Origin: Klenkia terrae
Lineage (GTDB): Bacteria > Actinomycetota > Actinomycetes > Mycobacteriales > Geodermatophilaceae
Length of the DNA: 52,449 nucleotides
Direction: 5' to 3'
Assembly (NCBI RefSeq): GCF_900491935.1
Contig: NZ_UEXK01000004.1
Span: forward strand, 463,543-515,991
The position numbers and the translations under genes are program-made. How positions within the stretch are numbered: the stretch's first letter is position 1; each line of letters begins with the position of its first letter. Below, piece after piece: positions 1 to 52,449 of the stretch. The notes below the pieces were generated by a model. The model did no database searches and had not been told where the DNA came from. It was given only the letters and a program-made list of their open reading frames with translations.

Positions 1-1
1 G

Positions 2-244
2 CAGCGCTTCGACGCCGCGGACCTCCGCCGCCGGGCGCACGACGCCAAGGTCAAGCTGCGCGCGCTGTCCGAGCAGCTGTCCACCACCGGGGCGGCCCGC
101 GCCCCGGAACCGGAGCGGCCGCGGTTCCGGTTCAAGCGCCGCTGGGTGGTGGTGCCCACCGTGCTGCTCCTGCTGGTGACCGTCGCGGCCCTCGCCGGGC
201 TGGCCTGGCTCCTCGTCGAGGGCGGCCACCTGTTCGCCGGCTGA
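2..244 (+). CDS. C-terminal part of a single-pass membrane protein (partial)
   Basis: This open frame enters from the left edge and ends at TGA 242-244, giving about 80 residues. The visible part starts with a charged, probably helical stretch rich in Arg, Lys and Asp. A Pro/Arg-rich linker follows, then a basic KRRW stop-transfer flank and one strong hydrophobic segment of about 22 residues (Val/Leu/Ala), ending in a short tail (EGGHLFAG). This fits a C-terminal membrane anchor. Nothing in the visible part identifies the family. The reading frame is supported by strong third-position GC and by ending just before the next gene's leader. Confidence 0.6.
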   Translation, partial: QRFDAADLRRRAHDAKVKLRALSEQLSTTGAARAPEPERPRFRFKRRWVVVPTVLLLLVTVAALAGLAWLLVEGGHLFAG

Positions 245-320
245 GACGGCCCTGGCGCCGGGGGCCGGGCACGTGATCAGCTGAGGTCCCGCCCGGCCCC
301 GCCCCCAGGGAGACACCCCC

Positions 321-1970
321 GTGACGACGACCGGCACCCCCACCGCACCGCAGCTCTCCACGGACCAGCTCCGCCGGCTCACCGCCTACGGCGACCCGGG
401 CGAGGTCGTCCCCGGCGACGTGGTCTTCGCCCCCGGCGACACCGGCTACGACCTGGTCGTCCTGGAGTCCGGCCGGGTGGAGATCACCAGCCCGGCGACC
501 GGCGACCAGCCGGAGTCCCCGATCGCCGAGTACGGGGCGGGCAGCTTCCTCGGCGAGCTCAACCTGCTCACCGGCCAGGTCGTCTACGTGACCGCCCGGG
601 TGGTGGAGGCCGGCCGGGTGCACCGGGTGCCGCCGGCCCGGTTCCGCCGGCTGATGGCCGAGGACGCCGACCTCGCCGACGTCCTGCTGCGCACCCTGAT
701 GGCCCGCCGCAAGGCGCTGCGCACCGGCGTCGCCGCCCGCGCGGTGGAGATCATCGGGTCGCAGCTGTCGGCCGGGTCGCACGCGCTGCGCACCTACGCG
801 GCGCGGCAGCGGATCGCGCACCTGTGGTTCGACGCCGAGACGGTCGCCGGCCAGGCGCTGATGGCCGCCACCCCGCTGGCCGCCGGCGACCTGCCCGCCG
901 TCGTCGTCGGCGGGCGGGGGCTGCGCCGGGCGACCCCCGGTGAGCTCGCCGACGTCCTGGGCCTGTCCTACCGGGCGCTGTCCGGCGACCCGGTCGACCT
1001 GGCCGTCGTCGGTTCGGGCCCGGCCGGGCTGGCCGCGGCCGTCTACGGCGCCTCGGAGGGCCTGCGGACGGTGCTGCTGGACGCCGTGGGCACCGGCGGG
1101 CAGGCCGCGGCCAGCTCTCGGATCGAGAACTACCTCGGCTTCCCGTCCGGGCTGTCCGGGGTCGAGCTGACCCAGCGGGCCGCCCTGCAGGCGCTCAAGT
1201 TCGGCGCCCAGCTGTCCAGCCCGTGCGAGGTCGTCGAGCTGGACACCGGCGGCACCCAGCTGCGGCTGGTGCTCCGCGACGGCACCGAGGTGCTCGCCCG
1301 CTCGGTCGTGCTGGCCACCGGTGCGCGCTACCGCGGGCTGCCGCTGGACCGCTGGGCCGACTTCGAGGGCGCCGGCATCTACTACGCGGCCACCGAGCTG
1401 GAGGCCCGGGCCTGCAGCCACGCGCCGCTGACCGTCGTCGGCGGCGCCAACAGCGCCGGGCAGGCCGCGCTGTTCCTGGCCTCCCGGGGTGCGCCGGTCA
1501 CCCTCGCCGTCCGCGGGCCCGACCTGACCGCGGGCATGTCGGCCTACCTGGTGGACCGGGTGCTCGCGCACCCGCGGATCACCGTGGCCACCGGCACGCA
1601 GGTCACCGCGCTGGGCGGCGGGGACAGCCTGGAGTCGGTCACCCTCACCCCCCGGGACGGCGGCCCCTCCCGCGAGCAGGCGTGCGTCGGGCTCTTCTGC
1701 TTCATCGGCGCGGAGCCGGCCACCGACTGGCTGGGCGGGGTGGCCGTCGACGGGGACGGCTTCGTGCTGACCGACGTCGACCTGCCGGCGGGCCCGGACC
1801 CCACATGGACGGCGCTGGGCCGGGAGCCGCTGCCCTTCGAGACCAGCGTCCCGGGCGTGTTCGCCGCCGGCGACGTGCGGCACGGGTCGATGAAGCGGGT
1901 GGCAGCCGCCGTCGGCGAGGGGGCCAGCGCGGTGCGCTCGGTGCACGCCGCGATCGGCGCGCACGTGTGA
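321..1970 (+). CDS. Cyclic nucleotide-binding domain / thioredoxin reductase-like FAD oxidoreductase fusion
   Basis: The product is 549 residues, started at GTG 321 behind an AGGGAGA ribosome-binding site (308-314). Residues about 14-120 form a cyclic nucleotide-binding (CRP/CNB-like) fold, with the GELNLLTGQ strand-turn typical of that domain. From about residue 231 the GSGPAG dinucleotide motif opens a thioredoxin-reductase-like FAD domain, with the GTGGQAAASSRIENYLGFP signature. A second motif, GGANSAG near 373, should bind NAD(P)H. The C-terminal AAGDVR box is the usual FAD contact. The redox-active CxxC of true thioredoxin reductases is absent: the corresponding region reads IYYAATELEARAC. 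The protein is therefore probably a ligand-gated NAD(P)H oxidoreductase and not a thioredoxin reductase. This architecture is known in actinobacteria but its physiological partner is unclear. No obvious operon partner lies downstream. Confidence 0.85.
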   Translation: MTTTGTPTAPQLSTDQLRRLTAYGDPGEVVPGDVVFAPGDTGYDLVVLESGRVEITSPATGDQPESPIAEYGAGSFLGELNLLTGQVVYVTARVVEAGRVHRVPPARFRRLMAEDADLADVLLRTLMARRKALRTGVAARAVEIIGSQLSAGSHALRTYAARQRIAHLWFDAETVAGQALMAATPLAAGDLPAVVVGGRGLRRATPGELADVLGLSYRALSGDPVDLAVVGSGPAGLAAAVYGASEGLRTVLLDAVGTGGQAAASSRIENYLGFPSGLSGVELTQRAALQALKFGAQLSSPCEVVELDTGGTQLRLVLRDGTEVLARSVVLATGARYRGLPLDRWADFEGAGIYYAATELEARACSHAPLTVVGGANSAGQAALFLASRGAPVTLAVRGPDLTAGMSAYLVDRVLAHPRITVATGTQVTALGGGDSLESVTLTPRDGGPSREQACVGLFCFIGAEPATDWLGGVAVDGDGFVLTDVDLPAGPDPTWTALGREPLPFETSVPGVFAAGDVRHGSMKRVAAAVGEGASAVRSVHAAIGAHV

Positions 1971-2001
1971 CCACCGCCCGGTCCCGGGTAGGCCCGCGCG
2001 C

Positions 2002-2505
2002 ATGCGCACCGACGAGGTCCTGACCGCTGCCTTCGACAACATCGCCGGGGTGGTCGACGCCGCCGTGGACGGGCTCACCACCGACCAGCTGGCGCAGTCC
2101 CCCGCGCCCGGGACGAACTCGATCGCCTGGCTGGTCTGGCACCTGACCCGGGTGCAGGACGACCACGTCGCCGAGGTGGCCGGGCGCGAGCAGGTGTACA
2201 CCGCCGACGGCTGGGCCCGCCGGTTCGACCTGCCGTTCCCCGACGAGGCGCACGGCTACGGCATGTCCACCGAGGACGCCGCGAAGGTCCGGGCCGACGC
2301 CGAGCTGCTGGTCGGTTACCACCACGCGGTCAGTGCCAAGACCAAGGAGTACCTGGCCACGCTGTCCGACGCCGACCTGGACCGGGTGGTCGACGAGGGC
2401 TGGGACCCGCCGGTCACCCTCGGCGTCCGGCTGGTCAGCGTGGTCACCGACGACCTGCAGCACGCCGGCCAGGCCGCCTACGTCCGCGGTCTGCTCTCCG
2501 TGTGA
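2002..2505 (+). CDS. DinB/DUF664-family protein (mycothiol transferase-like)
   Basis: The product is 167 residues. It is a four-helix DinB-like protein of the DUF664 type. The pattern of metal-ligand histidines expected in this superfamily is visible: WHL near residue 47, YHH near 112 and DLQHAGQ near 154. In actinobacteria DUF664 members are annotated as mycothiol-dependent transferases that conjugate thiols to electrophiles, but substrates are mostly unknown. The gene overlaps the next one by 4 bases (GTGTGA), so the two are translationally coupled. A weak -10-like TAGGCC sits 7 bases before the ATG. Family assignment is good; the exact reaction is inference. Confidence 0.8.
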   Translation: MRTDEVLTAAFDNIAGVVDAAVDGLTTDQLAQSPAPGTNSIAWLVWHLTRVQDDHVAEVAGREQVYTADGWARRFDLPFPDEAHGYGMSTEDAAKVRADAELLVGYHHAVSAKTKEYLATLSDADLDRVVDEGWDPPVTLGVRLVSVVTDDLQHAGQAAYVRGLLSV

Positions 2506-3107
2506 CGGAGGCGAAGGTCGACCTCAAGGACGACGACGTCTACCGGGCGCACCGCGGGGAGTTCCGAACGCTCACCGTCCCGGACCGCGCCTACCTGGCC
2601 GTCGACGGGCACGGGGACCCCAACACCCAGGTGTTCGGCGACGCGGTGCAGTCGCTGTACCCGGTGGCGTTCGCGCTGAAGTTCGCCAGCAAGGCCGCCG
2701 GGCGGGACTACGTCGTCCCGCCGCTGGAGGGGCTGTGGTGGGCGCAGGACATGGACACCTTCACCCGCCGCCGGGACAAGGCGGCCTGGGAGTGGACGCT
2801 GCTGCTCCTGGTCCCCGGTTGGCTGGGCCCCGACGAGGTGGCCGCCGCGGTCGAGGGCACCCGGGCGAAGGCCCCGCCGCGGCTGGACGACGTCCGGGTC
2901 GAGGTGCTGTCCGAGGGCCGGTGCCTGCAGACGCTGCACGTCGGCCCCTTCGACGACGAGGGCCCGGTGCTGCACCGCCTGCACCACGAGGTGCTGCCCG
3001 GGGCCGGGCTGAGCCCGACCGGCCGGCACCACGAGGTCTACCTGACCGACCCCCGCCGCACCGCTCCGGAGAAGCAGCGCACGATCCTGCGCCAGCCGGT
3101 CAGCTGA
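2502..3107 (+). CDS. GyrI-like small-molecule-binding domain protein
   Basis: The product is 201 residues, started at GTG 2502 inside the stop of the previous gene. It reads as a stand-alone GyrI-like (SOUL/AraC effector-binding) domain. The early VPDRAYLAVDGHGDP segment and the late LHVGPFDDEGPVLHRLH segment correspond to the two conserved strands of that fold. The central part (GLWWAQDMDTFTRRRDKAAWEWTLLLLVPGWL) matches a subgroup often annotated as GyrI-like or as a hypothetical protein. Coupling to the DUF664 gene suggests a joint role in handling a small electrophile or drug, which is inference. It ends convergently with the glycerate kinase gene, overlapping it by 8 bases. Confidence 0.75.
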   Translation: MTEAKVDLKDDDVYRAHRGEFRTLTVPDRAYLAVDGHGDPNTQVFGDAVQSLYPVAFALKFASKAAGRDYVVPPLEGLWWAQDMDTFTRRRDKAAWEWTLLLLVPGWLGPDEVAAAVEGTRAKAPPRLDDVRVEVLSEGRCLQTLHVGPFDDEGPVLHRLHHEVLPGAGLSPTGRHHEVYLTDPRRTAPEKQRTILRQPVS

Positions 3108-4209
3108 CCGCCCGCTCGGCCAGGTCGGCGAGCAGCCGGGCGGGCTCGGCGAGGCAGACCGCGACGTCGGGCTCGAGGTCGACCAGGCCGTGGGCCGCGG
3201 TGAACCCGGCGGCGGACAGCTGCGCCGGGGCCAGCCGGACGACGCCGGCCAGACCGAGGCACGGCACCCCGGCGGCCGCGGCCCGGCGGGCGACGACGGC
3301 AGGGGCCTTGCCCGACAGCGTCTGCTCGTCCAGCGCGCCCTCGCCGGTGAGGCACAGATCGGCGCCGGCCAGCGCGGCGTCCAGGCCGACCAGGTCGCAG
3401 ACCAGGTCCGCCCCGGAGGTGATCCGGGCGCCCAGCAGCGCCAGCGCGCCGGCCGCCGTCCCCCCTGCTCCGCCGGCGCCGGGCACGGCGTCCACCTCGA
3501 CCCCGAGGTCGCGGCGGACCACCGCGGCGAAGCGGGCCAGCGCCCGGTCCAGCAACGCGACGTCGACCGCCGTCGCCCCCTTCTGCGGGCCGAACACCGC
3601 GGCCGCACCGGCCGGGCCGGTCAGCGGGTTGTCCACGTCGGTCGCGACCACCACCTCGACCCCGGCCAGCCGCGGGTCCAGACCGGACGCGTCGACCCGG
3701 TCCAGGCGAGCCAGCGCCGCGCCGCCGGGGGGCAGGTCGGTGCCGTCGGCGGCCAGGAACCGGACGCCGAGCGCGGTCAGCATCCCGGCCCCGGCGTCGG
3801 TGGTCGCGCTGCCGCCGATGCCCACCACCAGCCGGCGCGCACCCGCCTCGAGCGCGGCGAGCAGCAGGTCGCCGACCCCCCGGGTGGTCGCGGTCAGCGG
3901 GGCCGGCGGCGCCAGGTGCAGGCCGGCCGCGGTGGCCAGCTCGACCAGTGCGGTGCCGTCGTGCAGGGCGAGGACCGCCTGCCGGGGTGCGCCGTCCGGA
4001 CCGCTGACGCGGACGGCCAGCGGGGTCCAGCCCGCCCGCAGCGCGGCGGCGACCGTGCCGTCGCCGCCGTCGGCGACCGGGCGCAGCAGCACCTCCGCCT
4101 CCGGGTGCACCCGGGCGACGCCGGCCGCCATCGCGTCGGCCACCCCGTCGGCGTCCAGCGTGCCCTTGAACTTGTCCGGGGCGATCACGATGCGCACGAC
4201 GAGCAGCAT
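3100..4209 (-). CDS. Glycerate kinase (GarK/GlxK family)
   Basis: The product is about 369 residues. It is a type 1 glycerate kinase that phosphorylates D-glycerate with ATP, linking glyoxylate or glycerate catabolism to central metabolism. The N-terminal IVIAPDKFKGT motif and RPVADGGDGT are hallmarks, as are GGSATTDAG and LTGEGALDEQTLSGKAP further on. The length is normal for the family. ATG 4209 gives MLLVVRIVIAPDKFK; a GTG at 4197 gives VRIVIAPDKFK and is equally plausible because homologues usually start two residues before IVIAPDKFKG. No ribosome-binding site helps the choice. The gene is divergent from the acyl-CoA dehydrogenase with fewer than 30 bases between starts. Confidence 0.9.
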   Translation of the reverse strand: MLLVVRIVIAPDKFKGTLDADGVADAMAAGVARVHPEAEVLLRPVADGGDGTVAAALRAGWTPLAVRVSGPDGAPRQAVLALHDGTALVELATAAGLHLAPPAPLTATTRGVGDLLLAALEAGARRLVVGIGGSATTDAGAGMLTALGVRFLAADGTDLPPGGAALARLDRVDASGLDPRLAGVEVVVATDVDNPLTGPAGAAAVFGPQKGATAVDVALLDRALARFAAVVRRDLGVEVDAVPGAGGAGGTAAGALALLGARITSGADLVCDLVGLDAALAGADLCLTGEGALDEQTLSGKAPAVVARRAAAAGVPCLGLAGVVRLAPAQLSAAGFTAAHGLVDLEPDVAVCLAEPARLLADLAERAVS

Positions 4210-4223
4210 GCCGGACACCGGCC

Positions 4224-4229
4224 TAGCGT
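4224..4229 (+). promoter_or_regulatory. Candidate -10 box (TAGCGT) of a leaderless promoter
   Basis: TAGCGT lies 8 bases upstream of GTG 4238. This spacing would place the transcription start at or next to the start codon. No ribosome-binding site is present, in keeping with a leaderless mRNA. The same arrangement recurs at several other genes in this window. Confidence 0.5.
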
Positions 4230-4237
4230 CCGAGGTC

Positions 4238-5446
4238 GTGAGCACCGACGCCGACACCCTCGCCCCCGCCACCGACTTCTACGCCGTCGACGACCTCATC
4301 GACCCCGGCGACCTGGAGATCCGGGACCGGGTGCGCGCGTTCTGCGCGGCCGAGGTCACCCCGATCATCAACGACTACTGGGAGCGGGCCGAGTTCCCCG
4401 CCCACCTGGTGCCCAAGCTCGCCGACCTCGGCATCGCCGGCGGCACGGTGAAGGGCCACGGCTCGGCCGGCATGAGCGCCGTCGCCGCCGGGCTGGTGGC
4501 CGCCGAGTGGGCCCGCGCCGACGGCTCGATGGGCACCTTCCACGGCGTGCACAGCTTCCTGGCCATGCAGTCGATCGACCTGCTGGGCAGCGAGGAGCAG
4601 AAGGAGCGCTGGCTGCCGGGCATGGCCCGGATGGAGACCATCGGTGCCTTCGGGCTCACCGAGCCCGACCACGGCTCGGACGCCGTCGCGCTGGGGACGA
4701 CGGCCACCCGCGACGGCGACGGCTTCGTGCTCAACGGGGCCAAGAAGTGGATCGGCAACGGGTCGATCGCCGACATCGTGCTGATCTGGGCCCGCGACGA
4801 GGACGGGAACGTCGGCGGGTACGTCGTGGAGAAGGGCACGCCGGGCTTCACCGCCACGGTGATGACCGGCAAGACGGCGCTGCGGGCGGTGTGGCAGGCC
4901 GAGATCACGCTGGAGAACGTCCGGGTCGGGCCGGAGAACAAGCTGGAGAACTGCCACAACTTCAAGGACGTGTCCCAGGTGCTCGACCGCACCCGGTACA
5001 CCGTCGCCTGGCGGGCGCTGGGCGTCGCGCAGTCGGCCTACGAGCTGGCCCTGGCGCACACCCTGCAGCGCGAGCAGTTCGGCCAGCCGATCGCGGGCTA
5101 CCAGCTGGTGCAGGAGAAGCTCGCCCGGATGCTGGCCGAGATCACCACCATGCAGCTGATGTGCTGGCGGCTGTCGACGCTGGCCGACGAGGGCCGGATG
5201 ACCGCGGCCATGGCGTCGCTGGCCAAGATGAACTGCTGCAAGAAGGCCCGCACGATCATCGCCGACGCCCGCGACCTGTTCGGCGGCGACGGCATCCTGC
5301 TCGAGCACCACATCGCCCGGCACCACGCCGACATCGAGGCGATCTACACCTTCGAGGGCACCGACCACGTGCAGGCGCTCATCGTCGGCCGCGAGGTCAC
5401 CGGTCTCTCCGCGATCACCGGTCGGCGCCCTCGCCGGGAGGGCTAG
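4238..5446 (+). CDS. Acyl-CoA dehydrogenase, glutaryl-CoA dehydrogenase type
   Basis: The product is 402 residues, covering all three acyl-CoA dehydrogenase domains (N-terminal helices, beta barrel, C-terminal helical domain). The FAD/substrate signature GAFGLTEPDHGSD is complete, and the KKWIGNGSIADIV segment is typical. The catalytic base is Glu in YTFEGTDHVQALIVGREVTG, the position and context used by glutaryl-CoA dehydrogenases. In those enzymes the reaction is oxidative decarboxylation of glutaryl-CoA to crotonyl-CoA, with electrons passed to ETF. The start GTG 4238 is chosen because the homologous region begins shortly after it and a -10 box is correctly spaced; the frame stays open far upstream, but that is ordinary for this GC content. 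Substrate could also be another short acyl-CoA. Confidence 0.9.
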   Translation: MSTDADTLAPATDFYAVDDLIDPGDLEIRDRVRAFCAAEVTPIINDYWERAEFPAHLVPKLADLGIAGGTVKGHGSAGMSAVAAGLVAAEWARADGSMGTFHGVHSFLAMQSIDLLGSEEQKERWLPGMARMETIGAFGLTEPDHGSDAVALGTTATRDGDGFVLNGAKKWIGNGSIADIVLIWARDEDGNVGGYVVEKGTPGFTATVMTGKTALRAVWQAEITLENVRVGPENKLENCHNFKDVSQVLDRTRYTVAWRALGVAQSAYELALAHTLQREQFGQPIAGYQLVQEKLARMLAEITTMQLMCWRLSTLADEGRMTAAMASLAKMNCCKKARTIIADARDLFGGDGILLEHHIARHHADIEAIYTFEGTDHVQALIVGREVTGLSAITGRRPRREG

Positions 5447-5700
5447 GCCGAGCGGCTGAGCTGCTGCGCGGTGGACCGCTTGCACTCGGTGCAGGCGGTC
5501 TCCCGCGCACCCACGCGGTCCCAGCGGTGGGCGCCCCACACCTGCACGATGGCGCCGCAGACGGCCAGCTCCACCTCCCCGTCGAGCTCCGACGGCGGGC
5601 GGTGCGCCTCGACGGCGTGCCACGAGGAGGAGACGGTGTCCTCGGGCCGCGAGCGCGACCACCGGTCCGGGCGGGCGTATCCGACGGCGTAGCTGTCCAC
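5443..5700 (-). CDS. Small hypothetical protein with a CxxC motif
   Basis: The product is 85 residues, started at GTG 5700. I do not recognise a family. The sequence is mixed and not very hydrophobic, with a central Val/Ala strand (GEVELAVCGAIVQVWGA) followed by TACTEC near the C-terminus. One Cys sits in the strand and two in CxxC, so zinc binding is possible. Its 3' end overlaps the end of the acyl-CoA dehydrogenase by 4 bases (CTAG shared). A -10-like CACACT sits 6 bases before the GTG on the minus strand, again suggesting leaderless transcription. It is divergent from the broken acetyltransferase gene. Confidence 0.6.
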   Translation of the reverse strand: MDSYAVGYARPDRWSRSRPEDTVSSSWHAVEAHRPPSELDGEVELAVCGAIVQVWGAHRWDRVGARETACTECKRSTAQQLSRSA

Positions 5701-5761
5701 GGCTCCAGTGTGCCCCCGATCACATGGGGCTGCCAGCGGAACGACGGCCGGGACGCCCGCC

Positions 5762-5767
5762 TACCGT
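5762..5767 (+). promoter_or_regulatory. Candidate -10 box (TACCGT) of a leaderless promoter
   Basis: TACCGT lies 8 bases upstream of GTG 5776, the same geometry as at 4224. It marks GTG 5776 as the original start of the acetyltransferase gene even though an in-frame stop follows 32 codons later. Confidence 0.45.
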
Positions 5768-5775
5768 TGCGACAC

Positions 5776-6303
5776 GTGGCAGACCACACCGCGCGCGACC
5801 GGATCGTCACCGAGCTGGTCCACCCCGAGGACCCGCGGGCCGTCCCGATGCTGAAAGATCTGCTGCGCGAGTAAGACGCCCGCTACGGCGACCTCTTCGG
5901 CAGCGCCACCGAGGAGATGGACCGCTACCCCGCGGCCGAGTTCACCCCGCCGACCGGCGTCTTCCTCCTGCTGCTCGACGACGGCGCCGCGGTCGCCGGC
6001 GGCGCCTACCGGGCGCACGAGGACCCGGGCACCGCCGAGGTGAAGCGGATGTGGACCTCGCGGGACCACCGCCGGCGCGGACTGGCGCGCCGGGTGCTCG
6101 CCGAGCTGCAGCAGCACGCGGCCTCGGCCGGCTACACCCGGGCGTTCCTGACCACCGGCCCGCTGCAGCCCGAGGCGCGCGAGCTGTACCTGTCGGCCGG
6201 GTGGACGCCGTTGTTCGACGGCCTGCGGCCCACGGCGGTCGAGGAGCTGCGCGCCCTCCCGGTGGTCGACCGGCTCTACGCCTTCGAGACCACCCTGGGG
6301 TGA
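5776..6303 (+). pseudogene. GNAT N-acetyltransferase interrupted by an in-frame TAA
   Basis: From GTG 5776 the frame reads VADHTARDRIVTELVHPED...MLKDLLRE, meets TAA at 5872-5874, then continues without any frame change as DARYGDLFGSATEEMDRYP and a normal GNAT core to TGA 6301-6303. Ignoring the stop, the product is 175 residues, a usual GNAT length. The acetyl-CoA loop is RDHRRRGLAR, and the C-terminal LYLSAGWTPL is typical. GNATs of this type commonly have a Tyr before the DxRYG segment, so TAC changed to TAA is the simplest explanation. A shorter protein of 128 residues could start at ATG 5917, but it would lack the first strand and helix. The gene is either a recent pseudogene or expresses a truncated form. 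Confidence 0.7.
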
Positions 6304-6311
6304 GCGACCTC

Positions 6312-6351
6312 ACCGACCATCCTGGTCGGTAAACCGACCAGATCGGTCGGT
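6312..6351. promoter_or_regulatory. Two tandem palindromic operators for the adjacent TetR regulator
   Basis: The first site (6312-6330) is ACCGACCA-TCC-TGGTCGGT, a perfect 8-bp inverted repeat. The second (6333-6351) is ACCGACC-AGATC-GGTCGGT, a perfect 7-bp inverted repeat. They share the ACCGACC/GGTCGGT arms, are two bases apart and lie directly upstream of the -10 box of the TetR gene. Their centres are 21 bp apart, about two helical turns, so two dimers could bind the same face. Autoregulation of the TetR-MMPL unit is the natural reading. Confidence 0.8.
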
Positions 6352-6358
6352 CCCCGCG

Positions 6359-6364
6359 TAGCGT
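6359..6364 (+). promoter_or_regulatory. Candidate -10 box (TAGCGT) of the TetR-MMPL unit
   Basis: TAGCGT ends 7 bases before GTG 6372, giving a probable leaderless transcript. The tandem operators occupy the -35 region, so bound repressor would exclude RNA polymerase. Confidence 0.5.
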
Positions 6365-6371
6365 GCTCCCG

Positions 6372-6977
6372 GTGACCAGGTCGACGCGCACCCACCACGG
6401 GGACGACGACATCCTCGACCGGGCGGCCGCGCTCTTCGCCCGCCGCGGGTTCGCCAAGACCTCCGTCCAGGAGATCGCCGACGCGGTGGGCCTGTCCAAG
6501 GCCGGGCTGCTGCACCACTTCCCGAGCAAGGACGCCCTGCACGCGGCCGTCACCACCCAGGCCGACCAGCTCGCCGACCAGGTCCTGGCGGTCAGCGGCC
6601 GGTTCCCCGCCGGCGTCGACCGGGACCGGGCCACGGTCGAGGTGCTGGTCGACATCGCCTTCGCCCACCCCGGCCTGGTCGCGCTGCTGCTGTCCCCCGC
6701 CGCCGAGGAGCCCACCCCCGAGTGCGCCGTGTCCGCCGGCGACGCCGCGGTGCGCGCCTTCGGCCTGGCGCCCGGCGAGGTGCCCGACGACCCGACGCGC
6801 ACCGTCCGCGTGCTGGGCGCCCTGGGTGCCCTCGCCGTCCTGTCTCTCGCCGCCACCGAGCTCGGGTCCACCACGACCTGGCGGTCCCTCGTGGTCGCCA
6901 CCTGCCTCGACGCGCTCGGCCACCGCCGCCCGGACGCCGACGTCACCCCCGCCCGCTCCACCGACCCGGAGGCCTGA
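6372..6977 (+). CDS. TetR-family transcriptional regulator of the MMPL transporter
   Basis: The product is 201 residues from GTG 6372; a GTG three codons upstream (6363) is less likely because it overlaps the -10 box. The N-terminal helix-turn-helix is clear: ILDRAAALFARRGFAKTSVQEIADAVGLSKAGLLHHFPSKDAL, about residues 14-57. The rest is a variable ligand-binding helical domain. It sits immediately upstream of the MMPL transporter with only 5 bases between genes and a GGAGG ribosome-binding site in its last codons. It should repress its own promoter through the two tandem palindromes and be released by a hydrophobic substrate of the pump, which is inference from family behaviour. Confidence 0.9.
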   Translation: MTRSTRTHHGDDDILDRAAALFARRGFAKTSVQEIADAVGLSKAGLLHHFPSKDALHAAVTTQADQLADQVLAVSGRFPAGVDRDRATVEVLVDIAFAHPGLVALLLSPAAEEPTPECAVSAGDAAVRAFGLAPGEVPDDPTRTVRVLGALGALAVLSLAATELGSTTTWRSLVVATCLDALGHRRPDADVTPARSTDPEA

Positions 6978-6982
6978 CCCCC

Positions 6983-9172
6983 ATGGCTGCACTGCTCGCC
7001 CGGCTGGGTGCCCTCGCGCACCGCCGCAGGTTGACCGTCGTCCTCGTCTGGCTGGCCGTCCTGGTCGCCGGCGGCGTCGGCGCCGCGACGCTGGCCGGGG
7101 AGACGACGTCGTCGTTCTCCATCCCGGGCCAGGAGTCGACCGTCGCCCTCGACCGGATCTCCGAGGAGTTCGGCGCGACCGACGCCGGGGCCAGCGCCCA
7201 GGTCGTCGTGCGCGCCCCCGCCGGCACCACCCTCGCCGACCCCGACCAGGCCACCGCGCTGGGCACGCTGGTCGCCGACCTCGGCGGGCTGCCCGGCGTG
7301 GTCTCGGCCAGCAACCCGCTGGACCAGGCCGCGCCCACGGTCAACCAGGAGCTCACCACCGGGTACAGCACCGTCACCTACGACGTCGGCCCCGGCGAGG
7401 TCACCCCGGCCGAGCAGGACGCCCTGCTCGCCGCGGTCACCGACGCCCGCGACTCCGGGCTGACCGTCGAGGTCGCCGGGCAGGCCCTGGAGGCCGCACC
7501 CGAGATCGGCGGCATCGGCGAGATCGCCGGCGTGGTCGTCGCCGTCCTGGTGCTCGCGCTGACCTACGGCACGCTCGTCGTGGCCGGGATGAACCTGCTC
7601 ACCGCCGCGGTCGGCGTGGGCATCGGCGTCCTGGGCATCACCATCGCCACCGGGTTCCTGGAGCTGTCCTCCACGACGTCCATCCTGGCCGCGATGCTCG
7701 GCCTGGCCGTCGGCATCGACTACGCGCTGTTCATCATCAACCGCCACCGGCAGGAGCTGCGGCGCGGCGTCGACGTGCCCACGGCGATCGCCACCGCGGT
7801 CGGGACGGCGGGCTCCGCGGTGGTCACCGCCGGCCTGACCGTCGTGATCGCCCTGGTCGGGTTGTTCGTCGCCGGCATCCCGTTCCTCACCCAGATGGGC
7901 ATCGCGGCCGGCGCGACCATCGTGGTCGCCGTCCTCGTCGCGCTGACCCTGGTGCCGGCCGTGCTGTCCTTCCTGGGCCGCCGGGCGCTGCCCAAGAAGC
8001 AGCGGGACCTGCCGCCGGCGGCCTCGGTCGACGACGCCGCACCGGCCACCGGACTGTTCGGCCGCTGGGCCGTCGCGGTGACCAAGCACCGGATCGTCGC
8101 CCTGCTGGCCGCGGTCGTCGCCCTGGGCGTCATCTCGATCCCGGTCGCCTCGATGCGGACCACGCTCATCCAGACCCCGCCGGCCGACAGCACCCAGGAC
8201 CGGGCCCAGCAGCTGCTGGCCGACGGCTTCGGCGCCGGCATCAACGGCCCGATCACCGTGCTCTTCGAGGGCACCGGCGCGGCCGAGACCGCGACGGCGG
8301 CCACCCCCGGCATCCAGGGGCTGGACGACGTCGTCACCGTCACCCCGGCCATCCCGAACGCCGACGGCGACGCCGCCCTGCTGACCGTCGTCCCGGACTC
8401 GGGCCCGACGAGCGCAGCGACCGAGCAGCTGGTCGAGGACCTGCGGGCCGAGCTGTCGGACCTGGACGGCGTCACGGCCTCGGTCACCGGGCAGACGGCG
8501 GTCAGCGTGGACGTCGCGTCCTCGCTGAACAGCGCGCTGCCGGTGTACCTGGCCCTGGTCGTCGGGCTGGCGCTGGTCCTGCTCGTGCTGGTGTTCCGGT
8601 CGCTGCTGGTGCCGCTGGTCGGCGTGCTGGGCTTCCTGCTCACCATCGGGGCCGCGCTGGGCGCCACCGTGGCGGTCTTCCAGTGGGGCTGGCTGGGCGA
8701 CCTGGTCAACCTGGAGAGTGCGGGTCCGCTGATCAGCCTGACGCCGATCCTGGTCATCGGGATCCTGTTCGGGCTGGCGATGGACTACCAGGTCTTCCTG
8801 GTCTCCCGCATGCACGAGGCGCACGCCCACGGGGCGGCACCCACGGCGGCGATCCGCAGCGGGTTCCGCTCGGCGGCGCCGGTGGTCTTCGCCGCGGCGC
8901 TGATCATGTTCAGCGTCTTCGCCGGGTTCGTGCCGGCCGGCGACGCGACCATCAAGTCGATCGGGTTCGCGCTGGCGATCGGCGTGCTGTTCGACGCCTT
9001 CGTCGTCCGGATGGTGCTGGTGCCCGCCGCGCTGGCGCTGCTGGGCGAGCGGGCGTGGTGGCTGCCGCGCTGGCTGCGGTGGCTGCCGGTGCTCGACGTC
9101 GAGGGCGCGGCGCTGGAGAAGGCCGACCCCCGGGACGACGAGCGGGAGCTGGTCGGCACCTCGGCACCGTGA
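6983..9172 (+). CDS. MMPL-family RND transporter
   Basis: The product is 729 residues with about 11-12 membrane helices in two repeats. Each half carries the MMPL signature: VGIDYALFIINRHRQEL in the first and AMDYQVFLVSRMHEAH in the second. The Asp-Tyr pairs are the proton-relay residues described for MmpL proteins. Two periplasmic-type domains follow the first helix of each half. MMPL members export lipids, siderophores or hydrophobic drugs with proton motive force. Co-transcription with a TetR regulator and tandem operators argues for an inducible efflux role. The start ATG 6983 follows a GGAGG motif (6969-6973). Confidence 0.9.
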   Translation: MAALLARLGALAHRRRLTVVLVWLAVLVAGGVGAATLAGETTSSFSIPGQESTVALDRISEEFGATDAGASAQVVVRAPAGTTLADPDQATALGTLVADLGGLPGVVSASNPLDQAAPTVNQELTTGYSTVTYDVGPGEVTPAEQDALLAAVTDARDSGLTVEVAGQALEAAPEIGGIGEIAGVVVAVLVLALTYGTLVVAGMNLLTAAVGVGIGVLGITIATGFLELSSTTSILAAMLGLAVGIDYALFIINRHRQELRRGVDVPTAIATAVGTAGSAVVTAGLTVVIALVGLFVAGIPFLTQMGIAAGATIVVAVLVALTLVPAVLSFLGRRALPKKQRDLPPAASVDDAAPATGLFGRWAVAVTKHRIVALLAAVVALGVISIPVASMRTTLIQTPPADSTQDRAQQLLADGFGAGINGPITVLFEGTGAAETATAATPGIQGLDDVVTVTPAIPNADGDAALLTVVPDSGPTSAATEQLVEDLRAELSDLDGVTASVTGQTAVSVDVASSLNSALPVYLALVVGLALVLLVLVFRSLLVPLVGVLGFLLTIGAALGATVAVFQWGWLGDLVNLESAGPLISLTPILVIGILFGLAMDYQVFLVSRMHEAHAHGAAPTAAIRSGFRSAAPVVFAAALIMFSVFAGFVPAGDATIKSIGFALAIGVLFDAFVVRMVLVPAALALLGERAWWLPRWLRWLPVLDVEGAALEKADPRDDERELVGTSAP

Positions 9173-9182
9173 CACGCTGAAG

Positions 9183-9219
9183 ATGCGGGGACTGCAATCT
9201 TGCAGTCCCCGCATTTTTT
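9183..9219 (+). terminator. Rho-independent terminator with a perfect 15-bp stem and T6 tail
   Basis: The arms ATGCGGGGACTGCAA (9183-9197) and TTGCAGTCCCCGCAT (9200-9214) are perfectly complementary and are followed by six T (9214-9219). This is the only textbook intrinsic terminator with a U-tract I saw in the window. It ends the TetR-MMPL unit 10 bases after the stop codon. Because it also lies directly upstream of the next TetR gene, the palindrome could double as that regulator's operator. Confidence 0.9.
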
Positions 9220-9235
9220 GTGCCACCCTCCTCGG

Positions 9236-11490
<2,255 letters not shown>

Positions 11491-11498
11491 GCCGCTCA

Positions 11499-11540
11499 GC
11501 GGTGGGGTGAGCCGCGGTCTGCGGCGGCGCACCCCACCGC
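11499..11540. terminator. Convergent intergenic hairpin, probable bidirectional terminator
   Basis: GCGGTGGGGTG (11499-11509) and CACCCCACCGC (11530-11540) are perfect 11-bp arms enclosing a 20-base loop that can itself pair CCGC with GCGG. There is no T tract. The element lies just after the MFS gene and before the end of the minus-strand rhamnosidase operon. The remaining bases to 11658 show nothing else I can interpret. Confidence 0.55.
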
Positions 11541-11658
11541 ACCGCGGTTCATCCCCGGGCGCCGTCCGAGGCAGGTCCGCCCAGCTGGGGGGAGGTCCGG
11601 CGCCGGCCGCGGACCCACCCCCAGCAGGGTGGACCTGGCTCGGCAGGGACCGCGACGC

Positions 11659-12507
11659 TCAGCCGCCGAGGGCCAGCCGCTCGTGCCGGCGGAGCTTGGC
11701 GAGCAGGTCGGCGACCAGCAGCCGGACGTCGACGTCGGTGACCACCCGTCGGGGCGCGCCGTCGGACGCGACCTCGGTCCACGCGCTGGTGGTGTCGGTC
11801 AGCGCGGTCAGCAGCACCGGCGGGCTGTCCCCCAGCGGCCAGGTCTCGCCCTGCTCCACGAAGTCCGGGATCGGCAGCTCGACTAACCGCTGCCACAGCC
11901 AGGCGCCCACCCGCCCGGCCTGGCCCAGGTCCTCCTCCAGCTCGGCGACCGAGTGCTCGCACCGCCGGTAGGCCTCCAGCGGGACCTGGGTGACGGCCAG
12001 GTCCGACCGGGCCAGCACCTCGCGGGCAGCCCCGGAGTCGGTCTCGCGGTTGTACTCGAACGCGTCGGCGTCCAGCGACCCGCCGACCCAGACCAGCGTC
12101 ATCCGGGACGCGATCTCCGGCTCCTGGCGCAGCGCCTGCGCCACGTTCGTGAGCGGGCCGGCGCAGACCACCACCAGCGGCAGCGGGTCGTCGCGCAGCG
12201 CCTGGGCGACGACCAGGTCCGCGGCGGCCGAGCCGGTGTCCCCGGCGTCCAGGACGACGTCGCAGCCGGCCGCGACCACCGGCCGGGGCCCGTCGACCAG
12301 GTCGACGAGCTCCCGGGCCAGCCGGGCGCCGCGCTCGGCCGTGCCCTCGGCCGGCCCGAACACCGGGCTCAGGTGCGAGCTGGTGACGGCGTCCACCCGG
12401 TTGGCGGGGCTGAGCAGGTGGTGGGCGAGGGCGACCAGGCCGTCGGGGTCCCCCGCCCAGTCGTTGTCCAGCACGACGCGGCAGCGCTGGGTGGTCCGCA
12501 GGCTCAC
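11659..12507 (-). CDS. Nucleoside hydrolase-like (IunH superfamily) protein
   Basis: The product is 282 residues, from GTG 12507. The N-terminal VVLDNDWAGDPDGLVAL is a variant of the Asp-cluster that binds Ca2+ in inosine-uridine nucleoside hydrolases; the canonical form is DxDPGxDDA. VVVCAGPLTNVAQAL is the second hallmark, and the EYNRETDSGAA segment corresponds to the C-terminal Asn/Asp region. The fold is therefore likely, but the altered metal site makes the substrate uncertain. It is the last gene of the operon and overlaps the GH78 gene by 4 bases, so it may act on an N- or O-glycosyl breakdown product and not on nucleosides. That is inference from position. Confidence 0.75.
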   Translation of the reverse strand: MSLRTTQRCRVVLDNDWAGDPDGLVALAHHLLSPANRVDAVTSSHLSPVFGPAEGTAERGARLARELVDLVDGPRPVVAAGCDVVLDAGDTGSAAADLVVAQALRDDPLPLVVVCAGPLTNVAQALRQEPEIASRMTLVWVGGSLDADAFEYNRETDSGAAREVLARSDLAVTQVPLEAYRRCEHSVAELEEDLGQAGRVGAWLWQRLVELPIPDFVEQGETWPLGDSPPVLLTALTDTTSAWTEVASDGAPRRVVTDVDVRLLVADLLAKLRRHERLALGG

Positions 12508-15113
12508 GCGTGCGCGTCCGGGTCGAAGAACAGCGCGGGCTTCTCGACCGGCTGCGGCTCGACGATCGTGCAGGCGAAGGTGTGCGCCCCCGAGCCCACG
12601 ACCACCGGCGCGCTGTCGTCGGGCAGCCGCACCGTGGCCGTCGTGCTCGGCGGCACGGTCAGCTCCAGGGCGAACGCCGTCCCGCCGGTCAGCGTCCAGG
12701 ACACCGCGGCCCGGCCGTAGGGCGTGTCGTGCTCGGCCGACGCCGAGCTGATGCCCGGGCCGGGACGCGGGGCGACCAGCAGCTCCCGGTACCCCGGCGC
12801 CGCCGGGGCGAGGCCGGCGACCGTGCGGTGCAGCCAGTCGGCGACCGCGCCCAGCGCGTAGTGGTTGAACGACGTCATGTCCCCGGGGTTGATCGAGCCA
12901 TCCGGGAGCATCGAGTCCCAGCGCTCCCAGATCGTGGTCGCCCCCATCGACACCGGGTAGAGCCAGCTCGGGCACTCCTCCTGCAGCAGCAGCTCGTAGG
13001 CGCTGGCCAGCTCGCCGGCGTTGGTGAGCGCGTCGCAGACCAGCGGCGTGCCGAGGAAGCCGCTGGCGATGTGGAACCCGTCGTCGAGCACCTGCCGGGC
13101 CAGCAGTGCCCCGGTGTGGCCGCGCTGCTCCGGCGCCAGCAGGTCGAACTCCAGCGCCAGCGCGTAGGCGGTCTGCGACGGGAAGGCCACCCGGCCGGTG
13201 GGGCTGACGTACTCGGAGCGGAACCGGGCGGCGGCCCGCTCCCCCAGCTCGGCGAACCGCGCGCCGTCCTCACCCAGCAGCCCGGCGATCTCCGCCAGGG
13301 TGCGGGACGAGCGGGCGAGGTAGGCGGTGGCGACGGCCTGCCACGGCGTGCGGGCGGCGGCCGGGTTGTCCGGCGGAGCGGAGGCGTCCAGCCAGTCGCC
13401 GAAGGAGAACCCGCCCTCGGGGAAGTCGACGTCGGCGCCGGCCCGGCCGGCGAACGCGTCGACCCAGGCCACCATCGACGGCCACTGCCTCGCGAGCAGG
13501 CCGAGGTCACCGGTGCGCTGGAACAGCACCCACGGCACGACGACCGCCGCGTCGCCCCAGCCGACCTCGGGCTGCTGCGGGAAGGGCAGCAGCGGGATGA
13601 ACGGCACGTACATCGGGACGACGCCGTCCAGCTCGGCCTGCTCCACGGCCAGGTCGGCCAGCCAGCCGCCGAGCATGCCGGTGGTGTCGTAGAGGAACGA
13701 CGCGGTGGGTGCGAAGACCTGCAGGTCACCGGTCCAGCCCAGCCGCTCGTCGCGCTGCGGGCAGTCGGTCGGCAGGTCCAGGAAGTTGCCGCGCATCCCC
13801 CACAGCACGTTCTCGTGCAGCCGGGTGACACGCTCGTCAGAGCAGGCGAACCAGCCGGTGCGCCGCAGGTCGGTGTGCAGCACCACGGCCTCGAGGTCGT
13901 CCACGGTCAGCTCGCCGGGCCAGCCGGTCACCTCGGCGTACCGGAAGCCGTGCACGGTGAAGCGCGGCTCCCACGACCGCGGACCGGCGCCGTCCAGCAC
14001 GACGACGTCGGTCGCCTGCGCCCCGCGCAACGGGCGGGTGCCGAGCTCGCCGTGCTCGAGCACCTCGGCGTGCCGGAGGGTGATGGTCGTGCCGGCCGGG
14101 GCGTCGGGCAGCGCCAGGCGGATCCGGCCGGCCAGGTTCTGGCCGAAGTCCACCAGCACGGCCCCGGACGGCGCGGTGCTCACCTCGACGGCGCGCACCA
14201 CCTCGGTGCGGCGGACCGGGGGGCCGGTCGGCGCGACCAGCGTCGCGGGGTCCAGCACGCCGACCTCGACCGGCGTCCAGGCGGTGTCGTCGAAGCCCCG
14301 TGCCGACCAGCCGGGCAGCTCCCGGCGCAGGTCGCCCGACTCCCCCGGGTACAGCCCGGTCGAGGTGATCGGCCCGTCGGTGGTGGACCGCCAGGTCCCG
14401 TCGGTGGTGACCACGGTGCGGCTGCCGTCGGGGTGCTCGACCTCCAGCTGGGCGTAGGCGCCGGTCCGGTCGCCGTAGAACGCCCGCCCGCCGGTGAAGC
14501 CCAGCGCGCCGCGGAACCAGCCGTCGGCCAGCGCGATCCCCAGCGCGTTGGTGCCCTCGGTCAGCAGGTCGGTGACGTCCCAGGTCAGGTAGCGCAGCCG
14601 GTGCCGGTAGCTGGTCCACCCCGGGGCCAGCACCTCGTCGCCGACCGTCTGGCCGTTCACCTCGGCCTCCAGGACGCCCTGGGCGGTGGCGTACAGCCGC
14701 GCGGACACCACCGGGGCGTCGAGGGCGAACTCCCGCCGCAGCAGCGCGACCGGGTCCGGCGCGTCGCCCAGCACGGGCTGGACCAGGGTCGCCGTCCAGT
14801 CGGCCGGCTGCAGCAGCCCGGTCTCCACGACGACCTCGGGCGACCAGTCCGTCGGGTCGCCGTCCGGGCCCCAGACGCGGACCCGCACGGTGCGCCGCTC
14901 CCGGCTGGCCAGCGGCTCGACCGGCCAGGGCACCAGGACCGAGTCGCGCGCGTCGACGCGGTCGCCGACCACGTCGCCGATCTGCAGCTGGTAGGCCGTC
15001 TGCACCCAGTCCGGCTGGTCGGTCGAGGTCACCCAGGACAGCCGGGGGGCGGCCTCGCCGATGCCGAGCGGCTCCCGGTGGTGCTCGACGGTGACCGGTC
15101 CGACGGTGCTCAC
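12504..15113 (-). CDS. Alpha-L-rhamnosidase, GH78 (first copy)
   Basis: The product is 869 residues with the full GH78 layout: N-terminal carbohydrate-binding beta domains, a concanavalin-like domain, the (alpha/alpha)6 catalytic barrel and a C-terminal beta domain. The catalytic segment DCPQRDERLGWTGD (near residue 448) carries the general acid Glu. IWERWDSM (near 728) carries the Glu thought to act as base in GH78. The enzyme inverts and releases terminal L-rhamnose from glycosides. There is no signal peptide, so it acts in the cytoplasm on imported glycosides. GTG 15113 is chosen because homology starts within a few residues (VSTVGPVTVEHHREPLGI) and it overlaps the upstream stop by 4 bases. 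Pairing with a second GH78 suggests two linkages or aglycones. Confidence 0.93.
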   Translation of the reverse strand: MSTVGPVTVEHHREPLGIGEAAPRLSWVTSTDQPDWVQTAYQLQIGDVVGDRVDARDSVLVPWPVEPLASRERRTVRVRVWGPDGDPTDWSPEVVVETGLLQPADWTATLVQPVLGDAPDPVALLRREFALDAPVVSARLYATAQGVLEAEVNGQTVGDEVLAPGWTSYRHRLRYLTWDVTDLLTEGTNALGIALADGWFRGALGFTGGRAFYGDRTGAYAQLEVEHPDGSRTVVTTDGTWRSTTDGPITSTGLYPGESGDLRRELPGWSARGFDDTAWTPVEVGVLDPATLVAPTGPPVRRTEVVRAVEVSTAPSGAVLVDFGQNLAGRIRLALPDAPAGTTITLRHAEVLEHGELGTRPLRGAQATDVVVLDGAGPRSWEPRFTVHGFRYAEVTGWPGELTVDDLEAVVLHTDLRRTGWFACSDERVTRLHENVLWGMRGNFLDLPTDCPQRDERLGWTGDLQVFAPTASFLYDTTGMLGGWLADLAVEQAELDGVVPMYVPFIPLLPFPQQPEVGWGDAAVVVPWVLFQRTGDLGLLARQWPSMVAWVDAFAGRAGADVDFPEGGFSFGDWLDASAPPDNPAAARTPWQAVATAYLARSSRTLAEIAGLLGEDGARFAELGERAAARFRSEYVSPTGRVAFPSQTAYALALEFDLLAPEQRGHTGALLARQVLDDGFHIASGFLGTPLVCDALTNAGELASAYELLLQEECPSWLYPVSMGATTIWERWDSMLPDGSINPGDMTSFNHYALGAVADWLHRTVAGLAPAAPGYRELLVAPRPGPGISSASAEHDTPYGRAAVSWTLTGGTAFALELTVPPSTTATVRLPDDSAPVVVGSGAHTFACTIVEPQPVEKPALFFDPDAHA

Positions 15114-16018
15114 GACAGCTGCTCCGCCACGAAGTCCACGGTGAGCTGCACGAGGGCGTCGATGTCGTCGTGCCCGTCGAAGATGTGCAGGGCACCCTCG
15201 ACGGGGACCAACGTCGCCGGCACCCCGGCGGCGGTCAGCGCGGCGTGCAGGATCTCGCTCTGCTCGTAGGGCACCAGCCAGTCCGCGGTGCCGTGCACCA
15301 GCAGGAACGGGGGCGCCTGGGGTGTCACGTGGGTCACCGGGCTGGCGTCGGCCAGCGCGTCGCCGGTGAGGCCCCGGGTGAGGTGGTCCTCCGGTGCGGT
15401 CAGCAGCTCCGGGGGCAGCTTCGCCGCGACGTGCGGCGGCGGCGGCCGGCGGGGCATGGTCGACAGGTCCGCCGGGCCGTACCAGTCGACGACGGCCTGG
15501 ACGGCGGAGGACTCCCCCACCACCCCGGGCGCGGGCTCCAGGTCGGGGCGGTGGGCGGTGAGGCCGACCGAGGCGGCGATGTGCGCCCCGGCGGGCTCCC
15601 CGACGATGCCGACCCGCTCGGTGGCCAGACCCAGCTCGGGCCCGAAGCGGCGCAACCAGCGGACGGCGGCCTTGGCGTCCAGCAGCTGCGCGGGGAAGGG
15701 CGCCTCCAGCGCGTGCCGGTAGTCGATGCTGGCGACGGCGATCCCGGCGGCGAGGAACGCGTCGAACACCTGGTCCGGGCGGAACGTCTCGGGCAGTTCC
15801 CGGCGGTCGCCGAACATGAACCCGCCGCCGTGCACCCACACCACCAGCGGCGCCGGGGAGGTGGCCGGCGCCCACAGGTCTAGCTGCAGCGGCCGGAAGC
15901 CGAAGGCCACCGCGTAGGTCAGACCCGACCAGTGCCGGCTCCCGTCGGGTCGGACGGTGGGCTGGTGCGGCGGCAGGAACCGGGCCGGGCCGGCCCAGTC
16001 GGCGGTGAGCTCGGTCAT
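15110..16018 (-). CDS. Alpha/beta-hydrolase (HSL-type esterase-like) lacking the nucleophilic Ser
   Basis: The product is 302 residues of the hormone-sensitive-lipase esterase type. The oxyanion motif HGGGFMFGD is intact near residue 63. The acid is Asp in HGTADWLVP and the base is His in GALHIFDGH. The nucleophile elbow, normally GESAG, reads G140-E-P-A-G144, so Ser 142 is Pro. The codon is CCC at 15593-15595; a single T to C change from TCC would explain it. Two other esterases in this window keep the Ser (GASAG and GESAG). The protein could be an inactive relic, a binding protein, or a sequence artefact. It sits between the two GH78 genes with 4-base overlaps on both sides, where deacylation of acylated glycosides would be the expected job. 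Confidence 0.85.
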   Translation of the reverse strand: MTELTADWAGPARFLPPHQPTVRPDGSRHWSGLTYAVAFGFRPLQLDLWAPATSPAPLVVWVHGGGFMFGDRRELPETFRPDQVFDAFLAAGIAVASIDYRHALEAPFPAQLLDAKAAVRWLRRFGPELGLATERVGIVGEPAGAHIAASVGLTAHRPDLEPAPGVVGESSAVQAVVDWYGPADLSTMPRRPPPPHVAAKLPPELLTAPEDHLTRGLTGDALADASPVTHVTPQAPPFLLVHGTADWLVPYEQSEILHAALTAAGVPATLVPVEGALHIFDGHDDIDALVQLTVDFVAEQLS

Positions 16019-18648
16019 CGGGGGACGTCCTCCAGTGCGTGGGTGCAGGCGTAGGTGTGGGTGCCGGGACCGGCGGTCGCCGTCGTCCCGTCGGGCAGGA
16101 CGACCTCGGCCGACGTCCCGGCCGGGACGACGACGGTCAGCTCGAACCGGCCGTCGGCCAGCGACCAGGCCGACTCGACCCGGCCGTAGGGGCACTCGTG
16201 CGCGGCCGAGGCCGAGGTGAGCCCGCCGCCGGGGCGCGGGGCGACCCGGAACCGTCGGTACGCCGGCTCCAGCAGCGAGATCCCCGCGGTGTACCGGTGC
16301 AGGAACGAGACGACGGCGCCCTTGGAGTAGTGGTTGAGCGACTCGTGCGGGGTGCCGTCGGGCCGGACGCCGTCCCAGCGCTCCCAGACGGTGGTGGACC
16401 CGGCGTCGACCATGGCCATCCAGCCGGGTTCGCCGTCGGCCAGCAGCACCTCGTAGGCGGTGCCCAGGTGGCCGGCGTCGGCGAGCACCGGCAGCAGGTC
16501 CGGGGTGGCCAGGAAGCCGGTGCCCAGGTGCCCGCCGGCCTCGCGGACCAGCTCGACCAGCCGGTCGGCGACTGCGGCGCGCAGGTCGGCGGGCACCAGG
16601 TCGAAGGCCAGCGCGCGCACGTGGGTGGCCTGGGTGTCGACGACCAGCCGGCCCCCGCGCACGTACTCGCGCTGCCAGGAGTCCCGGGCGCCGTCGGCCA
16701 GGGCGGTCCACCGGGTCGGGTCCTCGCCGATGATCCCGGCGATCCGGGCCATCAGCCCGGCGGAGTGGGCGAGGAACGCCGTCGCGACGTCGCCCTTGTC
16801 CGCGGCGACGAAGGCGTCCATCGGGCCGGGGCCCTCGCCGGGCTCCAGCCACTCGCCCCAGTGGAAGCCGGTGTCCCAGAGGTACCGCTCGTGCGGGGCG
16901 GGCTCGCCGGTGCGGGTGGGGTGCCGCTGCTCCCGGGCCATGGTCTCGGCCCGCTCCAGCCAGCGGACCATCGTCGGCCAGTTCTCGGCCAGGACGTCGG
17001 TGTCGCCGTGGGCCCGGTGGATCTCCCACGGCACGATCACGCACGCGTCGCCCCAGCCGGCCGACCCGTTGAGGAGGGCGATCGGCCCCTCGCGGCCCTC
17101 GTGCCGCGGGGACGGGCTGACGTTGGCGACGGTGCCGTCGGGCCACTGGTCGGCGGCGACGTCGCGCAGCCACTTGGTGCTGAACCCGGCGACGTCGTAG
17201 AGGAACGCGGCGGTCGGCACGAACAGCTGCCAGTCGCCGGTCCAGCCGTGCCGCTCGCGGTGCGGGCAGTCGGTGGGGATGTCGCAGGCGTTGTCCCGGA
17301 AGCTCCACACCGCGGCGTCGTGCAGCGCTTGCAGCCGGGGGTCGCTGCAGGTGAACCAGCCGGTGCGGCGCAGGTCGGTGTGCACCACCACGCCGCGGAC
17401 GTCGTCGGCGGTCAGCGGTCCGGGGTGGCCCTCGACCCGGGCGTACCGGAAGCCGTGGGTGGTCCGGCGGGGCTCGAAGACCTCCCCGGGCACCCCCGCG
17501 GACACCACGGCGTCGACCTGGCCGGCGGGCAGCCGGTGCGGCAGGAACGGCAGGTCGGGCTCGAGGTTGGCCACGGTGACGTCGCCGTCGCCGCCCAGCC
17601 ACTCGCCGTGGGTGATCGTCAGCTCGGTGCCGGCCGGGCCCAGGTCGGCCAGCCGCAGCCAGCCGTTGATGTTCTGGCCCAGGTCCACGACGTGGGCACC
17701 GGAGGCGAGCTGGGTGACCGAGCGGGGCACCAGCTCCTCGACCCGGCGGGCCGGCGGGGCCGGGGAGTCGACCAGCCCCGCGTAGCCGTGGTCGACCACG
17801 GCGACGGCGTCCCAGCCGGTGTCGTCGAAGCCGGGGGCGTCCCAGCCGGCGGGCCGGCGGGTGAGGTCCCAGCGCTCGCCGGCGATCAGGTCGGCGGCGA
17901 CCACGTGGCCGACCGAGCTGCGCCAGTCCGCACCGGTGCCGACGACGACGGTGCTGCCGTCGGCGGCGGTGAGGTGCAGCTGGGCCAGCAGCGCCGTCCG
18001 GTCGCCCCACTGGTCGGTGGCCCGGGTGATGCCGACCTGTCCGCGGAACCAGCCGTCGGCGAGGACGACGGCCAGCGCGTGCCGGCCCGGGGCCAGCGGG
18101 CCGACGTCGTGCGTCTGCACCTGCAGCCGGGCGTCGTACTGCGTGTAGCCCGGGGTCAGCTCGGCGTCGCCGATCCGGGCACCGTCCAGGAACGCCTCGT
18201 AGAGACCCTGCGCCGTGGCGTGCAGCCGGGCGGCCACCACGGGCGCGGGCACGTCGAGCTCGACCCGCAGCAGCGCCGCCGGACGGTCGCCCTCCTCCCC
18301 CGCCGGCATGGTGCCCGGCTCGACCCACCGGGCGGACCAGTCCTCGGCCCAGAGCAGCCCGGTCTCGAACCAGGACGGCTCGGACACCGGGCTCTCGCCC
18401 AGGTCGGTGCGCACCTGCACCTGCCACGCGACCCGCTGGGACGACGCCAGCGGCGGCCCGGCGTAGGGCACCAGCAGCTGCCGGTCCGACCCGACCCAGC
18501 CGGTGTCCCAGCCGTTGTCGGTGATGACCCGGTAGGCCTGCTGCGCCGCCGCACCGGCGGGCAGCTGCCAGGACAGCCGGGGCGCCCCGGTCTGGATGCC
18601 GAGCGCGGCGTCCAGGTGCTCCACCCGGAGGGTGTGCGGTGCGGTCAC
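16015..18648 (-). CDS. Alpha-L-rhamnosidase, GH78 (second copy)
   Basis: The product is 877 residues, with the same domain order as the neighbouring GH78 but only moderate similarity, so it is not a recent duplicate. The catalytic segment here is DCPHRERHGWTGD (near residue 459), one residue shorter than in the first copy and matching the HRE variant found in many GH78 enzymes; the general acid Glu is kept. VWERWDGV near residue 754 supplies the second Glu. There is no signal peptide. It starts at GTG 18648, overlapping the GH3 stop. Its role is hydrolysis of terminal alpha-L-rhamnosyl linkages inside the cell, alongside the GH3 beta-glucosidase encoded just upstream. Confidence 0.93.
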   Translation of the reverse strand: MTAPHTLRVEHLDAALGIQTGAPRLSWQLPAGAAAQQAYRVITDNGWDTGWVGSDRQLLVPYAGPPLASSQRVAWQVQVRTDLGESPVSEPSWFETGLLWAEDWSARWVEPGTMPAGEEGDRPAALLRVELDVPAPVVAARLHATAQGLYEAFLDGARIGDAELTPGYTQYDARLQVQTHDVGPLAPGRHALAVVLADGWFRGQVGITRATDQWGDRTALLAQLHLTAADGSTVVVGTGADWRSSVGHVVAADLIAGERWDLTRRPAGWDAPGFDDTGWDAVAVVDHGYAGLVDSPAPPARRVEELVPRSVTQLASGAHVVDLGQNINGWLRLADLGPAGTELTITHGEWLGGDGDVTVANLEPDLPFLPHRLPAGQVDAVVSAGVPGEVFEPRRTTHGFRYARVEGHPGPLTADDVRGVVVHTDLRRTGWFTCSDPRLQALHDAAVWSFRDNACDIPTDCPHRERHGWTGDWQLFVPTAAFLYDVAGFSTKWLRDVAADQWPDGTVANVSPSPRHEGREGPIALLNGSAGWGDACVIVPWEIHRAHGDTDVLAENWPTMVRWLERAETMAREQRHPTRTGEPAPHERYLWDTGFHWGEWLEPGEGPGPMDAFVAADKGDVATAFLAHSAGLMARIAGIIGEDPTRWTALADGARDSWQREYVRGGRLVVDTQATHVRALAFDLVPADLRAAVADRLVELVREAGGHLGTGFLATPDLLPVLADAGHLGTAYEVLLADGEPGWMAMVDAGSTTVWERWDGVRPDGTPHESLNHYSKGAVVSFLHRYTAGISLLEPAYRRFRVAPRPGGGLTSASAAHECPYGRVESAWSLADGRFELTVVVPAGTSAEVVLPDGTTATAGPGTHTYACTHALEDVPR

Positions 18649-21014
18649 GGCAGCCTCAGGACGGCGGACACGAGCTGCTCGCCGGCCGACGGGCCGCTGG
18701 ACAGCACGACGCGGCCGGGCTCGACCGTCCAGGCACCCGCTTCCCGGTGGCGGAGGGTCCGCTGCCCGACGGCGACGGGGACGTCGACCACCTCGCCCGG
18801 GCCAGCGTGCACCACGGCGAAGCCGGCCAGCCAGCGCACCGGCCGCTCCACCGCGGAGTCCGGACGGGTGGCGTAGACCTGCACGACCTGCTTGCCGGCC
18901 CGGTCACCGGTGTTGCGCAGCCGCACGGTCGCGGTCCACCCGTCGACGAACAGCTGCTCCCAGTCCCAGGTCGTGTAGCCCAGGCCGTGGCCGAACCACC
19001 AGGCCGGGTCGGGGTCCCGGCGGAGGTGGCCGCGGTACCCGATGTGCAGGCCCTCCCGGTACTCCAGCCGGCCGTCGGTGGGCACGACCTCGGTGACCGG
19101 CGCGTCGGCCAGCGCGACCGGCCAGGTGGTGGGCAGGCGCCCGCCGGGCTCGACGACCCCCAGCAGGAGGTCGGCCAGGGCCGCACCGGCCTCCATCCCG
19201 GGGAACCAGAACTGCAGGACGGCGGACACCTCGTCCCGCCAGGGCAGCTCCACCGGCGCCCCGGCGTTGACCACCACCACGGTGCGACGCGCCACCGCGG
19301 CGACCGCCCTGACCAACTCGTCCTGCCGGCCGGGCAGCCGCAGGTCGGTGCGGTCGGTGCCCTCGCTCTCGACCGCCTCCGAGGTGCCGACGACGACCAC
19401 CGCGACCTCGGCGTCCCGGGCCAGGTCGACGGCGCGGATCAGCTCGGCGTCGTCGCCCGCCCACGGTCCGGCGACGGCGAAGCCGCCGAAGAGGATGAAC
19501 GCCTGCGGGTCGGGCGCCCAGTGCAGCAGCACGTCGACGTCCTGACCGGCGCTCAGCTCGACGCCGGCGGACGCCTGCGCGGGCGTGCCGAACAGCAGGG
19601 CGGGGTCGTGCGGGGCGTCCAGGTGCTCGCGGTGCAGCACCTCGGACCCGTCGACGACCAACCGGTGCTCACCGGCGCCGGAGACGCCCAGCTGCCACTC
19701 GCCGTCCTGGTCCGGGCGGAACGTGCAGGCCAGCTCGAGCGCGACGGCACCGGCGGGGAACTCCGCGGAGATGCGGACCAGGTTGGCCGTCGCAGCACCC
19801 TGCTCGGCGACCACCGCGCCGGCGGCGTCCAGCCAGCGCACGGTGGCCTCGCCGACCAGCTCGTCGGGCCGGACCTGCCGCAGCCCCTCCGCCAACAGGC
19901 AGCCCGGCGCGGTGACCACGTCGGCCCCGGCGGCCCGCAGCCCAGCCAGCGGGGTGACCAGGTGCGGCGGGAACACGATCGCCGAGCCACCGCCCAACGC
20001 GCGGATGTCCGTGGCGCCGGGGCCGAGCAGCGCCATGCGACCCGGGCCGGTCAGCGGCAGCACGCCGTCGTTGGTCAGCAGCACCGCGCCGGCGGCCGCG
20101 GCCTCCCGGGCCAGCGGGGCGAGGTCCTCGACCCGGCCGGCGGTGGGCCGGGTCGGCGCGGGCGCCCCCTCGAGCGCGCCGGTGCGCTGGGCCAGCAGCA
20201 ACAGCCGCCGGACCTTGTCGTCGATCGCCGCCTCGGGCACCCGACCGGCGCGGACGGCCTCGGCCAGGCCGGCATAGCGGGGCTCCGGGCCGGGCATCGC
20301 GAGGTCGGTGCCGGCCGCGGCGGTGGCCTCGCCGTCGTAGACCGCGCCCCAGTCGCTGACCACCACGCCGTCGAACCCCCAGCTGCCCTTCAGCGGCTCG
20401 GCCAGCAGGTCGTTCTCGGTCATCGGCGTCCCGGCCACCGAGTTGTAGGCGGCCATCACCGTCCACGGCTGCGCCTCGGCGACGACGGTCTCGAACGGTG
20501 CCAGGTACAGCTCGTGCAGGGTGCGCTCGTCGAGGACGTTGTCCACCGACATGCGGTCGGTCTCGGCGTCGTTGGCGACGTAGTGCTTGGGGCAGGCACC
20601 GACGCCGTTCTCCTGCAGGCCGCGCACGTACGCCGCGGCCAGCTCGCCGGTCAGGTGCGGGTCCTCGGCCATGCACTCGAAGTGCCGGCCGCCCAGCGGG
20701 GTGCGGTGCAGGTTGATCGTCGGCCCGAGGACGACGTCCACGCCCTTGCGCACGGCCTCCGCGGCCAGCGCGGCGCCCAGCCGGTGCAGCAGGTCGACGT
20801 CCCAGCTCGCCGCAGTGGCCGAGCCGGACGGGAAGGCCGCCGAGGCCGCCCAGTCGTCCCGGCTGGTGCCGCGGACGCCGACCGGGCCGTCGGACACGCT
20901 GATCTCCCGCAGCCCGATCGCCGGGACGGCGGCCGTCGTCCAGGCACCGGAGCCCGACAGCAGGGTGGTCTTGGTGTCCAGGTCGAGCTGGTCGAGCAGG
21001 TGGTCCAGGTTCAC
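18645..21014 (-). CDS. Beta-glucosidase-type glycoside hydrolase, GH3
   Basis: The product is 789 residues. The N-terminal TIM-barrel domain carries the GH3 signature with nucleophile Asp in [12 protein letters not shown] (near residue 218) and the [12 protein letters not shown] segment. The alpha/beta sandwich domain carries [20 protein letters not shown] near 545, where the acid/base Glu is expected. The region between (about 390-510) looks like an inserted PA14-type beta domain, common in bacterial beta-glucosidases. The C-terminal fibronectin-III-like domain contains [12 protein letters not shown]. There is no signal peptide. It probably removes glucose after rhamnose is taken off, for example from rutinosides or neohesperidosides; specificity is inference. 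Confidence 0.93.
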
Positions 21015-22015
21015 GCGGTGAGCTCCTCGGCGTGGTGGCAGGCGGTCAGGCTGGCGCCGACCGGTCGCAGGGCGGGGCGCTCGGCGGTGCAGATCTCGGT
21101 GGCCAGCGGGCAGCGCGAGGCGAAGGGGCCCCCGGTCGGCGACGGCGCGGCGGCCCCCGCCGTCCCGATGCCCAGCGCCTCGCGCGCGGCGCGGCGGGCG
21201 GCCTGCTCGGCCGGCCTGGGCACGGGCGCGGCCGAGGTCAGCGCCGCGGTGTAGGGGTGCCGGGGGTGCAGCGTGACGTCGTCCACCGGTCCGGTCTCCA
21301 TGACCTGGCCGCGGTAGAGCACCACGGTGCGCTGGGCCAGGAACCGGACGACGCCGAGGTCGTGGGCGACGAAGAGGAACGCCAGGCCGTGCTCGTCGCG
21401 CAGGTCGGCGAGCAGGTTGAGCACCTGGGCCTGGGTGGACAGGTCCAGCGCGGAGACCGGCTCGTCGAGCACGATCACCTGCGGCCGGACGACCAGCGAG
21501 CGGGCGATGGCGATCCGCTGCCGCTGGCCGCCGGAGAACTGGGTGGGGTACCGGTCCACGGCGTCGCCGGGCAGGCCGACGGACTCCAGCGCCTGCCGGG
21601 CCCGGGCCATCGCGTCGGCGGTGCCGCGGGGCAGCGGCTCGACAAGCGTCTGGCCGATCGTGCGCGCCGGGTTCAGCGAGGAGTACGGGTCCTGGAAGAC
21701 CACCCGCAGGTCGGCGGCGAGGCCGCGGCGCTTGCGCAGCGGCAGGTCGGTGATGTCCCGGCCCTGCACCAGCACCCGGCCCGCGGCCGGCGGCTGCAGA
21801 CCCAGGATCGCCTTGCCGATCGTGGACTTGCCCGAGCCGGACTCCCCCACCAGCCCGAGGGTCTCCCCGGGGGCGACGGTGAAGCTGACCCCGTCGATCG
21901 CCGGGGTCGCCGCGCGGGCCTTGCGCCCCGAGCCGTACCGGACGACGAGGTCGCGGACCTCCAGCGCGGGGGTGGTGGTGGCCTGGTCCTCGCGGACGGG
22001 GGCGGCGGCGGTCAT
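21011..22015 (-). CDS. Oligopeptide-type ABC transporter ATP-binding protein (DppF/OppF-like)
   Basis: The product is 334 residues. Walker A is GESGSGKST, the Q-loop follows in [12 protein letters not shown], the signature is [15 protein letters not shown] and Walker B is [12 protein letters not shown]. The C-terminal oligopeptide-transporter extension, with Cys residues in [14 protein letters not shown], is present and may bind an iron-sulfur cluster, as reported for some Opp/Dpp ATPases. It should pair with the ATPase half of the fused gene upstream. It overlaps GH3 downstream and the fusion gene upstream by 4 bases each. Linked glycosidases argue for glycoside or oligosaccharide import and not peptides. 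Confidence 0.9.
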
Positions 22016-24057
22016 CGGGCTCCTCCGGCGGTGATCTCGGTGGGGACGACGTCGACGGCGGCGATCTCGGCGCCGGCTTCCTCGGGCGTCCAGCTGATCC
22101 GGTGCAGGGCGAGGTCCTCGACCCGGACGCAGCGGACCAGTCCGCCGCCGTGCGCAGGGACGGCGGGGAACGGCGTCCGGCACTCGTCGGTGGCGAACAG
22201 GCAGCGGCCGGCGAACCGGCAGCCCACGGGCCAGGTGCCCGGGGAGGGCACCGTGCCGGCGATCGAGGCCAGCCGCTCGGGGACCGGCTCGCCGTCGGGC
22301 ACGTGCGGGTCGGCGCCCAGCAGCGCCATCGTGTACGGGTGCCGGGGCTCGTCGAGCACCGCGGTGGTCGCGCCGGCCTCGACCACCTCGCCGGCGTACA
22401 TGACGGCGACGTCGTCGCAGAGGTCGGCGACCACGCCCAGGTCGTGGGTGACCAGCACGACCGACAGCCCGGTGTCGCGCACCAGGGCGCGGAGCAGGCT
22501 GAGGATCTCGGCCTGCACGGTGACGTCGAGCGCGGTGGTCGGCTCGTCGGCGACCAGCAGGTCCGGCTCGCCGGTGAGCGCGAGGGCGATGCAGACCCGC
22601 TGCGCCATGCCGCCGGACAGCTGGTGCGGGTAGCTGCCCAGGATCCGGTCGGCGTCCACGATGCCCACGTTGCGCAGCAGCTGCGCGGCGATGGTGCGGG
22701 CCTCCCGCCGCCCCACCCCGCGGTGCCGGCGGATCGGCCCGGTGAGCTGGGTGGCGACGGAGAAGGCCGGGTCCAGGGCGACCATCGGCTCCTGGGAGAT
22801 CAGCGCGATCCGGCTGCCGCGGTAGCCGCGCAGCTCGCCCTCGGCCAGGCCGACCAGGTCGGTGCCCTGGAAGCTGATGGAGCCACCGGAGACCTCGACG
22901 CCGTCGGGCAGCAGGCCCAGCAGCGAGCGGGCGGTCATCGACTTGCCGCAGCCGGACTCGCCGACCAGGCCGAGCACGGTGCCGCGACGGACGGTCAGCG
23001 AGACCCCGGTGACCAGGTCGGGGCCGTCGACGACGCTGACCCGCAGGTCGCGGACGGCGAGCACGGCGTCGTCGGGCACCGGCGCGGGATCCGCAGCGGG
23101 GACCGCCGAGGGCGCCGGGGCGGGCGTCGTCGTCCGGGCCCGGCGGGAGCGGCGGCGGGCGCCCGCCCCGCCGCGGGCGGCGAGGGCGTCGGCGAGCTCG
23201 TTGGCCGCGACGACGGTGAGCGCGAGGACCAGGCCAGAGGGCACCAGCAGCCACGGGCCGTCGAACAGGTGCGAGGAGGCGTCGTTGATCATGAAGCCCC
23301 AGCTGGGGTCGGGCTCGCCGGGGCCGAAGCCGAGGAAGGCCAGCCCGGCGACGACCAGGATGCCGATGCCGAACAGCTGGGCGGCCTGCACCGCGATGAC
23401 GGTGCCCATCGCCGGCAGCACGTGCCGGACGTTCACCCGGACCGAGCCCAGGCCGTCGACCCGGGCGGCGTCGACGTAGAGCCGCTGCCGGACCGACTGC
23501 GCGACACCCAGCATCACCCGGTAGACCGCCGCGGACAGCAGCACCCCGAACACGGCCATGACCAGCGGGATGTCGTTGCCGACGATGCCGATGACCGCCA
23601 GCAGCAGCACGGTGGCCGGCAGCGCGAGCAGCACCTCGGTGGCCCGGCTGATCAGCCGCTCGGTGCGGCCCGGGCGCTCGGCGGCGACGAGCGCGAGCGG
23701 CAGGCCGATGCCGAACGCGACGACGAGCATGAGCGCCGAGGACAGCAGCGGCAGCGAGCCGGCGGTGGCGATCCGGGAGAGCAGGTCGCGGCCCAGCGGG
23801 TCGGTGCCCAGCAGGTGGTCGGCCGAGGGCAGCGAGAGCCGGTCGCCGAGGTCCTGGGCGGTGACGTCGTAGGGCACCCACAGCGGTGCGGTCAGCGAGG
23901 CGAGGACGACGACGACCAGCCAGGCCGCGCCCAGCGCGCCGCCGGGGCGGCGGAGGAAGGCGGGCACCCCGCGCCGGCGGCTCGGCGGGGCGACCTCGGT
24001 GGCCGGCTCGTCCGGGGTCAGCAGGTCGGCATCGGGCAGGGGCTGGGGAGCGCTCAC
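22012..24057 (-). CDS. Fused ABC permease (DppC-like) and ATPase (DppD-like)
   Basis: The product is 681 residues. Residues 1-290 are a DppC-type permease: one N-terminal helix, a [12 protein letters not shown] segment, about five more helices and an EAA-like loop ([11 protein letters not shown]). An Ala/Pro/Arg-rich linker of about 40 residues follows. The ATPase begins near residue 340, with GESGCGKS as Walker [16 protein letters not shown] as signature, [11 protein letters not shown] as Walker B and a C-terminal Cys-containing extension ([13 protein letters not shown]). Permease-ATPase fusions of this type occur in actinobacterial oligopeptide-type transporters. The fusion fixes a 1:1 ratio between DppC and DppD functions. 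Confidence 0.92.
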
Positions 24058-24995
24058 GCGGCACGCACCTTGGGGTCGAGGGCTGCGGTCACCAGGTCCA
24101 GCAGGAGGTTGACCAGGACGACGACGACGGTGGCGACGACGACCACCCCGACCAGCGCGGGGAAGTCACCGGAGCTGGCCGCCGCCTGGCTGGCCTGGCC
24201 GAGCCCGGGCAGCGCGAAGAGGTTCTCGATGATCACCGAACCGCCGAACAGGGCGATGAACTGGATGCCCAGGACCGCGACCACCGGGACGGCGGCCGAG
24301 CGCAGGGCGTGCACGTAGCGGATCCGCCACTCGGGGGTGCCGGTCGCCCGCAGCGTGCGGATGTGCTCGGCGCCCAGCACCTCGCGCATCGAGGCGGCCG
24401 AGGTGCGGGCCACGATCGCGGCCCCGCCGATGGTCAGCGCCAGCACCGGCAGCGCGACGCTCTGCAGCCAGCGGCCGGGGTCGGTGCTGAAGGGGACGTA
24501 GCCGGTGGCCGGCAGCAGGCCGGCCTGCAGGGAGAGCACGTAGACCAGCAGGACGCCGACCCAGAACTGCGGCAGGGAGAGGGCGATGCCGCTGCCGGTG
24601 GAGATGGCCTTGCCCAGCCGGCCGCCGCGGACCGCGGCGGTCACGCCGAGCAGGACGCCGACCACGCCGGACAGCAGCGTGGCCAGCACGGCGATCGACG
24701 CTGTGACCGGCAGCCGCGAGGCCAGGTCGGCCTCGATGTCGCGGCCGTCGATCAGGGAGGTGCCCAGGTCCAGGCGGACCAGCTGGGCCAGGTAGTCCCC
24801 GAACTGCTGCCAGAGCGGGTCGTCCCACCCCAGCCGGGCGTTCTCCGCGGCGATGTCGGCCGCGGTGGCCCCCGCCCCGAGCCGGACGGCGCCGGGGGTG
24901 GTGTCGCTGGCGTGCACCAGCAGGAAGCTGATCAGCACGGCGACGAGCACCGTGACGACGGCGAACGCCAGCCGGCGTGCGACGAAGGCGAGCAT
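24054..24995 (-). CDS. ABC transporter permease (DppB-like)
   Basis: The product is 313 residues with about six membrane helices. The first helix (LAFVARRLAFAVVTVLVAVLISFLLV region) and the C-terminal part with IIENLFALPGLGQ are typical of DppB/OppB. The cytoplasmic loop RTSAASMREVLGAEHIRTLRATG contains the EAA-type contact with the ATPase. ATG 24995 is the start, with a gap of 71 bases to the preceding binding-protein gene that holds a hairpin. It should form the translocation pore with the permease half of the next gene. Confidence 0.92.
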   Translation of the reverse strand: MLAFVARRLAFAVVTVLVAVLISFLLVHASDTTPGAVRLGAGATAADIAAENARLGWDDPLWQQFGDYLAQLVRLDLGTSLIDGRDIEADLASRLPVTASIAVLATLLSGVVGVLLGVTAAVRGGRLGKAISTGSGIALSLPQFWVGVLLVYVLSLQAGLLPATGYVPFSTDPGRWLQSVALPVLALTIGGAAIVARTSAASMREVLGAEHIRTLRATGTPEWRIRYVHALRSAAVPVVAVLGIQFIALFGGSVIIENLFALPGLGQASQAAASSGDFPALVGVVVVATVVVVLVNLLLDLVTAALDPKVRAA

Positions 24996-25024
24996 CGGGG
25001 GCTCCAGTCGGGAGGGGGTGGGGT

Positions 25025-25059
25025 GCCGGTGGCCGGGCCGCGGGAGCCCAGCCACCGGC
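25025..25059 (-). promoter_or_regulatory. Intercistronic hairpin between binding-protein and permease genes
   Basis: GCCGGTGGC (25025-25033) and GCCACCGGC (25051-25059) form a perfect 9-bp stem with a 17-base loop. It lies 8 bases after the binding-protein stop codon. This is the only substantial gap in an otherwise overlapping operon. Such hairpins commonly stabilise the upstream message or attenuate read-through, so that more binding protein than permease is made. Confidence 0.6.
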
Positions 25060-25066
25060 GGTTGCG

Positions 25067-26614
25067 TCAGGCCGGCTGGATGGCCGAGAGCACCAGGTAG
25101 TTGTTCGTCCCGGCGAAGGAGGGCTCGCCCACCGAGTCGGCGTTGTAGCCGGCGTAGGTGAAGTCCTCGTAGACCGGCACGTACCAGCCGCGCTCGGTCA
25201 GCAGGGTGTTGAGCTGGGTGAGCGCCTGCGCCTGGGTGTCACCGGTGGTGCCCAGCGAGGCGCCCAGGGCCGCGGAGATGTCCGGGTCCTGCGCCTGCTG
25301 CAGGTTCATGAACCCGCCGACGACGACCCCGGCGACGAAGCCGGCCGGGTTGGCCCCGATGCCGAAGGGCCCGAACAGGATCGGGTCGGTGGAGACCGCG
25401 GCGAAGGCCTGGTCGGTCGACGTGGCCGTGACGAAGGTCAGCGTGATGCCGACCTCGGCCCACTGGGCCTGGATGGCGACGGCGTCCTCGTCGGGCTGGC
25501 CCAGCACGGTCAGGTTGACCTCGATGCCGTCCGGGTAGCCGGCGTCGGCCAGCAGCTGGCGGGCCTTGTCCGGGTCGTAGGCGTACTCGGTGTCGACGGC
25601 GGCGTCGAAGCCCGCGGTGCCCTCGGGGAACAGCTGCGAGGTGGCGCGGGCACCGGGGTGCAGGTCGTCGACCAGTGCCTGCCGGTCGGTGGCGTAGATC
25701 AGGGCCTGGCGGACCTCCACGTTGCCGAACGCCGGGTTGATCGCGCCGGTCTTGTCGGTGACCGGGAAGCCGACGATCGTGCCGCCGACGCTGACCGTCT
25801 TCTGCCGCGACTCGACCAGGTCGATGGTGGAGGGGTCGAGGATCGTGGCGACGTCGGCCTGGCCGGAGACGACCGCGTTGGCGAGGGCCTGGGCGTCGGT
25901 GATGACGGTGAAGACGATGGTGTCGTAGGACCAGCTGTCGGCGTCCCAGTTGTCGGCGTTCTTCGTCACCGTGTACGAGCTCGCCCGGGTGCTGGCATCG
26001 GCGTCCAGGGTGTAGGCGCCCGAGCCGTCGGGGGTGGTCTCCAGGGTGTCGGGATCGGCGACGCCGTCCGGGCCGACGATGGTGCCCTGGGTGTCGACCA
26101 GCGTGTTCTCCGGCGTGGCCTGCGGGGCGGCCCAGGTGATGACGACGGTCTGCGGGTCGGTGACCGCGACGTCGGTGATCTCGCTGGCGCCCCCGGCGGC
26201 GAAGGCGCCGTAGGCCGTCAGGTCGGCGTCGGTGCGCCGCTCGAGGTTGGCCTTGACCAGGTCGGCGTCCAGGCTCGAGCCGTCGGTGAAGGTGACGTCG
26301 TCACGCAGGGTGATCGTGGTCTGCAGGTTGTCCGCGCTGTTGGTGTAGCCGGTGGCCAGCGAGGGCTGGGAGACGCCGTCGGTGTCGGTCTCCCACAGCG
26401 CGTCGTACATCGAGCTGAAGAAGGTGAACTGGCCCTGCGAGTAGAGCAGCGGGTCGTAGCCGGTGGGCGCCGCGTCGGCGTCGAACGCCACGGTCAGCGT
26501 GCCCTCGGCGCTCTGGCTGCTGCTGCCCCCGCCGCTGCCGCCGCCGCAGGCGGTGAGGCCGAACGCGGCCACGGCGGCGAACGCCACCCCGGTCGTGGTC
26601 CTGGAACGATTCAT
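25067..26614 (-). CDS. ABC transporter substrate-binding lipoprotein, SBP_bac_5 family
   Basis: The product is 515 residues. It has a lipoprotein signal peptide: basic MNRSR start, hydrophobic core, and lipobox LTAC with Cys 23. A Gly/Ser linker follows, then a family 5 (DppA/OppA-type) solute-binding fold; the VEVRQALIYATDRQALVDDL segment is characteristic. It would capture substrate outside the cell and deliver it to the permeases encoded downstream. Family 5 proteins bind peptides, nickel or oligosaccharides. Co-transcription with two rhamnosidases, GH3 and an esterase-like gene points to plant glycosides. ATG 26614 has a GGAG ribosome-binding site about 12-15 bases upstream. The promoter must lie in 26615-26722, shared with the IclR gene. 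Confidence 0.92.
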   Translation of the reverse strand: MNRSRTTTGVAFAAVAAFGLTACGGGSGGGSSSQSAEGTLTVAFDADAAPTGYDPLLYSQGQFTFFSSMYDALWETDTDGVSQPSLATGYTNSADNLQTTITLRDDVTFTDGSSLDADLVKANLERRTDADLTAYGAFAAGGASEITDVAVTDPQTVVITWAAPQATPENTLVDTQGTIVGPDGVADPDTLETTPDGSGAYTLDADASTRASSYTVTKNADNWDADSWSYDTIVFTVITDAQALANAVVSGQADVATILDPSTIDLVESRQKTVSVGGTIVGFPVTDKTGAINPAFGNVEVRQALIYATDRQALVDDLHPGARATSQLFPEGTAGFDAAVDTEYAYDPDKARQLLADAGYPDGIEVNLTVLGQPDEDAVAIQAQWAEVGITLTFVTATSTDQAFAAVSTDPILFGPFGIGANPAGFVAGVVVGGFMNLQQAQDPDISAALGASLGTTGDTQAQALTQLNTLLTERGWYVPVYEDFTYAGYNADSVGEPSFAGTNNYLVLSAIQPA

Positions 26615-26692
26615 AACGGGATTGGGCTCCTTCGCCGACGTCCTGCGGGGTGACCGGGTGGGACCCGGCTGCGGGCAACCATGGAGGTGCAG

Positions 26693-26702
26693 GTCACGTG
26701 AC
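26693..26702. promoter_or_regulatory. 10-bp palindrome in the divergent glycosidase/IclR promoter region
   Basis: GTCACGTGAC is a perfect palindrome between the divergent starts 26614 and 26723. It is positioned to affect the minus-strand glycosidase operon. It is unlike the TGCC-N7-GGCA sites, so if functional it would bind a different regulator. Confidence 0.35.
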
Positions 26703-26713
26703 GTCAGGCACAA

Positions 26714-26728
26714 TGCCGGTCAATGGCA
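26714..26728. promoter_or_regulatory. Predicted IclR operator, site 1 (TGCC-N7-GGCA)
   Basis: TGCCGGTCAATGGCA overlaps the start codon of the IclR gene (ATG 26723-26725). The -10-like CACAAT (26709-26714) abuts it, 8 bases before the ATG. The same 15-mer recurs at 27547 (13 of 15 bases) and 32617 (14 of 15). The location suits autorepression and control of the divergent operon. Confidence 0.7.
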
Positions 26729-27541
26729 CACGAGATCCCGACCCCCGAGCCCCGGGTCCGCGGCAAGCGCCCTCCGCAGGGCGATCCCGTGGTCGACCGG
26801 GCCCTCGCCCTGCTGGGCGCCTTCGACGCCCGCCGCCGCTCGCTGACCCTGGGTGAGCTGGCCCGGCGCAGCGGCATCCCGACCAGCTCCGCGCTGCGGC
26901 TGGCGGGTCGGTTGGTGGCCTGGGGCGCGCTCGAGCGGGACGCCGAGGGCCGGTTCTCCATCGGCCTGCGGCTGTGGGAGGTGGCCTCGCTGGCCCCGCG
27001 GGCGCAGGGCCTCAAGCAGGTGGCGATGCCCTACATGGGCGACCTGGAGGAGGTCACCCGCCAGCACGTGCTGCTGGCCGTGCGGGACGGCGACCAGGGG
27101 CTGCTGGTCGAGCGGCTGTCCTCGCACCTGGCGATGCCGGTGCTCTACCGGGTGGGCGGGCGACTGCCCCTGCACTCGACCGGCGTCGGGCTGGTGCTGC
27201 TGGCCCACGCCGACACCGACTTCCAGGAGGAGGTGCTGGCCCGGCCGCTGGTGCACGAGCCGGAGAAGGTCGCCGTCTCCCCCGCCGCGCTGCGCCGCAC
27301 GCTGGCCGCGATCCGCCGCGAGGGCTCGCACACGCTGCGCCGACGCGCCCCGCAACCGCTGGTGAGCGTGGCCTGCCCGGTGTTCGGCGACGACGACCGG
27401 ATCGCCGCGGCGCTGTCGGTGGTGGTGCCGATGGAGCACGCCGAGCCGCGGCTGCTGGTGCCCGCCGTGCGCACCGCTGCCCGGGCGATCTCCCGCGGTC
27501 TGGGCGCGCAGCGCTCGATCGGCCTGGTCCCCGCGCCCTGA
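26723..27541 (+). CDS. IclR-family transcriptional regulator of the glycoside island
   Basis: The product is 272 residues. The N-terminal winged helix-turn-helix covers about residues 20-80, containing VVDRALALLGAFDARRRSLTLGELARRSGIPTSSALRLAGRL. The C-terminal IclR effector domain follows, with the expected LPLHSTGVGLVLLAH and SVACPVFGDDDRIAAALSV segments. IclR proteins usually bind short aromatic or sugar-acid effectors and act as repressors or activators. The gene is divergent from the nine-gene glycosidase operon, and a predicted operator overlaps its own start codon. Two further copies of that operator precede esterase-GH43 and the quercetinase operon, so this is the probable regulator of all three units. 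Confidence 0.9.
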   Translation: MAHEIPTPEPRVRGKRPPQGDPVVDRALALLGAFDARRRSLTLGELARRSGIPTSSALRLAGRLVAWGALERDAEGRFSIGLRLWEVASLAPRAQGLKQVAMPYMGDLEEVTRQHVLLAVRDGDQGLLVERLSSHLAMPVLYRVGGRLPLHSTGVGLVLLAHADTDFQEEVLARPLVHEPEKVAVSPAALRRTLAAIRREGSHTLRRRAPQPLVSVACPVFGDDDRIAAALSVVVPMEHAEPRLLVPAVRTAARAISRGLGAQRSIGLVPAP

Positions 27542-27546
27542 AACCG

Positions 27547-27561
27547 TGCCGGTGGATGGCA
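27547..27561. promoter_or_regulatory. Predicted IclR operator, site 2 (TGCC-N7-GGCA)
   Basis: TGCCGGTGGATGGCA lies 6 bases after the IclR stop and 88 bases before GTG 27649 of the esterase. It is flanked by G on the left and C on the right, extending the dyad to GTGCC/GGCAC. No other gene start lies between, so esterase-GH43 is the likely target. Confidence 0.7.
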
Positions 27562-27648
27562 CCGGCCTGGGGTGTGCGCGGCCGGTGGTCCAAGGTCGGG
27601 GCCTGCACCCGTGGCGTGCGTCACGGGGCCGACCACCCAGGAGCTGCC

Positions 27649-28596
27649 GTGCCCGTCCACCCGTCCCAGGCCTCGCGGTTCGCCCTGCTCGACGGGCTGA
27701 CGTCGTTCGAGGCGGCGATGGCCGACCCGGCGTCCCGGGCCCGGCTCGACGCGTTCATGTCCCTGGGCGAGGCACCGCCGGCCCCCGACGTGCACGTCCG
27801 GGACACCGTCGCCCCGGGCCCGCACGGCGACGTCCCGGTGCGGGTCTACTCCCCCGCCGCCGACGGCACCGGCCGGCCGGGCTTCGTGTGGATGCACGGC
27901 GGCGCCTTCCGCGCGGGTGACCTGGACATGCCCGAGGCCGACCGGACCGCCCGCGAGGTCTGCGCCCGCGCCGGTGCGGTGGTGGTGAGCGTGGACTACC
28001 GGCTTGCGGTGGACGGCGTCACCTACCCGGTCCCGCACGACGACGTGGTGGCCGCCGTCCGCTGGGTGCGCGACGAGGCCGCCGCGTTGGGCGTCGACCC
28101 GGCCCGGATCACCGTCGGCGGCGCCAGCGCCGGCGGCAACCTGGCCACCGGGGCGACCCTGCGGCTGCGCGACGACGAGGGGTGGCAGCCGGCCGCGCTG
28201 GTGCTCGCCTACACGACGACGCACGCCGTCCTGCCGCCTGCGTCGGCCGAGCTGACCGCCCTGATGGCCGAGGTGCCCGTCCTGCTGCGCTTCCCGCCGG
28301 CGGCCCGGGCCGGGATCACCCGCAACTACGTCGGCGGGGCCGAGAGCCGGGCCGACGGGTACGCGATGCCGGCCGGCGCCGTCCTGACCGGGCTGTGCCC
28401 GGTGGTCGCGCTGACCGCGGAGTACGACGACCTGCGGGTGTCCGCCGAGCACTTCACCGCGGCGCTCGCGGTGGCCGGGGTCGACGTCCGGCAGGTGCTG
28501 CTGCCGGGCATGCTGCACGGCTTCCTCAACCTGCCGGCCACGATCGGGCCGGTGGACCGGGCGCTCGCGCTGATGAGCGAGGTGGTCGCGTCGTGA
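27649..28596 (+). CDS. Alpha/beta-hydrolase esterase, HSL family
   Basis: The product is 315 residues. The oxyanion motif HGGAFRAGD, nucleophile elbow GGASAGGN, acid Asp in TAEYDDLRVS and base His in GMLHGFLN are all present, so this hormone-sensitive-lipase-type esterase should be active. The start GTG 27649 is supported by AGGAG at 27639-27643. It overlaps the GH43 gene by 4 bases. No secretion signal is visible, so it acts in the cytoplasm, probably on acyl groups decorating imported glycosides. The IclR-type palindrome upstream places it in the island's regulon. Confidence 0.9.
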   Translation: MPVHPSQASRFALLDGLTSFEAAMADPASRARLDAFMSLGEAPPAPDVHVRDTVAPGPHGDVPVRVYSPAADGTGRPGFVWMHGGAFRAGDLDMPEADRTAREVCARAGAVVVSVDYRLAVDGVTYPVPHDDVVAAVRWVRDEAAALGVDPARITVGGASAGGNLATGATLRLRDDEGWQPAALVLAYTTTHAVLPPASAELTALMAEVPVLLRFPPAARAGITRNYVGGAESRADGYAMPAGAVLTGLCPVVALTAEYDDLRVSAEHFTAALAVAGVDVRQVLLPGMLHGFLNLPATIGPVDRALALMSEVVAS

Positions 28597-30035
28597 ACCC
28601 GGCCCTCCCGGGCTTCCACCCGGACCCGAGCATCGTGCGGGTCGACGGCACCTACTACCTGGTGACCTCGACGTTCGAGTACCTGCCCGGGCTGCCGGTG
28701 CACCGCAGCACCGACCTGGTGTCGTGGGAGCTCATCGGGCACGTCGCCGTGCGGCCCGAGCAGCTCGGGCTGGACGACGTCCCGACGCCGGGCGGCACGT
28801 GGGCGCCGACGATCCGGCACCGTGACGGCACGTTCTTCGTGGTGGTCACCGTGATGCTGGGCGGCCGCGGCTGCGTGGTCTTCTCGGCCACCGACCCGGC
28901 CGGGCCGTGGAGCGACGGGGTGCCGGTGCCGGCCGTCGAGGGCATCGACCCCGACCTCGCCTGGGACGACGACGGCACCGCGCTGATCACCTTCGCCGGC
29001 TTCCCGCACCCGATCCGCCAGGTGCCGGTCGACCTGTCGACCGGGCAGGCGCTGGGCCCGGTCCGGGAGATCTGGGCCGGCACCGGGGCCTTCGCACCGG
29101 AGGGCCCGCACCTGTACCGCCGCGGCGGGCACTGGTACCTGCTGGTCGCCGAGGGCGGCACCGACCGCGGCCACCGGGTGAGCATCGCCCGCGGCCCGTC
29201 CCCGTCGGGACCCTGGGCGGCCGCACCCGGCAACCCGGTGCTGACCGCGGTCGGCACCGAGCACGCGGTGCAGAACACCGGCCACGCCGACCTGGTCGAC
29301 ACCCCGGACGGCGGGACGGCGATGGTGCTGCTCGGGGTACGCCCGCTGGGTTTCGCGAACGCGTTCTCCCCGCTGGGCCGTGAGACCTTCCTGGTGCCGG
29401 TGACCTGGGTCGACGGCTGGCCGCAGGCGTCGCTGCCCGAGGCCACCGGCACCCCGGACGAGGACGTCGCCGGCGGGGACGACTGGATCGCCGTCCGGCG
29501 CACGCCGTCGTCCCTCCTCGGCGGGGACGGTCTGGTGCTGACCGGCGAGGGCACGACGCTGGCGGACCGGCGACCGGTCTTCGTGGGCCGACCGCAGCGG
29601 CACCTGGGCTGCACCGTCGACGTCGTGGTGGACGCCTCCGCCGGGCGTGGCGGCCTGGCCGCGCGGCACGACGAGCAGCACTGGTTCGGCCTGGAGGCGA
29701 CCACGGACGGCGACCGGACCGTGGTCACCGCGCGGGCCGTGCTCGCCGGGCTGGAGAGCACCTGGACGGCGGCGTTCCCGGCCGGTCCGGTGCAGCTGCG
29801 CATCGAGCAGCAGCTGCCGCCGGGTGGGTTCGTGCCCGCGGCGGTCGGCGGCGGCGTGGTGCGGATGCTGGCCGCCTGGGCCGATGCCGACCCGGTGCTG
29901 CTGGCGGAGTTCGACGGCCGGTACTGGTCCTACGAGGTGGCCAAGTCCTTCACCGGCCGGGTGTGGGGCCTGTTCGCCGTCGACGGCACGGTGTCCTTCA
30001 CCGACCTCCGCTACCGCGGCAGCGACTCGGCCTGA
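28593..30035 (+). CDS. GH43-family glycosidase (beta-xylosidase/alpha-L-arabinofuranosidase type)
   Basis: The product is 480 residues. The five-bladed propeller begins with GFHPDPSIVRVDGTYYLVTS, whose HPDPS Asp is the general base. IDPDLAWDDDG supplies the pKa-modulating Asp and APEGPHLYRRGGHWYLL the general acid Glu. After about residue 300 comes a beta-sandwich domain typical of GH43 arabinofuranosidases/xylosidases. There is no signal peptide, so the substrate is imported. It may remove arabinose or xylose from glycosides. Start GTG 28593 overlaps the esterase stop. Substrate is inference from fold only. Confidence 0.9.
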   Translation: MNPALPGFHPDPSIVRVDGTYYLVTSTFEYLPGLPVHRSTDLVSWELIGHVAVRPEQLGLDDVPTPGGTWAPTIRHRDGTFFVVVTVMLGGRGCVVFSATDPAGPWSDGVPVPAVEGIDPDLAWDDDGTALITFAGFPHPIRQVPVDLSTGQALGPVREIWAGTGAFAPEGPHLYRRGGHWYLLVAEGGTDRGHRVSIARGPSPSGPWAAAPGNPVLTAVGTEHAVQNTGHADLVDTPDGGTAMVLLGVRPLGFANAFSPLGRETFLVPVTWVDGWPQASLPEATGTPDEDVAGGDDWIAVRRTPSSLLGGDGLVLTGEGTTLADRRPVFVGRPQRHLGCTVDVVVDASAGRGGLAARHDEQHWFGLEATTDGDRTVVTARAVLAGLESTWTAAFPAGPVQLRIEQQLPPGGFVPAAVGGGVVRMLAAWADADPVLLAEFDGRYWSYEVAKSFTGRVWGLFAVDGTVSFTDLRYRGSDSA

Positions 30036-30043
30036 CCGGCCCG

Positions 30044-30113
30044 GCAGACTCCCGTCGTCCAGGGGTGTTGTGCCCCTGCAGGGCGTGGCCATCCCTGCAC
30101 GGCGGGAGTCTGC
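30044..30113. repeat. Branched inverted-repeat element between convergent genes
   Basis: The outer arms GCAGACTCCCG (30044-30054) and CGGGAGTCTGC (30103-30113) are perfect 11-bp complements. Inside lie two adjacent hairpins: CAGGGG/CCCCTG (30060-30065 with 30073-30078) and CAGGG/CCCTG (30079-30083 with 30093-30097). The 70-base unit can therefore fold as a three-way junction. It separates the convergent GH43 and cupin genes, so it can serve as a bidirectional terminator. Its compact, fully paired shape also resembles small dispersed palindromic repeats. Confidence 0.6.
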
Positions 30114-30124
30114 GGGTGGTCGGG

Positions 30125-30589
30125 TCAGCCGCTGGTGGTGTCGTAGCGGGAACGCAGGGCGGCCAGCAGCTCGGCGGTGGGTTCCTCGCCCGCGGCGACG
30201 GCGGCGTGCACGTCGCGGAAGTACTGCTCGTAGCCGGCCGGGGTGTACATGCACAGCGCCCGGACCGGGTCGGAGCCGCTGTCGTTGCGGTAGCCGTGCG
30301 CGGTGCCGCGCAGCGCGGCCGCGGTGTCCCCGGCGGCGAGGACGACGTCGTCCCCGGCGGTGCTCAGCGTGAGGTGCCCGGACAGGACCACGAAGTACTC
30401 GTCGTGCGAACCGTGCACGTGCGGCCGGGCGCCGAGGGTGGCCGGCCGCAGCGTGAACTCCTCCAGCCCGAACCGGCCCCCGGTCTGCTCCCCGGTGAGC
30501 GCGAACAGGTGCGCGATGCCGCCGGCGTCGATCGCCTCGCCCGCGCCTGCCCGGATGACGAGCGGCAGATCTCCTGGAGCCGTGGTCAC
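30125..30589 (-). CDS. Single-domain cupin protein
   Basis: The product is 154 residues, started at GTG 30589. Cupin motif 1 is present: RPHVHGSHDEYFVVLSG gives two His and one Glu as metal ligands. Motif 2 is degenerate (LRGTAHGYRN) but keeps the last His. It could be a dioxygenase, isomerase or sugar-sensing protein; the sequence does not decide. The C-terminal 30 residues are helical. It is divergent from a GNAT gene, each with a leaderless-type -10 box, and it lacks the IclR-type palindrome. Confidence 0.8.
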   Translation of the reverse strand: MTTAPGDLPLVIRAGAGEAIDAGGIAHLFALTGEQTGGRFGLEEFTLRPATLGARPHVHGSHDEYFVVLSGHLTLSTAGDDVVLAAGDTAAALRGTAHGYRNDSGSDPVRALCMYTPAGYEQYFRDVHAAVAAGEEPTAELLAALRSRYDTTSG

Positions 30590-30596
30590 CGCCCGC

Positions 30597-30602
30597 ACGC
30601 TA
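30597..30602 (-). promoter_or_regulatory. Candidate -10 box (TAGCGT on minus strand) for the cupin gene
   Basis: On the minus strand TAGCGT ends 7 bases before GTG 30589. This is the same sequence and nearly the same spacing as at 4224 and 6359, with no ribosome-binding site. Confidence 0.5.
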
Positions 30603-30660
30603 GCCGGAGCCCGGGGCCGACCGCGTCGACAACTCCGGGGACGGGCCGGCCCATCGGCGC

Positions 30661-30666
30661 TACGGT
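30661..30666 (+). promoter_or_regulatory. Candidate -10 box (TACGGT) for the GNAT-FAD oxidoreductase pair
   Basis: TACGGT ends 6 bases before GTG 30673. Together with the cupin box on the other strand it makes a compact divergent promoter pair of about 80 bases. Confidence 0.45.
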
Positions 30667-30672
30667 GCGGCC

Positions 30673-31185
30673 GTGTCCGAACCGCCTGCCGTGACCCTCC
30701 GCGCGCGCACCGACGCCGACCTCGACGTGCTGTTCGAGATCGCCGCCGACCTGGACACCTGGGAGGAGCGGAACCCCTCGGCGCCGGCACCCCTCACCCG
30801 GGAGCGGTTCGACGCCCGGCATGCGGCCCGCACCGGGGGCGACGACGTGGAGTTCGTGGTCGACGTCGAGGGCCGGGCCGTGGGCACGGTCGCCCTGTTC
30901 GGGTTCGACCCCTTCGCCCGGCACGCCGAGGCCGGGATCAGCCTGCTGCCCGGGGCCCGCGGTCGCGGGATCGGCACGGCCGCGCTGGTCCAGCTGGTCG
31001 AGTTCGGGTTCACCCGGCGCAACCTGCACCGGATCCACCTGCAGGCCATCGCCTCCAACACCGGCGGCCTGCGCGCCTACGAGAAGGCGGGCTTCGTGCT
31101 GGAGGGGCGGCTGCGCGAGCACGCCTGGGTGCGCGGCGGCTACGAGGACATCGTGCTCATGGGCGTCCTGGCGCCCCGGCGGTGA
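30673..31185 (+). CDS. GNAT N-acetyltransferase, RimJ/RimL type
   Basis: The product is 170 residues. The acetyl-CoA loop GARGRGIGTAALVQLVEFGF and the downstream HRIHLQAIASNTGGLRAYEKAGFVLEGRLREHAWVRGGYEDIVLMGVL are characteristic of the RimJ/RimL branch. These enzymes acetylate N-termini of ribosomal proteins or small amines. The actual acceptor is unknown. It overlaps the FAD oxidoreductase by 4 bases (GTGA) and is probably co-transcribed with it. Confidence 0.9.
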   Translation: MSEPPAVTLRARTDADLDVLFEIAADLDTWEERNPSAPAPLTRERFDARHAARTGGDDVEFVVDVEGRAVGTVALFGFDPFARHAEAGISLLPGARGRGIGTAALVQLVEFGFTRRNLHRIHLQAIASNTGGLRAYEKAGFVLEGRLREHAWVRGGYEDIVLMGVLAPRR

Positions 31186-32600
31186 CCGTCGTGGAGACCG
31201 ACTACCTGGTCGTCGGCGCCGGAGCCACCGGGCTGGCCTTCGTCGACACCCTGCTGGACGAGACCGACGCGCACATCACGGTCGTCGACCGGCACGGCGC
31301 ACCGGGCGGGCACTGGAACGACGCCTACCCCTTCGTCACCCTGCACCAGCCGTCGGCGTTCTACGGGGTCAACTCCCTGGAGCTCGGTACCCGGCGGCTG
31401 GACACCGCCGGGCTGAACCAGGGCCTGTACGAGCTGGCCTCCGGTGCGGAGATCACCGCCTACTACGACCGGCTCGTGCGCACCCGACTGCTGCCCAGCG
31501 GCCGGGTCGACCACCACCCGCTGAGCGAGTACGAGGCCACCCCGGACGGCGGTCACCGCTTCCGCAACCTGCTGTCCGGCGCCACCACCGAGGTCCGGGT
31601 GCGCCGCAAGGTCGTCGACGCCACCTACAGCAGCCCGTCGGTCCCCTCCACCCACCGGCCGCGGTTCGCCGTTGCGGACGGCGTCGACCTGGTCCCGCCG
31701 AACGCGCTCCCGGGCCTCGCGCACCGCGCCCCGGCGCGGTTCGTCGTGCTCGGCGGCGGCAAGACCGCGATGGACACCTGCGTCTGGCTGGTCCAGCACG
31801 GCGCCGACCCGGACGCGATCACCTGGGTGGTGCCGCGGGACTCCTGGCTGATCAACCGGGTCACCACCCAACCCGGGCCCGAGTTCTTCCACGAGGCGAT
31901 CGGTGGCCAGGCCGACCAGATGGAGGCCTTCGCGACCGCGACGGACACCGCGGACCTCTTCCGCCGGCTGGAGCGCTGCGGCGCGATCACCCGGGTCGAC
32001 CGGGACCGCGCACCCGGCATGTTCCACCTGGCCACCGTGGCGCCCGGCGAGGTCGAGGTGCTCCGCGGGATCCACGACGTCGTCCGGCTCGGCCGGGTCC
32101 GGGAGCTGCAGCCCGACGCGATGGTGCTCGACGGCGGCACGGTGCCGGTCGCCCCCGGCACGGTGTTCGTCGACTGCACGGCCTCGGCCGTCGAGCGCCG
32201 GCCGGTGCAACCGGTCTTCCAGGGCGACCGGATCGTCCTGCAGCTGGTCCGGCTCCCGCAGCCCGCGTTCAGCGCCGCGCTCACCGCCTACGTCGAGGCG
32301 CGGTACGACGACGACGAGCACCGGAACCGGCTGTGCGGCACCGTCCCCTTCCCGTACGACCTGGACGACTACCCGGCGACGATGCTGGCCACGATGTGGA
32401 ACCAGTTCCACTGGGGCCAGGACGCCGAGCTGCGCCGGTGGATCCGCGCCAGCCGGCTCGACGGCTTCGGGAAGCTGATGGCCGAGGCCGACCGGGACGA
32501 CCCGGCGCAGCGCGACGTCCTCGCCCGGATCCGGGAGCACGCGCCCGGCGCCGTGGGCAACCTGACCCGCCTCGTCGAGGCCCGGAGCGCGTCGGCCTGA
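31182..32600 (+). CDS. FAD/NAD(P)-binding oxidoreductase of unknown substrate
   Basis: The product is 472 residues. GAGATG at residues 12-17 opens a Rossmann fold, and VDRHGAPGGHWNDAYPFVTLHQPSAFYG follows as in flavin monooxygenase-like proteins. A second dinucleotide site, VVLGGGKTAMDTCVWL, is near residue 190. The C-terminal third is helical and does not match a family I recognise. It could be a monooxygenase or NAD(P)H dehydrogenase acting on a polar small molecule. No signal peptide or membrane segment is present. It is coupled to the GNAT gene and ends 105 bases before the quercetinase operon. Confidence 0.75.
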   Translation: MTVVETDYLVVGAGATGLAFVDTLLDETDAHITVVDRHGAPGGHWNDAYPFVTLHQPSAFYGVNSLELGTRRLDTAGLNQGLYELASGAEITAYYDRLVRTRLLPSGRVDHHPLSEYEATPDGGHRFRNLLSGATTEVRVRRKVVDATYSSPSVPSTHRPRFAVADGVDLVPPNALPGLAHRAPARFVVLGGGKTAMDTCVWLVQHGADPDAITWVVPRDSWLINRVTTQPGPEFFHEAIGGQADQMEAFATATDTADLFRRLERCGAITRVDRDRAPGMFHLATVAPGEVEVLRGIHDVVRLGRVRELQPDAMVLDGGTVPVAPGTVFVDCTASAVERRPVQPVFQGDRIVLQLVRLPQPAFSAALTAYVEARYDDDEHRNRLCGTVPFPYDLDDYPATMLATMWNQFHWGQDAELRRWIRASRLDGFGKLMAEADRDDPAQRDVLARIREHAPGAVGNLTRLVEARSASA

Positions 32601-32616
32601 CGTCCCTCGGAAGCCG

Positions 32617-32631
32617 TGCCGCTCAATGGCA
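32617..32631. promoter_or_regulatory. Predicted IclR operator, site 3 (TGCC-N7-GGCA)
   Basis: TGCCGCTCAATGGCA differs from site 1 by one base. It lies 75 bases before ATG 32706 of the quercetinase-like gene. A second dyad, CGGTGAC-CGCC-GTCACCG (32645-32662), follows and could form a leader hairpin or bind another factor. Confidence 0.7.
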
Positions 32632-32705
32632 GGGTGCTGCCCCGCGGTGACCGCCGTCACCGATGCTCAACGGAGTCGACGCCGACCCCGCGCCTGGAGG
32701 CAGCC

Positions 32706-33260
32706 ATGAGCTTCGAGTACCTGATCGACCCCGCGAACGGTCCGCAGTGGCAGGGCCAGCTGCCCGGCAAGCCCGAGCCCTACGTGCTGCGCCGCGGCGA
32801 GGGCGAGCACGCCAAGCTGTTCGGCGACCTGTTCACCGTGCTGCTGTCCGGCGACGAGACCGAGAACCAGTTCGGCGTGATCGTGGCCGACTCCCCCGCC
32901 GGCGACGTCATCCCCACCCACAGCCACGACGCCACCCACGAGACGTTCTACGTGCTCGAGGGCAAGGTCCGGCTGTTCTTCGAGGACACCGAGGGCGCCC
33001 AGCAGACCCGCCTGCTCGCCCCCGGCGACTTCGGCTTCGTGCCCGCCGGCTACGCCCACGCCTACCAGGTGGTCGAGGCCAGCCGGATGATGGGCACGCT
33101 GTCCGGCGGCTTCGAGCGGTTCTTCCAACACATGGGCACCCCGACCGACCACACCGGCGACCAGCCGCCGTTCATCCCGGACTTCCCGCGCATGCAGGCC
33201 GCGGCCCAGCAGCACCGCATGAAGTTCCTCCCCGAGCACCGCTGGGACGTCCAGGAGTGA
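32706..33260 (+). CDS. Monocupin quercetin 2,3-dioxygenase-like protein
   Basis: The product is 184 residues, started at ATG 32706 with GGAGG 9 bases before it. Cupin motif 1 is perfect: GDVIPTHSHDATHETFYVLEG gives ligands His 72, His 74 and Glu 79. Motif 2, GDFGFVPAGYAH, gives His 118. The length and ligand spacing match the nickel/cobalt monocupin quercetinase of Streptomyces sp. FLA as I remember it (about 186 residues). That enzyme opens the central ring of quercetin with O2, releasing CO and a depside. Genes for esterase, aromatic monooxygenase and GH1 follow in the same operon, which fits flavonol breakdown. Other cupin dioxygenase substrates remain possible. Confidence 0.82.
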   Translation: MSFEYLIDPANGPQWQGQLPGKPEPYVLRRGEGEHAKLFGDLFTVLLSGDETENQFGVIVADSPAGDVIPTHSHDATHETFYVLEGKVRLFFEDTEGAQQTRLLAPGDFGFVPAGYAHAYQVVEASRMMGTLSGGFERFFQHMGTPTDHTGDQPPFIPDFPRMQAAAQQHRMKFLPEHRWDVQE

Positions 33261-34138
33261 CGCTGCCACCCCCGGCGCACAGCGCTCCGCTCCCCCCGGC
33301 CCGGACGACGGCCGACGGCGTCCGGGTGCTCGCCGGCGTCCCCTACGCCGCCCTCCCCGGCGCCCGGCCGCTCGAGCTCGACCTCTACCTGCCGGCCGAC
33401 CCCGGCCCGGCGCCGGTGGTCGTCTTCCTGCACGGCGGCGGCTGGCGGCTGGGCAGCCGGCACTCGGCCGGCCCGCAGTTCACCGGCAGCGCCCCGTTCG
33501 AGCAGCTCGCGCAGGCCGGCATCGCCGTCGCGGCGCTGGACTACCGGCTCTCCGGCGAGGCGGTCTGGCCGGCCCAGCTGCACGACGCGAAGGCCGCCGT
33601 CCGGTGGCTGCGGTTCCGGGCAGACGAGCTCGGCGTCGACCCCGACCGGGTCGCCGCGTGGGGCGAGTCCGCCGGCGGTCACCTGGCCGCGCTGCTCGGC
33701 CTGACCGGCCCGGACCTGGACGGCGACGTCGGCGTCACCGGGCCGGCGAGCACCGTCCGCGCCGTCGTCGCCTGGTACCCGCCGACCGACCTGGCCACCG
33801 TGCCGGCCGACCCGACCGACGCGACCACCCGGGAGGCGCAGCTGCTCGGCGCCGCCCCGGCCGACGTCCCCGAGTTCGCCGCGCAGGCCAGCCCGGTCAC
33901 CCACGCCGGACCCGCCGCGCCACCGTTCCTGCTGCTGCACGGGGACGCCGACCGCATGGTCGGCCACCGGCAGAGCGAGCTGCTGCACGCCGCGCTCACC
34001 GCCGCCGGCACCCCGGTCGAGCTGGTCACCCTGCCCGGCGCCGACCACATGTGGCTGGGCTCCCCCGACGCAGCCGCCACCGCACTCACCCGCACCACCG
34101 CGTTCCTGACCCGGCACCTCCTCGGGGACCACCAGTGA
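33257..34138 (+). CDS. Alpha/beta-hydrolase esterase, HSL/BD-FAE type
   Basis: The product is 293 residues. The oxyanion motif is HGGGWRLGS, the nucleophile elbow WGESAGGHLA, the acid Asp lies in LLHGDADRMV and the base His in GADHMWLGS; all catalytic residues are present. It resembles the esterase-like protein of the rhamnosidase operon but keeps the Ser. In this operon a natural substrate would be the depside ester made by quercetinase, or acyl groups on glycosides; this is inference. GTG 33257 overlaps the cupin stop by 4 bases. Confidence 0.9.
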   Translation: MTLPPPAHSAPLPPARTTADGVRVLAGVPYAALPGARPLELDLYLPADPGPAPVVVFLHGGGWRLGSRHSAGPQFTGSAPFEQLAQAGIAVAALDYRLSGEAVWPAQLHDAKAAVRWLRFRADELGVDPDRVAAWGESAGGHLAALLGLTGPDLDGDVGVTGPASTVRAVVAWYPPTDLATVPADPTDATTREAQLLGAAPADVPEFAAQASPVTHAGPAAPPFLLLHGDADRMVGHRQSELLHAALTAAGTPVELVTLPGADHMWLGSPDAAATALTRTTAFLTRHLLGDHQ

Positions 34139-35766
34139 CCGGCCCCCGCCCCACCGCGCCCCGGCAGGTCCCGGTGCTGGTCGCCGGCGGTGGCCCCAGC
34201 GGTCTGGCGGCGGCGATCGAGCTGGGCCGGCGCGGCGTCCGGGTGCTGGTCGTGGAGCCCCGCGAGGTCCTCGACCCGCTGCGCGCCCGGGCCAAGACCA
34301 CCAGCGTGCGCACCATGGAGCACCTGCGGCGCTGGGGCCTGGCCGACGAGCTCCGCCGACGTGCTCCGCTGCCGGTCGAGCACGCGCAGGACGTCGTGTT
34401 CTGCACCTCGGTGTTCGGCCGCGAGCTGACCCGGTTCCCGAACGCCTTCGGGCTGTGGACGCAGCCCCGGGACATCGCCGCCGAATCCGGCCAGCAGGTG
34501 CCGCAGCCGGTGGTCGAGCAGCTGCTGCGCGACGCGGTGGCCGACCTGCCGTCGGTGACCCTGCTGCTGGGCTCGCGGGTCACCGAGGTGCACGACGGCC
34601 CGGACGGCGTCCGGGCCGTCGTCACCGGCGCCGACGGCACGACCACCGAGGTGCACGCCGAGTACCTGCTCGGCGCCGACGGCGGCAGCGGGGTCTCCCG
34701 CGCCGCGATCGGCGCCCGGTACGCCGGGTCCTCGGGCACCGCCCCGAACCTGTCGCTGGCCTTCCGGTCGCGCACCCTCGACGAGCGCCCGCCCTGTGCG
34801 CTCGGCGTGCACTGGTGGGTGGTCGGCGGGGAGCGCGGCGGGCTGATGGGCCGGTTGGACCTGGCCGGCACCTGGTGGGCGATCGTGCAGGGCGTCGACG
34901 TGTCCCGCGAGGACGTCGACCCGGTCGCCCTGGTGCGGGCCTTCGCCGGTGACCCCGACTGCGACGTCGAGGTGCTGGTCACCGACCCCTGGTCGGCCCG
35001 GATGCTGCTGGTGGACCGGTACCGCGGCGAGCGGGTGTTCCTGGTCGGCGACGCCGCGCACCTGAACCCGCCGTGGGGCGGGCACGGGTTCAACACCTGC
35101 GTCGGCGACGCGGTCAACATCGGCTGGAAGCTCGCCGCCGTGCTGCAGGGCTGGGCCCCGGCGTCGCTGCTGGACAGCTACGAGCCCGAGCGCCGTCCGG
35201 TCGCCGAGCGGACCATCGCCGCCGCCGGGGACCAGGAGGCGTTCACCGCCACCCGCTTCGCCGGGCGGGACGCCGAGGCCCCGGGCCCGGACGGCGACGC
35301 GGTCCGCGCCGAGCTGGCCGACGCCCTGCAGGTGAAGGACCCGGAGTTCCACAGCCTGGGCCTGGTGCTGGGCTACGACTACGCCGACTCCCCGGTCGTC
35401 GTCCCCGACGGGTCGGTGCCGCCGGCGCACGACGTCGTCGGGTTCACCCCGTCCGCGCACCCCGGTGCCCGGCTGCCGCACGCCTGGCTCCGGCCGGGCC
35501 GCTCGGTCTACGACGAGCTGGGCGAGGGGTTCACCCTGCTCGTCACCGCCGGCGACCCCGACCCGCTGGTGGCCGAGGCCGCCCGGCGCGGGGTGCCGCT
35601 GTCGGTCACCGACCTGTCCGCCGCGCCTGCGCTGCGCGACCTGTGGGGAGCCGGCCTGGTGCTGGTCCGCCCCGACCAGCACGTCGCCTGGCGCGGGGAC
35701 TCGGTCCCCGACCCCACCGTCCTGCTCGACGCCGTCACCGGCGCCCACACCCTGGAGACCGCATGA
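34135..35766 (+). CDS. FAD-dependent aromatic monooxygenase (class A hydroxylase)
   Basis: The product is 543 residues. The three class A flavoprotein motifs are visible: AGGGPSG (residues 17-23), the DG motif in LLGADGGSGVSR and the GD motif in VFLVGDAAHLNPPWGGHGFNT. The C-terminal 150 residues form the thioredoxin-like domain found in phenol-hydroxylase-type members. Such enzymes hydroxylate phenolic rings with NAD(P)H and O2. With the quercetinase and glycosidases in the same operon, hydroxylation of a flavonoid ring or of a phenolic product is a reasonable proposal. It overlaps neighbours by 4 bases on both sides. Confidence 0.9.
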   Translation: MTGPRPTAPRQVPVLVAGGGPSGLAAAIELGRRGVRVLVVEPREVLDPLRARAKTTSVRTMEHLRRWGLADELRRRAPLPVEHAQDVVFCTSVFGRELTRFPNAFGLWTQPRDIAAESGQQVPQPVVEQLLRDAVADLPSVTLLLGSRVTEVHDGPDGVRAVVTGADGTTTEVHAEYLLGADGGSGVSRAAIGARYAGSSGTAPNLSLAFRSRTLDERPPCALGVHWWVVGGERGGLMGRLDLAGTWWAIVQGVDVSREDVDPVALVRAFAGDPDCDVEVLVTDPWSARMLLVDRYRGERVFLVGDAAHLNPPWGGHGFNTCVGDAVNIGWKLAAVLQGWAPASLLDSYEPERRPVAERTIAAAGDQEAFTATRFAGRDAEAPGPDGDAVRAELADALQVKDPEFHSLGLVLGYDYADSPVVVPDGSVPPAHDVVGFTPSAHPGARLPHAWLRPGRSVYDELGEGFTLLVTAGDPDPLVAEAARRGVPLSVTDLSAAPALRDLWGAGLVLVRPDQHVAWRGDSVPDPTVLLDAVTGAHTLETA

Positions 35767-36929
35767 CCGCCACCTTCCCGCCCGCCTTCCTCTGGGGCAC
35801 CGCCACCGCCGCCCACCAGGTCGAGGGCGGCAACACCCAGAACCACTACTGGGCCTGGGAGCACGCCGAGCACTCCCCCTTCGCCGAGGTCAGCGGGGAC
35901 GCCTGCGACAGCTACCACCGATGGCGCGAGGACCTGGACCTGGTCGCCGGGTCGGGGCTGGGCGCCTACCGGTTCAGCCTGGAGTGGAGCCGGATCGAGC
36001 CGGAGGAGGGCGAGGTCTCCCGGGCCGGGCTCGACCACTACCGGCGGATGGTCGACGGCTGCCTGGAGCGCGGGCTCACCCCGCTGGTCACGCTGATGCA
36101 CTTCACCACCCCGCGGTGGTTCCACGAGGACGGTGCCTGGACCTCGCCCAAGGCCGCCGACCGGTTCGCCCGGTTCACCGAGACCGTGCTGCCGGTGCTG
36201 GCCGACGTCCCGTACACGATCACGATCAACGAGCCCAACCTCGCCTCGGTGCTGCCGGTGCTGGGCGCGATGGCCGCCCGCGGCGAGCAGATCTCCGGGC
36301 TGCCCCGCCCCGACCAGCGGCTGGCCGACGCCTTCCTCGACGCGCACCGGGCCAGCGCCCAGGTGCTGCGCGGCGCCGGGGTGACCCACGGCCTCTCGCT
36401 GGTCGGCCAGGAGTGGATCGTCGAGGACGGCGGGGACGACGAGATGGTCGCCCACCGCGCGGCCATGGAGGACCAGTTCCTCGAGGTGGCCGGCGAGGGC
36501 GACTTCGTCGGCATGCAGATCTACAGCTGCGCCCGGATCGGCCCGGACGGCCCGGTCGCCGGCGACGCGGACCTGATGACCTTGGCGCACATGGAGTACC
36601 GACCGGGCGCCCTGGGCGCGTCGGTCCGCCGGGTGGCGGAGGTGCTGCCGGACACCCCGATCGTGGTCACCGAGAACGGGATCGCGACCACCGACGACGC
36701 GCAGCGGATCGCCTTCACCGGCGAGGCGCTGGGGTCCCTGGCGCAGGCGATCACCGACGGGGTCGACGTCCGCGGGTACGTGCACTGGTCTCTGCTGGAC
36801 AACTTCGAGTGGTTCGCGGGCTACACGCCGACCTTCGGCCTGGTCGAGGTCGACCGGCAGACCTTCGTCCGCACGCCGAAGCCGAGCCTGGCCTGGTTGG
36901 GCGGGGTGGCGCAGGCGAACGCGGTCTGA
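35763..36929 (+). CDS. Beta-glucosidase-type glycoside hydrolase, GH1 (short form)
   Basis: The product is 388 residues. The GH1 N-terminal signature FLWGTATAAHQVEGGNTQN is present. The acid/base Glu lies in TINEPN and the nucleophile in VVTENG, with the late aglycone-site motif WSLLDNFEWFAGYTPTFGLV. Typical GH1 enzymes have 440-480 residues; the loss here is in the loops between the two catalytic strands, as in other short actinobacterial forms. It should cleave beta-glucosides inside the cell. It is the last gene of the operon and ends before a strong hairpin. Confidence 0.92.
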   Translation: MTATFPPAFLWGTATAAHQVEGGNTQNHYWAWEHAEHSPFAEVSGDACDSYHRWREDLDLVAGSGLGAYRFSLEWSRIEPEEGEVSRAGLDHYRRMVDGCLERGLTPLVTLMHFTTPRWFHEDGAWTSPKAADRFARFTETVLPVLADVPYTITINEPNLASVLPVLGAMAARGEQISGLPRPDQRLADAFLDAHRASAQVLRGAGVTHGLSLVGQEWIVEDGGDDEMVAHRAAMEDQFLEVAGEGDFVGMQIYSCARIGPDGPVAGDADLMTLAHMEYRPGALGASVRRVAEVLPDTPIVVTENGIATTDDAQRIAFTGEALGSLAQAITDGVDVRGYVHWSLLDNFEWFAGYTPTFGLVEVDRQTFVRTPKPSLAWLGGVAQANAV

Positions 36930-36932
36930 GCA

Positions 36933-36962
36933 CAGGGGCCCCGGGGTGACCCGGGGCCCCTG
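36933..36962. terminator. Convergent terminator hairpin with GTGA tetraloop
   Basis: CAGGGGCCCCGGG (36933-36945) and CCCGGGGCCCCTG (36950-36962) form a perfect 13-bp stem closed by GTGA, a GNRA-type tetraloop. There is no T tract. It sits in the 36-base gap between the GH1 stop and the end of the siderophore-binding gene and should work from both sides. Confidence 0.75.
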
Positions 36963-36965
36963 GCC

Positions 36966-37976
36966 TCAGACGTCGACCGACGCCCGCAGGATCCCGGCCA
37001 GCTCGCGCATCTTCTCGGCCTGCGAGTGGAAGTCCAGCGCGGCCTGGGTCCAGCTGTGCACCTGCCCGGCCACCAGCGCGGGGTGCGGGGCGAAGGTGGG
37101 CTGGTCGGCGAGGTCGGCGGCCTGGAAGCCCTCCACGCTGAGCAGCAAGACGTCGCCGGTCATCGTCTGTGCGGCGTTCTCCCACCCGTAGATGTCCCAG
37201 TAGAAGGTGCCGTCGTCGGGGTTCAGGTCGGTGAAGTCGACGCCGTAGCTGCGGTACAGCTCCATCCCCAGCTCGTCGTCGGGCTTGGCCAGGTAGATGC
37301 CCGAGCTGGCGTCGGCGTACATCTGGGTGACCTCCAGGTCGGACTCCTCCGCGGCGGCCTGCAGCTCGGCCGCGGCCGCGTCGAACTCGGCCTGCGCCGC
37401 GTCGACCGCCGACTGCTCGGCGCCCAGGGCGAGCGCGACCGAGTTCAGGCTGTCGATGACGTCGGCCCCCCGGCCGCCCACCACGACGGTGATGATCGGC
37501 GCGATCGCCTCGAGCTGCTGCTGCTGCTCGACGTCGGCCAGGCCGTAGCGCGGGCCGTCCAGGTCCAGGGTGCCCTCGCGGTCCTCCGGGTACAGACCCA
37601 CCACGATGACGTCCGGCTGCGTCGCGGCCAGCGCCTCGAGGTTGATCTCCCCGTAGCCGTTGCCGACCACCGGGATGTCGGCCGCCTCGGGGTACTCCGC
37701 GAAGCGCGGGTCGCTGGCCACGTCCACCCGGCCGAAGACCGCCACCGGCTCGACGTCCAGGCTCAGCAGGCCCAACGCGTAGTCGCTGTAGCTGGCGATC
37801 CGCTCGGGGGCCTCGTCGAGGGTCACCGTGGTGCCGGTGTCGTCGGTGAACTCCCACCCGCCCGGGCCGTCGGCGGCGTCGGCGGCGGGACCGGAGGAGC
37901 AGGAGGCGAGGGTCGCGGCGGCGGCCAGGGCGGCGGCGACGAGCGCCGTGCGGCGCGTGGGTGAGGTCGTGGACAC
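36966..37976 (-). CDS. Iron-siderophore ABC transporter substrate-binding lipoprotein
   Basis: The product is 336 residues. The signal peptide carries tandem arginines (TRRTALVAAAL) and the lipobox LASC with Cys 26. The rest is a FecB/FepB-type (PeriBP) binding fold: PERIASYSDYALGLLSLDVEPVAV followed by LEALAATQPDVIVVG is characteristic. It should deliver ferric siderophore to an importer. No permease or ATPase gene lies beside it, so it is an orphan binding protein. GTG 37976 is 9 bases from an IdeR/DtxR-type iron box, which indicates repression by iron. Confidence 0.88.
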   Translation of the reverse strand: MSTTSPTRRTALVAAALAAAATLASCSSGPAADAADGPGGWEFTDDTGTTVTLDEAPERIASYSDYALGLLSLDVEPVAVFGRVDVASDPRFAEYPEAADIPVVGNGYGEINLEALAATQPDVIVVGLYPEDREGTLDLDGPRYGLADVEQQQQLEAIAPIITVVVGGRGADVIDSLNSVALALGAEQSAVDAAQAEFDAAAAELQAAAEESDLEVTQMYADASSGIYLAKPDDELGMELYRSYGVDFTDLNPDDGTFYWDIYGWENAAQTMTGDVLLLSVEGFQAADLADQPTFAPHPALVAGQVHSWTQAALDFHSQAEKMRELAGILRASVDV

Positions 37977-37985
37977 GGCGGCAGC

Positions 37986-38004
37986 TTAGGGCACCCTTGC
38001 CTAA
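37986..38004 (-). promoter_or_regulatory. DtxR/IdeR-type iron box
   Basis: The 19-base dyad, read on the minus strand as TTAGGCAAGGGTGCCCTAA, has perfect TTAGG/CCTAA-like arms and agrees with the classical iron box at 14 of 19 positions. It lies just upstream of the siderophore-binding gene and overlaps the stop codon (38001-38003) of the glycosyltransferase gene. Iron-loaded repressor here would block the binding-protein promoter. Confidence 0.8.
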
Positions 38005-39104
38005 GTTCGGGGCCGGGTCCGAGCGAGCCGGCCGTACAGCGCGAGGTGGGCAGCGGCCGCGGTGTCCCAGTCGTGCCCGTCCGCCAGCGCCCGTCCCGCG
38101 GCGACGCGGCCGGCGTCCGGCTGCGCCGCGGCGGCCAGCAGGGCGTCGGAGAACCCGGCCGGGTCGGTGGCGAAGGCCGCCGTGGCGCCGAAGACCTCGC
38201 GCAGCACCGGCAGGTCCCGGGTCACCACCGGCACCCCGGCAGCCAGCGCCTCCATCGCGGCCAGGCCGAAGCCCTCCTGGGTCGAGGGGAAGGCGAACAC
38301 CTGCGCCGCGGCCACCAGGGTGGGCAGCTCCGCGTGGTCCACCGGTCCCAGCACCACCGGCGCCACCCCGAGCTCGGCAGCCCGGGCGTCGACGTCGGCC
38401 CGGTAGGCGCGGTAGTCGAACAGCGTCTCGCCGCCGGCGACCACCAGCGCCAGGTCCGGCCGGGCGTCGCGCACCGTCGCCATGGCCTCGACCAGGTCCC
38501 GGGTGCCCTTGCGGGGCTCGATGCCGCCGACGGCCAGCACGTAGTCCCCCAGCCGGTCCCGCCACCGCCGGCGGCCCGCGGCGCCGTCCGGGCCGGCCGC
38601 CGCGGCGAACCGGTCGGCCTCGACCCCGTTGGGGATGACGGTCGCCGTCCGGCCCCAGCCCGCTGCGACCTCGGCGGCGACGGCGGCCGACACGCACACC
38701 AGGGCGTGCGGGGTCCGCAGCGCCCGCTCGTGGCAGGCCGCCAGCTCCGGGGTGGTGAACCGGTCGAGGTGGTGGACGGTGCGCACGCAGTCGGGCACCG
38801 CGTTGGCCGAGATGCAGTCCTGGGCGTGCACCACGTCGTAGGCCTCGTCGGCGAAGGCGGCCCCCAGGACGGCGATCGACCGCAGGATGCGGGCGCCGAC
38901 GTCCTCCCCGGCGACGTCGGGGAACGGCACCAGCCGCAGCGTCACCGCCGGGTCGACCGGCCGGAAGAACGCCTGGTCCCCGCCCCGGCCCAGCGACCAG
39001 ACGTGCACGTCGTGCCCGGCCCGGGCCATCGCCTCGGCCAGCGCCAGGGTGTGCACCACCCCGCCGCGCGGCTTGGTGGAGTAGGTCAGCAGCGCGACCC
39101 TCAC
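38001..39104 (-). CDS. MSMEG_0565-family glycosyltransferase (GT4 type)
   Basis: The product is 367 residues with a GT-B fold. The N-terminal MRVALLTYSTKPRGGVVHTLALAEAMARAGHDVHVW is diagnostic of the MSMEG_0565 family. The C-terminal half carries the nucleotide-sugar site VLAVGGIEPRKGTRDLVEAM and the E-x7-E motif in PSTQEGFGLAAMEALAAGVPVV. It is the last gene of the Nit1C-type cluster. The family always occurs with the nitrilase, radical SAM and flavoprotein genes seen here; the acceptor is unknown. Its stop codon lies inside the iron box of the following gene. Confidence 0.9.
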   Translation of the reverse strand: MRVALLTYSTKPRGGVVHTLALAEAMARAGHDVHVWSLGRGGDQAFFRPVDPAVTLRLVPFPDVAGEDVGARILRSIAVLGAAFADEAYDVVHAQDCISANAVPDCVRTVHHLDRFTTPELAACHERALRTPHALVCVSAAVAAEVAAGWGRTATVIPNGVEADRFAAAAGPDGAAGRRRWRDRLGDYVLAVGGIEPRKGTRDLVEAMATVRDARPDLALVVAGGETLFDYRAYRADVDARAAELGVAPVVLGPVDHAELPTLVAAAQVFAFPSTQEGFGLAAMEALAAGVPVVTRDLPVLREVFGATAAFATDPAGFSDALLAAAAQPDAGRVAAGRALADGHDWDTAAAAHLALYGRLARTRPRT

Positions 39105-39916
39105 GAGTACGCCTCCGGACGGCGCTCGGCCAGGTGGGACAGCACCGTGCGGGACCGGGCGACCTCGCCGGCCACGTCCAGCTCGGCGACCGCCAGCCCG
39201 GCCTTGGCCCAGGTGCGGGCCAGCACGTCACCACCGGGGCCGACCACCTTGGACTGGCCCAGGAACCGCAGCCGGCCCATCGTGCCGGTCTGGTTGGCCG
39301 AGACCACCACGACCTGGTTCTCCGCGGCCCGGGCGCAGTCGTAGAGGTCGAACAGCCGGGACTGCCGGTCCTGCAGCAGCCGCGGCGCCCGGTTGGTCAG
39401 CGAGGCCGGCCACGCCGACAGGCAGGCGAGCAGGTGGGCGCCGTCCCCGGCCAGGGTGCGGGCGGCCTCGGGGAAGGTCTTGTCGTAGTCGATGAGCATG
39501 CCCAGCCGGCCGACCGGGGTGTCGAAGGCGGTGAACGCGTCCCCGGCCGCGTAGGCGGCGACCTCCCCGGCGGGCTGGTGCACCTTGCGGTGTCGGCCCA
39601 GCACGCCGTCCCCGGTGAGGGCGACGGCGCTGTTGTGGAACCGGCCGCCGGCGGACTCCCGGTAGCCCAGGCAGACCACCACCGGCCCGGCCGCCGCGGC
39701 GACCCGGTCGAACACCGCGTCGTCGGCGGGGAAGGCCGGGGGCAGGCCGGTGTCGTGCACCGGGTCGAACCCGCCGAGGTAGCCGCCGATCGTGGCGTCC
39801 GGGAAGACCAGCAGGTCCACCCCCTGCGCCCGGGCGTCGGCGGTGATCGCCTCCACCTTGGCCACGCAGGGCTCGACCTCCCGGCCGAAGTGCGCCGAGA
39901 CCGCCGCGACCCTCAC
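39101..39916 (-). CDS. Nitrilase-superfamily protein with altered catalytic residues
   Basis: The product is 271 residues and aligns throughout with the neighbouring nitrilase (41244-42095). The nitrilase superfamily uses a Glu-Lys-Cys triad. Here the Glu position is Asp 40 (FPDATIGGY), the Lys is kept as Lys 111 (HRKVHQP) and the Cys position is Asp 143 (MLIDYDKTFPE). The supporting Glu 118 is kept. The nucleophile cannot be replaced by Asp in the known mechanism, so the protein is probably not a C-N hydrolase. The frame, length and 4-base overlaps with both neighbours are intact, so it is not a decaying gene. It may be a structural partner of the active nitrilase or have a new activity. Confidence 0.85.
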   Translation of the reverse strand: MRVAAVSAHFGREVEPCVAKVEAITADARAQGVDLLVFPDATIGGYLGGFDPVHDTGLPPAFPADDAVFDRVAAAAGPVVVCLGYRESAGGRFHNSAVALTGDGVLGRHRKVHQPAGEVAAYAAGDAFTAFDTPVGRLGMLIDYDKTFPEAARTLAGDGAHLLACLSAWPASLTNRAPRLLQDRQSRLFDLYDCARAAENQVVVVSANQTGTMGRLRFLGQSKVVGPGGDVLARTWAKAGLAVAELDVAGEVARSRTVLSHLAERRPEAYS

Positions 39917-41247
39917 GCCGTCCGGGAGGCCGACGACGCCGCGCCCGCCGCCAGCGCGCTGCTCAGCCCGGTCCGGGTGCCGGCCGCGCTCAGCTCGGTG
40001 ATCCGGTCGGCCACGAACTCGGCGTCCCGGGCGATGCCGGCGAACCGGCCCGACCCCCAGGTGTGCAGCCACGGCAGGCCCAGCACGAACAACCCCGGCG
40101 CCGCGGTCACGCCGCGGTGGTGGGTGGGGTAGCCGGTGCCGTCGAACACCGGCACCTTCACCCACGACCAGTCCGCCCGGAACCCGATCGCCCACACCAC
40201 GGCGGTGATCCCGGAGCCCTCGAGCTCCAGCTCCTTCGGGTCCTCCGCCGGCGCCCACACCGGGACGTAGCGGTCCTCGGTCGGCGCGTCGATGCCGGCC
40301 GCGGCGATGTGCCGGTCGATCACGTCCTTGGCGCCGTCGTCGACGGCGTCCGCGCGGTCCAGGTGGGCGGTCAGGTTCGGCGCGAAGGTCAGCGCGGAGC
40401 CGGCCAGCCCGGTGAGCGTGCCGTAGAGCCGCATGCCCTGGACGGCGAAGGTGCGCAGGTCGATGTCGTGGCCGCCGTCCCGGCCGGTGACGTAGTGGTT
40501 GGTGCCGACCCGCGCGGCCTCGCCGTCCCGGTGCTGCTCGACCGGCAGGTCGTAGTGGCCGAGGTCGTCGAGCCACGCGACGACGTCGCGGCCGCGGTAC
40601 CGGCGGGCGATCCGCGGCGCGCTGCCCACGGCCAGGTGCACCCGGCGGCCGGCCAGGTGCAGGTCCTCGGCGATCTGCGCGCCGGACTGCCCGGTGCCGA
40701 CCACGAGCACCTCGCCCTCGGGCAGCTGCTCGGGGTTGCGGTAGGCCTGGGAGTGCAGCTGGGTGATCCCGTCGGGCAGCGCGGAGGCGTACGGCGGGAC
40801 GACGGGCAGGTGGTAGCCGCCGACGGCGAGCACCACCTGGTCGGCGTGCAGCTCTCCGGCGCTGGTGGTCAGCAGGTAGCCGCCCTCGGCGGCGGGGGCG
40901 AGCCGGGTGACCGCGACGCCCTCGTGCACCGGCGGGTCGAAGGACGCCGCGTAGGACCGGACGTAGTCGACGATCTCGTCGCGGAGCATGAAGCCCTCGG
41001 GGTCGTCGCCGGCGTAGGGCCAGCCGGGCAGCCGGCACTGCCAGTTCGGGGTGACCAGGCAAAAGGTGTCCCAGCGGGCGTCGACCCACTCGTGCGCGAC
41101 GGTCTCCCGCTCCAGCACGACGTGCTCGACGCCGCGCTGGACCAGGTGCCAGGAGATCGACAGCCCGGCCTGCCCGCCGCCGACGACGGCGACCGGCACG
41201 TGCGCGGGCAGCCCGGTGCGGGTGGGCGCCGCCTCGGTGAGCGTCAC
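39913..41247 (-). CDS. MSMEG_0569-family flavin-dependent oxidoreductase
   Basis: The product is 444 residues. GGGQAG at residues 23-28 binds FAD and GTGQSG near 181 binds NADPH, the layout of flavin-containing monooxygenases. The segment WHLVQRGVEHVVLERETVAHEWVDARWDTFCLVTPNW is typical of the family. The C-terminal part with FVLGLPWLHTWGSGRFAGIARDAEFVADRI matches MSMEG_0569 members. It is a Nit1C cluster component; its substrate is not established. It overlaps nitrilase genes by 4 bases on both sides. Confidence 0.9.
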   Translation of the reverse strand: MTLTEAAPTRTGLPAHVPVAVVGGGQAGLSISWHLVQRGVEHVVLERETVAHEWVDARWDTFCLVTPNWQCRLPGWPYAGDDPEGFMLRDEIVDYVRSYAASFDPPVHEGVAVTRLAPAAEGGYLLTTSAGELHADQVVLAVGGYHLPVVPPYASALPDGITQLHSQAYRNPEQLPEGEVLVVGTGQSGAQIAEDLHLAGRRVHLAVGSAPRIARRYRGRDVVAWLDDLGHYDLPVEQHRDGEAARVGTNHYVTGRDGGHDIDLRTFAVQGMRLYGTLTGLAGSALTFAPNLTAHLDRADAVDDGAKDVIDRHIAAAGIDAPTEDRYVPVWAPAEDPKELELEGSGITAVVWAIGFRADWSWVKVPVFDGTGYPTHHRGVTAAPGLFVLGLPWLHTWGSGRFAGIARDAEFVADRITELSAAGTRTGLSSALAAGAASSASRTA

Positions 41248-42095
41248 GCGACCGCCCCGACCCCGTAGGTCTCCGGACGGCGGTCCCGCAGGTGCCCCAT
41301 CGACCGCCGCGCCCCGGCGAGGACCTCGCCCACGTCTACGGTGGCCACCGCGGTGCCGGGCGCGACGCCGGTGGTGGCCAGCACGTCCCCGCCCGGGCCG
41401 ACGACCTTGGCGCTGCAGACGAACCGCAGCGCGCCGAAGGTGCCCGACTGGTTGGCCGACACCCAGACGATCTGGTTCTCCAGCGCGCGGGCCTGGTCGA
41501 ACAGGTCGAACCGGCGGGTCCACCGGTCCTCGGCCAGGTCGGCTGCGGCCCCGGTCCGCGAGCCCGGCCAGGCCGACATGCAGACGACGACCTCGGCGCC
41601 GTCGACGGCCAGCGTGCGGGCCGCCTCCGGGAAGGCCTTGTCGTAGCAGATCATCATGCCGATCCGGCCGACCGGCGTCTCGAAGGCGCGGAAGCCGTCG
41701 CCGGCCGCGTAGGAGTTCGACTCCCCCAGCGGCTGGTGCACCTTGCGGTGCACGCCGAGCACACCGTCCCCGGTGACGGCGACCGCGGTGTTGTACCGCC
41801 GGGCGCCGTCGGACTCGCAGAACCCGGCGGTCACCACCATGTCGCCGGCGATCCGGGCCAGCCGGGCGACCTCCGGGCCGTCGACGTCCAGGGCCGGGGG
41901 CAACGCGTGCTCGGGCAGCACCTCGGACACCCCGTGGTCGCCGAGGGAGGCCAGGTAGCCGCCGAGGGTGGCCTCGGGCAGGGCGAGCAGTTGGACGCCG
42001 CGGGCCCGGGCGTCGGCGACGAGCCCCTCGATCCGGGCGAAGGAGGCGTCGAGGTCACGGCCGAACGGAGCGGCGACGGCGGCGAAGGTGGTCAC
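41244..42095 (-). CDS. Nit1C-type nitrilase (Sll0784-like carbon-nitrogen hydrolase)
   Basis: The product is 283 residues. The complete triad is visible: Glu 41 (LPEATLGGY), Lys 118 (HRKVHQP) and Cys 150 (MMICYDKAFPE), with the extra Glu 125. It should hydrolyse a nitrile or amide. Sll0784 of Synechocystis, a relative, is a demonstrated nitrilase. Nit1C clusters have been linked to assimilation of cyanide as nitrogen source in Pseudomonas fluorescens. Start GTG 42095 overlaps the preceding gene's stop. Confidence 0.9.
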   Translation of the reverse strand: MTTFAAVAAPFGRDLDASFARIEGLVADARARGVQLLALPEATLGGYLASLGDHGVSEVLPEHALPPALDVDGPEVARLARIAGDMVVTAGFCESDGARRYNTAVAVTGDGVLGVHRKVHQPLGESNSYAAGDGFRAFETPVGRIGMMICYDKAFPEAARTLAVDGAEVVVCMSAWPGSRTGAAADLAEDRWTRRFDLFDQARALENQIVWVSANQSGTFGALRFVCSAKVVGPGGDVLATTGVAPGTAVATVDVGEVLAGARRSMGHLRDRRPETYGVGAVA

Positions 42096-43504
42096 GGGTT
42101 CTCCTCGGGTGTGCGGGAGGCGCCGAGGCCGGTCACCGGACCGGCCAGGGCGGGGGTGGTCGAGCCGTCGGGCCAGCGCAGCCGCACGCCGGAGCCGGGC
42201 ACCAGCTCGCCGCAGGTGGCCGTGCTGGCCGGTCCCGCGGGTGCGAAGGAGCGGTCGGCGCCGTCGGTGGTGAGGAAGGCCGAGCCGGGGAAGCAGGTGA
42301 ACCAGTCCCCGACGGTCGCCGACGTCGGCCGGGGCACCGCCGCGACGTCCAGGACGGCGCCGCAGCCGCTGGCCTCGGCGAGCATGCCCAGCGTGCCGAC
42401 CAGGCCGGCCATCGAGACGTCCTTGGCCGCGGCCGGCGCGGTGCGGGCGACGACCGAGCCCATCAGCTGCAGCTCGGCCGTCGTCCGGCCGGTGGTGGAG
42501 TCCCACTGCCGGCCGGTCGCGCCGGGCCGCCAGTCCCCGCCCAGGTCGGCGGTCAGCCGGACGTGCTGGCCCGGCCGGCCGCCCGAGGCCGGCACCGGCC
42601 GGTCGGTGCGGCCCAGCGCGGTGACGCTCAGCGCCGCGGGCACGCCGAGCTGGGTGTGCCCGCCGAGCACCGGCACGCCCCAGGCCTGCGACCCGGCGCG
42701 CAGGCCGGCGACGACCCGGGCGGCGAACGAGGCATCCCGGGCGCCGATGGAGTCCAGCAGGCCCAGCGGGGCGGCACCCATCGCGGACAGGTCGTTGACG
42801 TTGACCAGCACCCCGCACCAGCCGGCCCAGCCGGGGTCGCGCTCGACCATCGAGGGCAGGATCGCGTCGCAGGCGGCGACCACGTCGGTGCCCGGCACCG
42901 GGGCGCCGTCGTCCCCGACGAAGCCGGGGCCGCCCAGGTGCAGGCCGGCGAGCAGCCCGCCCAGCGGGGACTTGGTGGCCTGCGCGAGGGCGGCGAGGCG
43001 GCCGATCGGCCAGGTCATCGCGGTGTGCGGCCGGCCTGCGATGTCCGCGGCCCCGGTGGCCGCCCAGCCCAGCCGGGTGAACATCGCGGCGTAGCGGTCC
43101 TGCACGACGGCGTCGAAGCGCAGTGCGCCGGCCTGCTCGGCCCGCGCGCAGGCGGCGGCCACCAGGGCGGGGCCGATGCCGGGCGGGCTGCCGGGCGCGA
43201 CGACCAGCCGGGACCCGGTCCACCAGCCGACGTCGACCCCGACCGGGGCGAGCCGCACACCGCCGAGCACCTCCCCGGCCACCCCCCGGGCGACCAGGAC
43301 GACGGTGGCCGCGTCGTCGTCGGCGTCGTCGAGGTCGGAGCCTGCGAACAGGCCCTGGTCCTCGACGAACGCCTGCTGCCGGAGCTGCCGGTGGGCGCGG
43401 ACGCCGGCCGGGTCGGCCTCCTCGAGCTGCCAGCCGGGCCGGGCCACGGGCAGCCGGTGGTCGACCAGCAGCACGTTGCGGTCCCAGGCCATCTGCTCGG
43501 TCAT
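42092..43504 (-). CDS. MSMEG_0567-type fusion of GNAT acetyltransferase and AIR synthase-related protein
   Basis: The product is 470 residues. Residues 1-155 are a GNAT-like domain (Sll0786-like), with FVEDQGLFAGSDLDDADDDAATVVLVAR and an acetyl-CoA region GIGPALVAAACARAEQAG. From about residue 160 comes an AIR synthase-related domain (Sll0787-like) with the VNVNDLSAMGAAPLGLLDSI motif, the metal/nucleotide-binding Asp region of PurM-like proteins. In cyanobacteria the two parts are separate genes; here they are fused, as in mycobacteria. The reaction is unknown. Start ATG 43504 overlaps the radical SAM stop by 4 bases. Confidence 0.88.
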   Translation of the reverse strand: MTEQMAWDRNVLLVDHRLPVARPGWQLEEADPAGVRAHRQLRQQAFVEDQGLFAGSDLDDADDDAATVVLVARGVAGEVLGGVRLAPVGVDVGWWTGSRLVVAPGSPPGIGPALVAAACARAEQAGALRFDAVVQDRYAAMFTRLGWAATGAADIAGRPHTAMTWPIGRLAALAQATKSPLGGLLAGLHLGGPGFVGDDGAPVPGTDVVAACDAILPSMVERDPGWAGWCGVLVNVNDLSAMGAAPLGLLDSIGARDASFAARVVAGLRAGSQAWGVPVLGGHTQLGVPAALSVTALGRTDRPVPASGGRPGQHVRLTADLGGDWRPGATGRQWDSTTGRTTAELQLMGSVVARTAPAAAKDVSMAGLVGTLGMLAEASGCGAVLDVAAVPRPTSATVGDWFTCFPGSAFLTTDGADRSFAPAGPASTATCGELVPGSGVRLRWPDGSTTPALAGPVTGLGASRTPEENP

Positions 43505-44574
43505 GCGCCGGCCGCCTGGAGTGCGCTGCACGCACCGCACGCCGCGCAGCCGGCGCCCTGGTCGGCACCGCGCATGCCCAGGGCGCGCAGCCCGGCGGCG
43601 ACCCGGGTGGTGACGTCCTCGAGCACCGCGGGGTCCGGGGCGCCGACGCCGTCGGCCATCGCCAGCGTCCCGGCGAGCGGCCGGTACGGGACGACGAAGG
43701 GGTAGACGCCGCGACCGGCGAGGTCCAGCGCGCCGGCGACCAGCTCGTCGGCGTCCTCCCCCAGCCCGACCAGCAGGTAGGTCGACACCTTGTTGCGGCC
43801 GAACACCCGCACCGCCTCGGCCCAGGCGGCGTCGTACTGGCTCATCGGCACGGTGGCCTTGCCGGGCATCCAGCGGGCCCGCACGTCGTCGTCCAGGGAC
43901 TCGACGTGGATGCCGATCGCGGTGGCCCCGGCGTCCTTGAGCTCCTGGATCGCGTCCAGGTCCTGCGGAGCCGGCGGCTCGCACTGCACCTGGATCGGCA
44001 ACCCCGGCACGGCAGCGGTGACCGCCCGGACGCAGCGGGCCAGGTGCCGGGCGCCGCGGTCCCGGCCGTTGGTGGTGCCGGTGGTCATCACCATCTGCCG
44101 CACGCCGTCGAGCCGGACGGCGGCCTCGGCCACCTCGGCGAGCTGCGCCGGGCTCTTGACCGCGGTGGTCGACCCGGCGGCCAGGCTGGCCTCGATGGCG
44201 CAGAACCGGCAGCGGTCCGCCTCGTCGTACCGGATGCAGGTCTGCACGACGGTGGTGGCCAGCACGTCCTTGCCGTGCAGCCGGGCGAGCTTCTCGTAGG
44301 GGACGCCGTCGGCGGTGGCCAGGTCGTAGAAGCGGGGGCGCTCGATCGCCTCGGCGTCCAGCCCGAGGTCGGCGCCGTCCAGCAGCAGGCGGCCGCCGCT
44401 GATCGAGTACGGGCTGTCGGCGTTCAGCGGCAGCGCCGTCCCCATGCCGCCCAGCAGCACGTGGCCGTCGTCGCTGGGGCCCGCCCCGGCCCGTCTCCGG
44501 ACCGGGGCGTCGACCCGGACGCCGAGGATCGCGACGTCCACGCGGGTGCTCGGTCGCATCGGTGTCCGGGTCAC
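43501..44574 (-). CDS. MSMEG_0568-family radical SAM protein
   Basis: The product is 357 residues. The cluster-binding cysteines are Cys 113, Cys 122 and Cys 125, in CIRYDEADRCRFC, a C-x8-C-x2-C spacing and not the usual C-x3-C-x2-C. A TTGTTNGRDRG segment follows, expected for SAM binding. The C-terminus carries CAACGAC (Cys 343, 346, 349), a possible ligand set for a second cluster. The family occurs only in Nit1C-type clusters. GTG 44574 is used here; ATG 44559 (MRPSTRVDVAILG) is an alternative. Neither has a clear ribosome-binding site. It starts 10 bases after the preceding gene. Confidence 0.88.
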   Translation of the reverse strand: MTRTPMRPSTRVDVAILGVRVDAPVRRRAGAGPSDDGHVLLGGMGTALPLNADSPYSISGGRLLLDGADLGLDAEAIERPRFYDLATADGVPYEKLARLHGKDVLATTVVQTCIRYDEADRCRFCAIEASLAAGSTTAVKSPAQLAEVAEAAVRLDGVRQMVMTTGTTNGRDRGARHLARCVRAVTAAVPGLPIQVQCEPPAPQDLDAIQELKDAGATAIGIHVESLDDDVRARWMPGKATVPMSQYDAAWAEAVRVFGRNKVSTYLLVGLGEDADELVAGALDLAGRGVYPFVVPYRPLAGTLAMADGVGAPDPAVLEDVTTRVAAGLRALGMRGADQGAGCAACGACSALQAAGA

Positions 44575-44584
44575 GGCCGGCGAC

Positions 44585-45118
44585 TCAGAGGTTGTAGGTG
44601 CTGTTGATGATCGCGCCCTTGCGGGCGTAGTGGATCAGCGCGTCCTGCACGTCGAGCGGGTGGCAGGGGATGCAGCCGGCGATCAGGTCCTCCTCGCGGA
44701 GACCGTGCAGGGAGAGCCCGAAGCGGCAGACGTAGACCGTGCCGCCCTCCTCGATGAACTTCTCGATCTGCGAGTTGATGTTCTGCTCGCCCGGGAACGC
44801 GGAGTCCCCGGTGGTCGGGAAGCCGCGGGTGGCCATGGCGTTCATCGCGGCCGGGCCGTAGAAGTACAGGACCGACTCGTAGCCCTTGCGCAGGGCGCGC
44901 AGCGCCTGCAGGCAGGCCACGAAGCTGACCGACGACTCGTGCGCGATGCCGTGCACCAGGGTCAGGTAGCTCTCGCCCTCGCCGGCCTGGTAGTCGGGGA
45001 AGATCTTGGTCGAGCCGTACAGGTTGCTGCCCTTGGGCAGCGAGGGGTGCGGGATCTCGGCGAGGCTGGCCTCCGCGTTGGCCTTGATCTCCTCGGGCGA
45101 TGCGAGCGGGGTGGTCAC
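44585..45118 (-). CDS. MSMEG_0572/Sll0783-family nitrogen-starvation response protein
   Basis: The product is 177 residues, started at GTG 45118 behind a strong GGAGGAA ribosome-binding site. It matches the MSMEG_0572/Sll0783 family: LYGSTKIFPDYQAGEGESYLTLVHGIAHESSVSFVA and the C-terminal GCIPCHPLDVQDALIHYARKGAIINSTYNL are strongly conserved features. Sll0783 is induced by nitrogen starvation in Synechocystis and affects polyhydroxybutyrate accumulation. The fold resembles DsrE-like proteins. It is the first gene of the tightly coupled cluster, 56 bases after the amidohydrolase. Confidence 0.9.
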   Translation of the reverse strand: MTTPLASPEEIKANAEASLAEIPHPSLPKGSNLYGSTKIFPDYQAGEGESYLTLVHGIAHESSVSFVACLQALRALRKGYESVLYFYGPAAMNAMATRGFPTTGDSAFPGEQNINSQIEKFIEEGGTVYVCRFGLSLHGLREEDLIAGCIPCHPLDVQDALIHYARKGAIINSTYNL

Positions 45119-45174
45119 AGGGTTCCTCCGTTGGGGTGGTGGGGTGGGCGGACGATCGGGTTGGGCGGTGCGGG

Positions 45175-46017
45175 TCAGGTCAGGCGGTGGAGCTGCTCGA
45201 AGTTGCGGCGGAAGACCAGGTCGGCGAGCTCGCCGTCCCCGGTGGCCGCCGCGAGGCGGGCGTGCTCGCCCGCGAAGTCGCCCCAGGGCTGGTCGGAGGC
45301 GAAGAGGACCCGGTCGTGGCCGATGCCGTGCCGCTCGATCTCGGCGGCGAACCAGCGCGGCGCGAAGCCGATGGCCCAGCTGGTGTCGGTGTAGACCCGC
45401 TTGCCCTCGGCGACCCAGGCGAAGAACTTCTGGCCGATCAGCTTGATGTGGCCGCTCATGCCGCCGCCCATGTGCACCAGGTGGACGGCGACGTCGTCGG
45501 CGTACCGGTCGACCAGCAGGCCGACCTCGTCGAGGTCGCTGGCCGCGCCCGGGCTGGTGTGCACGTGGACGACCAGGTCGTGCTCCCGCGCGGCGGCGAA
45601 GATCGCGTCGAGCTGCGGGCGGCAGGCCTCGTCGGTGGCCCGCCCGCCGAGCAGGAAGGACAGCTTGAGCGCGCTGACGCCCTGCTCACCGGCCAGCGCG
45701 AGGGCCGCGCTCGTCGCGACGGCGTCCTGCGGGCGGGGGCTGGTCCACAGCCCGGCCCGGATCCGCTCGTCGGTCTGCGCGGCCTCGACCACCAGCTCGT
45801 TGAGCGCGAAGGACGCCGTCGGGTCGGGCACCCCGTAGTTGGGGATGACCAGGGCGAACTCGGTGCCCTCGTCGTCCAGGTCGGCCTGCAGCTCGGCGAT
45901 GGTGGCTCGGGCCGTGGTGTCCGGGTTGACCGGCGGACCGCCGTAGAAGGGGAACGCGGGCAGCACGCCGAGGTGCCGGTGCGCGTCGTGCACCCGCTGC
46001 CGGGCCCCCGTGGTCAT
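45175..46017 (-). CDS. Amidohydrolase_2-family metal-dependent hydrolase
   Basis: The product is 280 residues, a TIM-barrel hydrolase. The metal site appears as DAHRHLG near the N-terminus, a His in LVVHVHTSP and an Asp in VLFASDQPWGD at the C-terminal strand. Members hydrolyse or decarboxylate small organic acids. It lies 56 bases upstream of the Sll0783-like gene on the same strand and may lead the Nit1C transcript. The 123-base gap upstream (46018-46140) should hold a promoter, but I found no convincing -10/-35 or GlnR box in it. Confidence 0.82.
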   Translation of the reverse strand: MTTGARQRVHDAHRHLGVLPAFPFYGGPPVNPDTTARATIAELQADLDDEGTEFALVIPNYGVPDPTASFALNELVVEAAQTDERIRAGLWTSPRPQDAVATSAALALAGEQGVSALKLSFLLGGRATDEACRPQLDAIFAAAREHDLVVHVHTSPGAASDLDEVGLLVDRYADDVAVHLVHMGGGMSGHIKLIGQKFFAWVAEGKRVYTDTSWAIGFAPRWFAAEIERHGIGHDRVLFASDQPWGDFAGEHARLAAATGDGELADLVFRRNFEQLHRLT

Positions 46018-46140
46018 GCCGAGAACGGTCGTCCCGGGGTGTGTCGCCGTGGTGACGTCCGGAACGAGATGCCGTTACGTCTGGGGCCCGATCAGCGGCT
46101 CCCGCGTCGCCGCCGTTTCCGACTCCGCACCGCCCTGGGA

Positions 46141-47379
46141 TCAGCCCCGGGGCAGCAGGCGGTGCAGCTGGGTGACGTGCCGGGGCTCGAGCTCGGCGAT
46201 CGAGCTGACGCCCAGCAGCCGCATGGTGCGCACGATCTCCGACCGGAGGATCTCGATCGTGCGGTCGACCCCCTCGCGCCCGCCGGCCATGAGGCCGTAC
46301 AGGTAGGCCCGGCCGATCAGGGTGAACGAGGCGCCCAGGGCCATCGCGGCCACCACGTCGGCACCGTTCATGATCCCGGTGTCGACCATGACGCAGGCGT
46401 CGTCGCCGACCTCCTTGCGCACCGCCGGCAGCAGGTGGAAGGGCACCGGGGCGCGGTCGAGCTGCCGGCCGCCGTGGTTGGACAGGACGAGGCCGTCCAC
46501 CCCGGCGTCCAGCAGCTTGGTGGCGTCGGCCACCGACTGCACACCCTTGACCACGAGCTTGCCCGGCCACATGCCGCGGATGACGTCGAGGTCCTCGTAG
46601 CTGATCGTCGGGTCCATGGCCATGTCCAGCAGGTCACCCACCGTGCCGCCGGTGGTCGACAGCGAGGCGAACTCCAGCTTCGGGGTGGTCAGGAAGTCCC
46701 ACCACCACCACGGCCGGACGGCGGCGTTGAGCACCGTGCCCGCGGTGAGCTGCGGCGGGATGGAGAACCCGTTGCGCTTGTCCCGCAGCCGGGCCCCGGC
46801 GATCGGGGTGTCCACGGTGAACTGCAGGGTGTCGAACCCGGCGGCCGCGGCCCGCTCGACCAGGCCGTAGGAGATCGACCGGTCGCGCATGACGTAGAGC
46901 TGGAACCAGTTGCGGCCGTGCGGGTTGGCCGCCTTCACGTCCTCGATCGTCGTCGTGCCCAGGGTGGACAGCGTGAACGGGATGCCCGCCGCGGCCGCGG
47001 CACCGGCCCCGGCGGTCTCGCCCTCGGTCTGCATGAGCCGGGTGAACCCGGTGGGCGCGATGCCGAAGGGCAGCGCGCTCGGCCCGCCCAGGACCTCGAC
47101 GGAGGTGTCGACGTCGACGGCCGGGCGCAGCACGTCGGGGTGGAACTCCACGTCGGCGAAGGCCTGCCGGGCCCGGGCCAGCGACAGCTCGCCCTCGGCG
47201 GCGCCGTCGGTGTAGTCGAAGGCGGCCCGCGGGGTGCGCCGCTTCGCGACCGTGCGCAGGTCGGCGATGGTCAGCGCCGACTCCAGCCGGCGGCGCTTGC
47301 CGTTGAGGTCGGGCTTCTTGAACGACACCAGCTCGAGCAGCTCGGCCGGACGGGGCGCCTGACGGCGGGTGCGAGTCAT
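46141..47379 (-). CDS. FMN-dependent alpha-hydroxy acid dehydrogenase (L-lactate dehydrogenase LldD-like)
   Basis: The product is 412 residues. The FMN-binding barrel shows [10 protein letters not shown], the WFQLYVMRD segment and the active-site [14 protein letters not shown], whose His is the catalytic base, followed by [20 protein letters not shown] for FMN phosphate. LldD enzymes oxidise L-lactate to pyruvate; others in the family use glycolate or mandelate. It lies 52 bases downstream of the LacI gene on the same strand. L-rhamnose breakdown yields L-lactaldehyde and then L-lactate, so an LldD next to a predicted rhamnose importer makes sense. That link is inference. Confidence 0.88.
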
Positions 47380-47431
47380 CGGGAGGTCCTCGGGTCGGTC
47401 GGGACGGGGTCGGGGGTCAGGGCTGGTGCAC

Positions 47432-48469
47432 TCACGCGGTCCGGTCCGCCCGCGAGGAGGTCCGGCGGGTCATCGAGGACTCCCGGACCACCAGGACCGG
47501 CTCGAAGACGATCTGCTCGTGGACGTGGCCCTCGGCCGACTCGTCGAGCAGCAGCTCCGCGGCCCGGCGGCCGAGCTCCCGGCGCGGCTTGCGGACGGAG
47601 GTCAGCGGGACCGCGGCCGCGGCGGCGAAGTCGATGTCGTCGTAGCCGACGATGGCGCACTCCTCGGGCACCCGCACGCCGTGCCGGGTCATCTCCTGCA
47701 GCACCCCGAGGGCCAGCAGGTCGTTGGCGCAGATGACCGCGGTGGGGCGCTGCGCGGCCGGCATGCCGACGATCTGCGCGGCGGCCTGGCGACCGGTCTC
47801 CACGGTGAGCACGGACGGCGCGAAGACCGTCAGCGCCTCCTCGTCCCCCCACCGCTCCCGGACCGCGGCGACCACGCCGGCGTGCCGCTCCTGGATCTGG
47901 GGCAGCCCGGAGCTCCCGCCCACGAACGCCAGCCTGCGGTGGCCGCGCTCGATGAGGTGGTCGGCCGCCAGCCTGCCGCCGAGGACGTCGTCGACGGCGA
48001 CCGAGCACTGCCCCGGCCCGGACGCGCGGCGGTCCACCAGCACCACCGGGGTGCCGCGACGGCGCATCGACTCCAGGTTCGGCGACAGGTCCGCGGTGGG
48101 GGTGATGAGCACCCCCTGCACGCGCTGCTCGGCGAGCAGGTCCAGGTAGGCCGACTCCTTGGCGGGGCGGTCGTCGGAGTTGCACAGGATCACGGCGAGG
48201 CCGGCGTCGTTGGCCACGTCCTCTACGCCCCGGGCCACGTCGGTGAAGAAGGGGTTGGCGATGTCCAGCACCACCAGGCCCAGGGTGCGACTGGTCCCGG
48301 CCCGCAGCTGGCGGGCCGACTCGTTGCGCACGAACCCCAGGTCGCCGATCGCCTGCAGCACTCGCTCCCGGGTGCCCTCGGCGACCTGGTTGGGCCGGTT
48401 CAGCACGTTGCTGACGGTGCCCAGCGACACGCCGGCCCGGAGGGCGACGTCGCGGATGCTGACCGGCAC
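47432..48469 (-). CDS. LacI-family transcriptional regulator
   Basis: The product is 345 residues. The helix-turn-helix and hinge are clear: [43 protein letters not shown], residues 4-46. A periplasmic-binding-like sugar domain follows, with [21 protein letters not shown] and [13 protein letters not shown]. It is divergent from the sugar ABC operon, and TGAAACGNNTCA-type operators lie in front of both. Start is GTG 48469. It should repress transport until a sugar ligand binds. Confidence 0.92.
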
Positions 48470-48548
48470 ACGGGCTCCTGGGGACGACGGGCGGGGACGA
48501 CCCGGGCGGGCAACGGGTGTCGCCGGTCACGCCATGGTGGCACGGATC

Positions 48549-48560
48549 TGAAACGTGTCA
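48549..48560. promoter_or_regulatory. LacI-type operator O1 overlapping the regulator's own promoter
   Basis: TGAAACGTGTCA is one base from the perfect palindrome TGAAACGTTTCA. On the minus strand it overlaps a TTGACA -35 (48556-48561); a CACCAT -10 (48534-48539) follows with a 16-base spacer. This suits autoregulation of the LacI gene. A further 7-bp dyad, TCGGATC/GATCCGA (48564-48570 with 48588-48594), lies beside it. Confidence 0.65.
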
Positions 48561-48611
48561 ACCTCGGATCAGGCCGCTCGCGGAGCCGATCCGACACCAC
48601 GGCGGTGACGC

Positions 48612-48641
48612 TTGACACCCGTCACAGCCGCCTCCTATGGT
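48612..48641 (+). promoter_or_regulatory. Sigma-70-type promoter of the sugar ABC operon
   Basis: TTGACA (48612-48617) is a perfect -35, followed after 18 bases by TATGGT (48636-48641) as -10. Expected transcription starts near 48648, 61 bases before GTG 48709. A 6-bp dyad GTGACG/CGTCAC (48605-48610 with 48620-48625) brackets the -35. Confidence 0.75.
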
Positions 48642-48658
48642 CTGCGCCACACACCGGA

Positions 48659-48670
48659 TGAACCGTTTCA
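48659..48670. promoter_or_regulatory. LacI-type operator O2 just downstream of the ABC promoter
   Basis: TGAACCGTTTCA is one base from the palindrome TGAAACGGTTCA/TGAAACGTTTCA. It begins about 11 bases after the predicted transcription start, a position where bound LacI blocks elongation or open-complex escape. O1 and O2 are 110 bp apart, so looping is possible. Confidence 0.7.
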
Positions 48671-48708
48671 CAGCGGTGCCGTCCATCCCATCTCGACGAG
48701 GAGGTCCC

Positions 48709-50250
48709 GTGGCCGGAGCGCCCCCCGCGGCACCACCCGGGCCCGCCGACGGCCCGGCCCCGGTGCTCGCCCTGCGCGACGTCACCAAGTCCTTCGGCGC
48801 CGTCGCCGCGCTGCGCGATGCCCGGCTGGAGCTGCGCGCCGGCTCGGCGCACGCCCTGGTCGGGGAGAACGGCGCCGGCAAGTCCACGCTGGTGAAGATC
48901 CTCGCCGGGGTGCACGGCCCCAGCTCGGGCCAGGTGCTGCTGGACGGCGAGCCGGTCACCCTGGACGGTCCGGCCGCTGCCCGGGCAGCCGGCATCGCGG
49001 TCATCTACCAGGAGCCGACCCTCTTCCCCGACCTGTCCGTCGCGGAGAACATCTTCATGGGCCGCCAGCCCCTCGGCGCCGGCCGCCGGATCGACAAGGC
49101 CCGGCTGCACGCCGACTGCGCCGCCCTCTTCGAGCGCCTCGGTGTCGCCCTCGACCCGGCGCGACCGGCCCGCGGGCTGTCCATCGCCGACCAGCAGATG
49201 GTCGAGATCGCCAAGGCCATCTCCTTCGAGGCCCGGGTGCTGGTGATGGACGAGCCGACCGCGGCGCTGTCCGGCGTCGAGGTCGAGCGGCTGTTCGCCG
49301 TCGCCCGTGCGCTGCGCGACGGCGGCGCCGCGGTGCTGTTCATCTCCCACCGCTTCGACGAGGTCTTCGACCTCTGCGACACGATCACCGTGATGCGCGA
49401 CGGCGCCTGGGTCGCCACGTCCCCGACGTCCGAGCTCACCGTGGACCAGGTCATCCGGATGATGGTCGGCCGCGACGTCGCCGAGCTGTTCCCCAAGCAG
49501 GACGTCGTCCCGGGCGAGGTCGTGCTGCAGGTCGAGGGGCTGGGCAGCACCGGCGTCTTCACCGACGTGTCCTTCGAGGTGCGGGCGGGCGAGATCGTCG
49601 CCCTCGCCGGGCTGGTGGGCGCCGGGCGCAGCGAGGTGGTGCGGGCCGTCTTCGGCGTCGACGCCTACGACGCCGGGTCGGTCACCGTCGCCGGCACCCG
49701 GCTCAAGGGCGGCAGCCCGGCCGCGGCGATGGCCGCCGGCATCGCGCTGGTCCCCGAGGACCGTCGCCAGCAGGGCCTGGTGATGGAGCTGTCCGTCGAG
49801 CGGAACGCCACGCTGACCCGCCGCTGGGCGCTGTCCCGGTTCGGCTGGCTGACCGGCCGCGCCGAGCGGGCCACCGCGGCCGACTGGACGCAGCGGATGC
49901 AGGTCAAGGCCGCCCGGCTCAGCGACCCGGTCGCCACGCTCTCCGGCGGCAACCAGCAGAAGGTCGTGCTGGCCAAGTGGCTCTCGACGGAGCCCCGGGT
50001 GCTGATCGTGGACGAGCCGACCCGGGGCATCGACGTCGGCACCAAGTCCGAGGTGCACCGCCTGATGTCCTCCCTCGCCGCCGAGGGCCTGGCCGTCGTC
50101 ATGGTCTCCAGCGAGCTCCCCGAGGTCCTCGGCATGGCCGACCGCGTGCTCGTCATGCACGAGGGCCGCCTCGTCGCCGACATCCCCCGCTCCCGCGCCG
50201 ACGAGGACTCCGTCATGCTCGCCGCCACCGGTCAGGCAGGTGCGGCATGA
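48709..50250 (+). CDS. CUT2 sugar ABC transporter ATP-binding protein (two ABC domains)
   Basis: The product is 513 residues, started at GTG 48709 behind GAGGAGG (48698-48704). Two ABC domains are present. The first has Walker A GENGAGKST (residues 52-60), GLSIADQQMVEIAKA as signature region and LVMDEPTAALS. The second has a degenerate Walker A (GLVGAGRSE), signature LSGGNQQKVVLAKW and LIVDEPTRGID. This asymmetry is the CUT2 (RbsA/XylG/RhaT) pattern. Two separate permease genes follow, an arrangement seen for rhamnose (RhaTPQS), AI-2 (Lsr) and galactofuranose (Ytf) importers. Two GH78 rhamnosidases in the region make rhamnose the best guess. Confidence 0.92.
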   Translation: MAGAPPAAPPGPADGPAPVLALRDVTKSFGAVAALRDARLELRAGSAHALVGENGAGKSTLVKILAGVHGPSSGQVLLDGEPVTLDGPAAARAAGIAVIYQEPTLFPDLSVAENIFMGRQPLGAGRRIDKARLHADCAALFERLGVALDPARPARGLSIADQQMVEIAKAISFEARVLVMDEPTAALSGVEVERLFAVARALRDGGAAVLFISHRFDEVFDLCDTITVMRDGAWVATSPTSELTVDQVIRMMVGRDVAELFPKQDVVPGEVVLQVEGLGSTGVFTDVSFEVRAGEIVALAGLVGAGRSEVVRAVFGVDAYDAGSVTVAGTRLKGGSPAAAMAAGIALVPEDRRQQGLVMELSVERNATLTRRWALSRFGWLTGRAERATAADWTQRMQVKAARLSDPVATLSGGNQQKVVLAKWLSTEPRVLIVDEPTRGIDVGTKSEVHRLMSSLAAEGLAVVMVSSELPEVLGMADRVLVMHEGRLVADIPRSRADEDSVMLAATGQAGAA

Positions 50251-51308
50251 CCGCCACCACGACCACGCCGACCCGGACCCCGCCGCCGGAGCGGTCCGGA
50301 CGCCGCGGCGCCGCCCTCCTGCAGCGGCTGGTCGTCGTCCGGGAACTCGGCATCCTGGCCGCGCTGGTCCTGCTGATCGGGATCACCCTGATCGCCAACC
50401 CGCGCTTCCTGTCCGGGCAGAACGTCCGCGACCTGATGCTCTCCGCGGCGATCCTCGTGGTGCTGGCCGCCGGCCAGACGATGGTGATCATCACCCGCAA
50501 CGTCGACCTGTCGGTCGGCTCGGTGCTGGGCCTGTCGGCCTACGCCACGGGCACCCTGCTGGCGAACATGCCGGGCACCCCGGTCGTCGTGGCCGTCCTG
50601 GCCGGCATGGCCGTCGGTGCGCTGTGCGGCCTGCTCAACGGCGTGATCGTCGCGGTGGCCAAGGTGCCCTCGCTGGTGGTCACCCTCGGCACGCTCTACG
50701 CGATCCGCGGGCTGGACTCGCTGTGGGGCAGCACCAGCGGGCGGCTGCAGATCAACGCGACCGACCTGCCCACCGGGTTCAAGGACTTCGGCGGCGCCCG
50801 TGTGCTGGGCATCCCGGTGCTGTTCCTGGTCGCGATCGCCGTGGTCGTCGTCGTCGGCATCCACCTGCGCTCCTACCGCAGCGGCCGCGAGCTGTTCGGG
50901 ATCGGCTCGGCGCCGGAGGCGGCCCGCCTGTCCGGGATCCCGGTCGGCCGCCGCGTCCTGGTGGCCTTCGTGGTCAACGGGGCCCTGGCCGGCCTCGCCG
51001 GGGTGCTCTACGCCGCCCGGTTCCAGACCCTGGACACCACGGCCGGCACCGGGCTGGAGCTCAACGTGGTCGCCGCCGCCGTCGTCGGCGGCGTGGCCAT
51101 CGCCGGCGGCACCGGGTCGGCCTGGGGCGCGGCCCTGGGCGCCCTGCTGCTCACCACGATCGGCACCTCGCTCCCCCAGCTCGGGCTGGACCCGTTCTGG
51201 CGGGACGCCGCGGTCGGCGCCCTGATCATCGCCGCCATCGCGCTGGACAAGTCGCTCACCGACCGGCTCGCCGCACGTCTCCGAGGGAGGAACCTCCGTG
51301 GCCGTTGA
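50247..51308 (+). CDS. CUT2 sugar ABC transporter permease 1 (RhaP-like)
   Basis: The product is 353 residues with 8-10 membrane helices. The conserved AAGQTMVIITRNVDLSVGSVLGLSAYATG segment and the late GGVAIAGGTGSAWGAALGALLL are the BPD_transp_2 family signatures. An N-terminal Thr/Pro/Arg-rich cytoplasmic tail of about 30 residues precedes the first helix. Start ATG 50247 overlaps the ATPase stop (ATGA). It forms a heterodimeric channel with the next gene product. Confidence 0.92.
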   Translation: MTATTTTPTRTPPPERSGRRGAALLQRLVVVRELGILAALVLLIGITLIANPRFLSGQNVRDLMLSAAILVVLAAGQTMVIITRNVDLSVGSVLGLSAYATGTLLANMPGTPVVVAVLAGMAVGALCGLLNGVIVAVAKVPSLVVTLGTLYAIRGLDSLWGSTSGRLQINATDLPTGFKDFGGARVLGIPVLFLVAIAVVVVVGIHLRSYRSGRELFGIGSAPEAARLSGIPVGRRVLVAFVVNGALAGLAGVLYAARFQTLDTTAGTGLELNVVAAAVVGGVAIAGGTGSAWGAALGALLLTTIGTSLPQLGLDPFWRDAAVGALIIAAIALDKSLTDRLAARLRGRNLRGR

Positions 51309-52311
51309 CACCTCGGCCGGTCCGGCCGCACCGGCCCGCCCGTCCCGCGCCCCCCGGACCCTGCCCTCGGGCAGCGTCATCACCACGTTCCTCGTGGTCT
51401 TCCTGGTCGTCGCCGGGTTCGCCGTCGACGGGTTCGCCTCCAGCCGCAACGCCGGGTTCCTCCTGCTGGACGTCGCGGTCGTCGCCCTGATCGCGCTGCC
51501 CCTGACGCTCATCGTGGTCACCGGCGAGATCGACCTGTCGGTGGCCAGCACGGTCGGGCTGTCCAGCTCGGTGATGGGCTGGCTGTGGTTCCAGGGGCTG
51601 CCGCTGGAGCTGATCGTCCCGCTCGTGCTCGTGCTGGGCGCGGTCCTGGGCGCGGTGAACGGTCTGCTCGTCACCCGGCTCGGGCTGCCCTCGCTGGCGG
51701 TCACCATCGGCACCCTGGCCCTCTACCGCGGTCTGGCGTTCGTCGTCCTCGGCGACCAGGCGGTCGCGGACTTCCCCCGGTCGTGGACCACCTGGGCGAT
51801 CAGCTCGATCGGCGGCACCGGCATCCCGAACGTGGTCCTGCCGCTGCTGGTGCTGGTCGCCGTCACCGCGGTCGTCCTGCACGCCACACCGATCGGCCGC
51901 TCGCTCTACGCGATGGGCAACAGCGAGGACGCCGCCCGCTTCAGCGGCATCGACGTCGGCCGCACCAAGCTGTGGCTCTTCGTCGCCGCCGGCGTGGTCA
52001 GCGCCCTCGGCGGGGTCTACTGGACCCTGCGCTACGGCAGCGCCCGGGCCGACAACGCCACCGGCGTCGAGCTGCAGGTCATCGCGGCGATCCTGCTCGG
52101 CGGGGTGTCCATCTTCGGCGGCTCCGGCGGACTGCTCGGCGTCATGGCCGGCGCCCTCCTGCTGGCCTCGGTCCGCAACGCGCTGCAGCTGGTCAACGTG
52201 CCCAGCGACGTGCTGAACATCGTGACCGGCGTGCTGCTGATCGTCGCCGTCGTCGCCCCCCAGGTCACCGGCTGGGCCCGCGGACGCCTCGCGTCCCGGC
52301 CACCGGGCTGA
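51298..52311 (+). CDS. CUT2 sugar ABC transporter permease 2 (RhaQ-like)
   Basis: The product is 337 residues, started at GTG 51298 behind AGGGAGGAA (51283-51291), overlapping the previous gene by 11 bases in another frame. The BPD_transp_2 signatures are LTLIVVTGEIDLSVASTVGLSSSVMG and GGVSIFGGSGGLLGVMAGALLL. About eight to ten helices are expected. Similarity to permease 1 is only at these motifs, so the pair is an old heterodimer. Confidence 0.92.
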   Translation: MAVDTSAGPAAPARPSRAPRTLPSGSVITTFLVVFLVVAGFAVDGFASSRNAGFLLLDVAVVALIALPLTLIVVTGEIDLSVASTVGLSSSVMGWLWFQGLPLELIVPLVLVLGAVLGAVNGLLVTRLGLPSLAVTIGTLALYRGLAFVVLGDQAVADFPRSWTTWAISSIGGTGIPNVVLPLLVLVAVTAVVLHATPIGRSLYAMGNSEDAARFSGIDVGRTKLWLFVAAGVVSALGGVYWTLRYGSARADNATGVELQVIAAILLGGVSIFGGSGGLLGVMAGALLLASVRNALQLVNVPSDVLNIVTGVLLIVAVVAPQVTGWARGRLASRPPG

Positions 52312-52399
52312 CCCTCCCGTCCCCACCCGCGCGACCCCGCACCACCCCGCACCACCCACAGACCGGCCACCGACGGCCGGCCGCCCAGAGAGGGAACCC

Positions 52400-52449
52400 A
52401 TGACCAGCTTCCTGACCGCCCGCCCCGTGCGCCGGGCGATCACCGGCAC
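52400..52449 (+). CDS. Start of a probable sugar-binding lipoprotein gene (partial)
   Basis: ATG 52400 lies 88 bases after permease 2, behind an AGAGAGGGAA ribosome-binding site. The 16 visible residues (MTSFLTARPVRRAITG) are basic and look like the n-region of an export signal. Position after ATPase-permease-permease predicts the solute-binding protein (RhaS-like). The gap 52312-52399 holds short CGCACCACC-type direct repeats and a small CCGGCC/GGCCGG hairpin (52363-52380), possibly favouring message stability. Confidence 0.6.
   Translation, partial: MTSFLTARPVRRAITG

Follow-up and report, generated by a model that had tools for sequence, protein, structure and literature searches.

How a set of genes resembling a flavonoid-glycoside catabolic cluster is controlled in Klenkia terrae, and whether three copies of a 15-bp sequence dispersed among these genes take part in that control, is the question raised by the 52,449-nucleotide stretch of DNA analyzed here (the window). 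Judging from comparisons of sequence alone, we consider it highly probable that the IclR-family protein encoded among the three sites uses them as its operators and controls a flavonoid-glycoside catabolic regulon. Membership of the protein in the IclR family is indicated by both the IclR HTH profile and that of the C-terminal effector domain, which scored over their cut-offs (Table 1), while its score for the PcaR/PcaU/PobR subfamily profile TIGR02431 stayed below the cut-off (110.6 bits vs 284.75). Residues 20 to 181 of the 184-residue quercetinase encoded in the window align to QueD (E 1.4e-44), the best PDB match being 5fli, which we take to be QueD of Streptomyces sp. FLA; by similarity, the protein classifies as a QueD-type monocupin quercetinase. 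Adjacent genes of the divergent unit overlap by 4 bases, except for SBP5-OppB, and the unit is presumably co-transcribed. For gene calling, the window itself served as the training set of a small script, and start codons are approximate; for SBP5, we preferred 26614, with a good ribosome site on visual inspection, to the 26587 given by the script.

Table 1. Features of the predicted IclR regulon, with positions counted from the first base of the window
Feature	Position	Strand	Remarks
Divergent unit: SBP5, OppB, fused OppC-OppD, OppF, GH3, GH78, BD-FAE esterase, GH78, nucleoside-hydrolase-like gene	11659..26614	-	
CACAAT, putative -10 of leaderless iclR transcript	26709..26714	+	kept in 7 aligned sequences
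Site 1, TGCCGGTCAATGGCA	26714..26728	+	predicted operator between iclR and the divergent SBP5 gene; includes the iclR ATG; matrix rank 2 in window, 27.9 bits
IclR-family regulator, 272 aa	26723..27541	+	PF09339, 51.8 bits (cut-off 22); PF01614, 92.2 bits (cut-off 24)
Site 2, TGCCGGTGGATGGCA	27547..27561	+	predicted operator upstream of esterase-GH43; weakest copy; matrix rank 3, 14.5 bits
Esterase (Abhydrolase_3), 27649-28596; GH43, 28593-30035	27649..30035	+	
Site 3, TGCCGCTCAATGGCA	32617..32631	+	predicted operator 89 bp upstream of the quercetinase start; matrix rank 1, 28.2 bits
CRP-like box GTGA-N6-TCAC	32647..32660	+	at +31 from site 3
GATGCT, putative -10 of quercetinase promoter	32662..32667	+	consensus across the promoters of 26 quercetinase and 21 monooxygenase genes
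Quercetinase-like cupin, BD-FAE esterase, FAD monooxygenase, GH1	32706..36929	+	

The three sequences lie where the preliminary description had placed them, all in the same direction. Their pairwise identities, read off the sequence, agree with the 12 or more of 15 positions claimed (14/15 for sites 1 and 3, 13/15 for sites 1 and 2, 12/15 for sites 2 and 3), and copies 2 and 3 do share the preceding CCG. The palindrome is only partial, with five of seven pairs complementary in sites 1 and 3 and four of seven in site 2; since the core is directional, "15-bp palindrome" is a loose label. The window has three copies of the pattern TGCCGNTNNATGGCA; first-order-Markov resamplings (n = 400) averaged 0.005 and never reached that number. 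Throughout the 4,806,923-base (4.81 Mb) genome it is likewise found only at these three sites, and its reversed control not at all, which bears out the earlier remark that no copy was seen in other intergenic gaps. This pattern was picked after the sites were known, and relatives therefore count for more than copy numbers in the window or genome. At up to two mismatches, the window holds 10 copies of TGCCGNTNNATGGCA (shuffles: mean 3.1, maximum 8). Eight matches to TGCCGSTSRATGGCA with one mismatch were listed elsewhere in the genome; among the five examined, four fall within called genes (in one case right at the gene start) and one falls outside. The bare TGCC-N7-GGCA, found six times in the window and at least six times in 3 of 400 resamplings, was rejected as unspecific. 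Site 2 is the weakest of the three, deviating at two core positions from the motif refined on relatives. A matrix built from 106 sites outside the Klenkia genome ranks the three sites first to third in the window, the next match (10.5 bits) being coding, although both the selection of its seeds and the refined consensus had the Klenkia genome's sites in view.

Conservation in relatives, which the preliminary description had called for, was found. Across 112 Geodermatophilaceae genomes, that of Klenkia terrae included, the refined motif TGCCGNYCAATGGCA is present in 32, an iclR orthologue in 32, and both in 30 (Fisher p 1.5e-22, kinship between genomes not corrected). Two genomes carry the motif without iclR (G088 and G129) and two iclR without the exact motif (G066 and G106). 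G106 is also one of three genomes, with G014 and G120, that have iclR and no quercetinase match, and it holds only a one-mismatch copy, 6.2 kb off. Exact copies lie no more than 16.2 kb from iclR in 63 of 68 cases, and 64 of the 65 in 34 regions are outside genes or at gene ends, a "non-coding" class that, for each called gene, takes in sites up to 15 bases from its low end or up to 9 from its high end; the sole coding copy belongs to G088, which lacks an iclR orthologue. Eight of 395 other genomes of the phylum have one isolated copy each, and the reversed control gave five copies.

The target genes stay constant across relatives despite varying gene order. In the 34 regions, sites occur chiefly upstream of quercetinase, monooxygenase, esterase, GH2, and iclR/transporter genes. 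Copies at the same position after iclR as site 2 are present in relatives, 18 of the 20 forward sites before iclR also face SBP5, and a site stands 79 to 89 bp upstream of quercetinase in 26 genomes. Because the script missed iclR in G099, the iclR-side site there is counted under esterase, at 1478 bp; another esterase-site distance is 618 bp (G018). The element is thus conserved with the regulator and placed before the same genes across relatives, as an IclR regulon would have it. Twelve gene groups are found in at least 20 of the 34 regions, and IclR alone among them is a regulator. However, quercetinase occurs in 29 of the 112 genomes, always together with iclR, so that linkage alone cannot tell IclR from other cluster genes.

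Variation of the DNA-binding protein itself bears on this point. In more distant orthologues, the upstream motif and the IclR recognition helix vary together: among loci with a site, position 2 is T at all 26 of the PAPTALRL type and G at 30 of the 34 with PTSS/PASS/PAST/PPST/PLST, in a comparison whose relaxed pattern was written after Arthrobacter sites had been viewed and in which helix and phylogeny are confounded. This comparison covered 79 of 80 named loci (L214, with iclR at a contig edge, was left out), and no site was found at 13 of the 79, including all three from Nocardioides/Aeromicrobium. What emerges is a conserved promoter-associated element that is linked to iclR and varies with the recognition helix, and both the conservation with iclR and the covariation support the proposal that the three sites serve as IclR operators.

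An IclR dimer or pair of dimers would bind each operator. At site 1, IclR would cover the -10/start region of its own gene, resulting in autoregulation, and would also control the transporter-GH3-GH78 unit on the opposite strand; esterase-GH43 would be controlled from site 2 and quercetinase-esterase-monooxygenase-GH1 from site 3. The regulon would accordingly keep the units reported before and gain the divergent unit facing site 1, which had been missed. Induction is probably by a flavonol or a flavonol cleavage product, and the induced pathway would comprise flavonoid-glycoside uptake and deglycosylation (GH78, GH1, GH3, GH43), quercetinase cleavage, ester hydrolysis, and ring hydroxylation.

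Less firmly than the operator assignment, yet with somewhat better than even confidence, we propose, from the positions of the sites, that IclR activates from site 3, located just upstream of a putative -35/-10, and represses its own gene, whose -10 and start are overlapped by site 1. The placement of site 1 on the iclR start, as first described, is shared by the nearest relative (G004) but not by most relatives: 19 genomes have 20 forward sites upstream of iclR in all, and the ATG corresponding to 26723 is in frame and stop-free to the called gene at only three of them (G000, G004, and G120). With the same operator and binder, IclR might instead simply repress every unit until the inducer releases it, and we give this a substantial chance, if not quite an even one. 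It would suit the overlap of site 1 with the putative -10 and start codon, and the promoter elements being deduced ones, a site could overlie an unseen promoter. At the quercetinase and monooxygenase genes, however, the site is followed by conserved T(+22), GTGAC, and GATGCT blocks, which puts it in an activator position if these blocks are the promoter.

Conserved elements downstream of the operators were surveyed in a set of 108 sites from 33 of the 34 regions, defined as copies with at most one mismatch to TGCCGNYCAATGGCA and not deep in called genes; it includes only two of the three Klenkia sites because site 2 has two mismatches. GANNCT follows at +46 in 40 of the 108. GTGA-N6-TCAC is the consensus of CRP/GlxR-type sites, and GTGA-N6-[TCG]CAC occurs within 45 nt after 53 of the 108 sites, in 44 cases at exactly +31, vs 29 of 2885 other non-coding windows; these control windows overlap one another, and related genomes are not independent. 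The exact form, which is the one downstream of site 3, follows 30 of the 108 sites, and one PF13545 (CRP-type) protein scored above the cut-off. This box and this protein, together with the co-travel of the motif with the whole cluster, could suggest that some other regulator, such as a CRP-type protein or an unlinked one, uses the motif as its operator, and that the motif's linkage to iclR only reflects the cluster. We regard this as improbable: operator and IclR helix vary together, the motif is dissimilar to GTGA-N6-TCAC, G014 and G120 have exact sites adjoining iclR, and in G016, with quercetinase on a separate contig, copies at up to one mismatch are only on the iclR contig.

With IclR retained as the binder, one may tentatively speculate, at clearly less than even chances, on a composite IclR and CRP-like switch that couples flavonol induction to catabolite control, built from an asymmetric operator and a box at +31, with a center-to-center distance of about 29.5 bp, close to three helical turns. 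The same tentative scheme includes, in the Klenkia lineage, the loss of an approximately 50-bp leader that fused operator and reading frame, the operator supplying the iclR start codon of a probably leaderless mRNA. For the conserved GTCAGGCACAATGCCG before site 1, three readings are equally possible: a third IclR box, comparable to the three-box operators of PMC8222616, a -10, or a CRP-like half.

In principle, a terminator or RNA hairpin might form at site 2, and perhaps at the other sites: GCCGGTG can pair with CACCGGC directly past the iclR stop, and of 12 copies located after iclR, those of G018 (z -2.96) and G065 (z -2.41) fold clearly better than mononucleotide shuffles. We rejected this reading as very improbable, because the other 10 copies have z values of -1.54 to 0.92 (Klenkia terrae, -0.93), at most about 1.5 s.d. 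below the shuffles, none of the 12 is followed by a T-run longer than 2, and sites 1 and 3 are on the promoter side. Chance similarity, to which the post hoc pattern and the frequency of loose versions might point (TGCCGSTSRATGGCA at up to two mismatches: 165 in the genome vs 96 for the reversed control), has a negligible probability and was rejected on the linkage, conservation, and non-coding bias across relatives.

Flavonoid-responsive control of quercetinase is known from Bacillus QdoR/LmrA, which belong to the TetR family and differ in operator as well. PlaR/YiaJ of E. coli is likewise an IclR-family regulator for the use of plant-derived material, but quercetinase is not among its targets given in the accessible part of PMC6958661. 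An IclR-flavonoid regulon such as this one was not found described in the open-access literature, by titles and abstract openings. The closest precedent for the DNA is the 15-base core layout of group 1 IclR operators, KTYCRY-W3-RYGRAM (Suvorova and Gelfand 2021, PMC8222616), which, with the middle three positions free, site 1 fits at 12 of 15 positions and the site 3 sequence at 13 of 15, as scored on identical sequences in relatives; operators of orthologues elsewhere reach 14 to 15 of 15. The Klenkia operator differs in having G/C rather than T/A at positions 2 and 14, a C at the center, and an asymmetric core. A center near the start codon is reported as a frequent position in the same article, the main text of which makes no mention of quercetin. 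Related operator versions upstream of orthologues in the Streptomyces/Planobispora and Arthrobacter groups, with their paired helix and operator differences, offer a ready set for studies of IclR-DNA recognition. For Geodermatophilaceae, our analysis yields a defined operator, with a list of targets, for an IclR protein probably governing flavonoid-glycoside breakdown. In Streptomyces sp. FLA, whose QueD is the closest PDB match to the quercetinase of the window, transcription of queD is induced by quercetin by a mechanism called elusive, with no regulator or operator given in the accessible part of that report (PMC4416304); the IclR protein and sites described here supply a candidate regulator and an exact candidate DNA target for quercetin induction of queD-type quercetinases.

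The preliminary description had proposed that a 15-bp palindrome, present at three sites (table), defines an IclR regulon. The three sequences lie in the window at the coordinates claimed, and the motif observation was borne out: across the 4,806,923-base genome, TGCCGNTNNATGGCA matches at these three sites, all inside this cluster, and nowhere else, and its reversed control has no match. Resampled windows held on average 0.005 matches, with none of 400 reaching three, although such rarity is weak evidence alone, because the pattern was picked with the sites already in view. With up to two mismatches, TGCCGSTSRATGGCA gave 165 genome matches versus 96 for the reversed control; five of eight one-mismatch places of TGCCGSTSRATGGCA listed elsewhere were inspected, of which one lay outside called genes and four inside, including one right where its gene begins. 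A matrix built from 106 sites, none from this genome, placed site 3 first in the window with 28.2 bits, site 1 second with 27.9, and site 2 third with 14.5; the next-best match (10.5 bits) is coding.

Sites and associated features in the window
Feature	Position	Context
OppC-OppD fusion	22012-24057	681-aa protein joining BPD_transp_1 permease and ABC_tran ATPase domains
Site 1 (+)	26714-26728	Between iclR and a divergent transporter/glycosidase unit (SBP5, OppB, OppC-OppD fusion, OppF, GH3, GH78, BD-FAE esterase, GH78, nucleoside-hydrolase-like gene)
iclR start codon	26723	Inside site 1
Site 2 (+)	27547-27561	Between iclR and esterase-GH43
Inverted repeat GCAGACTCCCG ... CGGGAGTCTGC	30044-30116	Long, found by eye between convergent GH43 and cupin genes; probably a two-way terminator
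Site 3 (+)	32617-32631	5' of quercetinase-like cupin, BD-FAE esterase, FAD monooxygenase, GH1 glycosidase
CRP-like box	32647-32660	After site 3

In the established roles of these families, GH78 and GH1 enzymes take rhamnose and glucose off flavonol glycosides, an esterase cleaves the depside, and a flavin monooxygenase hydroxylates a ring. The best PDB match of the cupin downstream of site 3 is QueD. Quercetinases open quercetin, releasing CO and leaving a depside (PMC4416304). We infer that the substrates of the cluster are rutin-like. FAA-hydrolase and DUF3500 genes, each present in 28 of 34 cluster regions, adjoin the esterase in those relatives whose gene order was compared; neither was found in the window, where 33257-35766 was compared with relatives.

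Conservation of the motif, a check proposed in the preliminary description, was evident from its recurrence with the iclR orthologue. Orthologues of at least 60% identity occur in 10 of 59 relatives, most of which have one site at iclR and another before the next gene. Across 112 family genomes, this one counted, the refined motif TGCCGNYCAATGGCA was detected in 32 (68 copies, versus 5 for the reversed control) and an iclR orthologue (E<=1e-75) likewise in 32, with 30 genomes carrying both; G088 and G129 have only the motif, G066 and G106 only iclR. Sixty-three of the 68 copies share a contig with iclR, at most 16.2 kb away. Named relatives include Klenkia soli, itself a member of Geodermatophilaceae, Blastococcus, Geodermatophilus, and Modestobacter. 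A phylum scan of 396 genomes, including this one, added eight others with one isolated copy each, the reversed control yielding 5 copies.

The 34 regions comprise 1,107,880 bases, of which 79,026 are non-coding. Outside genes or at gene ends we found 64 exact, 44 one-mismatch, and 26 two-mismatch copies, versus 1, 1, and 14 inside. Of the 108 sites with at most one mismatch outside genes or at gene ends, 26 face quercetinase (79-89 bp before the gene), 21 monooxygenase, 20 iclR (18 of these also SBP5), 11 esterase (two at 618 and 1478 bp), and 8 GH2; ten in reverse orientation precede GH1 or esterase, and the few remaining precede other or unlabelled genes. Since the order of genes between sites differs among relatives, the sites go with genes and not with a fixed block. 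Three genomes have the regulator without a quercetinase match: G014 and G120 carry exact sites beside iclR, and G106 a one-mismatch copy 6.2 kb away. In G016, with quercetinase on a separate contig, copies with at most one mismatch occur only on the iclR contig. In eight genomes (G018, G023, G030, G065, G066, G117, G119, and G121), GH2 lies at the far cluster end with an extra site 186-194 bp upstream; no extra site before GH2 was seen in the window.

Twelve gene groups are shared by 20 or more of the 34 regions, and IclR is the sole regulator among them. The interpretation as an IclR regulon is supported and extended. Among 80 named loci with IclR relatives, 79 were counted in a search for TKYCRNYCAATGRMA (at most one mismatch) within 320 bp upstream of iclR, and 66 had it, versus 0.00 to 0.12 loci per group expected from shuffled sequence. 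The pattern, composed with Arthrobacter sites already in view, was present in 26/27 loci of Arthrobacter/Pseudarthrobacter/Microbacterium, 23/24 of Geodermatophilaceae, 10/10 of Streptomyces/Planobispora/Planomonospora/Nonomuraea, 6/11 remaining loci, 1/4 of Pseudonocardia/Microbispora/Nonomuraea/Thermocatellispora (in the other three, a copy lies in another part of the locus), and 0/3 of Nocardioides/Aeromicrobium. Position 2 is T in all 26 site-bearing loci whose helix reads PAPTALRL; among the 34 site-bearing loci with PTSS, PASS, PAST, PPST, or PLST helices, it is G in 30, T in 3, and A in 1, helix and phylogeny being confounded in this comparison. Even so, an operator that changes together with this protein's recognition helix is the outcome expected from direct binding.

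Ninety-four of the 108 sites have a T at position +22 (counted from the site's first base), possibly part of a -35 element or an extra contact; the conserved T also appears, as CTGG, in Streptomyces/Planobispora loci. In promoters of quercetinase and of monooxygenase genes, the site is followed at fixed spacing by GTGAC and then GATGCT, and GANNCT occurs at +46 after 40 of the 108 sites. A CRP-like box, GTGA-N6-[TCG]CAC, lies within 45 nt after 53 sites, at exactly +31 in 44, which do not represent 44 independent events, because the sites share ancestry; 24 sites also have such a box within 45 nt on their upstream side, as do 29 of 2885 other, overlapping, non-coding windows. One protein of the genome scored above the cut-off for the CRP-type HTH family. 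If the conserved T marks the -35, the GTGAC block the CRP-like box, and GATGCT the -10, the site would sit just upstream of the -35, the position of an activator. The iclR copy, by contrast, overlaps CACAAT, a putative -10. We infer both the promoter elements and the sign of control. In this genome and G004, the predicted operator includes the start codon of iclR itself; both lack a leader of ~50 bp present in the alignment's five other sequences, and the placement apparently follows loss of the leader.

The gene of the best-matching characterised quercetinase, queD, is quercetin-induced by a mechanism called elusive (PMC4416304), which makes the regulon prediction directly useful. No published account of such a regulon was found by title or abstract start in the open-access literature. 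Judged from sequence, the regulon is new and has a variant operator, while its family is already known. Symmetric forms occur as TGCCATTCAATGGAA in Streptomyces and Planobispora and as TGCCATTCAATGGCA in G065 and G081, which suggests that the asymmetric core may be a derived state. In each of the loci L202 and L203, the near-perfect palindrome TGCCATTCAATGGAA is found twice, near 9890 and 12490-12590, with one copy preceding quercetinase. The layout resembles the group 1 IclR operators described by Suvorova and Gelfand (PMC8222616), but, unlike those, carries G/C in place of T/A at positions 2 and 14.
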